The notes below the pieces were generated by a model, which was not told the DNA's origin, searched no databases, and saw only the letters and a program-made list of their open reading frames with translations. A stretch of 64,000 nucleotides of DNA, from assembly GCF_011604685.1 (NCBI RefSeq), contig NZ_CP050063.1, forward strand, positions 3,308,501 through 3,372,500, written 5' to 3'. The stretch is from Spirosoma aureum (GTDB lineage Bacteria > Bacteroidota > Bacteroidia > Cytophagales > Spirosomataceae). Positions 1-64,000 of the stretch are shown piece by piece. Numbering within the stretch: position 1 is the first letter of the stretch; each line of letters begins with the position of its first letter. Both the position numbers and the translations under genes were made by a program.

Positions 1-3000
1 GTTCCTTGACAAGAGCCAGCCCGATACCCGTACCTTCATACGCGCGTGTTTGTGAGTTATCGACCTGGTAGAACCGATCAAAAATATGGGGAAGATTTTC
101 GGGGGAAACCCCAATGCCCGAATCCGCGATGCGAATACTTATACTCGAAATGTCGTCTTCTACAGCAGCAAGGTTTGGTTTGAGCGTAACCGTTACATGC
201 CCACCCTTACCCGTAAATTTCATCGCATTCGATAAGAGATTTGTCAGAATTTTTTCCCACTTGTCGGCGTCGAACAAGTGTTCCTGCGTGAAACCATCGG
301 CAGTATACGTCAGCGTTATTCCTTTCTGCTCTGCCAATTGTTGGAACGACTCAACCAGGTTATGGACAAATTCGGTTATCTCGCCCCGCATCAGTGAAAT
401 CGCCATATGGTGTGCTTCCAGTTTAGAGAGATCCAGTAACTGGTTGATCAGGCGAAGGAGCTGATCGGCATTGCGTTTAACTAACCCTAACGTCTGACGG
501 GTTGGGCCGTCGAACCGGCTTTCCTGCAGGAGTTTTTCAACCGGCGACATAATCAATGATAATGGCGTCCGGAATTCATGGGTTATGTTGGAAAAGAAGC
601 GGGTTTTTAGCTCATCGACGGCCTTAAGCTGTTCGGCTTCCCGGCGATTGAGTTCCATGAGCTGTTGTTGCCTGATCCGATTGGTATAAAACCGGATATA
701 TCCCCAAATGGCTCCAATGGTCAGCAACGCATAAAAGCTGTATGCCCACCAGGTTGCCCACCAGGGTGGATGAATAATGAGACGGATAGAGGCTCCTTTC
801 TCGTTCCAGATTCCATCGCTATTAGCCGCCTTGACTCGGAAGGTATAGGTGCCCGGCGATAGATTTGTGTAGTTTGCAAAATGACGATTACCATTCTGGA
901 CCCAGTTTTTGTCTACGCCTATGAGCTCATAAGCATACTGATTATGTTCAGGCTGCGTGTAGGTCAATGCCGCAAAGCCGAAGGACAGGAAGTTTTCATC
1001 GTGGTTTAGGGTGATCAGATTGCTGGTGAGAGGCCGGGGCTGATCCATTACGTTAAGGGCCGTAATGTAGACCGGAAAGGGTCTGGTATCATCGCGGATG
1101 CTATCGGGATTGAAATGAACAACGCCGTTCAGACTTCCGAAATAAAGTTGGTTCCTATCACGAAAGATCGCATTGCGCAAAAAATCATTGCTGGGCAGGC
1201 CGTTATCCGTACCGTAGTTACGAACCGCTCTGGTGCGGGGCGAGTATCGACAAAGCCCCTTATCGGTGCTTAGCCATATGTTACCGGCATTATCGTTGGT
1301 AATACCCACCACATTGTTACTGGGCAGACCATCATTAGTTGTGATGGCGGAGAATAATTTAGTTCGTGGATCAAATCGATTCAAGCCACCCAACTGCGTT
1401 CCGACCCAGATAATTCCTTGTTTATCTTCGTAAATGGTCTGCACATCATTGCTGTTCAGGTGACCTTTAGGGCCTGCTGTATAGCGTGTGAATCGACCCG
1501 TTCGTGGGTCCATCCGACAGATACCCTGCCGCCTTGCCAGAACCCATATATCACCTGTCCGGCTGGCCAGCAGGCCATATATATACTTGTCGGGCAATCC
1601 ATTCGGATCATTGGGTTTGTATTTATAATAACGATACCGATGGGTACGGGGATTAAAGGAAGCGATTCCGGACGTTGGCTCGACGTCGCCCCCGATCCAG
1701 AGATCTCCCGTTGGTGCACGACTGATAAAAACAGCTGGTATTTCAGACGGATAGCCGGTATAGGTGCCCGAAGCCTGATCAAAATAAAACAACCCCTCCC
1801 AGGTTCCGAGCCAGACGCCCTCCGTACCGTCGGGTTGAAGGGCCTGTATATAATTCTTCTTCTGGCTAGTAATACTGGACGCCAGTTGCTGAGGGGGGAT
1901 TATCTGTGGACGATTTGTGGGTGGTTCAGTCCGATAAACACTATACCCATTGCTGATCCAGAGATGTCCGTTATGATCGGGCAACAACGCAACGACTTTG
2001 TTTTCCGGTAAGTTTGCCGTACCCTTATTTGGCCTTACCTGATAGGTTATAAATGGCTTATTGACAATAGCCTGTCGATCGATGCCATTATCGGTTCCTA
2101 CCCAGAGCGTACCGGCCCGATCATGGTAAAGTGACTGAGCACTATTGCTACTGATACCCTTCGAATCGTTGGGGTCGGGCCGGTATGTAAAAACCTGCTG
2201 TCGGGCCGGATCAACCCGATGTAAACCGTTTGTTGTGCCCACCCAGATATGCCCCTTCTCATCGCCATGAATTGAGTTCAAATACATGAATGGGTTGATT
2301 TGCCCATCTGGATTGTAGGGCTCTGGCCGAAGAGGTTGCTGACGCAGATCAAGCCGAAACAATCCATAGCCAGCTGTTGCCGTACCGAGCCAAAGCACCT
2401 GTTGCGAGTCGAGATAAAAGGCAATAAATGTGGGTTCCTGCTCGCCGGGAGGGAGGTGGGCGGGTATGAGTGTATAATGCCCTGTTGCCCGGTCAAATAG
2501 ATACAAACCCCGCCAGGTTGCCACCCAGAATCGGTGCTGAGGATCTTCAAATACGGTTTTAATCGTTGCCTGGGGATGGGGCAGGGGATACAGCGTGAAA
2601 CGATGAATGTCAGGTTCGTAGCGGGCTAATCCACCTAAGGTGCTTAACCATAGCTTATGCCGGGAGTCTTCATAAACAGAATGCTGGTAATTCCATCGGT
2701 TGGCATTGCTGGCCTGAATCGGGTGCGGAGTAACGCGCCCTGTCTGCTTATTTATCTCATGTAAGCCACCTTCAGTTACTGCCCATAACCGGTTGGTATG
2801 GTCTTCACACAACCCCGAAATAAAGTTGTTTTGAAAGCTATGGGCGCGGTCATTCGGGTTGGGTTGTAAACTGGTGAAAGTGTAACCATCATATTTGTTT
2901 AGTCCGTCGTTTGTGCCAAACCACATGAATCCTTCGCGATCCTGAAGAATGCAGTTGACTGAATTATTGGAAAGCCCGTCTTTTATGGATAAATGTTCGA

Positions 3001-3121
3001 AGTGCTTGTTTATTGATTGTTCATTCACCTGCGTTGTACTGATCTTTCCAGAACGGGTTGTCTGAGCGAATTCCGGAAGTACGGGAATCATCAGGATCAA
3101 AAGCAAGTATAGGCGCCCCAT
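1..3121 (-). CDS. hybrid two-component sensor histidine kinase (Reg_prop/Y_Y_Y type), 3' end outside window
   Basis: The frame is open from ATG at 3121 to the left edge (over 1040 codons), so the gene is partial. It starts with a signal peptide (MGRLYLLLILMIPVLP). A long ligand-sensing two-propeller region follows, with many Reg_prop repeats of the type GLSNNSVNCILQDREGFMWF and IWVGT. Next come a Y_Y_Y domain (about 840-1010), a transmembrane segment near 700-770, the phospho-accepting H-box (SNITHEFRTPLSLI, about 555-595) and an ATPase domain whose G2 box (GTGIGLALVKE) lies at the very edge. In this family a receiver and an AraC-type helix-turn-helix usually follow; that part cannot be seen. 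Such sensors normally control a nearby polysaccharide utilisation locus, and the susCD pair to the right is the obvious candidate, although an insertion sequence now lies between them. Confidence 0.93.
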   Translation of the reverse strand, partial: MGRLYLLLILMIPVLPEFAQTTRSGKISTTQVNEQSINKHFEHLSIKDGLSNNSVNCILQDREGFMWFGTNDGLNKYDGYTFTSLQPNPNDRAHSFQNNFISGLCEDHTNRLWAVTEGGLHEINKQTGRVTPHPIQASNANRWNYQHSVYEDSRHKLWLSTLGGLARYEPDIHRFTLYPLPHPQATIKTVFEDPQHRFWVATWRGLYLFDRATGHYTLIPAHLPPGEQEPTFIAFYLDSQQVLWLGTATAGYGLFRLDLRQQPLRPEPYNPDGQINPFMYLNSIHGDEKGHIWVGTTNGLHRVDPARQQVFTYRPDPNDSKGISSNSAQSLYHDRAGTLWVGTDNGIDRQAIVNKPFITYQVRPNKGTANLPENKVVALLPDHNGHLWISNGYSVYRTEPPTNRPQIIPPQQLASSITSQKKNYIQALQPDGTEGVWLGTWEGLFYFDQASGTYTGYPSEIPAVFISRAPTGDLWIGGDVEPTSGIASFNPRTHRYRYYKYKPNDPNGLPDKYIYGLLASRTGDIWVLARRQGICRMDPRTGRFTRYTAGPKGHLNSNDVQTIYEDKQGIIWVGTQLGGLNRFDPRTKLFSAITTNDGLPSNNVVGITNDNAGNIWLSTDKGLCRYSPRTRAVRNYGTDNGLPSNDFLRNAIFRDRNQLYFGSLNGVVHFNPDSIRDDTRPFPVYITALNVMDQPRPLTSNLITLNHDENFLSFGFAALTYTQPEHNQYAYELIGVDKNWVQNGNRHFANYTNLSPGTYTFRVKAANSDGIWNEKGASIRLIIHPPWWATWWAYSFYALLTIGAIWGYIRFYTNRIRQQQLMELNRREAEQLKAVDELKTRFFSNITHEFRTPLSLIMSPVEKLLQESRFDGPTRQTLGLVKRNADQLLRLINQLLDLSKLEAHHMAISLMRGEITEFVHNLVESFQQLAEQKGITLTYTADGFTQEHLFDADKWEKILTNLLSNAMKFTGKGGHVTVTLKPNLAAVEDDISSISIRIADSGIGVSPENLPHIFDRFYQVDNSQTRAYEGTGIGLALVKE

Positions 3122-3283
3122 AGAATTGGCAACAGAATAAAGACACTAAACTATGCACAGAAAAACTTTCTTATTTGCCGCAAATGGCAATCGACAAGCT
3201 GAAAGCGCTGCCTAAGTAAAGGAAATTACTTAACTGCTGCAATGATTTTTGTGTAATAGGGCCTTTATTGTTGTTAATGGCTA

Positions 3284-3306
3284 GTACTCTTCCAATTTAA
3301 TGGTTA
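3284..3306. repeat. left terminal inverted repeat of the IS630 element
   Basis: This 23-bp end matches the reverse complement of 4475-4497 at 20 positions; mismatches are one base after GTACTC and a GG/CC pair before the inner TTA. It directly follows the TA at 3282-3283. Confidence 0.9.
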
Positions 3307-3330
3307 GATAAAAATAGCTACCTTTCCGAC

Positions 3331-3810
3331 ATGGGCCAAATCGCTAAACCGTTTGTGCTGTCGGAAGCCGATCTCACAACGCTTGACCAACTCGTTCGTA
3401 AAGGGAAAGACGCTGCCCGTAAGTTGACCCGAGCCAGAGCCTTGCAGTTTTCCCATCAGGGGCAACACCCACTACAGATTAGCCAATCGTTGGGTATCAG
3501 TCTGGCCACGGTCTTCAACTTGCGTAAACGCTTTCAGCAAGAGGGTTTGCAAAGAGCCATTGGTGAGAAAGCCCGACCCGGCCAACCCCGCAAAGTGACC
3601 CCCCAAGTGGAGGCTCATATCACTCAAATCGCCTGTAGTGAGGCTCCTGATGGGCGTACTCGCTGGACAGCAAGTCTGATTAATGAACGCTTAGTCAAAC
3701 TCGAGATCCACATTGATGACGAGTCGGTACGTTTAGCCCTAAAAAAAGTAAGCTCAAGCCATGGCTCAAAAAGCAATGCCGGGCCGCCGGGCGGTGCATC
3801 GGGCAAGTAG
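3331..3810 (+). CDS. IS630 transposase, N-terminal frame (OrfA)
   Basis: 159 residues. It carries the helix-turn-helix DNA-binding half of an IS630 transposase (HPLQISQSLGISLATVFNLR about residues 45-65) and a second winged-helix-like part with GRTRWTASLINERL. The zero frame ends in an unrelated tail after ALKK. A seven-A run at 3741-3747 precedes the divergence. A -1 slip there restores a typical IS630 continuation (SKLKPWLKK, then GQVDGEYLAKMENVL) into the downstream frame. This is the arrangement expected for programmed -1 frameshifting, which many IS630 elements use; a simple inactivating deletion is the alternative. Confidence 0.9.
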   Translation: MGQIAKPFVLSEADLTTLDQLVRKGKDAARKLTRARALQFSHQGQHPLQISQSLGISLATVFNLRKRFQQEGLQRAIGEKARPGQPRKVTPQVEAHITQIACSEAPDGRTRWTASLINERLVKLEIHIDDESVRLALKKVSSSHGSKSNAGPPGGASGK

Positions 3811-3821
3811 ATGGTGAATAC

Positions 3822-4472
3822 TTGGCCAAAATGGAGAACGTTTTGGCCGTTTATAACCAGCTAACTCCACCAGGCCGAGCGCGGTTATGCTTTGATGAAC
3901 GACCGTGTCAATTATTGGATGAGGTGATAGCAGCCCGACCCATTCAGCCGGGAAAATCCGCTAAAGAGGATAATGAGTATGTCAGAAAAGGAACGTGTGT
4001 GGTATTATTAGCTTATGATACGGACACAGGTCAACGCTACACTCAAGTGCGCAAGCAGCGCACAAAGGCCGATTATGCAGAGTTCATGCATCAGATAGTG
4101 ACAACTTACTATGCTGATGTTGAATACATTGATTTGGTGCAGGACAATTTGAATACCCATAAATATGGTTCCTTTTATGAGCATTTACCGCTAGCCCAAG
4201 CCCGATTATTGAGTCGCAAATTGGTGTTTCATTATACCCCTAAGCATGGCTCTTGGCTGAACGCAGCGGAGATCGAATTTTCGGCATTGGCCCGCCAGTG
4301 CTTGAATCGGCGCATTGGCAGTCTGGAGGAATTGGAGCGGCAGGTCAGCTTTTGGGTCAGTGAGCGCAATCAACGTGCCGTTAAGGTGCATTGGAGTTTT
4401 ACCCCAGCTACGGCTGAGGATAAACTCAATCGGTGGTATGAGCAAGTCAATCCAGCTAATAAGGTAGATTGA
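3822..4472 (+). CDS. IS630 transposase, catalytic frame (OrfB, DDE domain)
   Basis: 216 residues in the -1 frame relative to the N-terminal part. All three catalytic acids are visible: the first Asp in LCFDERPCQL, the second in LVQDNLNTH, and the Glu in GSWLNAAEIEFSAL. The nominal ATG is internal to the natural fused product, which would continue from the A7 slip site at 3741-3747 without interruption. The stop at 4470-4472 lies just inside the right inverted repeat, as is usual for compact IS elements. Confidence 0.9.
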   Translation: MAKMENVLAVYNQLTPPGRARLCFDERPCQLLDEVIAARPIQPGKSAKEDNEYVRKGTCVVLLAYDTDTGQRYTQVRKQRTKADYAEFMHQIVTTYYADVEYIDLVQDNLNTHKYGSFYEHLPLAQARLLSRKLVFHYTPKHGSWLNAAEIEFSALARQCLNRRIGSLEELERQVSFWVSERNQRAVKVHWSFTPATAEDKLNRWYEQVNPANKVD

Positions 4473-4474
4473 TG

Positions 4475-4497
4475 TAAGGATTAAATTGGATGAGTAC
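4475..4497. repeat. right terminal inverted repeat of the IS630 element
   Basis: Reverse-complement partner of 3284-3306 (20 of 23 positions), followed by the TA at 4498-4499. Confidence 0.9.
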
Positions 4498-4672
4498 TAG
4501 GGTAAATTGACAGACGTAAAAATGTGCTGAGCAAATTGATCGGGTCGGATATTCATCCCCTGTGAAGCAGCTAATTAGCATGTATTTGGGGTAAGTAATT
4601 TTTATGATACAGATGTAGTAAATTGGTTTATGTTTTGACTTTATAAGTATGTAATAAGGTTGGAATGTAACC

Positions 4673-4709
4673 AAAAAACGCCCGGACATTTTGCGCCGAG
4701 CGTTTTTGT
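4673..4709 (-). terminator. hairpin terminator downstream of the small lipoprotein gene
   Basis: Stem 4677-4685 with 4696-4704 (8 of 9 pairs, GC-rich core) around a 10-nt loop. It has an A-run on the left that becomes a T-run on the minus strand, and a T-run on the right, so it could act in both directions. It lies about 50 bp past the stop of the minus-strand gene 4756-4998. Confidence 0.75.
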
Positions 4710-4755
4710 TGTAGTTACTGACCCGGATAACGTCTGTTGGTCGTATCCTGGCTCT

Positions 4756-4998
4756 TTATTTACAGGTTGTGACAACGGTCAGGCTGCTGCTCGTAATAGT
4801 ATTGGAAATAATATAAGGCTCTACATCGTCTCCGCAGACGCTTTTTTCGATACGGCTAGGCTGTGTAGTCTGGGCACTATACGTCAGGGTTTCACAGGTT
4901 TTACAGTTTTTCTTTTTGAAAACTCCCCCTTCGCATGCCATCAACCCAATAGTGGCGAGCAGAATTAGTTGTATACGTCTCATAATTAGCTGGTTCAT
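4756..4998 (-). CDS. small predicted lipoprotein, unknown function
   Basis: 80 residues. I do not recognise the family. The N-terminus is a lipoprotein signal peptide: positive MRRIQ, then a hydrophobic run ending in the lipobox LMAC. The mature protein is only about 60 residues, begins with Gly-rich and Lys-rich segments, and contains four further cysteines (KNCKTCE, KSVCGDD, TTCK). Either the ATG at 4998 or the one at 4983 (MRRIQ) could be the start; 4983 gives the cleaner signal peptide. A terminator hairpin follows and a palindrome precedes it (5022-5035), which together support a real, independently regulated gene. Confidence 0.6.
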   Translation of the reverse strand: MNQLIMRRIQLILLATIGLMACEGGVFKKKNCKTCETLTYSAQTTQPSRIEKSVCGDDVEPYIISNTITSSSLTVVTTCK

Positions 4999-5021
4999 TA
5001 GTTAGTAGCAACGGCGCGTCC

Positions 5022-5035
5022 AGAAACCGGTTTCT
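5022..5035. promoter_or_regulatory. 14-bp perfect palindrome, operator-like
   Basis: AGAAACCGGTTTCT is a perfect palindrome with the AAACCGGTTT core seen in several LacI-family operators. It lies 24 bp upstream of the small lipoprotein start. The assignment to a LacI-type regulator is inference. Confidence 0.45.
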
Positions 5036-5313
5036 ACCAACCGATTGATACTCTTTGTGTTAATAGGGCGTGAAGAATAAACGCCGTACTGAAGGCAGTT
5101 GTTTTTTTAACGAGCGAATTGGTAAGAATTATATAATTCCTGAATAGGTTAAACAGTAGCTTTCCTCTTTTGACACGTTCATGGTAAGTTGACCAGAATA
5201 TAAATTTTCTGAGATCATGGATTACTGGTTACATGCTATAGTTGAGTCTGATTTAGCTCAGTCGTGAGGCATTTTTTATTGATATATCAAAAAAAAGATA
5301 AACTATTTAATGG

Positions 5314-5363
5314 AATTATAATTTATGCAAACGTTCCCGCAAACGTTTGCATAAATTATAATT
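5314..5363. promoter_or_regulatory. 22-bp perfect inverted repeat carrying paired LacI-type operator cores
   Basis: Arms 5314-5335 and 5342-5363 are perfectly complementary, with a 6-nt spacer. The inner parts read GCAAACGTT on the left and GCAAACGTTTGC on the right; the latter is itself palindromic with the central CG typical of LacI-family operators. The position, about 125 bp upstream of the promoter-like elements, suits a regulator of the susCD operon. No lacI-like gene is in the window, so the binding protein is unknown. Confidence 0.6.
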
Positions 5364-5488
5364 ATACTATTTCTATAAAATATAAAATAAAACATAGTAT
5401 TTATAGGCCTGCATGGGGAAAACACATGAGTAAACTCCCCTGATCTCTCACGTTTTAATACTTAGAAACCATCCGTATTATTTCTCAT

Positions 5489-5517
5489 TTTGTATTTTTT
5501 CTATAAACAGTACTTTG
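5489..5517 (+). promoter_or_regulatory. possible Bacteroidetes promoter for susC
   Basis: TTTG at 5489-5492 (-33 element) and TACTTTG at 5511-5517 (close to the -7 consensus TAnnTTTG, one base short) are separated by 18 bp, within the usual spacing. Moderate support only. Confidence 0.4.
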
Positions 5518-5637
5518 TAAATTCTTTCGAATACAGGGTAATGGCTCAATGGACCAGAACTAATATTCAATCCGCAAAAAGGGGATAACCAGTCCTCTCG
5601 CTACTTTCTTTTCCGGAATTTTTACCATTTAACTTTT

Positions 5638-8600
5638 ATGAATCCAATGAAAAAACGATTATTCTATTTGAAATTTAGGACAAGTATAGCTTGGCTATTT
5701 TTGTTTCAACTCGTTGTCGGATTCAACGCATTTGCGGGAACTGCCGACATACCCGTTTCGGGTAAAATCACCGACGAAAAAGGTGACCCCCTGCCTGGTG
5801 TCAGTATCGTTCTGAAAGGAACAACACGCGGAACCACAAGCGATGGCAGTGGGCAATTTAAACTAACCGTATCCAATGAAAAATCAGTCCTAATTGTCAG
5901 TTTTGTTGGATACCTACGGCAGGAAATTACCGTCGGCAATCGTACTTCTATTGATGTTCAGTTGCAAAGCGACGATAAGGCATTGGATGAAGTTATCGTT
6001 GTGGGTTATGGTACCCAGAAGAAAGTAAATCTGACTGGTGCCGTTTCGACGGTTGATTCGAAAGCGCTCCAGTACCGACCGACTGCAACGTTAGCCAATG
6101 CATTACAGGGCGTTACGCCTGGGTTAACCATTACCCGCCAAAGTGGTCAGCCGGGTAGCCAGGGTATTCGACTTCAGATACGGGGTGTGACGTCGGCCAA
6201 CGGTAACGTTGATCCACTGGTTATGCTCGATGGGGTAAGCGTTCCTATCGCAACGATGACAACGCTCAATCCAAACGACATCGAAAGTATCAGTGTCTTG
6301 AAAGATGCGGCCGCGGCCGCTATTTATGGCGCGCAGGCAGCCGGTGGCGTCGTATTAATCACTACGAAAAAAGGCAAGGCCGGTAAAGTAACGTTCGATT
6401 ACTTGGCTCAGTACGGTACGGATTGGGCAATCAACGTTCCCGGCCGAATGAGTTTGATGGATGAAGCCCTATTCTCGAATCTGGCTCGCAAAAATTCAGG
6501 AAGTGCCCCGGAGTATACGGACGAAGAACTGCAACGCATTCGTGATGGCATACCCTATGTAGTCAATCCGGCAGACACGGGTACGTATCTGTACTACAAC
6601 CAGCAGTCGCTGACGGACCAATTGTTGCGTAAATATACGGCCATGAAAACCCATAATTTCACGGCACGGGGCGGTTCTGATAAGGTCAATTTCCTGCTAT
6701 CGGCGGGTTATTACGAGAAACAGGGAGTATTTAAAGTTGGGCCTGATAATGCGAAAAGGTATAATTTACGGCTCAATTTAGGAGCACAGTTAACCAAACA
6801 TATCTCACTCGACACGCGGCTTTCCTATACGCTGGAACGCATTCAACAGTCGTCGGTTGGGGTAGATGGGCAAGGGCTACTTTATCAAGTATATCGTTTG
6901 CGAACACGAACGCCTTTCTTTACTCCCGAAGGGCGCTATAATGGTGCAGGGTCAGCCGCTACCGCTTATGGATTACTGGAATCGGGTGGTTATAATGATC
7001 AGAACAAGCGGCAGTTCGATGGCGTTGCTACCCTTCAGGCGGCTAACTTCGTAAAAGGCCTGACACTACGGGGCATTGCTGGCGTGCAGTACCGACCTGC
7101 AAATCGCGAAATTTTCAACCGGACTGTACCACTTTGGGGAAGATCCCGAATTCTGAGTTATGCGAATAATCCAAACTCTTACCAGGTTACGAATGAGTTG
7201 GTTCGGAACACCAATTTACAATTCCTGGCAACCTATGAACTGAAGTTGGGCGATAAGCATAACTTCACGGTATTGGGCGGTTATCAGTGGGAGGATTATC
7301 GGGAAGAGGGCGTATCCACAACATCGAGCAATCTGGTAAGCAATGATTTGCCGACGCTTAACCTCGGTGATGATCGAACCAAGAGCAATAGTGAATACGT
7401 AGGGGCGAGGGCCTTTCAATCTTTGTTCGGTCGGGTCAACTATAACTACGATGGTAAATACCTGTTCGAGGCTACCATTCGGCAGGATGAAAGTTCGAAG
7501 CTGGCAACCGGATTGCGTACAAAAATATTTCCGTCGGTATCGGCTGGCTGGAATATGCAGCGTGAAGAATGGTTTGCACGGGCACTACCGCTGTTTACCG
7601 AGTTCAAGCTCCGTGGTTCATGGGGTCGTCTGGGAGGAGCGTTGGGCGATAACATTGGATACTACGATTACCTGAGTCAACTGAGCCGCGGTTCTGGCTT
7701 AGTGCTGGGCGATTCGCGGACGTCGTATATCTTCCAGGGGTCGATTCCGTCGGCGGCCTTGTCCTGGGAAACCATCGAAACCAGCGACATTGGTATCGAC
7801 CTCGGATTTTTCCAGAATAAGCTTCAGTTTACGGGCGATTATTACGTGAAATATAATCGCAATATGTTGACTCCCATGCAGTTGCCTGGTACAATAGGCA
7901 TCGGTACGCCAAGGCAGAACAATGGTGAACTGAAATCATGGGGTTGGGAAACGGAGATTCGTTATCGCGGCCAGATCGGAAAAGATTTTACGTACTCGGT
8001 AGCAGCTAACTTATCTGATAACCAGAACAAACTATTAAGCTATTCGGGTCGTACGGTTATTGGTGCTGGTACCAACAACCTGATTGAAGGCTATCCTATC
8101 AATACCATTTGGGGTTATCAGACAGCGGGTTACTTCCAAACGGCAGATGAAGTGAAGAACTGGGCGTTCCAGGATAACCGTTCCGGAGCAGGAGATGTAA
8201 AATACATTGACCAGAATGGCGATGGACGCATTACAGTTGGGAAAGGTTCTGCCGCCGATTACGGAGATCTGACTTTACTGGGTACAACTACCCCGCGGTA
8301 TCAATATGGGTTTACGCTGAGTGCTCAGTGGAAAGGATTCGATCTGACGATTTTCATGCAAGGTGTCGGCAAACGAAACTACCGTCCAGTAACAGAGTCT
8401 ATCGCACCATTGCTGGTTACGTGGAAGCAGGCTCTGGCCATACACAGCGATTACTGGACCCCTGAAAATCCGAACGCGCTTTACCCTCGTCCCTATGTTG
8501 GCGCTACGCACAACTACCTGGCATCGGATAAATGGACACTAAACGCTAGCTACGTTCGCATGAAGAACTTGCAATTTGGTTATACGCTGCCAAGCACCTT

Positions 8601-8775
8601 AACGGAGAAGGTCCGCATTGCTCAGGCACGGTTTTTCTTCTCGGGTCAGGATCTGTTTACGATATCTGGCTTGAAAGCCTTCCAGGGCTACTATGACCCT
8701 GAAACTCGCGATAACGTGGAAAACGATTATCCGTTTTTCGCAACGGCTTCATTAGGCCTGAATATCTCATTTTAA
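5638..8775 (+). CDS. SusC/RagA-family TonB-dependent outer-membrane transporter
   Basis: 1045 residues, the usual length for SusC. Order: signal peptide ending near FNAFA, a carboxypeptidase-like regulatory domain (VSGKITDEKGDPLPGVSIVL, about 40-115), the TonB-box region LDEVIVVGYG (about 117-126), a plug domain (LQGVTPGLTI, QIRGV, VLDG-like VMLDGV, SVLKDAAAAAIYGAQAAGGV), then a 22-strand barrel ending in the aromatic NISF. It imports oligosaccharides or similar ligands in complex with its SusD partner, driven by TonB-ExbBD. The substrate cannot be told from sequence. The start may be M1 or M4. It is followed 36 bp later by susD and preceded by operator-like repeats. Confidence 0.96.
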   Translation: MNPMKKRLFYLKFRTSIAWLFLFQLVVGFNAFAGTADIPVSGKITDEKGDPLPGVSIVLKGTTRGTTSDGSGQFKLTVSNEKSVLIVSFVGYLRQEITVGNRTSIDVQLQSDDKALDEVIVVGYGTQKKVNLTGAVSTVDSKALQYRPTATLANALQGVTPGLTITRQSGQPGSQGIRLQIRGVTSANGNVDPLVMLDGVSVPIATMTTLNPNDIESISVLKDAAAAAIYGAQAAGGVVLITTKKGKAGKVTFDYLAQYGTDWAINVPGRMSLMDEALFSNLARKNSGSAPEYTDEELQRIRDGIPYVVNPADTGTYLYYNQQSLTDQLLRKYTAMKTHNFTARGGSDKVNFLLSAGYYEKQGVFKVGPDNAKRYNLRLNLGAQLTKHISLDTRLSYTLERIQQSSVGVDGQGLLYQVYRLRTRTPFFTPEGRYNGAGSAATAYGLLESGGYNDQNKRQFDGVATLQAANFVKGLTLRGIAGVQYRPANREIFNRTVPLWGRSRILSYANNPNSYQVTNELVRNTNLQFLATYELKLGDKHNFTVLGGYQWEDYREEGVSTTSSNLVSNDLPTLNLGDDRTKSNSEYVGARAFQSLFGRVNYNYDGKYLFEATIRQDESSKLATGLRTKIFPSVSAGWNMQREEWFARALPLFTEFKLRGSWGRLGGALGDNIGYYDYLSQLSRGSGLVLGDSRTSYIFQGSIPSAALSWETIETSDIGIDLGFFQNKLQFTGDYYVKYNRNMLTPMQLPGTIGIGTPRQNNGELKSWGWETEIRYRGQIGKDFTYSVAANLSDNQNKLLSYSGRTVIGAGTNNLIEGYPINTIWGYQTAGYFQTADEVKNWAFQDNRSGAGDVKYIDQNGDGRITVGKGSAADYGDLTLLGTTTPRYQYGFTLSAQWKGFDLTIFMQGVGKRNYRPVTESIAPLLVTWKQALAIHSDYWTPENPNALYPRPYVGATHNYLASDKWTLNASYVRMKNLQFGYTLPSTLTEKVRIAQARFFFSGQDLFTISGLKAFQGYYDPETRDNVENDYPFFATASLGLNISF

Positions 8776-8811
8776 TGGGTTGTCATTCGTAGAACGAACC
8801 AAAGAATCTCA

Positions 8812-10434
8812 ATGAAAACGATCATCAAATACATCGGTATTACCGTTACGATGCTTGCGGGTTTACCAGCCTGTGAGGTAGAGCGACTACCCGAAACATC
8901 CATCAGCGATCAGACCTACTGGCGATCGGAAGGCGATCTGAAATCTGCCGCTAATTACCTCTACACCTTTTTACCGGCCTGGTCGACTGAGGACGTTTGG
9001 TCGGATGATGCAATTGGTCTGGCTTCCAACAACATTAGCGATGGGTCAAGGCTGGCCCCGGCAACTGATGGAAACTATAATACCAACTATAACTTAATTC
9101 GGGCAGCCAACAATATTGTTGAGAAAGCACCACGGGCTGCTGCCAGTACCGATAAGGCAATCATTGATCGGTATACGGCCGAGGCCCGGTTTTTCCGCGC
9201 CTGGGGGTATTATAATCTGGTTCAGCGCTTTGGTGACGTACCATTGATCTTGAAAACGCTCGATGAAACCGCACCAGAATTATCAGCTCCAGCCAGTCCA
9301 AGAGCAGCCATTTTTGAGCAGATTTATCAGGATCTGGATTTTGCCGCGCAGAAATTACCCACGCATACTGTGTTAGGTACTGCCGATTTTGGACGTATCA
9401 GCAACACCGCAGCGCTGGCCTTCAAAGCCCGAGTGGCGTTGTTTGAAGGAACCCGTTCGAAATACCATAATTACGGTGAGCCCGCCAAGCACCTCAAAGC
9501 AGCTGCTGATGCCGCCAAAGCCGTGATTGACAGCAAACAGCATGACCTGTTTACGGGCGCTTACTTCGATCTGTTTCAGATGCCTGGCGAGGGGCGGCAA
9601 AATCGCGAAAATGTCATCGTTAAACAGTATGGCGTATCGCTTACCGAGCGGGTTGTAACACACAGTTATTATCGGGGCTCACTGGAGAATGGTAATATGA
9701 ATCCGACCAAAAGTTTAGCTGATTCATACCTAATGAAAGATGGACTGCCAATTACCAAGTCGCCCCTCTATAAAGCCCCTGTGGTATCAACGGATGTGTT
9801 TGTGGATCGCGATACACGCATGAGCGATACATTTATGAAGAAGGGTGATCCAATGATGACCACAAAGCCAATCTTCGATATTGCTCCCCTGGTATTCAAC
9901 AAAACGGGATTCATGTTCCGTAAAACGGCAAATGTTGATGACTGGAATACGCAGGCCTCAACGATTGACCGGCCAATACTCCGCTATGCTGAAGTATTGG
10001 TAACTTATGCTGAAGCATTGTATGAATTGAATGGCTCTATCAGTGATGCTGATCTCGACTTGACGGTTAACCGCTTGCGCCAACGGGGTGGAGTAGCAAA
10101 ACTGACCAACGCTTTTGCTACGACCAACGGCCTGAATATACGGGATGAGATACGTCGGGAACGGCGGGTCGAATTAGCGCAGGAAGGTTTCCGGTATTGG
10201 GATCTGTTGCGCTGGAAGACTGCTGAAACCGAATTGCCAAAACCTGTTCTGGGTAACTACTTCTTTAAGGCTGAGTTCGGTACGGTGACGTCGGTAAAGT
10301 TAACGTCCGATAACTACATACTCGTACAGGAGGCCAGTTTCCGTAAGTTCGATCCGAACAAGGATTATCTCTGGCCTTTGCCGATTAATGAGATTGCGCT
10401 GAATCCGGCGTTAAAGCAGAATAAGGGCTGGTAA
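8812..10434 (+). CDS. SusD/RagB-family outer-membrane nutrient-binding lipoprotein
   Basis: 540 residues. A lipoprotein signal ends at LPAC (Cys about residue 21), so the protein is lipid-anchored, most likely facing outward and forming the lid of the SusC transporter. SusD-type features include the N-terminal SISDQTYWRSEGDL region, the TPR-like ARFFRAWGYYNLVQRFGDVPL stretch, the ILRYAEVLVTYAEALYELNG segment and the C-terminal IRRERRVELAQEGFRYWDLLRW, all hallmarks of this family. The end LWPLPINEIALNPALKQNKGW is also typical. It lies 36 bp downstream of susC, and a strong terminator follows. Confidence 0.96.
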   Translation: MKTIIKYIGITVTMLAGLPACEVERLPETSISDQTYWRSEGDLKSAANYLYTFLPAWSTEDVWSDDAIGLASNNISDGSRLAPATDGNYNTNYNLIRAANNIVEKAPRAAASTDKAIIDRYTAEARFFRAWGYYNLVQRFGDVPLILKTLDETAPELSAPASPRAAIFEQIYQDLDFAAQKLPTHTVLGTADFGRISNTAALAFKARVALFEGTRSKYHNYGEPAKHLKAAADAAKAVIDSKQHDLFTGAYFDLFQMPGEGRQNRENVIVKQYGVSLTERVVTHSYYRGSLENGNMNPTKSLADSYLMKDGLPITKSPLYKAPVVSTDVFVDRDTRMSDTFMKKGDPMMTTKPIFDIAPLVFNKTGFMFRKTANVDDWNTQASTIDRPILRYAEVLVTYAEALYELNGSISDADLDLTVNRLRQRGGVAKLTNAFATTNGLNIRDEIRRERRVELAQEGFRYWDLLRWKTAETELPKPVLGNYFFKAEFGTVTSVKLTSDNYILVQEASFRKFDPNKDYLWPLPINEIALNPALKQNKGW

Positions 10435-10439
10435 GGCAA

Positions 10440-10473
10440 ACCCCGCCCTCAACTGAAGGCGGGGTGCACTTTT
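10440..10473 (+). terminator. terminator of the susCD operon
   Basis: The stem ACCCCGCC / GGCGGGGT (10440-10447 with 10458-10465) has a 10-nt loop and a short TTTT shortly after. It starts 6 bp after the susD stop. Confidence 0.75.
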
Positions 10474-10487
10474 ATCAACCTCCCTCT

Positions 10488-10519
10488 TTAAACCCGTTCC
10501 TGCCCTGGGACGGGTTTAA
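10488..10519 (-). terminator. hairpin downstream of the metal-efflux pump gene
   Basis: A 13-bp stem (10488-10500 with 10507-10519, one G-T pair) with a 6-nt loop begins 8 bp past the pump stop on the minus strand. It has no clear T-run, so termination may rely on the stem alone or on convergence with the susD terminator. Confidence 0.5.
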
Positions 10520-10527
10520 TTCGTTCA

Positions 10528-13500
10528 TCATACGGCTTCTGCCAGTTCCACATTATTGCCGCTATCGGCAGATACGGCCATTTTATTTCGGTAGAACAAT
10601 CGGTATATAATCGGGAAAACCAAAAGTGTCAACACCGTTGCCGTCATTAATCCGCCAATGACGACAATGGCCAGTGGTTTCTGGGTTTCAGAGCCGATGC
10701 CGGTAGAAATAGCGGCCGGGAAAAGGCCAATAGCAGCCATGAGTGCGGTCATGACTACCGGACGAATACGTGACTGAACTCCCTCGCGAATGGCTCGATC
10801 GAGCGGCATTCGCGCCTGTCGGTTTTTGTTGAAGACCGAAATCAGAATGACACCATTCTGTACACAAATGCCGAATAAAGCAATGAAGCCCACCCCGGCC
10901 GAAATGCCGAAATTCATGCTGGTTACATGTAAGGCCAGGATACCACCGATCAGGGCAAAGGGAACGTTGAGTAAGACCAATCCTGCATCTTTAGCGTTGC
11001 CGAACGTAATGAACAGAATCACGAAAATGGCTGCAATGCTGATCGGTACGACTTTCGTTAACTGATCGGTGGCCCGTACCTGATTCTCGAATTCACCAAC
11101 CCACTCGACCGAATAGCCTTTTTCGGGCTGGAGTTTTTCGCGAACACGTTGTTGCGCTTCAGCGATGGTGCTTCCCAGATCGCGGCCCCGGACCGAAAAT
11201 TTTACACCAATAAACCGCTGGTTGAGGTCACGGTAAATAAAGGCGGGGCCGGTTACCTGTCGGATGGTGGCAATTTCTTTCAGCGGAATTTTACCCCCGC
11301 TCATTGTCGGCACCATCAGCCGCATAATGTCGTCGTCGCTCTGGCGGTATTCGGGCTGAAACCGCACCCGTATATCGAATTTTCGTTCGCCCTCGTACAG
11401 AATCGATGCTGTTTTTCCACCGATTGCCATCTCGATCACTGCCTGAGCATCAGCTGTCGATACACCATAGAGCGCCATCTTGTGATCATGGAACTGAATA
11501 CTCATTTCAGGCTGACCGACGTTGCGGATAATACCCAGATCTTTGATGCCCTCAACGTCTTTGACGGCAGCCAACGCCTGATTGGCGTATTTCTCCAGTT
11601 CATATACATCCGGCCCGAAAATCTTTATGCCGTTACTGGCCTTATAACCGGCCACTGCTTCGGCTACGTTATCGATGATGGGCTGTGAGTAGTTATAGAG
11701 CACCCCGGCGTAACGGCGTAGTTTCGAATCCATTTCGTCGGTGAGCTGCTCGGTGGTAAGCCTATGTCCGGCAAGCCGTTCGGTCCATTCATCTTTTGGC
11801 CGTAAATCGACCTGAAACTGGCAGAAGTAGAAGCCGTTCGGGTCTGTACCGTCGTTGGAACGACCCACCTGTGAGAGCACCTGCTTAACTTCGGGAAACG
11901 ACTTTAGATCTTGTCGGATGGTTTTGGCCATGGCTACACTTTCAGGAAGTGACATGCTCATGGGCAATTCGGCAGTCACCCAAAGCGCGCCCTCGTTTAG
12001 CTGGGGCAGGAACTCGGTGCCAAGCATTGTTGACGAGAAAAATGTGGCTATCATAAAGCAGATAGACCCAATCAGGCTCATCCGGCGGTGACGATAACAC
12101 CAGCCAAACGCGCCCATCACAATTCGTTCGAAGAAGTTGACAATAGGATTGTTCTTCTCCCGTACATTTTTCTTCAGCAGGATGGAACAGAGCACCGGCA
12201 CCAGTGTCAGGGTAAACAACAAAGCTCCCAGCAAGGCGAAGCCAAGTGTCCAGGCGAGGGGTGAAAACATTTTGCCTTCTACTTTCTGGAAGGAGAAAAT
12301 GGGTAGCAGCGCCGTAATAATAATGAGCTTGGAAAAAAAAACTGCCTTGCCTAACTCGCCACCCGTTTTGCGAATCAGACCGAGTTTGGCCATTCGGTTG
12401 TAGCGAGTCATGCCGACCCGGTGGGCCAGGTGATCCAGCGACACAAATACCCCCTCGACCATCACGACCGCTCCGTCGATAATGATACCGAAATCGATCG
12501 CGCCCATCGACAGCAGGTTCGCCGACATCCCCCGCAATCGGAGACAGATAAAGGCAAATAGTAGGGCCAGCGGAATAATGATGGAGACGATCAGCGTGGT
12601 TCGCCAGTCGGCCATGAATAAAAACACGATAACCGTTACCAGCACAATGCCTTCGGTAAGATTGTGCAACACCGTATGCGTGCAGAATTCGATCAGATTG
12701 TCGCGGTCGTAGAAGGTGACCATCTTGACATCGGACGGTAAAATGCGCGTGTTTAGATCCTCAATTTTGGCTTTCACCCGACCGAGTACATCACTGGGAT
12801 TCTCGCCTTTTCGCATAACCACGATGCCTTCTACCACGTCGTCGCTGGCATCCAGTCCAACCTGGCCAACGCGGGGCAAATTCGATTCGGCCACGTCGGC
12901 CACGTTTTTGACCAGAACAGGGTTGCCACCCATCTCTTCGATAATGATGTTCTCAATGTCCTGAATGGATGTCAGCAGGCCGACTCCGCGTACAACATAA
13001 GCCTGGCCGTTACGCTCGATCACATCGCCCCCAACGTTGATGTTGCTGCGCGTAACGGCCTGGTAGACTTCAAGTGGAGTAATGTCGTATTTGGTCAGTT
13101 GGGTGGGGTTTACCCGTAGCTCATACATCTTGTCGCGACCACCAAAGGCTACCACGTCGGCCACGCCCGGTACACTGCGGAGCTGTCGGTCGATCACCCA
13201 GTTCTGGAGCGTCAGCAACTCGCGGCTATCGCGGTCTTTGCTTTCGAGGGTATACCGAAAAATTTCACCCGTTGGCCCGTAAGGCGGCTGAATTTCGGGT
13301 TCGACACCATCGGGGAGCGATACGTTGCGAAGTAGGTTGTTGACCTGCTGACGGGCAAAAAAATCGTCGACATCATCATCGAAAATCACTTTCAGCACCG
13401 ATAGACCGAACATAGTGGTCGAGCGTACATTGGATTTACGCTGGACGGAATTCATGGCGACTTCAATCGGTACGGTCACGAATCGTTCGACCTCTTCGGC

Positions 13501-13680
13501 CGAGCGACCATTCCATTCTGTTACAACGATAATCTGCGTATTCGTTACGTCGGGGAAGGCTTCGAGCGGGGTTTTTAAGTAGCTGAATACACCGGCAATG
13601 ACCAGTGACGCCGTCATGAAGAAGATGAAAAAACGGTTTTTGAGGGAAAAACCGACTATGTTATTGATGAGTCTGTTCAT
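10528..13680 (-). CDS. czcA: heavy-metal RND efflux pump, CzcA/CusA family
   Basis: 1050 residues, typical for an HME-RND inner-membrane proton antiporter. It begins with TM1 and PLEAFPDVTNTQIIV, has the two large periplasmic loops, 12 expected transmembrane segments and a cytoplasmic C-terminus. In TM4 (about 395-408) it carries DFGIIIDGAVVMVE, with the D-x5-D-x6-E pattern of CzcA proton-relay residues. Cu/Ag pumps such as CusA lack the first of these acids. So divalent metals (Co, Zn, Cd, Ni) are more likely than copper or silver; this is inference from the motif. It is the last gene of the RR-HK-porin-adaptor-pump string. Confidence 0.92.
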   Translation of the reverse strand: MNRLINNIVGFSLKNRFFIFFMTASLVIAGVFSYLKTPLEAFPDVTNTQIIVVTEWNGRSAEEVERFVTVPIEVAMNSVQRKSNVRSTTMFGLSVLKVIFDDDVDDFFARQQVNNLLRNVSLPDGVEPEIQPPYGPTGEIFRYTLESKDRDSRELLTLQNWVIDRQLRSVPGVADVVAFGGRDKMYELRVNPTQLTKYDITPLEVYQAVTRSNINVGGDVIERNGQAYVVRGVGLLTSIQDIENIIIEEMGGNPVLVKNVADVAESNLPRVGQVGLDASDDVVEGIVVMRKGENPSDVLGRVKAKIEDLNTRILPSDVKMVTFYDRDNLIEFCTHTVLHNLTEGIVLVTVIVFLFMADWRTTLIVSIIIPLALLFAFICLRLRGMSANLLSMGAIDFGIIIDGAVVMVEGVFVSLDHLAHRVGMTRYNRMAKLGLIRKTGGELGKAVFFSKLIIITALLPIFSFQKVEGKMFSPLAWTLGFALLGALLFTLTLVPVLCSILLKKNVREKNNPIVNFFERIVMGAFGWCYRHRRMSLIGSICFMIATFFSSTMLGTEFLPQLNEGALWVTAELPMSMSLPESVAMAKTIRQDLKSFPEVKQVLSQVGRSNDGTDPNGFYFCQFQVDLRPKDEWTERLAGHRLTTEQLTDEMDSKLRRYAGVLYNYSQPIIDNVAEAVAGYKASNGIKIFGPDVYELEKYANQALAAVKDVEGIKDLGIIRNVGQPEMSIQFHDHKMALYGVSTADAQAVIEMAIGGKTASILYEGERKFDIRVRFQPEYRQSDDDIMRLMVPTMSGGKIPLKEIATIRQVTGPAFIYRDLNQRFIGVKFSVRGRDLGSTIAEAQQRVREKLQPEKGYSVEWVGEFENQVRATDQLTKVVPISIAAIFVILFITFGNAKDAGLVLLNVPFALIGGILALHVTSMNFGISAGVGFIALFGICVQNGVILISVFNKNRQARMPLDRAIREGVQSRIRPVVMTALMAAIGLFPAAISTGIGSETQKPLAIVVIGGLMTATVLTLLVFPIIYRLFYRNKMAVSADSGNNVELAEAV

Positions 13681-13696
13681 AGAGAGTGGGGCAGAG

Positions 13697-13747
13697 GGCC
13701 AGGGAATAGAGAAAACTGCGGGAGTCTTTTTTTCTTCTATCCCTGGC
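13697..13747. repeat. imperfect inverted repeat in the adaptor-pump gap
   Basis: Arms starting GGCCAGGGA and ending TCCCTGGCC flank a purine/pyrimidine-rich middle with a seven-T run. The element fills most of the 74-bp gap between the adaptor stop and the pump start, overlaps the last bases before 13755, and could be an attenuator or an mRNA-stability hairpin. Function is unproven. Confidence 0.5.
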
Positions 13748-13754
13748 CTTCTGC

Positions 13755-14843
13755 TCAGTTATTTAGCGCGTTGTAAACCAATAACTGATCTTTGGAAATG
13801 ACTTTTTCGCCCGGTTTTACGCCCTGATTAATGTAGGCAATGCTACCCAGCGATTTGAGGACATTGACTTCACGGGTTTCGATGTCGGCGCGTCCCCGAT
13901 AAACCAGAACGTAACGTTTCGACCGGTCGAAAATGATGGAACTGGCCGGTACGGTTGCCAATTGCCCGCCTGCTGCATACCGCAACGTGACGGTAGCGTG
14001 CATTTCGGGCTTTAACTTCATTGCTTTGTTGTTAAGTCGGATACGCACCGTCATGGCTTTCGTGTTCGGGTCGAGAACGGTATAGATTTTATCGACTTGC
14101 CCCCGAAATTCCTCGTCCGGATAACTGAGCGTTTGAATGGAGGCTTCCATGCCCTGCCGTACTTTACCAATGTCGCTTTCGTTAACATTGGCCAGCACCC
14201 ATACTTCGCTGATTTGCCCGATCGTAAAGAGGTTATCGGCATTATCGGAGCGGAGTTGCATATCGCGGTTGACGTTCTTTTCAATGACGTAGCCCTCAAT
14301 CGGTGCTTTGACCGTGTAAATCGACGATTTGCCAATACCATAAATCCGGGAAACTTCGGTGATGCGATTCACTTCGGCCTGTGCCTGCTCCAGTTCTTTC
14401 TGGGCCGACACGACCTCACGCTGGGAGGTGAGTTTTGTTTCGAATAAATCCTGAGCGACCCGTAGGTTTTTCTCGGCCAGCAGCAGATCTGACCGCGCCT
14501 GAATTGTTTGCCGTTCCAGATCGGCGACCTCGCCCGACCGGATAGAAGCCAGCGTTTGACCCTTATGCACATAATCGCCCAGCTCTACTTTCACTTCTTC
14601 GACATTGCCGCCAACCAGCGGAAATACTTTGATAACCCGATTTTCGTCGGCAACAACCTTTCCGACCAGGGTTAACTCATTGCGCACGGGCTGGGTCACG
14701 ACGCTATCGAGCCTGATTCGGCTCATCATTGTGTCCGACAGTCTGAATGCTTTTTCTTCTTCATGGACTGGTTTGGGTTCACACGATATAAGCAGCAATA
14801 CGCTCAGCGCGAACAATGGAATCGGGAGTCGATCAAGTTTCAT
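13755..14843 (-). CDS. czcB: efflux RND periplasmic adaptor (membrane fusion protein), lipoprotein
   Basis: About 362 residues from the ATG at 14843. That start is preferred over the upstream 14870 because it gives a clean lipoprotein signal (MKLDRLPIPLFALSVLLLISC, cut before Cys) and lies 1 nt from the porin stop, with AAGGA just upstream. Features: a lipoyl/barrel-sandwich part (VGGNVEEVKVELGDYVHKGQ, near 90), a coiled-coil hairpin (LERQTIQARSDLLLAEKNLR through VSAQKELEQAQAEVNRI), the second lipoyl half (KAPIEGYVIEKNV) and beta-barrel/membrane-proximal domains. It bridges the pump and the outer-membrane porin. Confidence 0.92.
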   Translation of the reverse strand: MKLDRLPIPLFALSVLLLISCEPKPVHEEEKAFRLSDTMMSRIRLDSVVTQPVRNELTLVGKVVADENRVIKVFPLVGGNVEEVKVELGDYVHKGQTLASIRSGEVADLERQTIQARSDLLLAEKNLRVAQDLFETKLTSQREVVSAQKELEQAQAEVNRITEVSRIYGIGKSSIYTVKAPIEGYVIEKNVNRDMQLRSDNADNLFTIGQISEVWVLANVNESDIGKVRQGMEASIQTLSYPDEEFRGQVDKIYTVLDPNTKAMTVRIRLNNKAMKLKPEMHATVTLRYAAGGQLATVPASSIIFDRSKRYVLVYRGRADIETREVNVLKSLGSIAYINQGVKPGEKVISKDQLLVYNALNN

Positions 14844-14844
14844 T

Positions 14845-16131
14845 TTATTCCTTAAATAAGTCTTCGCCAATGAGGTAATTCAGTTCTTCGTAGGCCCCGA
14901 CGCGGTCGGCTTTCAGTCGGTTGAGCTGTTGAACACTGTCGTTATAGGCTTCGATCATGTCGACAAATTCGAGCAGGGAGATGTTGCCTTTCTGGAAGTT
15001 GGTAATGACGCCCCGGTTCAATTGATCGAACTGTTCACTAAACTGCCGTTCGAGCCCCTGCACCCGTCGTTCAACTTCCCGAACCTTCTGGAGTGATGTA
15101 GCAACTTCATTACTAACCTGAATGGCGCGTTGTCGATGGAGTTGGCTCTGGTAACCGATCTGGCTACGAGCCGCCCGAATGGCGCCCTGATTGCGGTTGA
15201 AAAATGGAATGTCGGCCGAAAGCGACAGGCCGACGTAATTGTTAATATAACTTCCGGCCTGATCATAAGCCCCTCCGATTCGCACATCGGGTACCGCCAG
15301 TGCCCGCTGTAAATTGTAATTCAATTCGGCCTGGCGCGTCAGTGAAGCCGTTGCTAACAGGTCAGGGCGGTTGCGCAGGGCCATCTGCCGGAGTGAATCA
15401 TCGGGTTGGATCGGTATACGGTAGCGAGTCAGGCTTTCTTCGGCCACCACTGGATTAATCGAAACATCAACCGACAGCAGCGTCCGCAGGGCCCGCTCGT
15501 CGTCGGCCAGTTGAAACACAATACTGGTTCGGTCATTACTGAGCTGAAACAGTAACGCCTTAAGCCGGAGCAGCTCGCGGAGCGATACATTACTGCGTTC
15601 GTACTGCTTTTCGTAGGCTGTTACCGTAGTTTGAAGGGTGGCCAGCTGCTGATCGAACCGGGCCAGTGTTTGCCGTTGAAAATAGATCGAATAAAACCGG
15701 GTTCGCAAATCGAAACGAAGCCCCCGCAACAGATCCAGCATTTCCAGACCCGTCAGGCGGGCTGCTTCTGTGGCTAGTCCAATACGCTTGTTGCGTTTTC
15801 CTGCGGTGTATAGCAACTGCTCAATGGCAACCGTTTTCTGCCCCTGACGACCAACATCCAGCAGGCGTCTGGTCTCGTTATTATAGGTGCTAAGCTCAAC
15901 AGTAATGGTTGGGTTGTCGTAGAGACCTGCCTGAATGACCTGTGCCTGACTGGCATCGATCCGGAATCGCTCAGCCAGCAGTTGCAGGTTGTTTTTTAGG
16001 AACAAACTGTCAGCTTGCCGGAGCGTTAAAAATAATGAATCCTCTGGCGCAGAGGGTTGCGACGCCAGTGGGCGTCCCTGGGCTAACTGGGCAAAAAGAA
16101 AGAAACTGAAGAACGAAAGCAGCAACCGCAT
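14845..16131 (-). CDS. czcC: TolC-family outer-membrane efflux protein of the metal efflux system
   Basis: 428 residues with a signal peptide (MRLLLSFFSFFLFAQLAQG). Two OEP repeats are visible: LRQADSLFLKNNLQLLAERF near 40 and the second half around MALRNRPDLLATASLTRQAE (about 250). Long alpha-helical coils (LQKVREVERRVQGLERQF) form the periplasmic tunnel. It is the first structural gene of the efflux trio, immediately downstream of the 11-bp CTAA array, so the trio can be induced separately from the sensor genes. Confidence 0.92.
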   Translation of the reverse strand: MRLLLSFFSFFLFAQLAQGRPLASQPSAPEDSLFLTLRQADSLFLKNNLQLLAERFRIDASQAQVIQAGLYDNPTITVELSTYNNETRRLLDVGRQGQKTVAIEQLLYTAGKRNKRIGLATEAARLTGLEMLDLLRGLRFDLRTRFYSIYFQRQTLARFDQQLATLQTTVTAYEKQYERSNVSLRELLRLKALLFQLSNDRTSIVFQLADDERALRTLLSVDVSINPVVAEESLTRYRIPIQPDDSLRQMALRNRPDLLATASLTRQAELNYNLQRALAVPDVRIGGAYDQAGSYINNYVGLSLSADIPFFNRNQGAIRAARSQIGYQSQLHRQRAIQVSNEVATSLQKVREVERRVQGLERQFSEQFDQLNRGVITNFQKGNISLLEFVDMIEAYNDSVQQLNRLKADRVGAYEELNYLIGEDLFKE

Positions 16132-16153
16132 TTGACTGGATTAAATACGCTTG

Positions 16154-16161
16154 CAAAGGTC
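16154..16161 (-). promoter_or_regulatory. -7 promoter element of the efflux genes
   Basis: On the minus strand it reads GACCTTTG, one base from the Bacteroidetes -7 consensus TAnnTTTG. It lies 22 bp upstream of the porin start, and no good -33 TTTG is present. The CTAA array ends just upstream, where an activator would replace the -33 contact. Confidence 0.5.
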
Positions 16162-16172
16162 AGTCCGCCCAA

Positions 16173-16231
16173 TTACAGGGCACTTAGAGATAACTTAGGG
16201 GAGGGTTAGAAATACATTAGAAATTAATTAG
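16173..16231 (-). promoter_or_regulatory. five (plus one degenerate) direct repeats of CTAA at exact 11-bp spacing: response-regulator binding array
   Basis: On the plus strand TTAG occurs at 16184, 16195, 16206, 16217 and 16228, and a near-match TTAC at 16173: five perfect hits, each exactly 11 bp apart. OmpR/PhoB-family regulators bind direct repeats with this 11-bp period. The array fills the gap between the kinase stop and the efflux genes, so the regulator at 17651-18349 is the obvious ligand (inference). Confidence 0.75.
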
Positions 16232-16235
16232 AGAC

Positions 16236-17603
16236 TCATATATGCGGCAGTGAAACGGTAAATGTACTACCGATATTCGGTTGACTTTCGACCGAAAGTG
16301 TGCCCTGGTGCAGGTCAACAATTCGGGCGCAGATCGACAAACCAATGCCAAAACCATCGTAGTTCATGGCATTGGTTGCTCGATAGAACGATTCGAAAAT
16401 ATGCTGACGATCTTCGGCGGAAATGCCTATTCCATGATCATGTACCGCAATTCGGCAAACCTGGCTGTCGGTACTGATGCGTACCTGAGCCGTGTGATCA
16501 GGCGAGTATTTGCAGGCATTGTCGAACAGATTCAGCATCACCTGCTTGAGTAACCCTTCGTTGCCATTCACCAGCGTTTCCGTTTCTCCCTGTGGAATAT
16601 TCTCGTAATCGATCTCAATCCGGTACGCTGGTTTGGCGCTCAGGAGTTCGTCTTTAGCCAGAAAAACGACATCGTCGGTGCGTACGGGCTGGAACGGAAC
16701 GCTCTGAATCGACTCCAGCGTACGGGCCAGAAACAACAGGCTATTGGTGAGGCTAATGAGCCGGTCTGTATCCGACAGGAGATTAACCAGAACTTCTTCG
16801 TGCTCCGGCACCGTGAGCGGACGGCGCAGGCCAAGCTGAATTTCCGATTTTAAGGCAGCCAGTGGTGTCCGAAGCTCATGTGAAGCGTGTGAAACAAAAT
16901 TTCGCTGTTGCTCAAAAGCTTGTTCCAGCCGTTGCAGTACATCGTTGAAGTTGATCGCCAGTCGGGCAATTTCATCCTGTCGGTTACCCTCGTCGAGTCG
17001 TTGCCGAAGATTCCGGGCCGTGATGGCCGATACCTGTTCATTAATCCGGCTGATAGGCCGCAACGATTGACCGGCGAAGAAAATACCCAGACCGATCGTA
17101 ATGCTCAGGCCGCCTAGGAGTCCCCAGCCCAGTGTGAGTCGAAGATTCTCCATCTTGCTTCGCCCAAACTGATCATAAGCCGATGCCAGCACCACCAGAT
17201 CGCGACCATTCTGCTGATACAGTAAGCCAATCAGTTCGTTATCACCACTGTATGTTTCGACTTCTTTCTGCTGTCGGACCTCGTCCAGCAAGTGAACGTT
17301 GTAATGAATTACCTGATCATCTACGCTGCTATAGATCAATCGGTTGCGGGCGTCGAAAACCAGCACTTTTTCGTTGAACAGGGCCGTTAGCGTATTGCGG
17401 TCAATGATTTTGAGCAATTTCTGGTCGACTTCGTTCACTTCGACAAGAAATCGAACGGTTGTGCGTCCTTTGTTTTTTAGCCGTTCATAGAATTCCTCCC
17501 GGCGGTAGGTGTCCGATACAAAGTAAATCAACACCGAAAACGCGATCAGAATGGACGCGACAATCAACGAAAACTGGAGCGCGATTCGGTTGCGGATCGT
17601 CAT
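16236..17603 (-). CDS. sensor histidine kinase for the metal efflux system (CusS/CzcS-like)
   Basis: 455 residues. TM1 (about 12-34), a periplasmic sensor domain of about 130 residues, TM2 (LLGGLSITIGLGIFF, about 165-180) and a HAMP linker come first. Then follow the HisKA box with the phospho-His (FVSHASHELRTPLAAL, near 245) and the ATPase boxes N (NLFDNACKYSPD), G1 (HDHGIGI) and G2 (FGIGLSIC). It is encoded 47 bp downstream of its response regulator and upstream of the efflux trio. Its likely signal is periplasmic metal, inferred from context; no metal-binding His or Met cluster is obvious in the sensor domain. Confidence 0.93.
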   Translation of the reverse strand: MTIRNRIALQFSLIVASILIAFSVLIYFVSDTYRREEFYERLKNKGRTTVRFLVEVNEVDQKLLKIIDRNTLTALFNEKVLVFDARNRLIYSSVDDQVIHYNVHLLDEVRQQKEVETYSGDNELIGLLYQQNGRDLVVLASAYDQFGRSKMENLRLTLGWGLLGGLSITIGLGIFFAGQSLRPISRINEQVSAITARNLRQRLDEGNRQDEIARLAINFNDVLQRLEQAFEQQRNFVSHASHELRTPLAALKSEIQLGLRRPLTVPEHEEVLVNLLSDTDRLISLTNSLLFLARTLESIQSVPFQPVRTDDVVFLAKDELLSAKPAYRIEIDYENIPQGETETLVNGNEGLLKQVMLNLFDNACKYSPDHTAQVRISTDSQVCRIAVHDHGIGISAEDRQHIFESFYRATNAMNYDGFGIGLSICARIVDLHQGTLSVESQPNIGSTFTVSLPHI

Positions 17604-17650
17604 AAGTGCAACAGGAGTACGTGGCAGAAAGAGAACAGGAGATAGGCTGT

Positions 17651-18349
17651 TTACTCTCGTTCTTCCTTTAAAACATAGCCCATACCGGGTCGGGTATGGA
17701 TGAGTTTAGGTTCGAAATCCCGGTCGATTTTCCGGCGGAGGTAGTTGATGTACACTTCCACTACGTTTGTACCCGGATCAAAATTAAGGCTCCAGACTGT
17801 TTCCGCAATATCGGCTTTGGGCAATACCCGACCCCGGTTGCGAATCATGAATTCCAGGAGCGCAAACTCACGGGCTGTCAAATCAATGATCGTGTCGCCC
17901 CGACGAACCTCTTTGGTTGTAGTATTTACGGTCAGATTGGCTACCTGCCAGATTTCTTCATTCTCGATACTACTGCTGATGGCCAAGCGCCGGAAACAGG
18001 TGGCCACGCGGGCAATGAGCTCCCGGAAATCGAATGGCTTTACGAGGTAATCATCAGCGCCAAGGGCCAGGCCCTCCACTTTATCTTCGATTTCGCCAAG
18101 GGCCGAGAGGATAATGATGGGTAGCGTCGGTCGCTCGGCCCGAACGGAACGACATACCTCAAACCCGTTTAATCCCGGTAAGTTCAGGTCTAAAATCAGT
18201 AGATCGATGCCCGGTTGCAGAGCCGCCTGCCGCCCATTGAGCCCTTCATAAACGACCTCAGTCGTGTAGCCTTCATCCTGAAGTCCCCGGCTTATATTCT
18301 GGGCAATACGCCGGTCATCTTCAACGATCAGTATTTTTTTGGCTGACAT
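17651..18349 (-). CDS. OmpR/PhoB-family response regulator of the metal efflux system
   Basis: 232 residues. The receiver domain has the acidic pair (VEDDRR), the phospho-Asp (LLILDLNLPG), the Thr/Ser (ILSA) and Lys (YLVKPF). A winged-helix DNA-binding domain follows (LTAREFALLEFMIRNRGRVL through VVEVYINYLRRKID and HTRPGMGYVL). It is co-directional with the kinase and sits upstream in the same operon. The CTAA array at 16173-16231 is its probable target. Confidence 0.94.
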   Translation of the reverse strand: MSAKKILIVEDDRRIAQNISRGLQDEGYTTEVVYEGLNGRQAALQPGIDLLILDLNLPGLNGFEVCRSVRAERPTLPIIILSALGEIEDKVEGLALGADDYLVKPFDFRELIARVATCFRRLAISSSIENEEIWQVANLTVNTTTKEVRRGDTIIDLTAREFALLEFMIRNRGRVLPKADIAETVWSLNFDPGTNVVEVYINYLRRKIDRDFEPKLIHTRPGMGYVLKEERE

Positions 18350-18380
18350 AAGTATGATTGTGGACTAAAGACGCTGGATG

Positions 18381-18411
18381 ATGGATAAAAATCCCGGAAT
18401 TTATTATCCAT
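18381..18411 (-). terminator. inverted repeat between MMPL transporter and response regulator
   Basis: ATGGATAA and TTATCCAT arms (18381-18388 and 18404-18411) with further AAAT/ATTT pairing form a hairpin just past the MMPL stop. There is no strong T-run. It may separate the transporter transcript from the regulator operon. Confidence 0.4.
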
Positions 18412-18421
18412 GATCAACCAG

Positions 18422-20716
18422 TTACACTCGATACCGTTTCAGGCTCAATAACAGAGCGGGTAATAGAATCAGGTTTGTCAGGCAAGCCATCAGTACAGTG
18501 GTTGCTACCAGAACTCCCAGAGCCGCTGTGCCGCCAAAGCCAGAGGCCGCAAAGACCGAAAAGCCGCCAGCCAGGATCAGTGCCGTATAAATCAGACTAA
18601 CACCCGTTTCGTGAATAGCGGCCGAAATAGCCGCAGCCGGGGCTAATCCACGCTGTAGTTGCTGCCGGTAGCTGGTCAGGAAATAAACCGTTCCATCGGA
18701 CGAAAGCCCAAACGCAATACTGAAGATCAGTATTGTCGATGGTTTGAAGGCAATGTCGGCATAGCCCATGATACCTGCCGTTACCAATAGCGGAATCAGA
18801 CAGGGAAGTTTCGACAACAGAATGATCGGAACTGACCGGAAGAGTACCATACCGACCAGGGCAATCAGCAGAATGGCTATGCCCAGACTTTCGTACAGAT
18901 TCCCCAGCAGGTAATCGTTACTTTTAAGAAATACCAGGCTATGGCCGGTCAGGCTTACCTGATAACTCGTGTCGCGGAAGAGCGAATCAAGTCGTGGCTG
19001 TAAGTTGCCCAACACTTCTTTCAGTCGAATGGAGCCGATGTCGGCCATCTGATAACTCACCCTGGCAACCTGCTTTGTGCTGTCCAGGTAGGCTCGGGTC
19101 AGTGATGATGATCTGGCACCAATAGGGGCTTCCGCTACCATGTCGCGCAGGGCCATAGCAGGGGGCAGTACATAGTATTTTGGTGCTCCTCCACGGTAAG
19201 ACTGATAGGCAAACCGGATGGCATCGACCAGCGAACGAGGCTTTGAAAACTCAGGGTATTGCCCAATGATTCGTTCCATAGCCCTGATTTTATACAGAGC
19301 TTCGCCCGTTCCGGCCATAATTCCATTCGGCTTACGGGTATCGATCATTACCTCAAAAGGCAAAGCGCCTTTAAACTGCGCTTCAAAAAAACGCATGTCG
19401 TTGTATACCGGATCGTTTTTCGGTAGATCATCGACTACGAATCCCTCCACCCGAATCAGGGGAAGCCCCAGGGCACTGATGAGTGTAATAGTCGCAATCA
19501 GACTGTAGACTAAAGGGCGCTTGTGATGAACCCAGCCGTCGATGCGTGTTAAAATGCTTTGCCAGACCGTAATCTGCGACGACTCCTGTTGCGGGATTTT
19601 AGGGACGGGCAAATAGCTCAAGATAATCGGCACCATTAACAGGCAAATCACGTAAACCGCTAAAACACAAATGGCGGCTACCAGCCCGAATTCAACCAGT
19701 AATCGGCTGTTGGTGAAGTAGAATACGCCAAACCCAATGGCGGTTGTTACATTTGCCAGGAAAGAGGCCAGCCCAATTTCACGAATGGCATTTTCCAGAG
19801 CGAGTTGTTTCTGACCATGTTCGGCCAATTCAGCGTGGTACTTGTTAATCAGAAAAACACAGTTGGGAACGCCAATGACGATGAGAAGCGGAGGAATTAG
19901 ACCCGTTAACAGCGTAATGTCATAGCCGAAAAGAACCAGTGTGCCCAGCGCAAAACAGACGCCCATCAATACCACCGTGAGCGAGATAACTACCACTTTC
20001 CAGGAACGAAACAGCAGCCAGACCAGCAGGCCGGTTACAGCGGCCGCCAGAGCCATAAACAGTTTCATCTCACCCGCTACCCGTTTGGTAACTTCGGTTC
20101 GGATGGATGGCAACCCTGAATAATGTATGGTAACGCCGGTCTTTTTGGCGAATGCATCACCGTATTTCCGGATTGTGGCAACAATGGAAAGCCGATCTTT
20201 TGTGTTGAGTTTTTTTTCATCGAGCGATACCGCCATCAAGGTCGATTTTGCTTCAGGATTAACGAGTAATCCATCATAGAATGGCAGGGAAAGGATTTTT
20301 TTCTCCAAACTGTCGACCTCCTGTTGCGACTGGGGTCGTTGCAGGACAACCTGATTGATGCCCCAGGTCGTATCTTTTTTGGCAATGGTGTAGAGACGGG
20401 TTGTCGACAGGGCATCTTTTACGCCCGACAGCTTTCGAACCTGCTCGGTCATGTCGTACCAGGCCTGATAGACGGGTAAATCAAACCAGCGTTTATCCTG
20501 CCAGCCGACTACCATCACCGACCCATCGATACCGAAGCGCCGTTTGAAATCTTCATAATGTTGCTGGGTGCTGTCTGATAACGGCAGTACGCGGGCAATC
20601 TGGTAGGAAAGTTGCAGACGAGTGCCCAGATAACCCATTGCAATTGTTACGAGAATGAGAACGCTGAGCCAGAATAACCGCAGTTTTAAAATCCCGCGGG
20701 CAATTGAAATCCACAT
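18422..20716 (-). CDS. MMPL/RND-superfamily membrane transporter
   Basis: 764 residues with the two-halves layout of the hydrophobe/amphiphile RND exporters. TM1 is near 10-30, a periplasmic loop follows (about 35-215), then a five-to-six TM bundle (MALAAAVTGLLVWLLF through IICLLMVPIIL, 220-370). After a second loop comes another TM bundle from about residue 620 (IAILLIALVGMVLFRSV) to the end. GLSSDGTVYFLTSYR resembles the TM4/10 proton-relay segment. Prokaryotic relatives export lipids or hopanoids; the substrate is unknown here. It sits 72 bp upstream of the regulator, so it could belong to the same operon. Confidence 0.85.
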   Translation of the reverse strand: MWISIARGILKLRLFWLSVLILVTIAMGYLGTRLQLSYQIARVLPLSDSTQQHYEDFKRRFGIDGSVMVVGWQDKRWFDLPVYQAWYDMTEQVRKLSGVKDALSTTRLYTIAKKDTTWGINQVVLQRPQSQQEVDSLEKKILSLPFYDGLLVNPEAKSTLMAVSLDEKKLNTKDRLSIVATIRKYGDAFAKKTGVTIHYSGLPSIRTEVTKRVAGEMKLFMALAAAVTGLLVWLLFRSWKVVVISLTVVLMGVCFALGTLVLFGYDITLLTGLIPPLLIVIGVPNCVFLINKYHAELAEHGQKQLALENAIREIGLASFLANVTTAIGFGVFYFTNSRLLVEFGLVAAICVLAVYVICLLMVPIILSYLPVPKIPQQESSQITVWQSILTRIDGWVHHKRPLVYSLIATITLISALGLPLIRVEGFVVDDLPKNDPVYNDMRFFEAQFKGALPFEVMIDTRKPNGIMAGTGEALYKIRAMERIIGQYPEFSKPRSLVDAIRFAYQSYRGGAPKYYVLPPAMALRDMVAEAPIGARSSSLTRAYLDSTKQVARVSYQMADIGSIRLKEVLGNLQPRLDSLFRDTSYQVSLTGHSLVFLKSNDYLLGNLYESLGIAILLIALVGMVLFRSVPIILLSKLPCLIPLLVTAGIMGYADIAFKPSTILIFSIAFGLSSDGTVYFLTSYRQQLQRGLAPAAAISAAIHETGVSLIYTALILAGGFSVFAASGFGGTAALGVLVATTVLMACLTNLILLPALLLSLKRYRV

Positions 20717-21077
20717 AAGCGAGTAATGTTATAGAATGGTAACAGGCCAGACTACTGAGTCTTTTCTGTTAATCTAAGCCTGTACCTGATTCGAAAAGCC
20801 GGGCAACAGTGTTGGATTGATACCCGATCACGTAGAAAATACGGCCTTTTTTACGAACAAATACCTTTTGGGAGCATTTTGACAAACTCTCTTGATATGA
20901 TAACTCAGGTTTTATGTTCGGTAGTGCAAAGATTCAGTGATTCATCAAACATTACAAATGATTACCCGCTTCGGTGGTACAGAACCCTACTAATTCGCCC
21001 AATAATACAGGAGGGTGCAGGAGAGAATCATGCGCCCCAGACAGGAACTTTCGGTTACTTTTCTTATATTCCTATTC
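20717..21077. other. 361-bp gap between divergent transporter and esterase genes
   Basis: No credible gene is present. Two weak open frames here are out of context. The gap should hold divergent promoters, but no convincing TTTG/TAnnTTTG pair was found on either strand. Confidence 0.5.
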
Positions 21078-21866
21078 ATGCGCAGGAAACAATTTTCTAT
21101 TCTGATTGTACTGGCTGCTTTTTGCTGGTTAGCGGCTGTACCACCTCAGCGCCCAACGCTTTACCTCATCGGCGATTCAACCGTTAAAAACGGTGGCGAC
21201 AAAGGCGATGGAGGTATGTGGGGATGGGGTCACTATATAAACGAGTTTTTTGATACAACTCGTCTACATATTGAAAATCATGCCATTGGCGGCCGCAGTA
21301 GTCGTACCTTCCTGACAGAAGGACGCTGGACTAAAATCATGGCTAACCTGAAGCCCGGTGATTTTGTGATGATGCAGTTCGGCCATAACGATGCCGGAGC
21401 AATCAACGATACGAGTCGTGCCCGTGGAACGATCAGAGGAACGGGTGACGAAACTCAGGAAATCGATAATTTACTAACGAAAAAACACGAGATCGTGCAT
21501 AGTTACGGCTGGTATATGCGGAACTATGTGCGGGAAGCCAAAGCGAAAGGGGCAACGCCAATCGTGCTGTCGTTAGTGCCGCGTAATGTCTGGAAAAATG
21601 GCAAAGTAGTACGATCTACCGGCGATTATGGAAGATGGGCTGCCGATGTAGCAAAAGCAGAAGGAGCCTATTTTATTGATCTGAACGGGCTTGTTGCGAA
21701 AAAATACGATGCCGTTGGTGACTCAACGACCTTACAGAGCACCTACTTTATGAAAGACCATACGCACACAAACGAAGCCGGAGCTAAGGTCAATGCAGCC
21801 TCAGTAATCGACGGATTGCAGCAACTTAAAGGGTGTCCATTGATTAAATACGTAGTGAGTAGATAG
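21078..21866 (+). CDS. SGNH/GDSL hydrolase, rhamnogalacturonan-acetylesterase-like (CE12)
   Basis: About 262 residues from ATG 21078; an upstream ATG at 21015 exists, but 21078 gives the natural signal peptide (MRRKQFSILIVLAAFCW). SGNH blocks are clear: LIGDSTVKNGG (nucleophile Ser), ENHAIGGRSSRTF (Gly), QFGHNDAGA (Asn), and DHTHTNEAGA (catalytic Asp and His). Enzymes of this type remove acetyl groups from pectic or other acetylated polysaccharides outside the cytoplasm. It stands alone, with a strong terminator after it, between the transporter block and the exopolysaccharide locus. It may act on acetylated sugar polymers taken up by the susCD locus, but no link is shown. Confidence 0.9.
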   Translation: MRRKQFSILIVLAAFCWLAAVPPQRPTLYLIGDSTVKNGGDKGDGGMWGWGHYINEFFDTTRLHIENHAIGGRSSRTFLTEGRWTKIMANLKPGDFVMMQFGHNDAGAINDTSRARGTIRGTGDETQEIDNLLTKKHEIVHSYGWYMRNYVREAKAKGATPIVLSLVPRNVWKNGKVVRSTGDYGRWAADVAKAEGAYFIDLNGLVAKKYDAVGDSTTLQSTYFMKDHTHTNEAGAKVNAASVIDGLQQLKGCPLIKYVVSR

Positions 21867-21891
21867 AAAAAGTAAAAATAGGTTGATCATT

Positions 21892-21942
21892 GGTCTATTG
21901 AATGCCTCTAATTGATTTATGGCATCCAGTAGACCTTTTTTT
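21892..21942 (+). terminator. strong intrinsic terminator of the esterase gene
   Basis: A 15-bp stem (21892-21906 with 21921-21935, 13 Watson-Crick and two G-T pairs), 14-nt loop and a seven-T run directly after. It starts 25 bp past the stop. Confidence 0.85.
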
Positions 21943-22316
21943 ACAAATAATCTCTGTCTGCGTAATTGCCTTTTTGGGGATACATAAGTAAAAACACTCA
22001 ATAAATGCTTTGCCAAGAATTAGTTGCCTGGCTTCTAAATGATTTTGTGCTAAAAAAAGTCGAATTAAGTTATCGATAAAAAAAAATAGTAACTTACGTA
22101 TATGTATGGATTGTTAAAATATTAGATTAATTGAGTTTTTAAATTTGTTATTCATTGTTTTGTGTGCATAAAAAGAAAAATTGGTTATATGATAAGTTAG
22201 ATATTTATTTTTTTATATGTTAAAAACGGTTAACATTTAATTATCTTTACCGATATAAAGATAAGAGTAGATAACTTGTTGGAGGTTTGCTCCCAGAAGC
22301 TTAGCCGTACTATAAA
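21943..22316. other. AT-rich gap before the exopolysaccharide locus
   Basis: About 375 bp with very high AT content, no credible ORF and many A and T runs. A -7-like TATCTTTA at 22242-22249 lies about 70 bp before the receiver start, but no matching -33 element is seen. The promoter of the exopolysaccharide locus is probably here. Confidence 0.4.
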
Positions 22317-22718
22317 ATGAAATCACTTTACCACGTTTTGGTTGCAGAAGATGATCCGTTTATTCGCAAAGTGCTGCGACAAACGCTAAAAGATGAATTC
22401 GAAGTAACCACAAAAGAAAACGGGATCGAAGCCGTGAGCTGGCTGGAGGAGGGAAATCCCGTTGATATTATTTTGTCTGACATTCAGATGCCGCACATGG
22501 ATGGTAAAGACCTGATCCGTACGTTACGGGCTAGTCCGCTCTTTCAGAAACTACCTATTATTATTCTGTCGACATTTTCTGATAGCGATACACGGATTAA
22601 ATTCCTGAAACTGGGCGCTGACGATTATATCGTGAAGCCATTCAATCCAATAGAGGTTAAAACCAAGATCAGGAGCTTGTTGCGTCGGATTGAAACACAA
22701 ACCGGTGACCTGTCCTGA
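22317..22718 (+). CDS. single-domain response regulator at the head of the exopolysaccharide locus
   Basis: 133 residues, receiver domain only. Conserved residues: acidic pair (AEDDP, about 11-13), phospho-Asp in ILSDIQMP (about 55), Thr/Ser in ILST, Lys in IVKPF. It has no output domain, so it acts on a partner protein. It lies 41 bp upstream of the sugar-phosphate transferase, whose N-terminus is itself receiver-like; a two-receiver control of polymer synthesis is plausible but inferred. Confidence 0.92.
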   Translation: MKSLYHVLVAEDDPFIRKVLRQTLKDEFEVTTKENGIEAVSWLEEGNPVDIILSDIQMPHMDGKDLIRTLRASPLFQKLPIIILSTFSDSDTRIKFLKLGADDYIVKPFNPIEVKTKIRSLLRRIETQTGDLS

Positions 22719-22759
22719 ATTCGCCCTTACATAACGACGAACCTTAATTTCCGACGAAC

Positions 22760-23929
22760 ATGCAGGAAGTAAAAGAAAACGTCAAGCCGTTTCGGGTGCT
22801 TTATGTGGAAAAAGACGAGCGACTGGTCAAGTCGTTTCAGGAGGCATTCCAGGCCCAGATTGACGTCATTAGTGTACCCGATGGGCGGACGGCCTTAGCA
22901 CATGTAGATGGGCGCGAACCGATCGATCTTGTACTTTATAATGATGATCTGGATAGCATCAGTTTTCTGAACGGATTGGTTGCCAGGCATACAACCAGTC
23001 AGCTGCCAGTAGTACTATTGACGGATCGAACGAATATTGATCTGACTGTAGACCCTTTTCATGGGCATGTCATTGATGCATTTCCGCATGATTATTCGGA
23101 GGATGCGCTGCGTATTCGACTGTCGTACCTGATCCAGAAAAAAGCATACGGGCAAAGTGGCTACGTCAATCCAAAGTCGTCGTCGATTCGTATTCCACTT
23201 GGAAAGCGACTCTTCGACATTGGTGTTTCACTGTTTATCCTGACACTGATATCGCCTATTTTACTGGTAGTAGCCATACTGGTTAAACTTGACTCCAAGG
23301 GGCCGGTTTTCTATAGCTCTAAACGGGTCGGAACAGGATTCCGGATTTTTGATATGTACAAATTTCGAACGATGAAGACCGGTGCCGATCAACTTCTGGC
23401 CGGAATGGCATCGCAGAACATGTACAATGCACCAGCCGCCGAAAAGCCAGCCGACGAACGGTGTGAAGAGTGCCAGCTGGCCGGTACGGAGTGCCAGCGT
23501 CCTCTGTTTATGGACCAGAAACAAATCTGCGAAACACTGTATCAACGCGAACAGAAGGCAAAAGCGATGTTCTCGAAGTTTAAAGAAGATCCACGTGTAA
23601 CCCGCCTGGGTAAAGTACTTCGAAACACCAGTATCGACGAACTCCCTCAGTTATTCAATATTTTGCGGGGCGACATGTCTTTTGTCGGCAATCGGCCCCT
23701 GCCACTCTACGAGGCCGAAAAACTCACCACCATTGGTTACGCCCGCCGTTTTGCTGCTCCGGCTGGCTTAACGGGACTCTGGCAGGTTACGAAGCGCGGC
23801 AAATCAAAGGTGTCGGATCTGGAGCGGATTCAGCTCGATGTGCTTTATGCAAAACGCTATTCGTTTCGGACCGATATGCTTATTCTTCTGAAAACGCTCA
23901 AGGCAGTATGGCAGAAGGAGAACGTATAG
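22760..23929 (+). CDS. pseudo-receiver fused to bacterial sugar-phosphate transferase (WcaJ/undecaprenyl-phosphate type)
   Basis: 389 residues. Residues about 10-130 are receiver-like (FRVLYVEKDERLVKSF), but the phospho-Asp position is Asn (LVLYNDDL) and the Lys position is His (FPHDY), so it is probably not phosphorylated. From about 145 the PF02397-type enzyme begins: GKRLFDIGVSLFIL, a hydrophobic membrane hairpin, KFRTMKTGAD, DPRVTRLGKVLRNTSIDELPQ, NILRGDMSFVGNRPL and GLTGLWQV. These catalyse transfer of a sugar phosphate to undecaprenyl phosphate, the first step in polymer repeat-unit synthesis. Between KFRTM and DPRVT there is an unusual insert with Cys pairs (RCEECQLAGTECQ). It overlaps the next gene by 22 nt. 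Confidence 0.93.
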   Translation: MQEVKENVKPFRVLYVEKDERLVKSFQEAFQAQIDVISVPDGRTALAHVDGREPIDLVLYNDDLDSISFLNGLVARHTTSQLPVVLLTDRTNIDLTVDPFHGHVIDAFPHDYSEDALRIRLSYLIQKKAYGQSGYVNPKSSSIRIPLGKRLFDIGVSLFILTLISPILLVVAILVKLDSKGPVFYSSKRVGTGFRIFDMYKFRTMKTGADQLLAGMASQNMYNAPAAEKPADERCEECQLAGTECQRPLFMDQKQICETLYQREQKAKAMFSKFKEDPRVTRLGKVLRNTSIDELPQLFNILRGDMSFVGNRPLPLYEAEKLTTIGYARRFAAPAGLTGLWQVTKRGKSKVSDLERIQLDVLYAKRYSFRTDMLILLKTLKAVWQKENV

Positions 23930-24858
23930 ATTCGGCCCCTCTTATTTCGCTGATTACCATCAACTACAATCAGGCGGTGGTGACCTGTGACATGCTGGAG
24001 TCTACCCGACAACTGACGTATCCGAATTTTGAAATTATCGTCGTTGACAATGGTTCTCTGGAAAACCCGACTGAGCGAATTCGGCAGGGCAATTATCCGA
24101 ATGTGACGGTAATCGTTAGTCCGGATAATCTGGGCTTTTCGGGTGGCAATAACCTGGGGCTCAAGCATGCGAAAGGCGACTTTTACTTTTTCCTGAATAA
24201 CGATACCATCGTTACGCCCGATCTGTTGGAGACATTGCTGGAGCCGTTTCGCCGGGATTCAACCATTGGCGTTACTTGCCCCAAGATTCGCTATTATGAC
24301 CAGCCGAACGTTATCCAGTATGCAGGATACCATCCGCTGAATTCCTACACGGGCCGCACCTGGGCAATCGGACTAATGGAACCCGATAAAGGCCAGCACG
24401 ATCAATCGGGTCCTACTTATTTCGCGCATGGTGCTGCTATGATGGTTAGTCAGCCCGTACTGGAACAGGTTGGTTCACTGGATGATAGCTATTTTCTTTA
24501 TTACGAAGAGCTTGACTGGTCGGCACGGATTCGGCGGGCTGGCTTTCAGATTTATTACCAGGCTGAAGCCCTGATTTACCACCGCGAATCGATGAGCGTG
24601 GGGAAAATGAATCCGATGAAAGTGTATTATCATACACGAAACCGACTGTGGTTCATGCGTCGTAATGTGACGGGATTTCCGTTGCTGGTTTTTTACCTGT
24701 ATTACTTCGGCCTGGCCATTCCGAAGGCGCTCATCCAATACCTGATTCGCTGGCAACCGGCTTACCTCAAGGCCATTAAAGATGCCATTATCTGGAACCT
24801 GAAACACACAAACAAGCAAGCCAGGTCAGCATCGCCACCCCTAGCGGTGACGGCCTGA
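23908..24858 (+). CDS. GT2-family glycosyltransferase
   Basis: 316 residues. GT-A fold: LISLITINYNQAV at the start, IIVVDNGSLEN, the conserved NLGFSGGNNLG, FFLNNDTIVTP (DXD-like), and a C-terminal part with YYEELDWSARIRRAGF and the amphipathic membrane-associated tail (VFYLYYFGLAIPKALI). It resembles rhamnosyltransferases of the WbbL type that extend the lipid-linked repeat. It overlaps the transferase upstream by 22 nt, which indicates translational coupling. Confidence 0.9.
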   Translation: MAEGERIDSAPLISLITINYNQAVVTCDMLESTRQLTYPNFEIIVVDNGSLENPTERIRQGNYPNVTVIVSPDNLGFSGGNNLGLKHAKGDFYFFLNNDTIVTPDLLETLLEPFRRDSTIGVTCPKIRYYDQPNVIQYAGYHPLNSYTGRTWAIGLMEPDKGQHDQSGPTYFAHGAAMMVSQPVLEQVGSLDDSYFLYYEELDWSARIRRAGFQIYYQAEALIYHRESMSVGKMNPMKVYYHTRNRLWFMRRNVTGFPLLVFYLYYFGLAIPKALIQYLIRWQPAYLKAIKDAIIWNLKHTNKQARSASPPLAVTA

Positions 24859-24882
24859 CCTGGCTTTACGAACGACAATCAA

Positions 24883-26073
24883 ATGGAACTACTGCTACTG
24901 ATTTGTATCGGACTTGTACTCTACACCTATCTGGGTTATGGCGTAGTGGTTTGGGTGCTCATTAAGTTGCGGCCTAAACGTCAGCCCGTGGCTGATTCGC
25001 CGGATTTTACGCCAGATGTTACGCTTATCGTACCCGCCTATAACGAATTAGACTGCCTGCCCGCCAAGGTAGCGAACTCGTTAGGCCAGGTATACCCCCG
25101 TGAACACATTCGTTTCCTATTTGTGACCGAAGGGTCAACGGACAATTCAGACGCCTACCTGCGCACTACGTATGGCAATGCCGTCGAGATTCTGGGCGGT
25201 AGCGAACGGCGCGGCAAAGTGGCGGCTATGAATCGGGCGATGCAGCAGATTCAAACGCCCATCGTCATTTTCACAGATGCCAATACGCAGCTCAATCTGG
25301 ACGCCGTCAAAAATATTGTGCGTCACTTCCGTGATCCTAAGGTTGGAGCCGTTGCCGGAGAAAAGCGAATTCAGACCGCCGACAGCGAATCGGCGGCTGG
25401 TTCGGGAGAGGGTCTTTACTGGAAGTATGAGTCTCAACTGAAAAAATGGGATGCCGAGCTGCACACCATCGTTGGCGCTGCCGGAGAATTGTTTGCTGTT
25501 CGTACCGAGTTGTATGAACCCGTATCACCGGATACGATTCTGGATGATTTTATGATTTCGCTTCTGATTGCAGAACGGGGTTATCGGGTCGCCTATGAGC
25601 CAGAGGCTTATGCGCTCGAACGGCCTTCGTTTTCCATCATCGATGAGCAAAAGCGGAAAATCAGAATTGCGGCAGGCGGCTTCCAATCGATGGTCTGGTT
25701 GAAAAACCTGCTGAATCCGTTCCGTCATGGACTGCTCACGTTCGAATATGTTTCGCACCGGGTGATGCGCTGGGCCGTTACCCCCATCTGCCTGCCACTG
25801 ATTTTATTGCTCAACATCGGATTGGTCATTCGTGATGGCTGGGCATCGGGTTGGGGCGTGTTGCTGGCGGCACAGGTTCTGTTCTACGGGGCCGCCTGGC
25901 TGGGATACATCCTGGAAAAACGTCAACTGCGCTGGAAAATCGTTTTTGTGCCGTTCTATTTCACGTTTATGAATGTATGTGCACTGGCCGGTTTGGCCCG
26001 CTATTTGCGTGGTAACCAATCAGGAACGTGGGAGAAAGTTCGTCGGGCCAACGCAGTGGACGCGCTTATTTAA
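24883..26073 (+). CDS. membrane-anchored GT2 glycosyltransferase (cellulose-synthase/HAS-like)
   Basis: 396 residues. N-terminal TM (about 3-25), then a processive-type GT2 core: TLIVPAYNEL, EGSTDNSD, IVIFTDANTQL, GEKRIQ, a TILDDFMIS acidic motif and the KRKIRIAAGG segment, followed by C-terminal TMs (about 300-380). It sits in a run of co-directional, tightly spaced genes. Whether it is processive or adds a single sugar cannot be told. Confidence 0.88.
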   Translation: MELLLLICIGLVLYTYLGYGVVVWVLIKLRPKRQPVADSPDFTPDVTLIVPAYNELDCLPAKVANSLGQVYPREHIRFLFVTEGSTDNSDAYLRTTYGNAVEILGGSERRGKVAAMNRAMQQIQTPIVIFTDANTQLNLDAVKNIVRHFRDPKVGAVAGEKRIQTADSESAAGSGEGLYWKYESQLKKWDAELHTIVGAAGELFAVRTELYEPVSPDTILDDFMISLLIAERGYRVAYEPEAYALERPSFSIIDEQKRKIRIAAGGFQSMVWLKNLLNPFRHGLLTFEYVSHRVMRWAVTPICLPLILLLNIGLVIRDGWASGWGVLLAAQVLFYGAAWLGYILEKRQLRWKIVFVPFYFTFMNVCALAGLARYLRGNQSGTWEKVRRANAVDALI

Positions 26074-26094
26074 TCGCTTTTGAGTGTACAGGGC

Positions 26095-27591
26095 ATGGCA
26101 CAATCCATTTTTTCACTGAGCAATCGATCATCGAACCAATTTTGGTTGTATAGCCTCGCTGGTGGGCTTTACACGGTTGGGGCTGGTTACCTGATCAGTA
26201 AGCTTGGTGGGGCAGGGGCTGTGCTGGCTATTCTGGCGCCCCTGTTGCTGGGGCTGCTGATCCTGGTGTTTCTGGAACCCCGTTTTGGCTTGTTTCTATA
26301 CCTTCAGCTTTGCTTTATTGTCGGTTTTGCGCGTTTCGTGCATGTTTCCGTTCCGGCTGGTTTACTGGTCGATGGGGTACTGGCACTGACCTTATTTAGC
26401 CTGTTTCTGAATGGACAGCGCATGGAGTGGAGTCGGTTACGAAGTCCGGCTTTCTTGCTGGTGGCCATCTGGTTTCTGTATACCGTCATTGAATTGTTTA
26501 ACCCGGAAGCCCCGTACCGTCCAGCCTGGTTTTTTCATGTTCGGGCTTTTTCGCTACACTGGTTTCTGGTGGCCTGTATGGTTCTGGTAGCCCCTATCAC
26601 CCGGAAAGATGTTCGTATTTTTGTAAATTCCTGGCTGATCTGGTCGTTTCTGGCTGCGCTCTGGTCCTTCAAGCAGCAATACATTGGCCTGTCGCCCGAC
26701 GAATTGGCCTGGTTATATTCCGGGAATAATGCCAAAACGCACCTGCTTTTCGGGCAACTTCGCGCTTTTTCGTTTTACTCCGATGCAGCTCAATTTGGGG
26801 CCGAAATGGCCGGGGCTACACTGGTCGCGCTCATTCGCGTTTTTGAAGAGAAAAAAGTACACTATAAAGTAGCCTACGCCCTGTTAACGCTGGTTTTCTT
26901 CTGGGGCTATGCTGTTTCGGGAACACGTAGCGCCTTGTTTGTCCTGCTCGCCGGATTTCCTTTCTATCTGATTCTGAAACGGGATTTTACGAAGTTAATC
27001 ATTGGCGTTGCCTTTGCCGTACCCTTGTTTTTGCTCCTGATGTACACCAGCGTAGGCAGTTCCAACTATCAGGTTCAGCGAATGCGCTCAGCGTTGACGC
27101 CCATGAACGATCCTTCATTTATACTACGGCTTCAAAATCAGGCAAAGCTGCGTACGTACCTGCAGGATCTGCCATTTGGAGCTGGTATTGGTACATCCAC
27201 CGATATGGGCGCCCGGTTTTCGCCCTGGCACTGGGCCGCGCAAATTCCCCCGGACAGCTGGTATGTCGAACTCTGGATCGAGACCGGGCGGGTTGGGGTA
27301 GCGCTCTATATCCTGATGCTGACTGGCCTGGCTGGTGTTGGGGTCTATCAGGTGTGGCGGCTCAAGGATCCGTGGATGATTAAAGTGATGTACGGTTTTC
27401 TGGCCGAATTTTTCGGTATTGCTGTAATGGGCTATTCCAATCCGGTGCTGGGCCAGTTTCCAACCAATAGTGTCGTCTTTATCAGTACCATTCTTATTGC
27501 CACCAGTTACCGGTGGGACACAAAACCCGAAACATCCGATTCAGAAATAGATCAACCTTTACCCGCACCCCTCCACTATGAAGCAATTTGA
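26095..27591 (+). CDS. O-antigen polymerase/ligase-like membrane protein (Wzy/WaaL family)
   Basis: About 499 residues from ATG 26095; a TTG five codons upstream (26080) is in frame but less likely. The protein is highly hydrophobic, with about 10-12 predicted membrane segments, and has a large periplasmic loop around residues 330-405 (SSNYQVQRMRSALTP through PPDSWYVELWIETGRVG), the typical layout of O-antigen polymerases/ligases. In this locus it is the likely polymerase (Wzy). Its 3' end overlaps the next gene by 14 nt. Confidence 0.85.
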   Translation: MAQSIFSLSNRSSNQFWLYSLAGGLYTVGAGYLISKLGGAGAVLAILAPLLLGLLILVFLEPRFGLFLYLQLCFIVGFARFVHVSVPAGLLVDGVLALTLFSLFLNGQRMEWSRLRSPAFLLVAIWFLYTVIELFNPEAPYRPAWFFHVRAFSLHWFLVACMVLVAPITRKDVRIFVNSWLIWSFLAALWSFKQQYIGLSPDELAWLYSGNNAKTHLLFGQLRAFSFYSDAAQFGAEMAGATLVALIRVFEEKKVHYKVAYALLTLVFFWGYAVSGTRSALFVLLAGFPFYLILKRDFTKLIIGVAFAVPLFLLLMYTSVGSSNYQVQRMRSALTPMNDPSFILRLQNQAKLRTYLQDLPFGAGIGTSTDMGARFSPWHWAAQIPPDSWYVELWIETGRVGVALYILMLTGLAGVGVYQVWRLKDPWMIKVMYGFLAEFFGIAVMGYSNPVLGQFPTNSVVFISTILIATSYRWDTKPETSDSEIDQPLPAPLHYEAI

Positions 27592-28804
27592 TAGTATCAT
27601 CTGCATTGCGCAAACATCCTGGAAAGGCGATTTTCAGAAGGCTGTCGTGCAACTTATGACAGAGCTTTCGGCTCGCCATCGGGTATTGTTTGTCGATTAT
27701 CTGTATACGGTTAAGGATCTGGCGCAGGGAATGACTGGCCGACAGGATATTCCGGTTCGGAAAATCATGCATTTGAATAACCCGTTGGCCAAAATACCGA
27801 CCGAACATGGAGGGGAGCTCTATGTCTGGACACCTCCCGTCATGCTTCCACTCAACTGGCTGGCGGCTCGCCCACACGATCAGATGCTTCACTGGAATAC
27901 CGACCGGCTGGCTAGTGGTGTGCGTGATGTGATGCGTCGGCTAAATATGCATCGGCCGCTGGTTATCAATGCGTTTAATCCGGTTATTGGTTTGCCACTT
28001 TTGGGGAAACTGAATGAGTGTGCAACAATCTATTACTGTTTCGATGAGATTACAACCGCTGGTGACTGGATGAGTCGGCACGGGTATCGGTACGAAGAAG
28101 CGTATCTCCGGCGGGTCGATGCGGTCATTGCCACCTCAGAAACCTTGCGTCAGGATAAATCAGCACAACAGCCGAACACATTCTGTGTCAAGAACGGGGC
28201 CAATTTTGAACTATTCAATCAGACCCGGCTGCTGGCTCAGCAACACCCACCCGAAAAGTCGGTTGTAGGCTATCTTGGATCGGCGGATAATCGGGTCAAC
28301 ATTGACATTATGGAGTATTGTGCCCGAACCATGCCTGATGTCGAGTTCCAGTTTATCGGCGAAGTCCACGAACCTCAATTACCTGAACGATTGCGGATTT
28401 TTCCGAATGTCACCTTCATTCCACCCCATCAGCCTGACGAACTGCCGCCGTTGCTGGCCAAGTGGCGGGTAGGCCTCATTCCGTTTGTCTGTAACAAACA
28501 TACGTATACGATTTATCCACTGAAAATTAACGAGTACCTGGCGGCTAGCCTGTCGGTGGTGTCAACACCCTTTTCGATACTCGACGATTTTGCTGGTATT
28601 ATCGAATTAGCCGATACGCCCCATGCTTTTGCGGAAGCCATTCGGCGGGCACTTGCCGACACAGACCCCCAACGAGTACAGCAACGGGTCGAAACGGCTC
28701 AGGCGAACTCCTGGGAGCGACGTGCTTACGAATTTGAGGCTGTTATTCAGCAGATGCCAAAAGCCGTTTTCAGTGGGCAGCCGTCTGTTGACAGCAGGCA
28801 GTAG
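27578..28804 (+). CDS. glycosyltransferase, GT-B type (TuaH-like)
   Basis: 408 residues. It resembles teichuronic-acid-type glycosyltransferases (TuaH) from memory: CIAQTSWKGDFQKAVVQLM at the start, the central YYCFDEITTAGDW, a second Rossmann half (VVGYLGSADNRVNIDIMEY) and a C-terminal nucleotide-sugar-binding part (LLAKWRVGLIPFVCNKHTY, YPLKINEYLAASLSVVSTPF). It overlaps the polymerase gene by 14 nt. The last 16 residues run into low-complexity GCAGTAGACAG-like DNA, and the true C-terminus may be a little different in relatives. Confidence 0.85.
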   Translation: MKQFDSIICIAQTSWKGDFQKAVVQLMTELSARHRVLFVDYLYTVKDLAQGMTGRQDIPVRKIMHLNNPLAKIPTEHGGELYVWTPPVMLPLNWLAARPHDQMLHWNTDRLASGVRDVMRRLNMHRPLVINAFNPVIGLPLLGKLNECATIYYCFDEITTAGDWMSRHGYRYEEAYLRRVDAVIATSETLRQDKSAQQPNTFCVKNGANFELFNQTRLLAQQHPPEKSVVGYLGSADNRVNIDIMEYCARTMPDVEFQFIGEVHEPQLPERLRIFPNVTFIPPHQPDELPPLLAKWRVGLIPFVCNKHTYTIYPLKINEYLAASLSVVSTPFSILDDFAGIIELADTPHAFAEAIRRALADTDPQRVQQRVETAQANSWERRAYEFEAVIQQMPKAVFSGQPSVDSRQ

Positions 28805-28899
28805 ACAGTCTGGACCAGGCAGCATTCAGTTGATATTGCAAATGGCCTGCCGTCCACTGAAGACTAAAAAGAATAGTTTTTTTTTCGACAGCGAACAAC

Positions 28900-29727
28900 A
28901 TGAAGAAGTTTAAGATAGACCGACTTACCCACTTTGGCCGACAGTGTATGCTGGGGCTGGTTTTGTTGGCCACGGCGTATACGATAAGTTATAGTCAGGG
29001 AACGGTTCCTGCACAAACGACCCCGGTAAAACCATTGGCAACGCCCGCCGATGGTGTCCCTGTTGATAGCATGCCTTTTGATTTTCACAAGGATATTGCC
29101 CAGCAGTTAATCCCGTTTGAGGAGATGTATAAACTGGCATTAACCTATGCGCCATCCGTGAAATTTGAGAGTGCTGTCTCCAATTCGCAATTAGCGGCCT
29201 ACCAACTCGCCAAACTTCAGATCTTACAGAATCTGAACGGGTTTGCCAATTATTCGACAGGCAATCAGGCGATTCTGTCAACGGGGACCAATGTGACCGA
29301 CCAGTTAGGGCAGATTTCCAATGGTTACCGGGCTGGGGTTAACGTATCGATCAGTATTCATGATTTATTTGGGCGTCCCCAGCAGATTCGACTGGCCAGG
29401 GCTAATTATGAAGCTACGCAGGAACGAAAGCGAACCGCCGAAATTCAGCTAAAACGCGATTTATTCAATATGTATCAGGATCTGATTCTGTCTCAGCGCG
29501 TTCTGCAAATCCGGTTGCGCGACGATCAGGCATCGCTGGCTGCCTACCGAATTGCAGAAGTAGAATTGCAGAAAGGAAAGATCACACCCGAAACCCACGC
29601 GTTCAATAGCAACCGCTACGCCGAAACCCGCACAACCGTTGAACAGGCTAAAACCCAGTTCATCAAGAGCATGTATGCACTTGAATTATTCGTTGGAGTA
29701 CCTATTCAACAACTGAAACGCAACTAA
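28900..29727 (+). CDS. short TolC-family outer-membrane protein in the exopolysaccharide locus
   Basis: 275 residues, with an N-terminal hydrophobic signal segment (MLGLVLLATAYTISYS). It carries only one OEP-like repeat region with coiled-coil helices (AYQLAKLQILQNLNGFAN, QIRLARANYEATQERKR through QTLRIQ-like LQIRLRDDQASLAAYRIAEVELQKGK). A full TolC has two repeats and more than 400 residues, so this is a short or divergent member. It sits where a Wza-like export channel would be expected, and no Wza is found here. It is 6 bp upstream of the chain-length gene. Confidence 0.75.
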   Translation: MKKFKIDRLTHFGRQCMLGLVLLATAYTISYSQGTVPAQTTPVKPLATPADGVPVDSMPFDFHKDIAQQLIPFEEMYKLALTYAPSVKFESAVSNSQLAAYQLAKLQILQNLNGFANYSTGNQAILSTGTNVTDQLGQISNGYRAGVNVSISIHDLFGRPQQIRLARANYEATQERKRTAEIQLKRDLFNMYQDLILSQRVLQIRLRDDQASLAAYRIAEVELQKGKITPETHAFNSNRYAETRTTVEQAKTQFIKSMYALELFVGVPIQQLKRN

Positions 29728-29732
29728 GCCAT

Positions 29733-30644
29733 ATGACACTCCAAGGACTCGGGCGGCTTCTGAAGCAGCATCTCATCTGGTTTATTCTGTTCCCATGCCT
29801 GGCGGCAGGAGCGGTCTACTATTTCATGCGGAATGAAACCCGGATTTATGAAACCAAAGCAACGCTCTATACCGGCTTTACATCAGGCTATTCACTGCGC
29901 TCTGCACAGGAAGGTTTTCAGGCTGATTATGCCGCTGTCAGCAATGCTTTTGACAATATTCTGACAACGCTCAACTCGAATCAGACCCTCTATCACGTGG
30001 GCGTTAATCTGTTGAGTCAGCATCTACAGCTTACAAAGCCAACCGAAAAGCAACTGTCGGCGGCCAGTTTTCAGGAGTTGCAGCGAGCCATACCCGCCAG
30101 TTTGCGCCAGTCGTTAGTGCGGGCGGGCGATCCTGAGTATACACGCATGCGGATCGATAGTCTCGCTCAGAGCCAGACCGATAATCCGATCAGAAAGCTG
30201 ATTCTGGAATCAGATTCGGATTATTCACCCGAGCATATCAGCAAAAAACTGAAAGCAAACCGCCGAAATGGCAGTGATATGCTTGACCTTGAATACGAAG
30301 CCGAAGATCCGGCGGTTGCGCAGCAAACATTGACGCTGGCCATTACGGAACTGAACCAGCGTTACACATCGCTGAAAAGTGGCGAAACCAATCCGGTGGT
30401 CAAGTATTACGACGAAAAGGCAAAGCAGGCCAAAAAACTGCTTGATAATGCCGAATCGAAACTTCGGGCGTTTAACGTTCAGCATAACGTACTGAACTTT
30501 GAAGATGAACTGAAGACCCGGTCCGTAACCCGTGAGGCTTTAGTTACGGAATATAATGACGAAGTGATGCGAAATCGGGCAGCTAAAGCCGCCATGGATG
30601 CCCTGAGTCAGCGGATGACGCAGGGGGGAGTTTGCTCAAGATAA
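29733..30644 (+). CDS. chain-length determinant (Wzz/Wzc-like), N-terminal part, frameshifted
   Basis: 303 residues. TM1 (about 15-31, IWFILFPCLAAGAVYYF), then the periplasmic Wzz-type domain with long coiled coils (YDEKAKQAKKLLDNAESKLRAF). The frame runs off into GVCSR and stops after a six-G run at 30623-30628. The neighbouring -1 frame (30632-31957) continues the same protein naturally (QGG then SLLKINTALTDKQAEL). So a single base is missing or extra in the G-run: mutation, phase variation or sequencing error. Confidence 0.82.
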   Translation: MTLQGLGRLLKQHLIWFILFPCLAAGAVYYFMRNETRIYETKATLYTGFTSGYSLRSAQEGFQADYAAVSNAFDNILTTLNSNQTLYHVGVNLLSQHLQLTKPTEKQLSAASFQELQRAIPASLRQSLVRAGDPEYTRMRIDSLAQSQTDNPIRKLILESDSDYSPEHISKKLKANRRNGSDMLDLEYEAEDPAVAQQTLTLAITELNQRYTSLKSGETNPVVKYYDEKAKQAKKLLDNAESKLRAFNVQHNVLNFEDELKTRSVTREALVTEYNDEVMRNRAAKAAMDALSQRMTQGGVCSR

Positions 30645-31957
30645 ATACCGCGCTAACCGATAAGCAGGCTGAACTGACCGAGGCCGAAGCGCAGTTGATC
30701 AATGCCCGGACCAACAACCAGCCGCAGGCCGTACTGGACCGGTATCAGGCGAAGATTGATCAGGCGTCGGCTGATTTGAAACAGATTGCCCAGAACTATT
30801 TTGCCGCCGATAATACCTCCGAGTCGGTTCCAAAACTAAAACTGGTGAATGAGTGGCTGGCTAAAGTGCTGGAGTTTGAGGAATCTGGAGCCCGGATGGA
30901 TGTGGTAAAAAAACGGCTGGACGATTATCAGAAAGAATCAACAACGTTTACTCCGCTGGAGTCTGAACAACGGCAACTTACCCGCGACATGACGGTTGCA
31001 GAAAAAGAATACCTTAGCTTGGTTCAATCACTTAATCAGGCCACAACGCATCGACAGGACATTGCCATTGACGGATCATTATCGGTGCTGGACCCGCCCG
31101 GATTCCCCTTTTCGCCAAAACCGGCCAAACGTTTGCTTTTCGTCCTGATCGGTGCTGGGGCTGGTTTTGTGATTGCCCTGCTGCTGGCTGCCCTGCGCTT
31201 CTGGGCCGATAAGCGTATCAATACTCTGGAACAGGCCGAACAGCGGATCGGTAGCCCGGTTACGGCCGTATTCCCAACCGTGAAAAAGTTTGCCGTCAAT
31301 TCAAAGGCGAGCCGTGCTGCCGTTAGCATGTTCGAACAGTTGGGCAATGCCATCAACATTGAAATAGAACACCGGCGCGTTTCGGCACAGCCACCGTTGA
31401 TTACCTTGTTCAGCATGCGGTCGAAGCAGGGGAAAACCTGGTTTGCGCATGGTCTGGCCCGGCTTTATGCCGAATCGGGCGAACATGTAGCCTATTTCTA
31501 TCCGCGTCTGACCGATAACGATAAGAAGTTTGAACAGGATAACATTGCCTTTTTTCCATACGATCTGCATCCCAATTTCATGAATATAAGGGAGCCCGAA
31601 GATTTACTGGCGGGTGAGCCTGCCCTGTCAATCAACTCATTCAACAAGGTAATTCTGGAGTTGCCTGCGCTCGTTGGTAGCCCGATTCCACTACATTTGG
31701 TCAATCGGAGCGCTGTTTCACTGATGGTGCTGGCGGTTCATACACTCTGGGGCCGACGGGACAAGCAATTATTTGGCCTATATGCCAAAGCTGCCAAGCA
31801 CCCGGTGCTGATCGCTCTAAATAAAGTAGAAGGGGGCGACATAGATGCGCCAACTGTCGGTGACATTCAGCAGGGAATTGTTCGGACCAAACGATATGCA
31901 GAGCCGAATGAAGTAATCGCTGGCACATCAGCAAACGAAAAAGTTCTTGATCGGTAA
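30632..31957 (+). CDS. chain-length determinant, C-terminal part with tyrosine-kinase-like domain, frameshifted
   Basis: 441 residues in the -1 frame from the N-terminal part; the TTG at 30632 is probably not a real start. It contains the rest of the periplasmic coiled coil, TM2 (LLFVLIGAGAGFVIALLLAA, about 165-190), then a P-loop domain with a degenerate Walker A (SMRSKQGKTWF). The usual C-terminal Tyr cluster of BY-kinases is not visible, so kinase activity is doubtful. With the N-terminal part it would regulate polymer length and export. Confidence 0.82.
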   Translation: MLKINTALTDKQAELTEAEAQLINARTNNQPQAVLDRYQAKIDQASADLKQIAQNYFAADNTSESVPKLKLVNEWLAKVLEFEESGARMDVVKKRLDDYQKESTTFTPLESEQRQLTRDMTVAEKEYLSLVQSLNQATTHRQDIAIDGSLSVLDPPGFPFSPKPAKRLLFVLIGAGAGFVIALLLAALRFWADKRINTLEQAEQRIGSPVTAVFPTVKKFAVNSKASRAAVSMFEQLGNAINIEIEHRRVSAQPPLITLFSMRSKQGKTWFAHGLARLYAESGEHVAYFYPRLTDNDKKFEQDNIAFFPYDLHPNFMNIREPEDLLAGEPALSINSFNKVILELPALVGSPIPLHLVNRSAVSLMVLAVHTLWGRRDKQLFGLYAKAAKHPVLIALNKVEGGDIDAPTVGDIQQGIVRTKRYAEPNEVIAGTSANEKVLDR

Positions 31958-31962
31958 CCCAA

Positions 31963-33399
31963 ATGAGTCATAAGCAACAGGCGATTAGTGGCGGTAAGTG
32001 GATGAGTACATCGACGGCTATTTCCACCGTGTTTCAGTTTGGTCAGGTAGCCATTCTGGCCCGGTTGCTGGAGCCGTCGGTCTTTGGAATCGTTAGCGTC
32101 AGCACGCTTATGATCGCTTTTTTTGGCATTTTTGCCAATCTCGGATTCTCCAATTCCATCATATATAAGCAGGAAGAAGACCGGGAAGTATTGTCGACAA
32201 TCTATCTGTTGAATCTGGGGCTTGGTCTGTTCATTGGTGTCGTGGTATTCTTTAGCTGGCCACTGGTTGTTGCGTACTACAAGGAGCCGCGGCTGGAAAA
32301 GGTCATCAAGCTATCGTCGCTGTACTTCATCATTGTCTACGTTGGGCAGATTTACCTGTTTCTACTCCAGAAAGAGTTACGATTCAAGGCGGTAGCCAGT
32401 ATCGATATTACAGGCACTGTTGCCGGAACAGCCGTTACCATCGTGCTGGCCTACACGGGCTTCGCCGAACTGTCGCTGATTTATGGGCAACTGGCACAGC
32501 AGGCGGCTAAGTCGGCCCTTCAGATGGTGTATGGACTGAAGCTGTTTTCGCCGATACTGAAATTTGATTTGAACTTGATCAAAGACCACCTGCGATTTGG
32601 GCTCTATAATGTAGGCGATGGTATTGTTGGCTTCATTCAGGCCAATTCTGACAATATTCTGGTGGGCGGAATGCTTGGAGTGAAGCCCTTAGGTTATTAT
32701 ACACTGGCTTCTCAACTGGCTGTTTTTCCCATTACGCGGCTCAGTCCGATTATTCTGCAAGTGGCCTATCCCATTTTAGCCCGTCTTAAAGGCGATGCGG
32801 ATGAACTTAAAAAATCGTACCTGACCATTCTGGATTTGCTTAGTTATATCAATCTGCCGTTGCTGGCAGGCTTGTTTATCACGGCCGATAGCGTAGTGCC
32901 GTTATTTTATGGACCTGGTTGGGAACCAACGATCCTGCTTATCCGGATTTTTGTTTTCGTGAGCATTTTCTCTTCGCTGAGCAATCCGCTTTTCACGCTG
33001 GCTTTTTCGAAAGGAAAACCGAAACTACTCTTTTACCTGAACGTGATTACGCTGTTTATCAAGATACCGCTCGTGTATGTGCTGGCTCAGTATTGGGGCG
33101 TGGTTGGCATTGCTTCGGCTTTTTTACTGGCCACTTTAGCTAATTTGCTCATTAACTTCCGCATTGTTCATTCCCTTATTGGCCCCTTCATGCGTGAGTT
33201 TGCGCAGAATATAGCCAAGCCGGTTCTCTTCTGCCTGCTTATGGTGGGAGCCATTGAGCTTTATAAATTCTACGCAGACTCGATCAATGTGTTTAATACC
33301 ATTGCACAGATAGCAATCGGGGCATTGATTTATATAACCCTGACAATCCGATTTAAGTACCCACTTGCCGAACTGAAAACGTTCGGGAAAGCCAGTTAA
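31963..33399 (+). CDS. Wzx-type polysaccharide flippase (polysaccharide biosynthesis family)
   Basis: 478 residues, about 12-14 predicted transmembrane segments. The start AISGGKWMSTSTAISTVFQF and ARLLEPSVFGIVSVSTLMI, with GFSNSIIYKQ, are typical of WzxC-like members of the MATE/MOP superfamily. It would translocate lipid-linked repeat units across the inner membrane before polymerisation. It starts 5 bp after the chain-length gene. Confidence 0.9.
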   Translation: MSHKQQAISGGKWMSTSTAISTVFQFGQVAILARLLEPSVFGIVSVSTLMIAFFGIFANLGFSNSIIYKQEEDREVLSTIYLLNLGLGLFIGVVVFFSWPLVVAYYKEPRLEKVIKLSSLYFIIVYVGQIYLFLLQKELRFKAVASIDITGTVAGTAVTIVLAYTGFAELSLIYGQLAQQAAKSALQMVYGLKLFSPILKFDLNLIKDHLRFGLYNVGDGIVGFIQANSDNILVGGMLGVKPLGYYTLASQLAVFPITRLSPIILQVAYPILARLKGDADELKKSYLTILDLLSYINLPLLAGLFITADSVVPLFYGPGWEPTILLIRIFVFVSIFSSLSNPLFTLAFSKGKPKLLFYLNVITLFIKIPLVYVLAQYWGVVGIASAFLLATLANLLINFRIVHSLIGPFMREFAQNIAKPVLFCLLMVGAIELYKFYADSINVFNTIAQIAIGALIYITLTIRFKYPLAELKTFGKAS

Positions 33400-33402
33400 T
33401 CT

Positions 33403-34368
33403 ATGCTTAGTATGCAACAGCTCATTCTGAAATCTTTGTATGTAGTGGCCCGCCTGAAATATCCCCGGCTCCGAAAGGACCTGAGCTATTTCGTACGCGA
33501 TAACTACTACTGTAAACTGGTTCAGGGGCGCTATGTGATACACGATTATGTGCTCAGGAAACAGTATAAAGTGATTAGCTATCACGGAGAGTTCGATCAG
33601 GAGTTGCGTTATGTGTTACCGTTTGCTTACTGGCATTACTTAAATGGTACATTAAGTAAAACGATCGGAGCTAAGCAAACGAAAGAATTCTATTTTTTTA
33701 GCCCCAATCACGAAGAGCGGTTTGACAAGCGAATCTGGACAGAGTCGTATGCGCATTATGATGTGCCAAACATGACGCATAGTAACTCCTACAGTTTCCG
33801 GAACTGGGCTCAGGTTCCTTACAAAGCCCAGTATCGGAACGATATTTTCGTTTATGATAAACCCCTGCTGGTTATTGCCAATAAGTATAATATTGAATGG
33901 GATCAGCCACCCATTAATTTCCTGGATATTCCGACCCTCGATCAGATCATTCGCAATTATGGTTCTAAATATCAGATCGTTTACAATCGACCACTACCAA
34001 CCCAGATCGTACAGGATAACAGCGAAACGATGCAATTGAATGAACATGCCTGGCTACGGGAAACTCATCCGGATGTGATCCTGATGGATGATTTGTACAC
34101 CCGTTATCATCCATCAGTGGTCAATAATTACAATCACCTGCAACTGATGGTATATGCCAATTCCGATCACTTTATTTCGATGCATGGCGGAACAGCAGCC
34201 CTGGCAAGTTGCTTCGGAGGAACCAATATTATTCTGTCGAATCCGAATTGGGGAATGGAGCATCATTTTAATGAATACCAGAATTTGTTTCCAAAACTGT
34301 CAGGTGCTACCATTTTGCACGCCCGCGACCGGGCAGAGGTATTAAAACATTTAAGTGACAACTATTAA
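33403..34368 (+). CDS. unrecognised protein, possible glycosyltransferase
   Basis: 321 residues, no signal peptide, no TM. I do not recognise the family. The C-terminal half has an alternating Rossmann-like pattern ending in HFISMHGGTAALASCFGG and TNIILSNPNW, which recalls the nucleotide-sugar-binding end of GT-B or GT61-like enzymes. It is 3 bp after the flippase, so it probably belongs to this locus. An AT-rich 150-bp gap follows. Confidence 0.65.
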   Translation: MLSMQQLILKSLYVVARLKYPRLRKDLSYFVRDNYYCKLVQGRYVIHDYVLRKQYKVISYHGEFDQELRYVLPFAYWHYLNGTLSKTIGAKQTKEFYFFSPNHEERFDKRIWTESYAHYDVPNMTHSNSYSFRNWAQVPYKAQYRNDIFVYDKPLLVIANKYNIEWDQPPINFLDIPTLDQIIRNYGSKYQIVYNRPLPTQIVQDNSETMQLNEHAWLRETHPDVILMDDLYTRYHPSVVNNYNHLQLMVYANSDHFISMHGGTAALASCFGGTNIILSNPNWGMEHHFNEYQNLFPKLSGATILHARDRAEVLKHLSDNY

Positions 34369-34515
34369 TTTCGAATGATATTTAATTTATCATTTTTTAG
34401 ATATAGATATATGTAGTATTTTTAAACATGATAAAATTGACTAATGCGGGTTAGTATATGTTGATAGGTTACTATTACGCACAGTTAATGGTTGAAACAG
34501 TGTCATGATGCCAAG

Positions 34516-35391
34516 ATGATTATCAGTAGAATAACCAGCGGCTTAGGAAACCAGCTTTTTCAGTACGCGGCCGCTCGGCACCTGTCACTGAAAAACAAAA
34601 CTACTTTATACCTGGATCTGAGCTACTATGACTATACCTACGATACTGATACACCACGGGCTTTTAAGCTTGGGCACTTTGCGGCTCCGTTTCATATACT
34701 TCAGGATTCTCCTCTCATCCAGTATGTATCAAAGGCGACAAAGGTGTTACCAAATCGTAGTTTACGACCGTTTTTTCTGTTTCTGAAAGAAAAACACTTT
34801 CACTTCGATAAACACATTGTGCAGGCCAGAGCCAGCTTTATTACACTGGATGGATTCTGGCAGTCAGAAGAATACTTTCGGGAAAGTGCCGACGTTATTC
34901 GGCGCGAACTGACATTGACCTCAACTCCCAGCCCCGAATTTAATAGCTACCAGGAGTCAATCAGCATGGCTTCCATGCCGGTTTCTGTTCACATCCGGCG
35001 TGGCGATTATGTGAATCATCCGGAGTTTAGCCAGACGTTTGGCTTCGTAGGAGTTGACTACTACCAGCAGGCGCTTGATCAAATACTAGGGCAAGTGAAA
35101 AATCCTCGTTTCTACGTCTTCAGTGATGATCAGGCCTGGGTGCAGGAAAATCTACCATTACCCGACAATACCGTTTTTGTTCGAAACAGCGGCCCGGATG
35201 GCGATGTGGCAGATCTGGTGCTAATGAGCCGATGTCGGCATCATATCATTGCCAATAGTTCATTCAGCTGGTGGGGGGCCTGGCTTAATCCGAATCCAGA
35301 CAAGCTGGTCATTACACCCAAGCGGTGGTACCGGAAACAGCCAACCTGGAATACAAAAGACCTGGTTCCATCGACCTGGCTTGCCCTTTAA
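34516..35391 (+). CDS. alpha-1,2-fucosyltransferase (GT11 family)
   Basis: About 291 residues from ATG 34516, chosen over an upstream TTG (34492). GT11 hallmarks: GLGNQLFQYAAARHLS near the N-terminus, the HIRRGDY motif (about 160), FYVFSDD and IANSSFSWWGAWL. It adds fucose (or another deoxyhexose) to the repeat unit; the acceptor is unknown. No GDP-fucose synthesis genes are in the window, so they lie elsewhere. Confidence 0.92.
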   Translation: MIISRITSGLGNQLFQYAAARHLSLKNKTTLYLDLSYYDYTYDTDTPRAFKLGHFAAPFHILQDSPLIQYVSKATKVLPNRSLRPFFLFLKEKHFHFDKHIVQARASFITLDGFWQSEEYFRESADVIRRELTLTSTPSPEFNSYQESISMASMPVSVHIRRGDYVNHPEFSQTFGFVGVDYYQQALDQILGQVKNPRFYVFSDDQAWVQENLPLPDNTVFVRNSGPDGDVADLVLMSRCRHHIIANSSFSWWGAWLNPNPDKLVITPKRWYRKQPTWNTKDLVPSTWLAL

Positions 35392-35429
35392 CTACGACTT
35401 GTGCCTACTTCTTCAACCGCTGATTCGTT

Positions 35430-36557
35430 ATGCTAAACGTTTTCATTGATCACCAGAAATTCAGTACACAGAAGTACGGCGGCATTAGTCGCTATTTCGC
35501 GAATATCATTCAGGGCATTAAGCGTACTGAAGATATGACTTACCTGTTAGGTGTTCTGCACGCTAAAAATCACTATATCCAGGACGAACCCCTGTCACTG
35601 AAAGGGCGTCTGCCTGATCGTATTTTGAGCCGCAACGAGCGATACGACGTGCAACTGAATCAGCTTTATTGCAAGTGGCTGCTCGAAAAGTCGGAGTTCG
35701 ATGTGTTTCATCCCACCTATTACCACCCTTATTTTTTTAAGCAGTTAAAAAAGCCGCTGGTCATAACCGTTCATGACATGACCCATGAGGCCCTGCCTGA
35801 ATATTTCTGGGCACAGGACCCACTTACCCATAACAAGCGCTTGAATATTGAGCGGGCCGATTCGATTATAACCATCTCGAATACGACCCGAAAAGACTTG
35901 CTCGATATGTTCAGGGTCGATCCGGCGAAAGTATCGGTTATCTATCACGGCATTGATATTGAGTCACCACTGCTGGTTCAGCCGGTAGAAAATTTGCCCG
36001 AACAGTACCTGTTGTTTGTAGGCGATCGCAGTGGATACAAGAACTTTTATCTGTTTATGAAGGCCTTCCAGCATTTGGCCCATCGTTTTCCGGATCTGCA
36101 CGTTGTGCTGACCGGAGGAGGAAGGCTGGAAATTGCGGATCGCGAATTTCTTGATCGGCTGGGCCTTACCGATCGGGTACGACACATTAACGCCACTGAC
36201 GAACAACTCAATTTTCTGTATCAGAACGCGCAATTATTCGTCTATCCTTCGCTTTATGAGGGGTTTGGGTTGCCTATTCTGGAAGCATTTAAAGCTCGAT
36301 GCCCGATACTTCTCAGTGATACCGAGTGTTTTCGGGAGGTAGCCGTTGATGCTGCGGTGTATTTCGAACCCACGGCTGTCGACGATCTGATCGACAAGCT
36401 GGAAGCCACATTAACCAATTCAAGCCTGAAAGCCCAATTGGTCGAAAAAGGTACGAAGCGGCTCGCCGATTTCCCGCTTCAAAAATCCATTGATCAAACG
36501 TTGGACGTATACAGGTCACTAGTCAGTCCACAAGCGATTAAACGCGTTACTGTATGA
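35430..36557 (+). CDS. GT4-family glycosyltransferase
   Basis: 375 residues. GT-B fold, group 1: N-terminal KYGGISRYFANI, HDMTHE, then the donor-binding half YLLFVGDRSGYKNFYLFMKAF and YPSLYEGFGLPILEAF (EX7E-type pattern, near 275). It ends by overlapping the next gene by 4 nt (ATGA), which implies coupling. Confidence 0.92.
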   Translation: MLNVFIDHQKFSTQKYGGISRYFANIIQGIKRTEDMTYLLGVLHAKNHYIQDEPLSLKGRLPDRILSRNERYDVQLNQLYCKWLLEKSEFDVFHPTYYHPYFFKQLKKPLVITVHDMTHEALPEYFWAQDPLTHNKRLNIERADSIITISNTTRKDLLDMFRVDPAKVSVIYHGIDIESPLLVQPVENLPEQYLLFVGDRSGYKNFYLFMKAFQHLAHRFPDLHVVLTGGGRLEIADREFLDRLGLTDRVRHINATDEQLNFLYQNAQLFVYPSLYEGFGLPILEAFKARCPILLSDTECFREVAVDAAVYFEPTAVDDLIDKLEATLTNSSLKAQLVEKGTKRLADFPLQKSIDQTLDVYRSLVSPQAIKRVTV

Positions 36558-38524
36558 GATTTCGAGCGGTAGATTCTTTTCGGGGAATAGCTGCCATTAT
36601 GGTTATTTTATTCCATATGCAGCATCTTAATCTATTGTCAGAGAATGTTTTTATCGCAAAGAGTGACATTTTTGTTGATTTCTTTTTTGTGCTGTCAGGG
36701 TTTGTAATGACCCACAGTAACTTCAATAAGATTACCGATCTGAGAAGCATAAAGCCGTTTGTCAGTAAACGATTTAAACGACTTTACCCGCTTCATCTTT
36801 TCACGCTGTTACTGGTTTTGCTCTTTGAAGTCGCACGCTTCGGCATTGACCGATACGTCGTTCATTTATCCAATCCTGTATTTGCCAACGACAAAACCCT
36901 GATTTCGTTTCTGGCAAACCTGACACTTACTCAATCGCTTGGCCTATTTGATCGGGTGACCTGGAATGGTCCCAGCTGGAGTATTAGTGTTGAATTCTAC
37001 ACCTACATTGTCTGGGCGCTGTGCCTGGTGCTGTTTCGAAAAAACGTATTGCTTATCTGCATCATTGGTTTCAGCCTATTGGCCTGGTTCATTGTGCAGC
37101 ATCATGGCAGCATTATTTTTAATTACGATTACGGCTTCATCCGGTGCCTGTACAGCTTCCTGATTGGCATGGTTTCGTATCGGATTAGCCGTCAGCTATC
37201 ATCAGGTTTCGGTTACTGGCAGAGTACGGCCACAGAGGGCGTTATACTGGGGCTGACCATTTTTTCAGTCCGGGCATTTACCCATTCCGAAAGCTGGATG
37301 ATGCCGCTTTTGTTTGCCATCGTGATTATTGCCTTTTCGCGCGAAACAGGGGCTATTTCCAAATTTCTGGCGATCGATCGACTGGAGTTTCTGGGCAAGC
37401 TATCGTATTCGTATTACCTGAATCATACGATTGTGCTCGCTGTAATGGACCTGCTCCTGTTCAAGATTATCAAGGTACACCATACCACAATCGGTGAGTT
37501 ATTCTATGTGCTCAGTTGTCTGGGCTTTGTGCATCTGCTGTCTGTTTTCACCTATCGCCACATTGAATTGATTCTCCAGTCGCCCACACCGAAGCGACCC
37601 CAAAGGTCGTCTGCTAACATGACCATAGCCAGTCCCAATCCTAAACACAATTGGAGTATGAATATTCTCAAAGCGCCTGCCTGGATTAGTGAATTCAACT
37701 ATCCATACGCTACATTCGACGAGGTTCCAAAATCGGTTTTTGATAGCATAAATCGTGATCTCGATGCTGTCCAAAGCCCTGATCCGCTGGTTAGTGTTGT
37801 CATTCCGGGCTGGAACGAAGAGGTGAACATACTTCGCAGCGTTGCTTCGCTGGCGAAGATGAAAACGGACATACCCTTTGAAATTGTGGTCGTTAATAAC
37901 AACTCGACCGATCAGATGCAGAAAACGCTGGACAATCTGCATGTTCGCAGCGTATTTCAGCCTATTCAGGGATGGGGACCCGCTCGCCAGATGGGTTTGG
38001 AGAACGCACGGGGTAAATATATTCTGACAGCCGATGCCGACGGCCTCTACCCACCCGATTGGGTTAGTGAAATGATGGCCGTATTGCAGCAGCCGGGCGT
38101 TGTTTGTGTATATGGGCGTTATTCGTTTATTCCGACTCCCGAAAAAGGGTTTTCGCGCTGGAAACTATCGATCCTCGAAACGCTGAAAGATGGTATTGCC
38201 GAGGTTCGGCACATGAAACGGCCGCACCTGAACGCCTACGGTATAAGCATCGGTTACATTAGAGAATATGGCCTGAAAGTTGGTTATGTGATGCATAAAA
38301 TTCGGGGCGAAGACGGTCGGATGTGTTTTGACCTGATGAACTATGGAAGCGTTAAGCAGGTGAAATCGGCCAAAGCCCGCGCCTGGACGGGTACGCGAAC
38401 GCTAGAAAAGGATGGTAGCTTCTCACGAACGCTCTTTGTGCGTATTGCCAATGAGCTCCGGCGGTTTAGCAGTATGTTCGTTGAGCAACCTCCTCACGAT
38501 ACCAAAACATCATTGAATAATTAG
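36554..38524 (+). CDS. acyltransferase-3 fused to GT2 glycosyltransferase
   Basis: 656 residues. Residues about 1-345 form an integral membrane acyltransferase (AT3/OafA-like): RAVDSFRGIAAIMVILFHM, DFFFVLSGFVM, KRFKRLYPLHLF and about 10 TMs. A linker (about 350-380) leads to a GT2 catalytic domain (about 410-640): PLVSVVIPGWNEEVNI, IVVVNNNSTD, ILTADADGLYPP. The frame is continuous with no sign of a lost stop, but two separate genes is the usual arrangement. One polypeptide could acetylate and glycosylate the same repeat unit. ATGA overlap with the GT4 gene. Confidence 0.9.
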   Translation: MRFRAVDSFRGIAAIMVILFHMQHLNLLSENVFIAKSDIFVDFFFVLSGFVMTHSNFNKITDLRSIKPFVSKRFKRLYPLHLFTLLLVLLFEVARFGIDRYVVHLSNPVFANDKTLISFLANLTLTQSLGLFDRVTWNGPSWSISVEFYTYIVWALCLVLFRKNVLLICIIGFSLLAWFIVQHHGSIIFNYDYGFIRCLYSFLIGMVSYRISRQLSSGFGYWQSTATEGVILGLTIFSVRAFTHSESWMMPLLFAIVIIAFSRETGAISKFLAIDRLEFLGKLSYSYYLNHTIVLAVMDLLLFKIIKVHHTTIGELFYVLSCLGFVHLLSVFTYRHIELILQSPTPKRPQRSSANMTIASPNPKHNWSMNILKAPAWISEFNYPYATFDEVPKSVFDSINRDLDAVQSPDPLVSVVIPGWNEEVNILRSVASLAKMKTDIPFEIVVVNNNSTDQMQKTLDNLHVRSVFQPIQGWGPARQMGLENARGKYILTADADGLYPPDWVSEMMAVLQQPGVVCVYGRYSFIPTPEKGFSRWKLSILETLKDGIAEVRHMKRPHLNAYGISIGYIREYGLKVGYVMHKIRGEDGRMCFDLMNYGSVKQVKSAKARAWTGTRTLEKDGSFSRTLFVRIANELRRFSSMFVEQPPHDTKTSLNN

Positions 38525-38550
38525 GGAATTGTCGTTCAACATCATTGGCT

Positions 38551-40050
38551 ATGCTCGTCTGTCAATGCAAGTCGGCTTTCCTGAGCTGGATCGTCCCACT
38601 ATTTCTGCTGATTCTGACTGCCCGTGTGGATAGTCGGGCGCAGTGTAGTCAGGGAGCAATCATTTGCGAAACATTTGGTTCTGGTCCGCGCGGAGCGTTA
38701 CCACAAGGGCAAACGACATTTGCTTATACCACCAATCCATGCCCTAATGATGGAGAATATACCTTGATGGATACTGTCGCCAATAGTTGCCACGGTGATG
38801 CCTGGCACCGGGTGCGGGAAGATCACACGCCCGGTGATGTAAAGGGTAATATGTTTGTTGTCAACGCATTCTACCAGCCCAGCGAGTTTTTTAGCCAGAA
38901 AGCAATGGGGTTGTGTCCTGGTGTTACATACGAATTTTCATTGTGGGTACTGAATATAAACAAGGTATTGCAACCGGGACCCTGTGATGAATTTAGCCTT
39001 CGCGATCCGATCATAGCGATGCGGGTAGAGCAGGCGGATGGGACATTGATCAAAGAGGTAATACAGCCTGCTGTTTCTCGTTCAGTAACCCCTGTCTGGG
39101 TGCAGCTTTCGATGCAGTTCGTTATCCAGACCAACACCAACGACATTGTTGTCAAACTGATCAATAAAGGACTTGGCGGTTGCGGTAACGACCTGGCTAT
39201 TGACGATATTGGCTTCCGTCCGGTTCACCCTAACCTGACTATTCAATTCGCCAATTCGTCGGCTTCTGAAATAACAGCCTGCGCTGATACCCGCCTGACA
39301 CTCAGTATTGGGGCCGCTGTAGGGTATCCGAATCCGGTTTATTCGTGGCAACAGAGTCAGGATAATATTAACTGGACACCTGTTCCCGGAACCGGTCAGG
39401 CAACCTATAAGATTAATCCGGTGCGGGTTGGCCGCACGTATTATCGGCTCCGAAATGCCCAGCCAATCAACGCCAATGCCATTGGTCGCTCCCAATGTTC
39501 GGCCGAGTCTAATGTGCTTATTGTCAATGGGCGTCCTGATGCACCCTTCAGTCTGGGTAATGATCTGGCCGTTTGCGCAGGTACATCACAGGTGCTTCAG
39601 GCGCCTGACCCACTGCCCGCTGGTACTTCGTTTGTCTGGTCTGATCTGAGCTCAAACCAGGAGCTAATCGTCAATTCAGCGGGGGCTTATTGGCTGGAAA
39701 CAAACCTGGGCGGGTGTACGTATCGAGACACGGTAAACGTGTCGACCCAGAACTGCCACCTGGAAGATGTTTATATACCTGATGCGTTCTCGCCCAATAA
39801 TGATGCGGTTAACGATAACCTGATTGTCATTCATGCGGGTACCTTTACGGCCTATTCCTTTCGCGTTTATGATCGCTGGGGGAGTGTCATTTTTGTGAGT
39901 AAGCAGGCCGATCTGACCTGGGATGGTATGTTTCAAAATCGACCCTGCCCGGAAGGGATCTATGCCTGGACTCTTGATTATAGTGTTTTGAATACCCAGA
40001 ATCAGGAGCGTCATTACACCCGAAGCGGGCGGGTGATCTTGGTTCGTTAA
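38551..40050 (+). CDS. secreted protein with type-B T9SS sorting domain
   Basis: 499 residues from ATG 38551 (the in-frame TTG at 38545 is less likely). Signal peptide (LSWIVPLFLLILTARVDSRAQ). The N-terminal half looks like an extracellular ligand-binding or adhesion-type domain with Cys pairs (CSQGAIICETFG), followed by an Ig/PKD-like part (YSWQQSQDNINWTPV). The C-terminal about 95 residues are the gliding-motility-associated domain: VYIPDAFSPNNDAVNDNL, YDRWGSVIF, WDGMFQNRPCPEGIYAW. It would be exported by type IX secretion. It lies at the end of the exopolysaccharide run and may bind the polymer; this is inference. Confidence 0.88.
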   Translation: MLVCQCKSAFLSWIVPLFLLILTARVDSRAQCSQGAIICETFGSGPRGALPQGQTTFAYTTNPCPNDGEYTLMDTVANSCHGDAWHRVREDHTPGDVKGNMFVVNAFYQPSEFFSQKAMGLCPGVTYEFSLWVLNINKVLQPGPCDEFSLRDPIIAMRVEQADGTLIKEVIQPAVSRSVTPVWVQLSMQFVIQTNTNDIVVKLINKGLGGCGNDLAIDDIGFRPVHPNLTIQFANSSASEITACADTRLTLSIGAAVGYPNPVYSWQQSQDNINWTPVPGTGQATYKINPVRVGRTYYRLRNAQPINANAIGRSQCSAESNVLIVNGRPDAPFSLGNDLAVCAGTSQVLQAPDPLPAGTSFVWSDLSSNQELIVNSAGAYWLETNLGGCTYRDTVNVSTQNCHLEDVYIPDAFSPNNDAVNDNLIVIHAGTFTAYSFRVYDRWGSVIFVSKQADLTWDGMFQNRPCPEGIYAWTLDYSVLNTQNQERHYTRSGRVILVR

Positions 40051-40338
40051 TAAAATAGTGCCTGTCTTTCTCTGTATCAGCTGATTAGAGGGGAAGTCTG
40101 ATTGACTTGCCGTTGGAAGTCCAGGGTTTTTTTGATAAGTTGCGTTAATGGATGGAAATAAGACTTCCGCACAGAAGCGTGCCACGGTTGATCATGATGC
40201 TCTAATAACCGTGGCACGCTTCTGTGCGGAAGTCCTCATAAAGTCAATTCGTAAACGTGACCACTCATCATTTACCTAGTCCAGATAATTTAGGGAAAAG
40301 CAGCTTCATGCGTCTATCCTGTCCACAAAATCATATTA
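40051..40338. other. 288-bp gap with a long perfect inverted repeat
   Basis: No credible ORF. The main content is the 28-bp inverted repeat at 40162-40234. The region to 40338 is otherwise featureless and may hold a promoter for the next gene. Confidence 0.5.
40162..40234. repeat. 28-bp perfect inverted repeat with 17-nt spacer
   Basis: Arms 40162-40189 and 40207-40234 are exact reverse complements, beginning GACTTCCGCACAG. GC-rich, unlike the surrounding AT-rich gap. There is no T-run next to it, so it is not a simple terminator. It may be a dispersed palindromic (REP-like or MITE-like) element; copy number elsewhere is unknown. Confidence 0.85.
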
Positions 40339-41118
40339 ATGCAACAGAATTATTATTTTCCTGATGTTACGCTGCTGGTAACGCACTATAATCGGTCACA
40401 GTCGCTGGAGAATCTGCTGACTAGCTTCCGGAAGTTAAATTGTCAGTTTGGCGAAATCGTTGTGTCAGACGACGGTAGCAAAGAAGAACACCGTAATTAT
40501 CTGAAAAAGCTACAGGAAGAGTTTTCCTTTCGGTTGATTTCGACGCCCAAAAACAAAGGCTTAGGGAATAATATCAACAAAGGCCAGGAGGCTGTTCAGA
40601 CGCCGTATACGCTCTATATTCAGGAAGATTTTGAGCCTAAACCTGCCTTTCCAGATCGGCTGGTAGAATCACTGGGGATCATTAATGAACATCCAGAATT
40701 CGATATTATTCGGTTTTATGCCTATTATCCCTACGCGTACTTAAAGCCTTATGATAATCAGTTCTCAGAGATGGTTATTCCATCGATATGGGATACGAAT
40801 TACACCAAAATTTACTATTACAGTGATCACCCGCACTTACGCCGTAGCTCATTTCTGGAAAAATTTGGTCGCTATGTAGAAGGGCTAGCTCCCGACAAAA
40901 CAGAGTACTGGATGTGTGTTTCCTTTATTCAACACAAGGGTAGGGGGTTGTTTTTCAACGAATTCAAACAGCTTTTTGATCAGAAAAATACCCAGACAGA
41001 GCCCAGTACCTATAGTCTGAAAAAGTGGGGAGTGAGCAAAAATCAGGTTCTGGTGGCGGTACGGTATGTGTATAGACAACTTAAATACAACTACGATATT
41101 TACATCAAAAAGCCGTAA
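40339..41118 (+). CDS. GT2-family glycosyltransferase
   Basis: 259 residues. GT-A: VTLLVTHYNRSQSLENLL, IVVSDDGSKEEH, NKGLGNNINKG and a QEDFEPKP acidic motif (DXD-like). The C-terminal half is unlike the family's usual tail. It ends 7 bp before a strong bidirectional terminator and is the last gene of the polysaccharide block. It is separated from the rest by the repeat-bearing gap, so it may have its own promoter. Confidence 0.88.
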   Translation: MQQNYYFPDVTLLVTHYNRSQSLENLLTSFRKLNCQFGEIVVSDDGSKEEHRNYLKKLQEEFSFRLISTPKNKGLGNNINKGQEAVQTPYTLYIQEDFEPKPAFPDRLVESLGIINEHPEFDIIRFYAYYPYAYLKPYDNQFSEMVIPSIWDTNYTKIYYYSDHPHLRRSSFLEKFGRYVEGLAPDKTEYWMCVSFIQHKGRGLFFNEFKQLFDQKNTQTEPSTYSLKKWGVSKNQVLVAVRYVYRQLKYNYDIYIKKP

Positions 41119-41125
41119 TTTTTTA

Positions 41126-41181
41126 AACCGTCAAACAAAAACACCGAGCCTGAATGTGCTCGGTGTTTTTGTTTGACGGTT
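41126..41181. terminator. bidirectional terminator between convergent genes
   Basis: A 24-bp perfect stem (41126-41149 with 41158-41181), 8-nt loop, with A/T-rich arms on both sides. It serves the plus-strand glycosyltransferase and the minus-strand CBM glycoside hydrolase, which end on either side. Confidence 0.9.
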
Positions 41182-41196
41182 AATGAGTTCGTAGCA

Positions 41197-44100
41197 CTAG
41201 TTTACTTTCAGTACTTTACGCATTACACGCTCGCCATCCTGCTTGATTTCCAGTATGTAAGTGCCGGTTGGAAGCTGCGACATGTCGATTTTTGATGAGA
41301 ATTGATCGCCGGTTTTCTGAACCTTTACCTGCCGATGAATTCTGCCCGTGCCAGCATCAAACAGATTGATTTTAAGGGGCGTATTACTCGAACGCTCGGC
41401 CTGAATCGTGACGAAATCGGCAGTAGGGTTTGGATAAATACGCACAACATCCTCCAGGCTTTTTTCTTCAGCAGTCATCTTAGCGGCTACACGTGCATTG
41501 GGTGCAGCAGTACCCGCCACAACAAACATGGGTGTCTCGGTTACAGTAAGTTGCAGTTTACCTTGGCTGGTATTGACCACTTCCATATCCATATTTTCGC
41601 TTCCTGCTTTGGGTCGGTAAACCTGCGCCTGGGCCGCACTACCTAGGTCCAGGGTATACGAAGCCGTTCGGCCAACTTCGTCGGGCACAACCAACATATA
41701 GGCTGACTTACCATTGAATTCGTACCGGTCAACAATCGGGTTCTGATTGAGGGTTTCTTTGTAGGAATACTCTCCAAAGAGTTTACCGGTCTGATACAGG
41801 TAATCAGCGGCAGGCCGACGGGTTGTATTGTCGCCGTTAGCCAGCCCTGAGGTGCCGAACATTCCTCCCGAATTGTTATCGTCATAGAGCTGATAGAAGA
41901 ACACTTTATCGATACCCTGACGAGCATAAAACAACGACGTCCGCAGAATCCAGTCGCCCTGGGTCTCCAGGGCCGACTTATTGCCGATTGGAATAGCACG
42001 CAGGGGACTGCCCTGGTTTACATCATACCCCGCTTCCGTAATCCAGACGGGCATGTCATATGACTGCTGATGGGCTGTTTTACGGAAATCCTCGGCAATG
42101 CGGTTGATAGGCGTCACTTCGGGAGCGGCTCCGCGCGTTGAGGTTCCACTCTGCGACGAGGAGGTATTGTCGGAATACATGTGGTAATTGATAATATCCC
42201 AGCACAGATTCACGGTGCCATCGGGTTTGTAGCCCCGATATTGCTTACACCAGTCGATCATCCCTTTGATATAATCGGAACCACTGGAAGCCGACGCCAA
42301 CCCGCCAATGACCACTTTCACGCTTGGGTCGGCATTTTTAACGCCAACACCGGCACCCATCGTGTTCTTGTGACCGTCGTAAAACGCCGACAGATTGGCT
42401 GCATATTCGCGGGCTGTCTGGTATGCTTTTCTGCCTTTCCACCACTTATCGCGCTCGTTATCACATTCGATGTACTTGATCAGCCCCAGACCAATCTTGA
42501 TCGAATTAGGTGTATCGCCCGTCCAGCGTGGCGTTGAGTTTACACTGAGTAAGGCCGGATTGATGTTCGGATTACTGCCGTAGCGGGCCATGTACTGAAA
42601 GCCTGCCTTCGCCTGTTCCAGATAGGAGTTCGGGTCCAGGAAATCTTTTCCGTAGCGTAAGGGAACATTTTCGCCGTCGCGCTGGTCGTCCGGATATGTA
42701 TTGACCATCCATTCAGGAATTGTCTTCAGGCAGGCCAGTACTTCAATTCCTTCGGCCTTGCAGCGTTCATAAATCGCATCGTAATTCCAGCCGCCACTAA
42801 TGGTCGGATTGTAGGAATAGCTGCCTTCGTTCCCTTCCAGTTTATTCCAGTCCATATAATGCCGGACACCGGAAAAACTTTTCACGACGTTCATTTTCGA
42901 TTCATTGATCTGCCAGGGTGTATTGCCATCTTCAAAGTTCCATTCGTAGGCATTTACCCCGAACATATCCTTTAGTTTCACCGACTTGGCGGGCGCTGGC
43001 GTTGGCGGTTGACTGGTTGGTGTGTAGGAACCATATAATTCAATTTCCGTCGGGTAAACACTCCAGGAATTGATAACCAGATAACGGGCATTACTAATAG
43101 GCTGATCCAACTTGAATTTAGCATTTCCAGACGTCGTTCGGTTTGGGTAAGGTCCCACCCAGGTTGCGTATTCCTGACCCGTAAAGGTTGCAATCGGAAT
43201 CCGTTGCCACTGATCGGTAATGACCGACAATGTCATCGGATTATCGGTATAGATCCCCGTAAAATCGTAAAACCGAATACTCTCCAGCGTCATCGATTCG
43301 CCATCCAGTAAGGGATAATAGGCATCGTAATTAGGCAATACTTTACCATAGCCCGTTTCGACGTTTACATCCGTAATGCCATCGAACAGGCCATCCAGGC
43401 CATTACTTACGTTATTGAGCTGATACCAACGTTTGGGGTCGATCGGAATTTTGGCGCTAAGCGGAGTGTTCGATGTGGCCTGAACAACCTGCGTCCGGGT
43501 AACATCCGAAGCAGCCAGAAACGAGGAAGAACCCGCCTGCGATGCCGTAATGGTTGCCGTTCCAGCCGATACTATTGTCGCTTTCCATGAACCTGATCCA
43601 TTAGAAACGGTAACGACAGCCTGATTCGATGAGCTAAACGTAATCGGCGTTTCCGTGTTCGTACTGGTTGCCGACAGACTGAACTCGCCATCGTCGGTAG
43701 TCTTGGCGGGGAGATCGGCAAACGTGATCACTGCCGGAGTCATGACTGTGCCGCCCTGACTAACATCGAACCAGTTCATGTTGAAAGCACCGCGTACGGC
43801 ATACAAGCGCAAGACCTGGCTGCCAGCCGGTAAGGTAGCCGTGGTGCTGACCGTCGTCCAGGTTTGCCAGCCATACGTCCGAGGCACATCCACACTGCCC
43901 AACACCGAACCACTCTCCGAACGAATCTCGATATGGCCGTTTCCATAACTGTTGGCCACCCGAAACTGAAAGGTGTGCAGGCCCGCCGAAGCCACATTGA
44001 CATTGTAGTCCATCCAGTCCCCATCATCGATATAACCCACATCCGACCCACCCCCACTGTCCTCGGTCTGCTCAGGGCGAACATCGGTGGCTACATCGAA

Positions 44101-44811
44101 GGTCTCAGCCTCGATGCGGGCGGGTAGGGATCGGCTGGCAGCAGCCTCGAACCAGTTGAGGTTCCAACTGCCCTTGATGATCTGAATCCGCAGGGTCTGA
44201 TTGCCGGCGGGCAGGTGAGCGGTAGCGCCAATGGACTGCCAGTTCTGGGCACCCCCGGTTCGGGGCACATCGACGGTCGTCAGCAGGGTACCGTCGGCGA
44301 GTTTGAGCTGGAATTTGGCGCCATCGCTATAGCCATTGGCGACCCGAAAGCGGAAAGTGTAGACCGCTTCGGTGGGCACATTGACCGAATAGTCCATCCA
44401 GCCATCATCGGTGATCAGGCTCAGATTCTGGCCCCCGTTCTCATCCGATGTCGTTTCCAGCTGGGCCCCCTGCATGGCCTTAAAATCTTCTACTTCAATG
44501 TGGCCGGGTAAGTTGGCAATACCACCCCTGGAAACATCGAACCAGTTCAGATTGAAGGTGCCCCGTACGGCATATAAGCGCAAGACCTGGCTGCCAGCCG
44601 GTAAGGTAGCCGTGGCGCTGACCGTCGTCCAGGTTTGCCAGCCATACGTCCGAGGCACATCCACACTGCCCAACACCGAACCACTCTCCGAACGAATCTC
44701 GATATGGCCGTTTCCATAACTGTTGGCCACCCGAAACTGAAAGGTGTGCAGGCCCGCCGAAGCCACATTGACATTGTAGTCCATCCAGTCCCCATCATCG
44801 ATATAACCCAC
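41197..44811 (-). CDS. secreted multi-CBM glycoside hydrolase, main part with type-A T9SS sorting domain (5' end frameshifted)
   Basis: 1204 residues in this frame. It carries three CBM6-like modules, one incomplete (GYIDDGDWMDYNVNV, GHIEVEDF, RIEAETFDVATDVRPE), then an Ig-like domain (TPAVITFADLP, about 355-440) and a discoidin/F5-8-like stretch. A clan GH-A-type catalytic domain (about 610-1050) follows, with the acid/base Glu in YIECDNERDKWW and nucleophile Glu in VWITEAGYD. The C-terminal sorting signal (VRIYPNPTADFVTI, LPTGTYILEI, RKVLKVN) is type A of T9SS. Substrate unknown. The real gene begins at 45407; a one-base deletion near 44820 splits it. Confidence 0.85.
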   Translation of the reverse strand: MGYIDDGDWMDYNVNVASAGLHTFQFRVANSYGNGHIEIRSESGSVLGSVDVPRTYGWQTWTTVSATATLPAGSQVLRLYAVRGTFNLNWFDVSRGGIANLPGHIEVEDFKAMQGAQLETTSDENGGQNLSLITDDGWMDYSVNVPTEAVYTFRFRVANGYSDGAKFQLKLADGTLLTTVDVPRTGGAQNWQSIGATAHLPAGNQTLRIQIIKGSWNLNWFEAAASRSLPARIEAETFDVATDVRPEQTEDSGGGSDVGYIDDGDWMDYNVNVASAGLHTFQFRVANSYGNGHIEIRSESGSVLGSVDVPRTYGWQTWTTVSTTATLPAGSQVLRLYAVRGAFNMNWFDVSQGGTVMTPAVITFADLPAKTTDDGEFSLSATSTNTETPITFSSSNQAVVTVSNGSGSWKATIVSAGTATITASQAGSSSFLAASDVTRTQVVQATSNTPLSAKIPIDPKRWYQLNNVSNGLDGLFDGITDVNVETGYGKVLPNYDAYYPLLDGESMTLESIRFYDFTGIYTDNPMTLSVITDQWQRIPIATFTGQEYATWVGPYPNRTTSGNAKFKLDQPISNARYLVINSWSVYPTEIELYGSYTPTSQPPTPAPAKSVKLKDMFGVNAYEWNFEDGNTPWQINESKMNVVKSFSGVRHYMDWNKLEGNEGSYSYNPTISGGWNYDAIYERCKAEGIEVLACLKTIPEWMVNTYPDDQRDGENVPLRYGKDFLDPNSYLEQAKAGFQYMARYGSNPNINPALLSVNSTPRWTGDTPNSIKIGLGLIKYIECDNERDKWWKGRKAYQTAREYAANLSAFYDGHKNTMGAGVGVKNADPSVKVVIGGLASASSGSDYIKGMIDWCKQYRGYKPDGTVNLCWDIINYHMYSDNTSSSQSGTSTRGAAPEVTPINRIAEDFRKTAHQQSYDMPVWITEAGYDVNQGSPLRAIPIGNKSALETQGDWILRTSLFYARQGIDKVFFYQLYDDNNSGGMFGTSGLANGDNTTRRPAADYLYQTGKLFGEYSYKETLNQNPIVDRYEFNGKSAYMLVVPDEVGRTASYTLDLGSAAQAQVYRPKAGSENMDMEVVNTSQGKLQLTVTETPMFVVAGTAAPNARVAAKMTAEEKSLEDVVRIYPNPTADFVTIQAERSSNTPLKINLFDAGTGRIHRQVKVQKTGDQFSSKIDMSQLPTGTYILEIKQDGERVMRKVLKVN

Positions 44812-45253
44812 ATCCGACCCACCCCACTGTCCTCGGTCTGCTCAGGGCGAACATCGGTGGCTACATCGAAGGTCTCAGCCTCGATGCGGGCGGGTAGGGA
44901 TCGGCTGGCAGCAGCCTCGAACCAGTTGAGGTTCCAACTGCCCTTGATGATCTGAATCCGCAGGGTCTGATTGCCGGCGGGCAGGTGAGCGGTAGCGCCA
45001 ATGGACTGCCAGTTCTGGGCACCCCCGGTTCGGGGCACATCGACGGTCGTCAGCAGGGTACCGTCGGCGAGTTTGAGCTGGAATTTGGCGCCATCGCTAT
45101 AGCCATTGGCGACTCGAAAGCGGAAGGTGTAGACCGCTGCGGTGGGTACATTGACTGAATAATCCATCCAGCCATCATCGGTGATCAGGCTCAGATTCTG
45201 GCCTCCGTTGTCATCCGATGTTGATTCCAATTGGCCACCCTGCATGGCATCGT
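43762..45253. repeat. two near-identical copies of a 771-bp tandem repeat (CBM6 pair)
   Basis: Positions 43762-44480 and 44533-45250 match at an offset of 771 bp with only scattered differences, and the first encodes an A-B pair of CBM6-like modules as does the second. The near identity suggests recent duplication. The single-base difference that frameshifts the gene lies in the upstream copy (in transcription order). Confidence 0.85.
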
Positions 45254-45407
45254 AGCTTTCGGCCTCGATATGACCAGGTAGCGTAACTGCAGTCTGGTAG
45301 GAAGATTGGTTCTGGCTATTATTTATGGGTATTTCTCTTGTTCCGATAAATAACACGCTACTAATTATAGTAGCGCAAATACTAGTGTGGAGTAAATGTT
45401 TTTGCAT
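44547..45407 (-). CDS. N-terminal part of the multi-CBM glycoside hydrolase, frameshifted
   Basis: 286 residues, of which only about the first 195 are in the biologically meaningful frame. A hydrophobic signal segment (MQKHLLHTSICATIISSVLFIG) precedes a CBM6-like module (LPGHIEAESYDAMQGGQLES, DDGWMDYSVNV). The second module starts at ARIEAETFDVATDVRPEQTE. After EDSG it leaves frame (VGRMWVISM), because ACCCACCCCACTG at about 44818 has four C where the sister copy at about 44046 has five. Restoring the C joins it to the main part. Confidence 0.82.
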   Translation of the reverse strand: MQKHLLHTSICATIISSVLFIGTREIPINNSQNQSSYQTAVTLPGHIEAESYDAMQGGQLESTSDDNGGQNLSLITDDGWMDYSVNVPTAAVYTFRFRVANGYSDGAKFQLKLADGTLLTTVDVPRTGGAQNWQSIGATAHLPAGNQTLRIQIIKGSWNLNWFEAAASRSLPARIEAETFDVATDVRPEQTEDSGVGRMWVISMMGTGWTTMSMWLRRACTPFSFGWPTVMETAISRFVRRVVRCWAVWMCLGRMAGKPGRRSAPRLPYRLAARSCAYMPYGAPSI

Positions 45408-46009
45408 TTCGTGTTTTATGAATTTTTATGTTACTAAAAAACTCATAAAAATAAATAAAAATTAGTTTTGAAAAATCTTATTAAAGAACTTTAATTTATA
45501 GCGTTATTTTTTCATGGAAATATATAAGCTCTGGTTATAATTTTTATCCATTTAAAAACTAATAAATTAATTTTGGTGACATTTTTAGGCTGGAAAAGTT
45601 CATCGATAGTCGATATGTCTACTGCCTGTTTAGGCATAGGACTACTCATTGGTCGGTGATTTACTCCGTATAATTGCTTAGATGACTGCCCTGACTGATA
45701 CTGGTCTAGAGGTATTGGCGTGAGGTCTGGTTCTTAAAGCTCACCTCTGCGGGTTGGGAAACCGCATCTGTTTAACAACGGGTAAGGAGAATCATGTGGC
45801 GAACCGTCGCATCGACGGACTGTCCTCACTGTGTCGGTTTCTTAAAACCGACATCATAGCATCACTTCGACTGTTTTATGGAGGAATTCACTGACCTCGT
45901 AAAACAGTCGTCATCTGGAAGATATAGTTGTATAGCTGGGTTGTCGCTGGATAGATAGAGCCTAAAATCTATGAGCAATACCTACGTGATTGTGTCCAGG
46001 CGTTCCGTT
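45408..46009. other. 602-bp gap, AT-rich leader plus hairpin cluster
   Basis: No credible ORF. 45408-45700 is AT-rich and probably holds the hydrolase promoter, though no clear -33/-7 pair was seen. 45709-45911 is GC-richer and full of short hairpins (described separately). Nothing else was recognised. Confidence 0.5.
45709..45911. other. cluster of consecutive hairpins, possible structured RNA
   Basis: Successive complementary pairs occur: AGAGG/CCTCT and GTGAG/CTCAC at 45709-45750, TGCGG/CCGCA (45748-45766), CCGTCG/CGACGG (45804-45818), GTCGGTTT/AAACCGAC (45833-45851) and GACTGTTTTA/TAAAACAGTC (45869-45909). A long-range pair GTGAGG (45720) with CCTCAC (45824) is possible. It matches no RNA class I can name. 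Direction is unknown; on the minus strand it would follow the ketoacyl synthase gene and lead the hydrolase. Confidence 0.4.
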
Positions 46010-47080
46010 TTAAAACTGGTAAATAACGGCATTGATATTCATACCGGCTCCTACGGAAGCAATCACTACTTTATCGCCCGGCTCTATGTGCTGGTTTTCA
46101 AATTTTCCTTTCTGAATCAGATCCAGTAACGTAGGAATAGTTGCCACCGAACTATTCCCCAGCCATGATATGGTCATGGGCATCAATGACAACGCAGGGC
46201 TGTCCAGATTGTATAATTTATAGAGCCGTTGCAGAATGGCGACATCCATTTTCTCATTGGCCTGATGAATAAGGACTTTGCTGATTTGAGAAAGATGGAT
46301 ATCCGCTTTATCCAGCGCTTTTTTGATAACTAATGGCACTTGATTTAACGCAAATTCATAGAGCTTACGGCCGTTCATTTTCATGAAAATGTCCGGGCTG
46401 TCTTCCAGTAAGGGGGCATATGATTTGCTCATGCTCAGGAGCGTGGTGTACTCACAGGCATGAGTTTGCGTATGGTGCGCTAAAATGCCTGTCTGGCTGT
46501 TATCCGAGGCTTCCAGAATGACAGCACCGCTTCCGTCGCTGAATAACATGGAGTCGCGGTCGTGTGGATCAATAACCCTGGAAAGCGTTTCGGTACCAAT
46601 AACCAGACACCGTTTGGCGTCGCCCGAACGGATGTAATAATTAGCCTGAATGAGTCCTTCTAACCAGCCAGGGCAACCAAACGCGAGGTCATAGGCAATC
46701 GTGTCTGGATTATTGATGTGCAGGAGGGCTTTAATGCGCGAGGCCAGGGAGGGAACCATATCGACCCGGTTGCTGCCATACGTAACATCGCCAAAGTTAT
46801 GGGCAACAATAATATAATCGAGCGTTTCGGGATCGATGCCTGAACTTGATAATGCGTCGTTTGCTGCCAGAAACCCTAATTCCGACGCTATTTGGTCGGG
46901 TCGGGCGTAACGGCGTTCGCAGATACCCGTAATTTCCTTAAACTTCTCAAGAACGTGACCCTGGTTTTGTGGGATGGCAACTCCTTCTTTCGTATAAAAT
47001 TGGGAAGTCAGGAAGGACTGGTTAGTGATAGTAACATCAGGAATGTAGCTTCCTGTTGCGGTAAAAACAGATCTGGTCAT
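46010..47080 (-). CDS. 3-oxoacyl-ACP synthase III-like (KAS III/FabH family)
   Basis: 356 residues, family length. The thiolase-fold catalytic triad is visible: Cys in DLAFGCPGWLEGL (about 130), His in LIHQANEKM (about 270) and Asn in WLGNSSVATIP (about 305). It condenses an acyl-CoA or acyl-ACP with malonyl-ACP; it could start fatty-acid or specialised-metabolite synthesis. It is not next to other fab genes, so a specialised role is possible. The unknown 169-aa gene lies 63 bp upstream on the same strand. Confidence 0.9.
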   Translation of the reverse strand: MTRSVFTATGSYIPDVTITNQSFLTSQFYTKEGVAIPQNQGHVLEKFKEITGICERRYARPDQIASELGFLAANDALSSSGIDPETLDYIIVAHNFGDVTYGSNRVDMVPSLASRIKALLHINNPDTIAYDLAFGCPGWLEGLIQANYYIRSGDAKRCLVIGTETLSRVIDPHDRDSMLFSDGSGAVILEASDNSQTGILAHHTQTHACEYTTLLSMSKSYAPLLEDSPDIFMKMNGRKLYEFALNQVPLVIKKALDKADIHLSQISKVLIHQANEKMDVAILQRLYKLYNLDSPALSLMPMTISWLGNSSVATIPTLLDLIQKGKFENQHIEPGDKVVIASVGAGMNINAVIYQF

Positions 47081-47143
47081 AGTTACGGAAAAGCCGTCAG
47101 ACAGCTTCTTTTTTCGGGCAATAAGTCGCGGGTTTTAGAATTT

Positions 47144-47653
47144 CTACTGTTCGTTTAGTGTCGCTAGTAAATAAGTCCTGGCTTCGTTGAAAGCTCTAAC
47201 CAGATGCCGGTAGAAATAAATACGATCCTGACCGACAAAAAAGGCCAGTTCGTCTTCGTGGTCGCAGACAAAAAACAGGCCATTCGGAAAATAACCATTG
47301 CCTGCACCATAGAAGTGATTCAGGTCTGGAACAAGAACAGTAATGTTCTCGTGGGTATGCCGGTTGGCATTGAAATTATAAACCGACTGGCGCATGGAAT
47401 AAATCAGGCTTGTAATATCCTGAATCTTGCCATTGCTCCCTACTTCATCCAGAAAGTCAATTCGTTTGCCGGCCTGTTCGGCCTGCTGGAGCAGATCACC
47501 TTCCAGACTCAACAGCTCAATAAAAAGAGACTGGGTTACATTGGTGTATGGCGCATTACGATTGAATGCAGCCTCATGGAGATGATGGTCAATTACGATC
47601 AGGTGCTGTTTAAGCTGCGCCTTATTCCACTCTTTACTTGGGTATACTGTCAT
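47144..47653 (-). CDS. unknown 169-residue protein upstream of KAS III
   Basis: I do not recognise it. The start at ATG 47653 (MTVYPSKEWN) is preferred over an in-frame TTG upstream. The protein is soluble, mostly helical in its first half (QLKQHLIVIDHHLHEAAFN, LLSLEGDLLQQAEQAG) with a more mixed second half (VLVPDLNHFYGAGNGYFPNG, FFVCDHEDELAFFVGQ). No catalytic motif is evident. Its co-direction with the KAS III gene suggests one transcript. Confidence 0.65.
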   Translation of the reverse strand: MTVYPSKEWNKAQLKQHLIVIDHHLHEAAFNRNAPYTNVTQSLFIELLSLEGDLLQQAEQAGKRIDFLDEVGSNGKIQDITSLIYSMRQSVYNFNANRHTHENITVLVPDLNHFYGAGNGYFPNGLFFVCDHEDELAFFVGQDRIYFYRHLVRAFNEARTYLLATLNEQ

Positions 47654-47979
47654 TAGAGACAAACCTTACTACGTTTAGACAAGCGGGCAGCAGGAGTGTA
47701 ATAGTATAACGGATTCGACCGGGAATCGCTTTACAATGGGGCGATTCATTTGGACACTGTCTGCCATGAATCAACCCGATCGATTACGTTCGGACTCATA
47801 AAGGTAACGAAACCGGATGGACAATCATATAGCCGGGTCATTGGCGAGTAGGCCGAAAGAGTGCTGATCCCATCAGAAGCACTCTGTCAAATGCTATTCA
47901 GGCAGTACGTTCGCTCAAAATATTGACGATTCAATTGCCGGACTGATTACCTTCCGTTATCTATTAAACGGTTCTGATT
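47654..47979. other. 326-bp divergent gap upstream of the large-protein operon
   Basis: No credible ORF. It should contain the operon promoter. Two inverted repeats are visible: GAATCGC/GCGATTC (47723-47729 and 47741-47747) and AGAGTGCT/AGCACTCT (47858-47865 and 47878-47885, with an inner GAT/ATC pair). No convincing -7/-33 pair was found. Confidence 0.5.
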
Positions 47980-50889
47980 ATGCCGGCTCCAGCTATCTAT
48001 TTCGAACCACCCTACGACATTCATCTGCTTCGGGGGCAATCGTTCCAAATCGTCAATGCGACAAATGCCTTTGCAACCTTACTACGAATTGGGGGAGATT
48101 TCGCGTATAATTATGTCGATAATCACCCAGATATAAGCTATACATTCTGGACCAGCTTCGACGAGGATAAGGCCAATGATTTTGGAATAACCGTCGAGAA
48201 TCCGGTCGAGCATGATCATGCGTTTGATCGGAAACCTGACTGGCTAATCACGCTGGACGCGAATGAGCCCGCTGCCGCACAAAACCGTATTCGCAACTTT
48301 TACTTATACGCCGAAGTCGAGAATGCGGCTGATAATTCCAGCAACTGGACAGCATTGCGAATTCATATTCACACGAGAATCGAAGAGGTGTGGATTACGC
48401 CTGCGGGTTTAACCATTACGCCTGGTGTTACGCATCAGACTCGTCTGCATGGTCGTTTTGACGACGATGTTATCGCTGAAATCGGTAATCAGCGTTATCA
48501 GAATGCTCGGTTTAATATTGACCCCCAGCTTGCTATAAGCTGGAATTCACCTACCCCTACTTTAGTAGATCCGGCCAACGGCTCGATCAGGGCCCAGACT
48601 ATAACCGGTATTCACGATCTGAATGTATCAGTTGCTTACGATGGGGTCACGCAAACGGCAGCCAGTCTGATCATGGTATCGGGAAATTTGGCCGCCAATT
48701 CACCCGTACAGGCCGAATTAGTGGCAACGGGAGGGTGCCCAGGCTTTCCCCGATTGAATGAAGTACCTAATATTCTCTTTTTATCCGAAGGCTTTACGCT
48801 CGAACAGGAATTCAACTTTAAAATTCTGGTTGCGGATTATGTCAAGGATTTGATGAGCAATAAAATTACCGCACCATTCAATCTGCTACGAGGCTCGATC
48901 AATTTCTGGATGATTTTTATTCCTTCACGCGAAAGCGGGGCGACATACCTGGGCGATTTGGCTGTACGCCAGAAACCGAACGAACCAATTCTACCCAAAT
49001 TAACAGGTCGTCCGATTCCATTTATTGAAAGAGATCAGAATAAGCCGGTCGACGACTGGGACATTGAGCACCTCCTGTATTGGGTCGGGTTGCCCGTGAG
49101 AGCCGAACGCGACACCAACGACCAGACCGTAATTGATAACTTGTTTACCAAGTGGGAAGCCACGACCCACCTGACAGACGAAGAAATTGAGAAACTAAAG
49201 ACGAAAAAATCGCTGATAAAGAGCTGGCAGCGACTTGGCGAAAGGCGGTTGTCTCCTGTAAAAGATACCGCTTTGGGCGTTACAATTCAGGATACAACAG
49301 CCGCCAGAAGGGAGAACGATTTTAGTGATATTGGTCTGGACCCCAAGCGCATCCAGCGCGGGGATCTGGACACTTTTTTCAGTACATTGAGGGATGATGA
49401 TAACAACCTGATCGGTCCCACCTTCGTTCAGCAGGCGAGTCCGACTCAGCCACAGGGAAAGGATTGGGATAATATTGTCGTCTTATCGGCTATTCGTCGG
49501 GGGCGGGCTGTAAATAGTACAGGATATATGTTCTCCGTCGTTGAAAAGGCATCGTATTCGGATGCCAAAGAAATATTAATTGGCGATTTAGCCACCCTGC
49601 GTGTTCCGATTGCGCCAACTGATCTGCCCGACAAACTCCCGTTAAAGTCGAAAAATACCACTACCCATGAACTGTGCCATTCGTTTGGGTTAGACGATGA
49701 ATACGGAGAGAATCCTCCTCTGGAAAGCTATAAAAATAAACCGGTCAATGATCCGATGGTTTCAGGCTGGTCGTTTGCAACGTATACAAAAGCCGCTTCT
49801 TCAGTCGATTGGTCCAGCAATGTTCAGGTCAGAGCTGACCTGGAAGTACCGGTTTCGAGTGGAGGTACTCAAATTCAGCCCTATCGAATCAAATGGCGCT
49901 ATCATCGCATTCAGAAGTGTGGAGTCGTTACCAACATCACCGTAACTAGTAATCAAATCGAGCTAACGCTGCAGAATGGCCAGGCGGCTCAGTTTACCGC
50001 CAATAAACCTGTTTTTCTACGGAAACGACGGCGGAATACGACCGTATATTTTATTCATTCCCGCGCTACCGGTCAGGATCGATTAATCGCTTCCGTTATC
50101 ACACCTAACCCACTTCCTGCTGGATTTGTAAACGCTGTTGACATAACCGCCATTGATGTCGCTAACGATCGGGTTACGCTTCGTCGTGGTACAGCTACGT
50201 TAATCGTTCAGGTAGACCGTGGACAGGCGGCTTTGTTACAAACAGGGACGGGATTTACGATTCGGTCCGAAAATAGGTATGGTCCTGTGCTGACCTTATT
50301 TCGAACAGCAGGTGCCGTACCCAATGGGCCGGATATCATTACAAAGGCAATTTCTGCTGAACTGACCGTAGTGAGCACTGATCCTGCCAACAATAGACTC
50401 ACGCTGACCAGTCCGGCAAACGCTACGCTGCCCGACTACATGAGAACCCTGGATGTAAATGAAGCCATCATTGTGTATGAGCCGATTGCCATGCCTGAAG
50501 GGCAGCGGTCGGCCGATTATCCCTATGCCGAAATTATAGCCCAGAAAGTACTTAATCACTTACTGGTTAATCCATTTGCGTTCAATACGGATGATCAACA
50601 CCGTGAAGTAATTGATCGAACGCCGGATAACACGAATATCCCTGGCCATTTAGTGCCTTGTTGCTCGAAGAGGGATAAGGAAATCATCGGTCTCTACAGC
50701 GGGGGCGATCAGCATCATGGTGGTGTATACCATCCTGCGGCCAAGTGCATGATGCGTCAACAGGTTGACGATGATCATTATACGGAGTTGTGTGCTGTAT
50801 GCCGCTATACACTGATCAACCAGATCGATCCAACAAAACATGGCGATTTCGACGCTGATTATATGAAACGGAAAATTTATCCGGATTAA
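47980..50889 (+). CDS. large M64-like metallopeptidase paralogue 1, first gene of the large-protein operon
   Basis: 969 residues with no signal peptide. N-terminal part (about 1-270) is beta-rich. From about 280 it follows the M64 (IgA-peptidase-like) layout: NILFLSEGFTLEQEF, PFNLLRGSINFWMIFIPSRESG, then a zinc motif HELCH with H563, E564, H567 and the following DDEYGE. The C-terminus has YSGGDQHHGGVYHP and KCMM with ELCAVCRYTL. All family-typical metal ligands are present, so it is probably active. It shares start (PPYDIHLLRGQS), end (CRYTLIN, KIYPD) and overall length with the next gene, so the two are tandem paralogues. Related peptidases are normally secreted; this one lacks an obvious signal. 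Confidence 0.85.
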   Translation: MPAPAIYFEPPYDIHLLRGQSFQIVNATNAFATLLRIGGDFAYNYVDNHPDISYTFWTSFDEDKANDFGITVENPVEHDHAFDRKPDWLITLDANEPAAAQNRIRNFYLYAEVENAADNSSNWTALRIHIHTRIEEVWITPAGLTITPGVTHQTRLHGRFDDDVIAEIGNQRYQNARFNIDPQLAISWNSPTPTLVDPANGSIRAQTITGIHDLNVSVAYDGVTQTAASLIMVSGNLAANSPVQAELVATGGCPGFPRLNEVPNILFLSEGFTLEQEFNFKILVADYVKDLMSNKITAPFNLLRGSINFWMIFIPSRESGATYLGDLAVRQKPNEPILPKLTGRPIPFIERDQNKPVDDWDIEHLLYWVGLPVRAERDTNDQTVIDNLFTKWEATTHLTDEEIEKLKTKKSLIKSWQRLGERRLSPVKDTALGVTIQDTTAARRENDFSDIGLDPKRIQRGDLDTFFSTLRDDDNNLIGPTFVQQASPTQPQGKDWDNIVVLSAIRRGRAVNSTGYMFSVVEKASYSDAKEILIGDLATLRVPIAPTDLPDKLPLKSKNTTTHELCHSFGLDDEYGENPPLESYKNKPVNDPMVSGWSFATYTKAASSVDWSSNVQVRADLEVPVSSGGTQIQPYRIKWRYHRIQKCGVVTNITVTSNQIELTLQNGQAAQFTANKPVFLRKRRRNTTVYFIHSRATGQDRLIASVITPNPLPAGFVNAVDITAIDVANDRVTLRRGTATLIVQVDRGQAALLQTGTGFTIRSENRYGPVLTLFRTAGAVPNGPDIITKAISAELTVVSTDPANNRLTLTSPANATLPDYMRTLDVNEAIIVYEPIAMPEGQRSADYPYAEIIAQKVLNHLLVNPFAFNTDDQHREVIDRTPDNTNIPGHLVPCCSKRDKEIIGLYSGGDQHHGGVYHPAAKCMMRQQVDDDHYTELCAVCRYTLINQIDPTKHGDFDADYMKRKIYPD

Positions 50890-50971
50890 AATGAATACCG
50901 TTGGCTAAATAGCTCTAAAGCGCTATAAGCGAATGCATTACCTTTTCTTTTCCTAAACTCAACTTTATTGT

Positions 50972-53851
50972 ATGTCCGCTCCGCGTTGTGCCTTCAACCC
51001 CCCCTACGATATTCACCTGCTTCGTGGGCAATCCATCGAACTGTCGAACTTGCTGGAGATTGATGGGACCGATGCACCGGAATACACGGACGCGCATGCC
51101 TCGATTAAATACAGTTTTCAGACGAGTTTTAATGCGTCGAATAATCTGAAGATAACGGGGACGCTCGGCAACCCGACCAGCCGAAAACCTACCTACCTGC
51201 TTAAACTGGATGCGGCTGCCCCCGCCGATGCCAAATTCCAGATAACAAGCTTTCTGGTGTATGCGATTGTAACCGATACGTCCGACAATTCCACGAGCCA
51301 GGCCGCCATTCGAATTCACGTGCACAAAACCATTCAGAAAGTCTGGATGACGCCCGACCCGATCACGGTGTATCAGGGTATGGCCGGAGCACGAGCGGCT
51401 GTTTACGCCCTTTTCGACGATAAAGTTGTGGCCGAAATCGGTGATATTTATGTAGGCGACAACGAAGAAATTGTTAAGTACACGATTACCAATAAGGTAC
51501 AGATTAAATGGAAATGTACGGCCACACCCGCGTTGATCAACGATAGCGGACGTATAACGCCGGGTAACCGTTCTGGCAACCATGTTCTCAGCATTACTGT
51601 AAAATACGGTTCACAAACACTGAATGCTACGGGCACGGTTCAGCTGTCAGACGCGCTATCAGCCAGTCAGACGACGATTAAAGCAGAGTTGATCACGTCG
51701 GGCAACTGCCCCGGTTTCGATAAACTGAACGAGGTTCCCAATATTCTTTTTCTGGCGGAGGGCTTCACGAATTCAACGGCATTCGGGCAACTACTGGATA
51801 ATTACGTATCGGATCTGGTCAGCAAAAAAATATCGTCGCCGTTCAATCTGCTGAAAGGCTCCATCAATTACTGGAAAGTATTTGTACCCTCCCGCGAAGA
51901 CGGCTTAACCTATCGGTCGGTGCTGGAAGTGCTGGAAACAGAGCCAAACCGGATGTTAGGATTACGGGCTAAAGTAGCCACAAAGCCTGCCAGCGCTGAC
52001 GCCAGTACGTGGACTGCCGAAAATCTGCTGTATTTCGTTGGCGTTCCGGTCAGGAACGACGCAACCGTTGGTAACACTGCGCTTCGGCTACGCTGGGAAA
52101 ATACGACCAAACTAACGGCAGCGCAGCTGGACGAGCTGTTTGGCCCGACGAATGGGTTGGTGGCAAGCTGGCGTTCCGATGCCGAATGCCGACTACCCGA
52201 CGCGAAAGATACGGCCTTTGGGATTAGCGTCAATGATTACACGGCGGTTGAACAGGATGGTCAGTATAACCTGATCAATTTTGATAAGCGTCGGGTGCAG
52301 CGCGATTTTCTGGATGGTTTTCTGGGGAGTTTAAAAGACACGGACAACAACCTGATCGGGCCTGTTTTTGTGATGGATACCCCGGCCGGGAATCGGGGAA
52401 AAGATTTCGATAATATTATCTTCCTGCTGGTCGATGGACGTGGTCGGGCGCAGAACGAAACGGGTTATATGTTCTCATCGGTCAACTCCGACAGTACCAT
52501 TACACTGATGGGAACCTTGGCCGATGACCAGGTATCGGAAGTAGCGATCAGTGTTCCGGCTACGATTCCGTTGCGAAAAAAAGGGACCATTACGCATGAG
52601 TTGCTTCACTCATTTGGCCTGGGGGATGAATATGGTGAAGAGCCGGACGATGATGCGTATAAGGGTAAAATCATTACCGATCCACTGGTAGTTAACTGGC
52701 CCTTTACTGCTTACAACGACCCGGCTTATTATGCCGATGAATACAGCAACGTTCAGCCCAGAAAGGATTTTGAACGGCCCAAAACAGGCGGTGGAACGGG
52801 AACTGAACTCGATGCCTATAAAATCAAATGGCGGTATCACCGTATTCAGAAGTGTTCGCTGGTAACGGCTGTCACTACGTCCGGCAATGAGGTACTGCTG
52901 ACCGTAAAGAACCCGAAGGCTGGTTTTAAGGTGGGCGAATCGGTGTTTTTTCGAAAACGACGAGTCAATCGCTATCAGCTACGGGTCTTCGATAAAGATA
53001 TGCGGGTTGTAGCCGACATTGTTAATCCGGCTACCCTGCCGACAGCTTTCACAAAGTACTACGTAAAGGTAAAATCGATCGATGCTGCCAATAACAAGTT
53101 GACGATCAAAAGCGATTTCGGCACGAATCAGACGACGATCGAGCTGATGCCTGGTCAAACCAGTTTCTTTAGTGTAGGACAGCGGTTGGATATTCGGGAA
53201 AAACGGGTGACTGATCCCATTTTTACCATCCTGCGAAACCCCGCCACCACCGCCGGTCAGCCGGACACGCAGACCTTTTTGCTGTCACCTGAACTGATCA
53301 TAAAATCGGTAGCTGGCAATCAGGTTACGGCGCAGCCGGTCGGTACAGCAACATTTCCTACTGGGCTTTCCACGCTCAACCCTAATGAAGAAATGCTCTT
53401 GTACGCGGCCGTTCCCGTTCGCGATAATCAGGGAACCAATCAATATAAATATGCTGAGTTGATAGCCAAACCGATTCTGGAATATCTGAATGACAATCCG
53501 TTTCCGCTGAATGCGAATACCACGCACGAAGAAATTATCGATACGGATGACATTCAAAATTCGACACTTCCCCCAAAGTACATTCCCTGCTGTTCCCGTC
53601 GGAAGAAAGAAATCATTGGCTTGTATAGTGGCGGAATGCGCTACTTTGGGGGAGTGTATCATCCGTCGGCTCAATGCATGATGCATGGCTACTACCTCAG
53701 CCCGAGCGATACGAAAGACAAAAAAGAACAGTTGATCGAACTCTGTGCCGTTTGCCGGTACACGCTCATCAACCTGATTGACCCAACTAAATTCGGGGAC
53801 TTCGATGCCGATTATTTAACGCGGAAAATTTATCCTGACAATTTATCCTGA
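50972..53851 (+). CDS. large M64-like metallopeptidase paralogue 2
   Basis: 959 residues, no signal peptide, paralogue of the gene 82 bp upstream. The zinc site is HELLH (H542, E543, H546) with GDEYGE after it. Other shared blocks: NILFLAEGFT, PFNLLKGSINYWKVFVPSRE, YSGGMRYFGGVYHPSAQCMM and ELCAVCRYTLIN. Its end is KIYPDNLS, three residues longer than the sister's KIYPD, because of a 13-bp tandem duplication that supplies the stop. It is 7 bp upstream of the next gene. Confidence 0.85.
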   Translation: MSAPRCAFNPPYDIHLLRGQSIELSNLLEIDGTDAPEYTDAHASIKYSFQTSFNASNNLKITGTLGNPTSRKPTYLLKLDAAAPADAKFQITSFLVYAIVTDTSDNSTSQAAIRIHVHKTIQKVWMTPDPITVYQGMAGARAAVYALFDDKVVAEIGDIYVGDNEEIVKYTITNKVQIKWKCTATPALINDSGRITPGNRSGNHVLSITVKYGSQTLNATGTVQLSDALSASQTTIKAELITSGNCPGFDKLNEVPNILFLAEGFTNSTAFGQLLDNYVSDLVSKKISSPFNLLKGSINYWKVFVPSREDGLTYRSVLEVLETEPNRMLGLRAKVATKPASADASTWTAENLLYFVGVPVRNDATVGNTALRLRWENTTKLTAAQLDELFGPTNGLVASWRSDAECRLPDAKDTAFGISVNDYTAVEQDGQYNLINFDKRRVQRDFLDGFLGSLKDTDNNLIGPVFVMDTPAGNRGKDFDNIIFLLVDGRGRAQNETGYMFSSVNSDSTITLMGTLADDQVSEVAISVPATIPLRKKGTITHELLHSFGLGDEYGEEPDDDAYKGKIITDPLVVNWPFTAYNDPAYYADEYSNVQPRKDFERPKTGGGTGTELDAYKIKWRYHRIQKCSLVTAVTTSGNEVLLTVKNPKAGFKVGESVFFRKRRVNRYQLRVFDKDMRVVADIVNPATLPTAFTKYYVKVKSIDAANNKLTIKSDFGTNQTTIELMPGQTSFFSVGQRLDIREKRVTDPIFTILRNPATTAGQPDTQTFLLSPELIIKSVAGNQVTAQPVGTATFPTGLSTLNPNEEMLLYAAVPVRDNQGTNQYKYAELIAKPILEYLNDNPFPLNANTTHEEIIDTDDIQNSTLPPKYIPCCSRRKKEIIGLYSGGMRYFGGVYHPSAQCMMHGYYLSPSDTKDKKEQLIELCAVCRYTLINLIDPTKFGDFDADYLTRKIYPDNLS

Positions 53852-53852
53852 C
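53827..53852. repeat. 13-bp perfect tandem duplication at the gene 2/gene 3 junction
   Basis: AATTTATCCTGAC occurs twice in a row (53827-53839 and 53840-53852). The second copy brings the TGA stop of the upstream gene. Losing one copy would put the upstream frame straight into the downstream gene (IYPD then EDMGTLEE) with no stop. Confidence 0.9.
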
Positions 53853-53858
53853 GAAGAC

Positions 53859-56800
53859 ATGGGTACTTTAGAAGAGATCGGGAAACATCTGGCTCTGGCC
53901 GTTCGTCCGTTGAAAGACGCGGTGAGCGACGCGGCTCATTTTCGGCAATTTATCTACCAACTGGGCTGGAAACCCACCGACATACCCCCGTCTTTTATGG
54001 CCCTGACCGTCAGGGTCGATGAAGCCCTGGCCGAACTGGATGCGCTGCTGGCCAATCCTGATCCGGAAAAGGCGCTGAAAGTGTTGGGCAAAGTGAAAGC
54101 GGTATACGAAGCGCTGGAATCAATTAGTGAAACTCCGCCGGGAGTAAACGATGCGGTTACGTTTCTGGCTGAGATTCAGGAGCGGATTTTCGAATTGCTG
54201 GTTGTCGATTATCTCACCGTAGCTTGGCCATTTCTGCTCAATTTCTTCAAAATGACGGGTGTCATCGAGCAACTAGCCGTGCCCGGTACCGCCGATCGTA
54301 GCCGTCCGTCGTTTATCCGACAGAAACTGAATTGGGATAAGATTCCGCAGATACTGACTCATCCTGATCAACTTCCTGAACTGATTTACGGATGGGGCAC
54401 TCCTAATTTCAATTTCGAACTGTTTGCTGAACATCTGCTCGAACTACTGTATGCGCTGCGGATTCCAGTCTCGCTATCACCCATAGATCCCGACACCGGT
54501 TATCGTTACGTCGATTCCGATCCTGATGATCCTGCCAGTCCACGTGTCGATCAGTTTATCCGCATCGCTTTTGCGTACCTCAACATTGCCGGACAGGACA
54601 GGGACCTGGGTCTGGCGGTTTTGGACCTGCCAGCTGTCGGTGCAAAGCTGCCGGGCATCATTATTCAGCCTGCCTTACCCTCGGAGATTACGTTGCCGAC
54701 GTTGCGGGTTCGTGAAGATGTGAATTTGATTATCAGGGCTGGTACCAACATTGCGTCCCTGTTCGGCATTTTGATCCGACCCGGTGAGATCTCGGTAAAA
54801 TACCCATTTCAGGACGGTCAGCTTCCTTCGGCTGGCTTCGGGGCGGGTGTTGAGTATGCACCGGTTCAGACGCAAACCGTGGTGGGGAGCGAGAACGGAA
54901 CCCGCCTGGAACTGAAAGGAGGTTCACTGGAGTTCAGTTTCCTGTTCAATGGTACTGATCCTGAACTGAAAATCGGCGGTAAACTGACCGATTTTGCGCT
55001 GATCCTTAACCCCGCCGACGCCGACAGTTTTATTCGAAAACTTATTGGCAGTGGCCAAACGAAAATTCCGTTTACGCTTGGATTTGAATGGTCAAACAAG
55101 AACGGTATTAAGTTTACGGGTGGGGGCGGTTTTGAAGTGGCCGTACATCCACATCTGGTGTTGGGACCGATATCCATTGAGGAACTACTCATCCGGCTAC
55201 GCGGAGAAACTGACCCTAAACCAGCCGCTATTCTGGAAATTGGGGCGGGTATTAAAGGACAGTTGGGGCCGCTAACGCTGGTAGTGCAGAACATCGGCCT
55301 GGCCCTGGTCACGACCTTCGATCGGGGAAATGCCGGACCGTTCGACATTGCTCTAGGCTTCAAACCTCCAACGGGCGTGGGCCTTTCAATTAATGGCGGA
55401 GGCTTTACGGGCGGAGGATTTCTATTTTTCGACGACGCTAAAAAAGAATATGCGGGTGGGCTAGAACTTACGTTTTCGAATACCATTTCCCTCAAGGCAA
55501 TCGGGATTCTGACTACCCGGATGCCCGATGGCACCGACGGTTTTTCGTTGCTGATTATCATTACAGCCGAGTTTACCCCCATTCAACTGGGGTATGGATT
55601 TACACTCAACGGGGTAGGTGGGCTACTTGGCCTCAACCGAACGTATCTGATTGAGGAACTGCGTAAAGGTGTTAATGACGGCTCGCTCAATTCGATTCTG
55701 TTTCCGCAAAACATTGTCGCCAATGCCACCACTATCGTTAGTAATCTCAAACGGATTTTTCCCCCGCAGCAAGGGCATTTTCTGATCGGGCCGATGGCTA
55801 AGATCGGTTGGGGAACACCTACACTGATCAGTCTTGAGCTGGGTTTGCTGCTCGAAATTCCACGGCCGGGTTTTGCCCTGTTGGGTGTACTTCGGATGAA
55901 TTTACCCGACGAACAGGCGCCCATTGTGAAAATTCAGGTCAACTTCCTGGGCTACGTCGATTTCGATAAAGGACAGATTTCGTTCGATGCGTCGCTGATC
56001 AATTCCCGGATTCTGACATTCACGCTCACGGGTGATATGGTGCTACGGTTGTACTGGAAAGAAAACGCCAACTTCCTGGTTTCGATCGGCGGGTTCCATC
56101 CATCCTATACGCCCCCGCCCATGTCGCTTCCTGCCATGAAGCGGCTGAGTCTGGTCATTTTCTCAGGGAATCCGAGCCTTAAGGCCGAATCCTATTTTGC
56201 CATTACATCCAATACCGTTCAGTTCGGTTCCAAAATTGAGTTGAGCGCCGACGCCAGCGTTTTCAACGTGTATGGATTTCTGTCTCTCGATGTACTGGTT
56301 CAGTTTTCGCCCCTGTATTTCATCGCTGAGGTAGCCGCTATGCTGGCCGTTCGGTCGGGATCGCATACATTGTTTAGCGTCAAACTCAAACTAACGCTCG
56401 AAGGACCAACGCCCTGGCACGCGCATGGGGAAGCGTCGTTTGAAATTGGCTTCATATTTACGGTTACCATTACTGTTCATTTCGACAAAACGTTTGGCGA
56501 ACGACGTAATGATACGCTCCCTCCGGTTCGGGTAATCGATAAACTGATTGAAGCGCTCAACCAATCGGGTAACTGGAGGGTTAATTTACCCATTGGTAAT
56601 CAGTATGTTTCGTTGCGGGAGTTGCCGCAGAATGGCCAGTCGCTGATCCTGCATCCGTTCGGAACGCTGAACGTAACGCAGAAAATTGTACCCCTACGTC
56701 TGGACATTGCCCGCTTTGGTTATCAGCAGCCCGATGGCCCGCGACGGTTCGCTATTTCAGGCGTGAAAGTGGGCAATACCCAGTCGACGCCTACCGATGA

Positions 56801-57281
56801 GGACTACGAAAAAGAACAGTTTGCCCCGGCTCAATTCATTGAGATGTCGGATGCTGAAAAGCTCTCCAGACCCTCGTTTGAGGCTTTTGATGCGGGTGTG
56901 CAAGTGGGAGGCTCGACGCAGCCACAGAGTGATTATGCGGTTGGTCTTGATGTGGCCTACGAGCTGATTTATGTTCCGGAAAAACAAAAACCGAAACGCC
57001 TGACTTTTGATCGTGGCTTGTTTGGGCTCTATCTGTCAACCAACGCAATCGCCCGCTCCTCATTGGCCGAAGGGCAGCGTAAACCATCGGTGCTGGGAAC
57101 AGAACCGGTTCGGGTACGTCCCGAAACATTTGCCGTTGCTACATCAGATACGCTGCAACTGCATCAGCAACTTATGTTCAACACAGAAACGGAAGCGCGG
57201 CAAGCGTTGCATAACCTTGTTCGACAGGATGCTGGATTAGCCGACGAATTGCAGGTAATTCCTTCCTACCAACTTAACTGA
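53859..57281 (+). CDS. large unrecognised beta-rich protein
   Basis: 1140 residues, no signal peptide or TM I can identify. The first 200 residues are helical (EEIGKHLALAVRPLKDAV, DALLANPDPEKALKVLGK). From about 280 to 900 the protein alternates hydrophobic and polar or glycine residues in many strands (FEVAVHPHLVLGPISIEELL, GLSINGGGFTGGGFLFF, FGSKIELSADASVF), a barrel- or prism-like pattern. The tail (about 900-1140) is mixed. From memory it may match what Pfam calls DUF6603, but I could not check this. It sits in the middle of the operon, between the peptidases and the two largest proteins. Confidence 0.7.
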   Translation: MGTLEEIGKHLALAVRPLKDAVSDAAHFRQFIYQLGWKPTDIPPSFMALTVRVDEALAELDALLANPDPEKALKVLGKVKAVYEALESISETPPGVNDAVTFLAEIQERIFELLVVDYLTVAWPFLLNFFKMTGVIEQLAVPGTADRSRPSFIRQKLNWDKIPQILTHPDQLPELIYGWGTPNFNFELFAEHLLELLYALRIPVSLSPIDPDTGYRYVDSDPDDPASPRVDQFIRIAFAYLNIAGQDRDLGLAVLDLPAVGAKLPGIIIQPALPSEITLPTLRVREDVNLIIRAGTNIASLFGILIRPGEISVKYPFQDGQLPSAGFGAGVEYAPVQTQTVVGSENGTRLELKGGSLEFSFLFNGTDPELKIGGKLTDFALILNPADADSFIRKLIGSGQTKIPFTLGFEWSNKNGIKFTGGGGFEVAVHPHLVLGPISIEELLIRLRGETDPKPAAILEIGAGIKGQLGPLTLVVQNIGLALVTTFDRGNAGPFDIALGFKPPTGVGLSINGGGFTGGGFLFFDDAKKEYAGGLELTFSNTISLKAIGILTTRMPDGTDGFSLLIIITAEFTPIQLGYGFTLNGVGGLLGLNRTYLIEELRKGVNDGSLNSILFPQNIVANATTIVSNLKRIFPPQQGHFLIGPMAKIGWGTPTLISLELGLLLEIPRPGFALLGVLRMNLPDEQAPIVKIQVNFLGYVDFDKGQISFDASLINSRILTFTLTGDMVLRLYWKENANFLVSIGGFHPSYTPPPMSLPAMKRLSLVIFSGNPSLKAESYFAITSNTVQFGSKIELSADASVFNVYGFLSLDVLVQFSPLYFIAEVAAMLAVRSGSHTLFSVKLKLTLEGPTPWHAHGEASFEIGFIFTVTITVHFDKTFGERRNDTLPPVRVIDKLIEALNQSGNWRVNLPIGNQYVSLRELPQNGQSLILHPFGTLNVTQKIVPLRLDIARFGYQQPDGPRRFAISGVKVGNTQSTPTDEDYEKEQFAPAQFIEMSDAEKLSRPSFEAFDAGVQVGGSTQPQSDYAVGLDVAYELIYVPEKQKPKRLTFDRGLFGLYLSTNAIARSSLAEGQRKPSVLGTEPVRVRPETFAVATSDTLQLHQQLMFNTETEARQALHNLVRQDAGLADELQVIPSYQLN

Positions 57282-57295
57282 TACCATAACCGATC

Positions 57296-60202
57296 ATGAG
57301 TTTAGCCCGATATACCTTCCTGCCATGGCTGCGCCGGGGCATTGCGAATCAACTCACTCAGGGAGCTACTACGTCGCGGGCACAACTGGACGTTAGCCTG
57401 ACGGTTAATGGCGACACAGCTCATCCGATCACCAAAACCGTTAGTCTGATTGGGCCGGGCGATGTGGTGGGTATCAATCAGCAGATGATTGTGCGTACGG
57501 AGCCGCGTAATCTGATAACGGATTTCGAGCCGAACTACCTGGCTTTTGTTGAGTTTTACGATGAAGATTTTCCCTGGCGATACACCCCCGATCGAGTTCA
57601 GAACAACCACCGGCTTAGCCCGTGGATTGCGCTGGTCGTGCTGAAAGAAACGGAATTTACGGATGTGAACACGGGCAATCGGCCTTTGCCCGCTATTTCT
57701 ATAAAGGCTGCCAGAAACGATGTTTTGCCGCCACCTGCCGATACATGGGCCTGGGCGCATGTGCACCTGAACGAACCCATCGATCATCCGGGTAATCAGC
57801 CCAATCTAACGCAATTGGATAATCTGCTACGTAACTCGCCCGATCGGGGCATTTCGCGGCTAATGTGCCCCCGGCATCTGGAGCCGAACACAGCTTACCA
57901 TGCTTTTCTTGTACCCGCTTTCGAGATTGGGCGAAAAGCGGGTTTGGGAGAATCCGTCAACGATTCGGACCCGGCTCTTACCATGTCGTGGGCGAAAGAC
58001 GAAACCGGGGAGAAAGAGTATCCGGTATACTATCGCTGGTTTTTCCGAACGGGCGTTGGTGGTGATTTTGAATCGCTGGTGCGGTTGCTACAGCCACGCG
58101 ACATGGACAAGCGGGTCGGTATTCGGGATATGGACATGCAGGCTCCCGGTTTTGGCATTGGCGCCATTTCGGTTCAGCCCGATAACACGGTTGGGTTAGA
58201 AGGGGCCTTACTGGCACCCACTACCGAGCGGAAACCGAACTATCCCTTCGATTCGGTCAGTGATTTTCCTGAAAAAGTAAAGCCGATCATCAATCTGTCG
58301 GAAGATGTTCGTGAGGCCAATGGCAGCACCGATCCGGTCATTACGCCCCCTCTGTATGGCAAATGGCATGCCCTGATCAGCCGATTGAGCCTTGAGTCTG
58401 ACGAACAGAACTGGGTCCATGAACTGAATCAGGACCCGCGTTACCGCGTCCCGGCGGGTATGGGAACCCTTGTGGTGCAGAAAAATCAGGAAGATTACAT
58501 GCGCAAAGCCTGGCAACAGATCGGGGATGTTCTGTCGGCTAATCAAAAAATTCGATTCTCGCAGTTAGCCATGCTGACCAGCATACAGCTTCATCAGAAG
58601 CATCTGGCTAGTCTGGATGATACGCTTCGGCTTGCTCTGACGGGACAACTTCATAAAAAAGTACGTAATGGAGCCACAACGGTGCATTTTCAGGTACAGC
58701 AGAGTTTGTTGCCTGTGGCCAGCGTAAGTGGTGCTTTTCGCAAACTCGTTCGACCACGGGGACTGATGGCGAAACGTCTGGAGATGAGTACGCCCGTCCG
58801 GAGTTTTACAAGTCTGATTCAGGGAATGAACACGGGAAAACTCACGGCGGCTCCTGCCAAAGTTGTTCCGCCCGAAGCGCAGACGCTGCCAGCAGAAATA
58901 GGCAAGCAGTTGGATTACAGTGCCGATGCCGTCAAAAACATTGGGGCACGGGGTAACTTTAAAATTCTTCTTCCCGGACAGACCCAGGCCCCGATCATCC
59001 GACGAATCAACCGGGATAATGCCGTAGCCAAAGTGTTCAGAACCGCCCTTACCAATTTGCACGAAGTGATGGTCGAACAGGTTATGCCCCCACCCGTGAG
59101 GCAGCCTGCAGGCATTAACGTGATTAGCCAAACGCTGATGAATGCGCTCAATCCGCTCAATACGTTCCCGGTTCGGGTATTGCCTGGCATTATCCAGGGC
59201 ACTGGAATCGTCCCGAAACTGGATCGGGTGATGGCATACCCCGACATCAGAGATGCCATGTATGAGCCGCTGGTGGCCATCAATAAAGAATTCTTTGTGC
59301 CGAATCTGAACCTGATTCTGCCCAATACATTGTCGCTGATGGTAACGAATCAGCCGTTCATTGAAGCATACATGGTGGGGCTCAATCACGAATTTATGCG
59401 GGAACTACTCTGGCGCGAATACCCCACCGATCAGCGCGGAACACCGTTTCGACAATTCTGGAAACCAATTGGGGATACCCAAACCGCAGCTTTACCCCCG
59501 AAAGTGCAGGCAGAAAAACAGAAAGATATTCCACCCATTAACGAATGGCTGCTCAATGCACCGGAGAAAATACACTTGGGCGACCATAACCATCGGCTGA
59601 CGGAGGTCGAAGATGGGTTACTGGTATTGGTCATTCGGGGTGATTTGCTCAAACGCTACCCGAATACGGTTATTTATGCGCAGCAGGCACAATGGGGTAC
59701 AGAGCCTGACAGCCTCAATCGGTTAGTACTGGTTGACACGACCGGTCAGGCTGTGGCTGATGGCGTTCATATCAAAAATCCGATTTATAAGGCGCAAATC
59801 GACCCCGACCTTCATTTTATCGGCTTCGACTTATCAATTCCGCAGGCCAAAGGTGATGTGAAAGAAGAAACGGCGGCCGAAAAGCAACGGCTGGGTAACA
59901 ACAACTTAGGCTGGTTTTTTGTGATTCAGCAGGTTCCCGGCGAACCCCGGTTTGGTCTTGACGACGAGGCTGTTACAAACCCAAGCCCGCAGAAATGGGA
60001 CAATCTTTCCTGGAATACCCTCGGTAATACGCAGGGAGTGATTGACATGAGCAAGCCCTTTGTGCAGTCGCTGACGGGCCAGAACCCGGATGCCGTTGAC
60101 TGGAATACGCAGTCTGCTGATCTGGCTTACATTCTTTTCCAGAAACCTGTCATGGTGGCCGTTCATGCCCGCGAAATGCTGAAAAACCTTGTTGCGCCTT
60201 AA
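57296..60202 (+). CDS. large unrecognised protein, conserved N-terminal 'FLPWLRRG' type
   Basis: 968 residues, no signal peptide. I do not recognise the family. The N-terminal part has TFLPWLRRGIANQL, SLIGPGDVVGINQQMI, VRTEPRNLITDFEPNYLAF and YDEDFPWRYTPD, followed by LSPWIALVVLKETEF and DTWAWAHVHL, regularly spaced and well formed. The C-terminal third has LVLVIRGDLLKRYPNTVIYA and LHFIGFDLSI. Start ATG 57296, 14 bp after the previous stop; 11 bp before the next gene. I have a vague memory of similar large hypothetical proteins in actinobacteria, not verified. Confidence 0.7.
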   Translation: MSLARYTFLPWLRRGIANQLTQGATTSRAQLDVSLTVNGDTAHPITKTVSLIGPGDVVGINQQMIVRTEPRNLITDFEPNYLAFVEFYDEDFPWRYTPDRVQNNHRLSPWIALVVLKETEFTDVNTGNRPLPAISIKAARNDVLPPPADTWAWAHVHLNEPIDHPGNQPNLTQLDNLLRNSPDRGISRLMCPRHLEPNTAYHAFLVPAFEIGRKAGLGESVNDSDPALTMSWAKDETGEKEYPVYYRWFFRTGVGGDFESLVRLLQPRDMDKRVGIRDMDMQAPGFGIGAISVQPDNTVGLEGALLAPTTERKPNYPFDSVSDFPEKVKPIINLSEDVREANGSTDPVITPPLYGKWHALISRLSLESDEQNWVHELNQDPRYRVPAGMGTLVVQKNQEDYMRKAWQQIGDVLSANQKIRFSQLAMLTSIQLHQKHLASLDDTLRLALTGQLHKKVRNGATTVHFQVQQSLLPVASVSGAFRKLVRPRGLMAKRLEMSTPVRSFTSLIQGMNTGKLTAAPAKVVPPEAQTLPAEIGKQLDYSADAVKNIGARGNFKILLPGQTQAPIIRRINRDNAVAKVFRTALTNLHEVMVEQVMPPPVRQPAGINVISQTLMNALNPLNTFPVRVLPGIIQGTGIVPKLDRVMAYPDIRDAMYEPLVAINKEFFVPNLNLILPNTLSLMVTNQPFIEAYMVGLNHEFMRELLWREYPTDQRGTPFRQFWKPIGDTQTAALPPKVQAEKQKDIPPINEWLLNAPEKIHLGDHNHRLTEVEDGLLVLVIRGDLLKRYPNTVIYAQQAQWGTEPDSLNRLVLVDTTGQAVADGVHIKNPIYKAQIDPDLHFIGFDLSIPQAKGDVKEETAAEKQRLGNNNLGWFFVIQQVPGEPRFGLDDEAVTNPSPQKWDNLSWNTLGNTQGVIDMSKPFVQSLTGQNPDAVDWNTQSADLAYILFQKPVMVAVHAREMLKNLVAP

Positions 60203-60213
60203 TCCTTAACGCT

Positions 60214-63200
60214 ATGAATCTGATAGATATCCAACAGAAAGCCTCCCAATTGGCCGCTGAGCGGGATAAGGCGTATGGGCAGGTCGTGGAGCAATTTACC
60301 ATACTGAATGCACTCGAAAAGGAAGTGGCGCAGTTGAAAGCCCGTGGAAAACTGTCGGATAGCGATACCGTGATACTGAAACAGCGTTTAGCCGAAATCG
60401 ACAGCGCCCAACGGAATCTGGTGGAAATGAAGAAGGGCGTTCTTGAAGGCCGGGTGCGGGAGCTGGCTGATTATCAGGCAATGTTTGATGCGACGCCACA
60501 GAAACTGATCGAACAGTTGCCCGACAGCTTGCCGTTTGTACTCTTCCCGGTTCGAATAGAAACCCATTTCCATTCGGTGGGCGATACGCATGAGCTTTGG
60601 GTTCGGGTTTATCCGGATGAGATCACGACGTTTACGCACGAAAAAGACCTTACGGCGGATGAAATCGAGTCGGGCGAAACCTACTGGCGACAGGTTTGGG
60701 CAACCCGAACCGAAACCGACGAAGCGGGTAAACAGCTGCGGACAACCCTTTGGAATGGGTTAGCTAACCGATTTGGCGAGAACCGGGCGGCTTGGGTAGC
60801 CCGGCAAACGCAGCCGACTAACTGGTCGGCGCAGTGGCGAACCCTGCCCGAATTGATTCTGAAACCGCAGAATACACCCAAACCCCAGCCCTGGACGCAG
60901 GCACCGCACACGCGGCTGATGCCGAATCAGTTTGTCGTTATGGCATTTTCGGGTGTACGGAAAGTGCTGGAAACGGTTGGGAGTCCCATTCCCGACTATC
61001 TGGTGATGGGACCTGATCCCCTTCAGATGGAATCATCGTTCGGGCGCGATGCCGATAATAAACTGGTATACAGTAAGGAAATGGCCTGGCTGTTCGATTT
61101 CGACGAGGCCCTGGCCGTTGGGATGGCGATTAAAATGACATTGCCGAGTCCCTGGTTTCAAAGAGGATTTGATCGGCTGGTGGTGCTGGGTGTCCGGTTC
61201 AGTACCGATGCTGTACAGAATCAGCAACTCCTGGAAGAACTTGTTCAGAACCACAATTATTCAGCTGAAGGAATCAGTATTCTGCCACAGGGCACGCCCA
61301 CCAACAACACCGAAAAAGCGACGGCAGGACCTTCAGCATCAATCAATCGCCAGCAGGAGGTAGAAGAAAATACTCCCTATTTTTCGCCAGTTGACGACTT
61401 CTACCAGCAGTCAGATGGTCAGCGGTTTGCCGAAGCGTTAGGTGTCAGTAATGAGTCGGTTTCTTTTGTGCCCAATGCAGGCTGGAACGATGTTCGGGAG
61501 GCATTGGCCATGAATAATGCACTCTGGCCTGCCACCTGGGGACTGTTCCTGAACGACCTGCTGAAACCGTTGGTTAGTCGGTCGCGCCAGACCCTGGTCC
61601 GTCAGTTTTTTACCGAATTTGTAACGGGCAGGGGCGGGTTGCCTGCCATTCGGGTAGGTAATCAGCCGTACGGATTGCTGGTGACAAGTGACTTTAACAG
61701 TTGGCAGTTTACCGACGCCGAGCTGGGCACCGATAAAGATTTCTGGGTAAAATTGCTGGCCATTCTACAGCAGTTACAAAGCCAGTGGGAAACGCTTCGT
61801 CCGCAGGTCGCCTTTGCCGGGAAGGAGGGAAGTAATCCCGAAAACCTGATGAACATGCTGGGCTTACAGGCTTCGTCGGTGGTCTTTCATTCCCGTAAGG
61901 CCGTGACAGATAGCTATGTCTGGAATTACCTTAACTTCCGGGCCTTAACACCCCAGACCGTAGGGCTTTGGGGTAGATTACAACGGGCTAAAGAACAGCA
62001 GTTTACAGCCTTAGGATTCAATGCGGCTACAGACTTTCTACTCGAAAAGTTGATTTTCCAGACAGCCACCGATGAGTTGAATGGCCCGGTTATCGATGCT
62101 GATCCGCGAACCCCACTGTCGGAAACGGCATTGATTCAGCCATTCAATGGGACCGATAATTACATTGACTGGCTGCTGAAAAGCGATTTGCAGACGATCA
62201 GAAATGGTCAGTTTCTGGATGCGAATAACCAGCCCGTTGCCCCACCAAAAGCACTTTTGTATCAACTTCTTCACCGAGCCTATCTGGAAGAATTCGGGCA
62301 ACGGATTGCTGACTGGCTCGTTGATCAGCGATTCCTTCAGGATCTGCCTGTTGAAGGCCAGTTACAGAATATGGACGGTCAGCAGGATATCACGAAAGCT
62401 GATTATTTTCAACTCGATGCGGCCAAGCTCCGACTTTCCCAAACGGCCATGCCCGTTGGCGAGTTTATCCGTGCGTTAATTCCCAAACCGGGCGAGCCCT
62501 ACAACGGTCCCACCGAGATGCTGCCCTTGATGGGCGTGATCGACGCGTTACGCACGCTTCGCGGGTTGCCTACTGCCCGGCTGGAACGGCTGTTTGCCGA
62601 ACACCTTGATTTGTGCAGTTACCGCCTGGATGCCTGGCAAACCGGACTTTTTGCGCGTCGGCTCTATAATCTTCAGCACACCGAAAAGAACGAATACCTG
62701 CGAAAAGGTACGTATCTGGGTGCATACGGATGGGTTGAAAACCTTAGACCCAACACCACCAAAACGGGCTTTCCACAAGATCAATACCCTGCCCCTCTGC
62801 AGGACTCCAAAAACAAAACGATTTACGAAGATGCCGCCAATGGAGGGCATATCCAGACCCCCTCGTTGCGTCATGCGACAACGGCTGCCCTGCTTCGTAA
62901 CGCGTATCTCTCCCACGGTGATGATAACGCACAGTTTGCCGTCAATCTGTCGTCGGAGCGGGTTCGGCTGGCTCTGAGTTATCTGGATGGTATTCGGAAT
63001 GGGCAGGAACTGGCGGCTCTGCTGGGGTATCAGTTTGAGCGTGGTCTGCACGATCGGGGCTTGCTGCTGAACCAATATATTTACGTACTGCGTGATCGGT
63101 TTCCGTTGGCGGCAAAACAGTTAACGCCTGTTCCTGACAATGCTCCGCAGGAAGTAGTAGAGGCCCGTAACGTCATAAATGGCTACGACTTGCTGGACTA

Positions 63201-64000
63201 CGCCCGCGCTCATCCGACTCTTCAGGGAATAGCCAGTCTGCCAGCCGACGGAACGACTGAAAAGCAGGCCATTCTGGACGAATTGAACCGGCTCACCGAT
63301 ACGCTCGACGCCATCGCTGATCTATCGTTGTCGGAAAGTGTGTTTCAGGCGGTTCATGGCAACTACGATCGGGCAGGAGGCATGATGCAGGCCATTTCGG
63401 AAGGGAAAATGCCCGCGACCCCCGAAATTGTCGACACGCCCCGCAGTGGCACATCCATTACGCATCGGGTAGCGGTTTGTCTGCAAACCGATGGGGTAGG
63501 TGATCAGCATCCGGCCTGGAGCGGACCAGCTTCACCTCGCAGCAAAGTGAATCCGTTCGTCAACTATTGGCTTGGGGAGCGGCTTCCCCAGGCCGCGTCT
63601 ATCCAGTTTCAGTATCAGGCTGGGGCGGTAGATGACATACTGTCATTAGCCCAATTTACGTTGCAACCGCTTGATCTGGTCCTGATGACTGGGTCTGAGC
63701 TGGGTGCGCTTTCATCGGAAATCGAGCGGTGGCTGACGTATCAGATTCGGCAGAATTTCAACATTTCGGATGGGCAATCCATTACGTTTGATTTTCATAA
63801 AGCCGAATCAAACGGTGTATCATTTGCGGCTCTGTTGCCACTGTTACGTTCCCTGAAAAAGATTATAACAGAAGCCCGTCCGCTTCATGCCCTCGACTTT
63901 TTTCCACAAACCCAATCCTATCTCGAAGGTGTAGCGAATCCATCCGGCTATCAGGATTTAGCTACCTGTAAAACGGACCTGGAAGCGGCTACTGCGGAAC
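60214..64000 (+). CDS. very large unrecognised protein, 3' end outside window
   Basis: At least 1262 residues, open to the right edge. ATG 60214 is 11 bp after the previous stop. The first about 85 residues are a coiled coil (AERDKAYGQVVEQF, ILKQRLAEIDSAQRNLVEMK), then FVLFPVRIETHF and ELWVRVYPDEITTFTHE, then a long mixed region without a clear enzyme motif. The vicinity of 61600-61680 (RQFFTEFVTGRGGLPAIRVG) and 62880-62990 look well ordered. No signal peptide, no TM. Function unknown. Confidence 0.7.
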   Translation, partial: MNLIDIQQKASQLAAERDKAYGQVVEQFTILNALEKEVAQLKARGKLSDSDTVILKQRLAEIDSAQRNLVEMKKGVLEGRVRELADYQAMFDATPQKLIEQLPDSLPFVLFPVRIETHFHSVGDTHELWVRVYPDEITTFTHEKDLTADEIESGETYWRQVWATRTETDEAGKQLRTTLWNGLANRFGENRAAWVARQTQPTNWSAQWRTLPELILKPQNTPKPQPWTQAPHTRLMPNQFVVMAFSGVRKVLETVGSPIPDYLVMGPDPLQMESSFGRDADNKLVYSKEMAWLFDFDEALAVGMAIKMTLPSPWFQRGFDRLVVLGVRFSTDAVQNQQLLEELVQNHNYSAEGISILPQGTPTNNTEKATAGPSASINRQQEVEENTPYFSPVDDFYQQSDGQRFAEALGVSNESVSFVPNAGWNDVREALAMNNALWPATWGLFLNDLLKPLVSRSRQTLVRQFFTEFVTGRGGLPAIRVGNQPYGLLVTSDFNSWQFTDAELGTDKDFWVKLLAILQQLQSQWETLRPQVAFAGKEGSNPENLMNMLGLQASSVVFHSRKAVTDSYVWNYLNFRALTPQTVGLWGRLQRAKEQQFTALGFNAATDFLLEKLIFQTATDELNGPVIDADPRTPLSETALIQPFNGTDNYIDWLLKSDLQTIRNGQFLDANNQPVAPPKALLYQLLHRAYLEEFGQRIADWLVDQRFLQDLPVEGQLQNMDGQQDITKADYFQLDAAKLRLSQTAMPVGEFIRALIPKPGEPYNGPTEMLPLMGVIDALRTLRGLPTARLERLFAEHLDLCSYRLDAWQTGLFARRLYNLQHTEKNEYLRKGTYLGAYGWVENLRPNTTKTGFPQDQYPAPLQDSKNKTIYEDAANGGHIQTPSLRHATTAALLRNAYLSHGDDNAQFAVNLSSERVRLALSYLDGIRNGQELAALLGYQFERGLHDRGLLLNQYIYVLRDRFPLAAKQLTPVPDNAPQEVVEARNVINGYDLLDYARAHPTLQGIASLPADGTTEKQAILDELNRLTDTLDAIADLSLSESVFQAVHGNYDRAGGMMQAISEGKMPATPEIVDTPRSGTSITHRVAVCLQTDGVGDQHPAWSGPASPRSKVNPFVNYWLGERLPQAASIQFQYQAGAVDDILSLAQFTLQPLDLVLMTGSELGALSSEIERWLTYQIRQNFNISDGQSITFDFHKAESNGVSFAALLPLLRSLKKIITEARPLHALDFFPQTQSYLEGVANPSGYQDLATCKTDLEAATAE

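Follow-up and report, generated by a model that had tools for sequence, protein, structure and literature searches.

In the NTP-dependent conflict systems of Kaur et al. (2020; PMC7159879), operons that share a conserved core carry trypsin-like peptidases in alternation with caspase-type ones, and the abstract places such systems mainly in multicellular prokaryotes. The words 'M64', 'PhoD' and 'subtilase' do not appear in the main text of that paper, where subtilisin is mentioned once, and our literature search found no paper joining M64, PhoD and subtilase in one gene cluster, returning otherwise analogues or nothing. Two known peptidase families and one protein family also bear on the locus described here: the M64 peptidases (PF09471), of which solved chains (3p1v, 4df9) are 407-409 residues long; the NARROW LEAF 1/S1 trypsin-like peptidases; and DUF6603 (PF20248), a family without assigned function, for which we found no paper using either name. 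The cassette that we describe is like the NTP-dependent conflict systems in having alternating peptidases beside a conserved core. It is unlike them in that Pfam finds no MoxR, vWA or STAND NTPase in any of its six genes (g1-g6), and its core families have no Pfam relation to theirs.

The window, by which we mean the whole stretch of 64,000 nucleotides that was analysed, covers bases 3308501-3372500 of a single-contig 8.9 Mb genome of Spirosoma aureum. At its right end, the ORF call gives frames of 969, 959, 1140, 968 and 1262 residues, all on the + strand and the last open at the edge, with gaps of 82, 7, 14 and 11 bp, exactly as an initial annotation of this DNA had reported. Tandem frames of such length are not chance. 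That annotation had taken five families as the unit and had pointed to the sequence right of 64000. Reading past the edge, we find six genes: g5 ends at 65004 and g6 follows. The first two, g1 (47980..50889, +; 969 residues) and g2 (50972..53851, +; 959 residues), are M64-like paralogues and belong to an exchangeable first position that is occupied by other genes elsewhere. The remaining four form the core, consisting of the DUF6603 protein g3 (53859..57281, +; 1140 residues), g4 (57296..60202, +; 968 residues) and g5 (60214..64000 in the window and on to 65004 outside it, +; 1596 residues), both without a known family, and g6 (584 residues), which begins 13 bp after the end of g5 at window-equivalent positions 65018-66772. 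Close relatives of the g6 protein carry the names Spirosoma and Larkinella. The ORF after g6 looks by eye like an oligogalacturonate-lyase-type gene, which we take to be unrelated to the unit.

The assignment of the first two genes to M64 is based upon several comparisons. Against the Pfam M64 family, with a cut-off of 26 bits, g1 scores 35.7 bits and g2 falls under the cut-off at 16.6 bits; g2 aligns with g1 at 41.6% identity over 995 columns (blastp). An HExxH zinc site lies at residues 563-567 of g1 (49666..49680, +), inside HELCHSFGLDDEYGE, and the alignment places its counterpart at residues 542-546 of g2 (52595..52609, +). The motif is present in all six aligned M64-like sequences (g1, g2 and relatives), and a profile of these six proteins matches the solved M64 peptidase 3p1v (E 0.00033) over an alignment that covers both the zinc site and the C-terminal Cys motif. 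When the whole genome was searched with the M64 family, nothing matched at E 0.001. The earlier assignment of M64-like zinc sites to both proteins holds, and we consider g1 and g2 M64-like metallopeptidases with predicted activity. They share the HExxH and C-terminal Cys motifs with M64; they differ from it in their length of about 960 residues, in showing no signal peptide under a crude rule, and in sitting in a cassette.

Downstream of the pair, g3 matches DUF6603 far over the cut-off (450.2 bits, 1.1e-134, cut-off 27). Of the three proteins that the initial annotation could not place, one therefore belongs to a family, while for g4 and g5 its judgement stands. Neither these two nor g6 has a Pfam match over the cut-off, with g5 and g6 scanned in full, and neither PHROGs nor NCBIfam offered an acceptable match for g4 or for as much of g5 as lies in the window. 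Profile-profile comparison of g3, g4, g5, g6 and M64 among themselves revealed no relation. The g6 family is large: 7998 candidates were scored, and 4090 of them proved to be relatives at E 0.001; 120 listed members carry no Pfam domain, and the names shown are 'hypothetical' or 'uncharacterized' protein.

A scan of species-representative genomes with g6 confirmed at least 532 loci out of 589 matched stretches. The best 80 of these come from Bacteroidota, Chloroflexota, Cyanobacteriota, Acidobacteriota, Pseudomonadota, Myxococcota, Actinomycetota, Bacillota and others, phylum names that we mostly assigned by eye from the record titles. Among these 80, g3-g6 were present in 51, g4-g6 in 16, g5 and g6 in 9 and g6 alone in 4, in loci that extend only 10 kb or to the contig end; judged by where g6 lies, this limit accounts for the missing genes in all but L081, in which neither g4 nor g5 could be detected although nearly 10 kb are available upstream of g6. 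DUF6603 was found in each of the 34 genomes chosen from the 80 loci. Neighbouring core genes lie on one strand within 300 bp in 69/73, 78/81 and 81/85 of the measured pairs, overlapping loci of one genome being counted apart, and none of these pairs is on opposite strands. In a draw of 296 genomes spread evenly over Bacteroidota, DUF6603 occurred in 13, and g4, g5 and g6, for which the best 2 to 4 candidates per genome were scored, each occurred in the identical 6, all within the 13. A draw of 59 relatives, the window's genome included, yielded 7 with DUF6603: besides the window, four that could be read fully have g3-g6 in order (g4 in pieces in one), one (G001) is cut by a contig end, and one (G046) has a DUF6603 of intermediate score and lacks g4-g6.

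Thus, g3-g6 are one ordered core in many bacterial phyla and in a haloarchaeon, and that they constitute a system is near certain. That they encode one multi-protein machine is shown as far as gene order and co-occurrence go. The initial annotation had proposed a single undescribed system, to be supported by the same gene order and co-occurrence in other genomes, and on this point its proposal is borne out across phyla. That the genes are unrelated, came to be neighbours by chance and each have an ordinary role of their own, in favour of which stand the lack of a core gene with known function and the solitary g6 of L081 and L134, is extremely improbable against an order conserved over many phyla together with co-occurrence.

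On plasmids, 14 of 72,556 records match g6, and four of these were read. On a haloarchaeal plasmid and a Streptomyces longwoodensis plasmid, g3-g6 are preceded by a PhoD-like gene; a Rhizobium plasmid has g3-g6 with g4 and g5 each split into two genes; and a Streptomyces anthocyanicus plasmid has g6 alone, with no detectable g4 or g5 (L134 is a Streptomyces plasmid). Viral contigs gave no g3 match, and the one g6 match among them is a short fragment lying where its contig ends. While g4, g5 and g6 share the same 6 of 296 genomes, M64 is swapped for other families elsewhere. Counting against our reading of the cassette are g6 without detectable g4 or g5 in L081 and L134, and the DUF6603 of G046 without g4-g6.

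Of the other seven DUF6603 genomes in the 296-genome draw, one has a weak hit and six have a different context without g4-g6, which we call type B. Here a more distant DUF6603 accompanies a shorter protein that is similar to g4 at its N-terminus (hhalign 88% probability, 75 columns), and several loci add a protein of 1199-1337 residues with no detectable relation to g5. The design may therefore have begun with a DUF6603 protein and a g4-like partner.

The sequence before the core was read in 44 loci, a count that leaves out L166, L136 and G001 (contig ends) and L134 and G046 (no g4). A hydrolase-type first gene stands in 33 of them, in six classes: trypsin-like S1 (9), PhoD-like (9, one in pieces and one weak), M64 (6, including a fragment where a contig ends), subtilase S8 (5), a putative class U (3) and PLD-like (1). 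In the other 11, no hydrolase was recognised in first position. The three class U proteins have conserved His and Cys motifs in common, with one weak DUF4347 match (E 0.054), and are, by our own label, putative cysteine peptidases. The trypsin-like genes of several loci match NARROW LEAF 1/S1 peptidases, some under the Pfam cut-off; unlike those, they bear an extra C-terminal domain that they have in common with subtilases. The subtilase module of L121 matches the PADLOC subtilase and IetS models. A Trypco1 match in L155 (E 0.0018, below the cut-off) is not relied on because the frame apparently starts too early. First genes stand in tandem copies in the window, L114, L120, L122 and L126, with three copies in Larkinella.

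How these classes are distributed can be seen on a g5 tree of 37 rows, made by a quick method for the overall picture only, in which long branches were joined (G040 with G015, L135 with L138) and L064 occupied 18% of columns. Counting 'none' as one, the six labels require 18 changes where the least possible is 5; shuffled labels require 23.4, so that the real ones are more clustered, as is expected of inheritance. Adjacent rows are often of different class, and phyla are interleaved. Profile matches show that M64 lies outside the core and that the first position swaps predicted hydrolases of at least five unrelated families. This weakens the earlier suggestion of proteolytic maturation. That one large assembly is matured by its own proteases agrees with the presence of peptidases of four classes (one putative) next to giant proteins; we consider it hardly probable with a first position that is PhoD-like in 9/44 loci, PLD-like in 1/44 and without a recognised hydrolase in 11/44.

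A C-terminal domain of about 135 residues is common to all nine trypsin-like and three of the five subtilase first genes (blastp E down to 4e-15, and alignments). It has no Pfam match in the proteins scanned, and a PDB profile search with it gave nothing useful. Searches did not find it among first genes of the M64, PhoD-like or U classes or at two of the subtilase loci, L124 and L155 (G369, G378). Across the 34 cassette genomes, it occurs in 10, with 13 hits, each within about 3 kb upstream of DUF6603. In the 296-genome draw, with up to 13 candidates per genome scored, it occurs in three genomes, two with the cassette and one without (G087), where a trypsin-like gene carries it. A protein search with the corresponding region of L123 returned 37 proteins; 10 have a Pfam domain, all of trypsin/NAL1 type and none a subtilase, so the sharing between S1 and S8 rests on blastp, the alignments and the search of cassette genomes. 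The domain is strongly, though not absolutely, tied to the cassette and is likely a docking module. Our preferred reading has against it that 11/44 loci have no recognised hydrolase there, that the domain is absent from the M64, PhoD-like and U genes and from 2/5 subtilases, and that G087 has it without the cassette.

Where would such a complex reside? By a crude home-made rule, signal-peptide-like starts were found in 0 of 38 g3, 79 g4, 82 g5 and 89 g6 sequences, counts in which overlapping loci may repeat one sequence. As a control, the rule was applied to six window proteins that we judged by eye to be exported or to lie in the membrane, and five scored above its threshold, as did one of eight PhoD-like proteins. 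Pfam found no T9SS sorting domain in g1-g6. The earlier statements that the proteins lack signal peptides and sorting domains are therefore upheld within these tests, and the core's lack of signal peptides by the crude test suggests that the complex is made in the cytoplasm and stays there.

The further claim that transmembrane segments are lacking applies to the window's g4, whose best 19-residue hydropathy is 1.24, and fails for many of its relatives. A strongly hydrophobic stretch is present at a single place mid-protein in 34 of 75 distinct g4 proteins and absent from 41; 33 of the 34 have at least two windows of 19 residues above 2.0, and the median uncharged length is 37.5 residues. In the window, the g4 match is split (model 3-550, then 630-1073), omitting the 79 model positions 551-629 at 58888..58907 (+), which from their position probably coincide with the hydrophobic stretch. 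The 20 residues before the stretch are net basic (2.7 vs 1.3 per protein); those after it (2.7 vs 2.8) are acidic as often as basic, and charge accordingly leaves the topology unsettled. The stretch may be mostly hairpin-like, with both ends on one side, which would fit a membrane-tethered cytoplasmic complex. A Fisher test over 28 rows linked it to effector class (p 0.003); we do not claim this link, since only 3 independent pairs exist on the tree.

A hydrophobic stretch within otherwise soluble-looking proteins would also fit a particle or a complex resembling a toxin that is put together in the cytoplasm without signal peptides and leaves the cell by lysis or another route, with the hydrolase as cargo and the g4 stretch entering a target membrane. 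Such hydrolase classes are often secreted elsewhere. The PhoD-like first gene of L138 bears a peptidoglycan-binding domain, haloarchaeal g6 ends in an annotated lamin-tail domain (two copies, as we judge by eye), and an actinobacterial DUF6603 carries Kelch repeats, all of which would suit a particle. Against it, the five window proteins have no PHROGs match better than E 0.17, and PDB profile searches with g4, g5 and g6 found no meaningful solved relative, toxin and tail proteins included. The flanks offer no strong secretion or lysis partner, with no Pfam family (first 25 of 140 families) in more than 3 of 118 flanking proteins, and with T9SS sorting tails and peptidoglycan-binding domains in only 2 each. 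We regard release as a particle as unlikely, and as a serious rival.

The properties of g3 raise another serious rival, an envelope or lipid-handling machine in which DUF6603 would form a groove or rod of amphipathic beta structure, with an envelope substrate for the hydrolase to process. Beta-type amphipathicity reaches z 3.7 against shuffles in g3 and z 8.0 in an N-terminal extension of about 1000 residues in a relative, and bridge-like lipid transfer proteins consist of five-stranded beta meanders in repeated succession (PMC7613979). Hydropathy windows above 1.8 occur in 24 of 38 g3 sequences (maximum 2.08), and we take them for putative beta strands. Yet profile comparison of g3 with the extension gave no match, the sparse spread (6/296) argues against housekeeping, and the cassette is present in Gram-positive taxa and an archaeon too. 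A PDB profile search with g3 gave nothing useful, only matches of about 45 residues to small helical, mostly designed proteins (best E 0.0002). We consider an envelope role improbable.

We favour a scaffold that resides in the cytoplasm, is often tethered to the membrane, and both docks one of several interchangeable hydrolases and holds it in check, perhaps as a conflict or immune system, and give this reading a probability of roughly 0.42. In such a mechanism, g3-g6 would act as a large-protein scaffold and sensor restraining a hydrolase until a trigger arrives, and the gene or genes before DUF6603 would be the enzymatic output of the machine. The C-terminal domain of about 135 residues would dock S1 and S8 hydrolases on the core, many versions would be held at the membrane by the hairpin-like g4 stretch, and the freed hydrolase would attack proteins or phosphoesters of the cell or of an invader. 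The window's version would have two M64 metallopeptidase effectors and a g4 without the stretch.

This proposal draws on features that resemble effector modules of conflict systems: unrelated hydrolases that replace one another beside a constant core, a shared domain for docking, duplicates in tandem and a patchy cross-phylum spread that includes Streptomyces, rhizobial and haloarchaeal plasmids. Several of the organisms among the g6 loci are filamentous or multicellular. Counting against a conflict role, Pfam recognises no sensor, NTPase or nucleotide-signalling domain in g1-g6. PADLOC-DB 2.0.0 gave nothing better than E 0.028 for g1, g3, g4 and g6; single flanking proteins match ThsA, TIR, SspH, LmuA/B and other PADLOC models, and in a defence-island test no PADLOC family occurred in more than one of 118 flanking proteins (118 of 326 flanking ORFs). 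Immunity taken by itself falls somewhat short of even odds. The most specific version, a new bacterial and archaeal immune or conflict machine in which an often membrane-tethered scaffold of four proteins, none with a known fold, docks unrelated hydrolases (metallo-, serine- and perhaps cysteine peptidases, PhoD- and PLD-like enzymes) by way of exchangeable modules and releases them on a trigger, we put forward tentatively.

The initial interpretation of this locus is thus partly supported. The four-gene set is widespread, occurs in bacteria and archaea, and is apparently undescribed; it is rare to come upon some 4300 conserved residues that work with enzymes open to exchange. The docking domain, the g4 stretch and the catalytic sites provide handles for clean mutants. 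Should the system be immune, it would add a type of defence that is not built around an NTPase; should it prove to be a released particle, it would be one more delivery system.

Parts of the cassette were found broken up or apart from their usual partners. In a genome of the same genus as the window (G015; loci L019 and L020), a cassette with a PhoD-like first gene is present, and both this gene and g4, a gene of the g3 to g6 core, are fragmented, reflecting either decay or sequencing errors. An unverified record named 'Bacteriophage sp.' (L136, MT835531.1) contains g4-g5-g6 and the end of g3, together with many long overlapping frames, which suggest that it is a mislabelled, G+C-rich bacterial contig. 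The core gene g6 was also found without g4 or g5 being detectable in a Saprospiraceae genome (L081:9941), and a solitary copy, possibly a remnant, lies on a Streptomyces anthocyanicus plasmid (L134:19941-21746), with IS5 transposase genes a few kb away. A haloarchaeal g6 (L135:19983-22697) is annotated with a lamin-tail domain, and by our own reading carries two at its C-terminus. The putative docking domain occurs on a trypsin-like protein in a cassette-free genome (L160:9880-11292). Within the window, two overlapping minus-strand frames (41197-45407) share what we read as tandem carbohydrate-binding-like repeats, and seem to belong to a single large secreted protein whose reading frame changes within the repeats.

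DUF6603, the family of g3, also occurs with added parts. One protein of 2203 aa (L149:9626-16237) is extended at its N-terminus by ~1000 residues, apparently made up of repeated beta strands, and in Actinomadura DUF6603 is fused to Kelch repeats (L155:7785-14072), in an open frame whose N-terminal part weakly matches Trypco1.

A second DUF6603 arrangement, type B (L139-L144, L148 and L151-L154), comprises DUF6603 proteins of 1070-3223 aa whose neighbours are large but different. At L139, the gene preceding DUF6603 matches DUF4135 (LanM-type). Finally, one comparison genome (G046; L021 and L022) encodes a 1359 aa DUF6603 protein of intermediate score. Its gene stands in a run of large genes, with products of 380-1493 aa, and g4-g6 have no match among them. 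This run is possibly a third arrangement of DUF6603.
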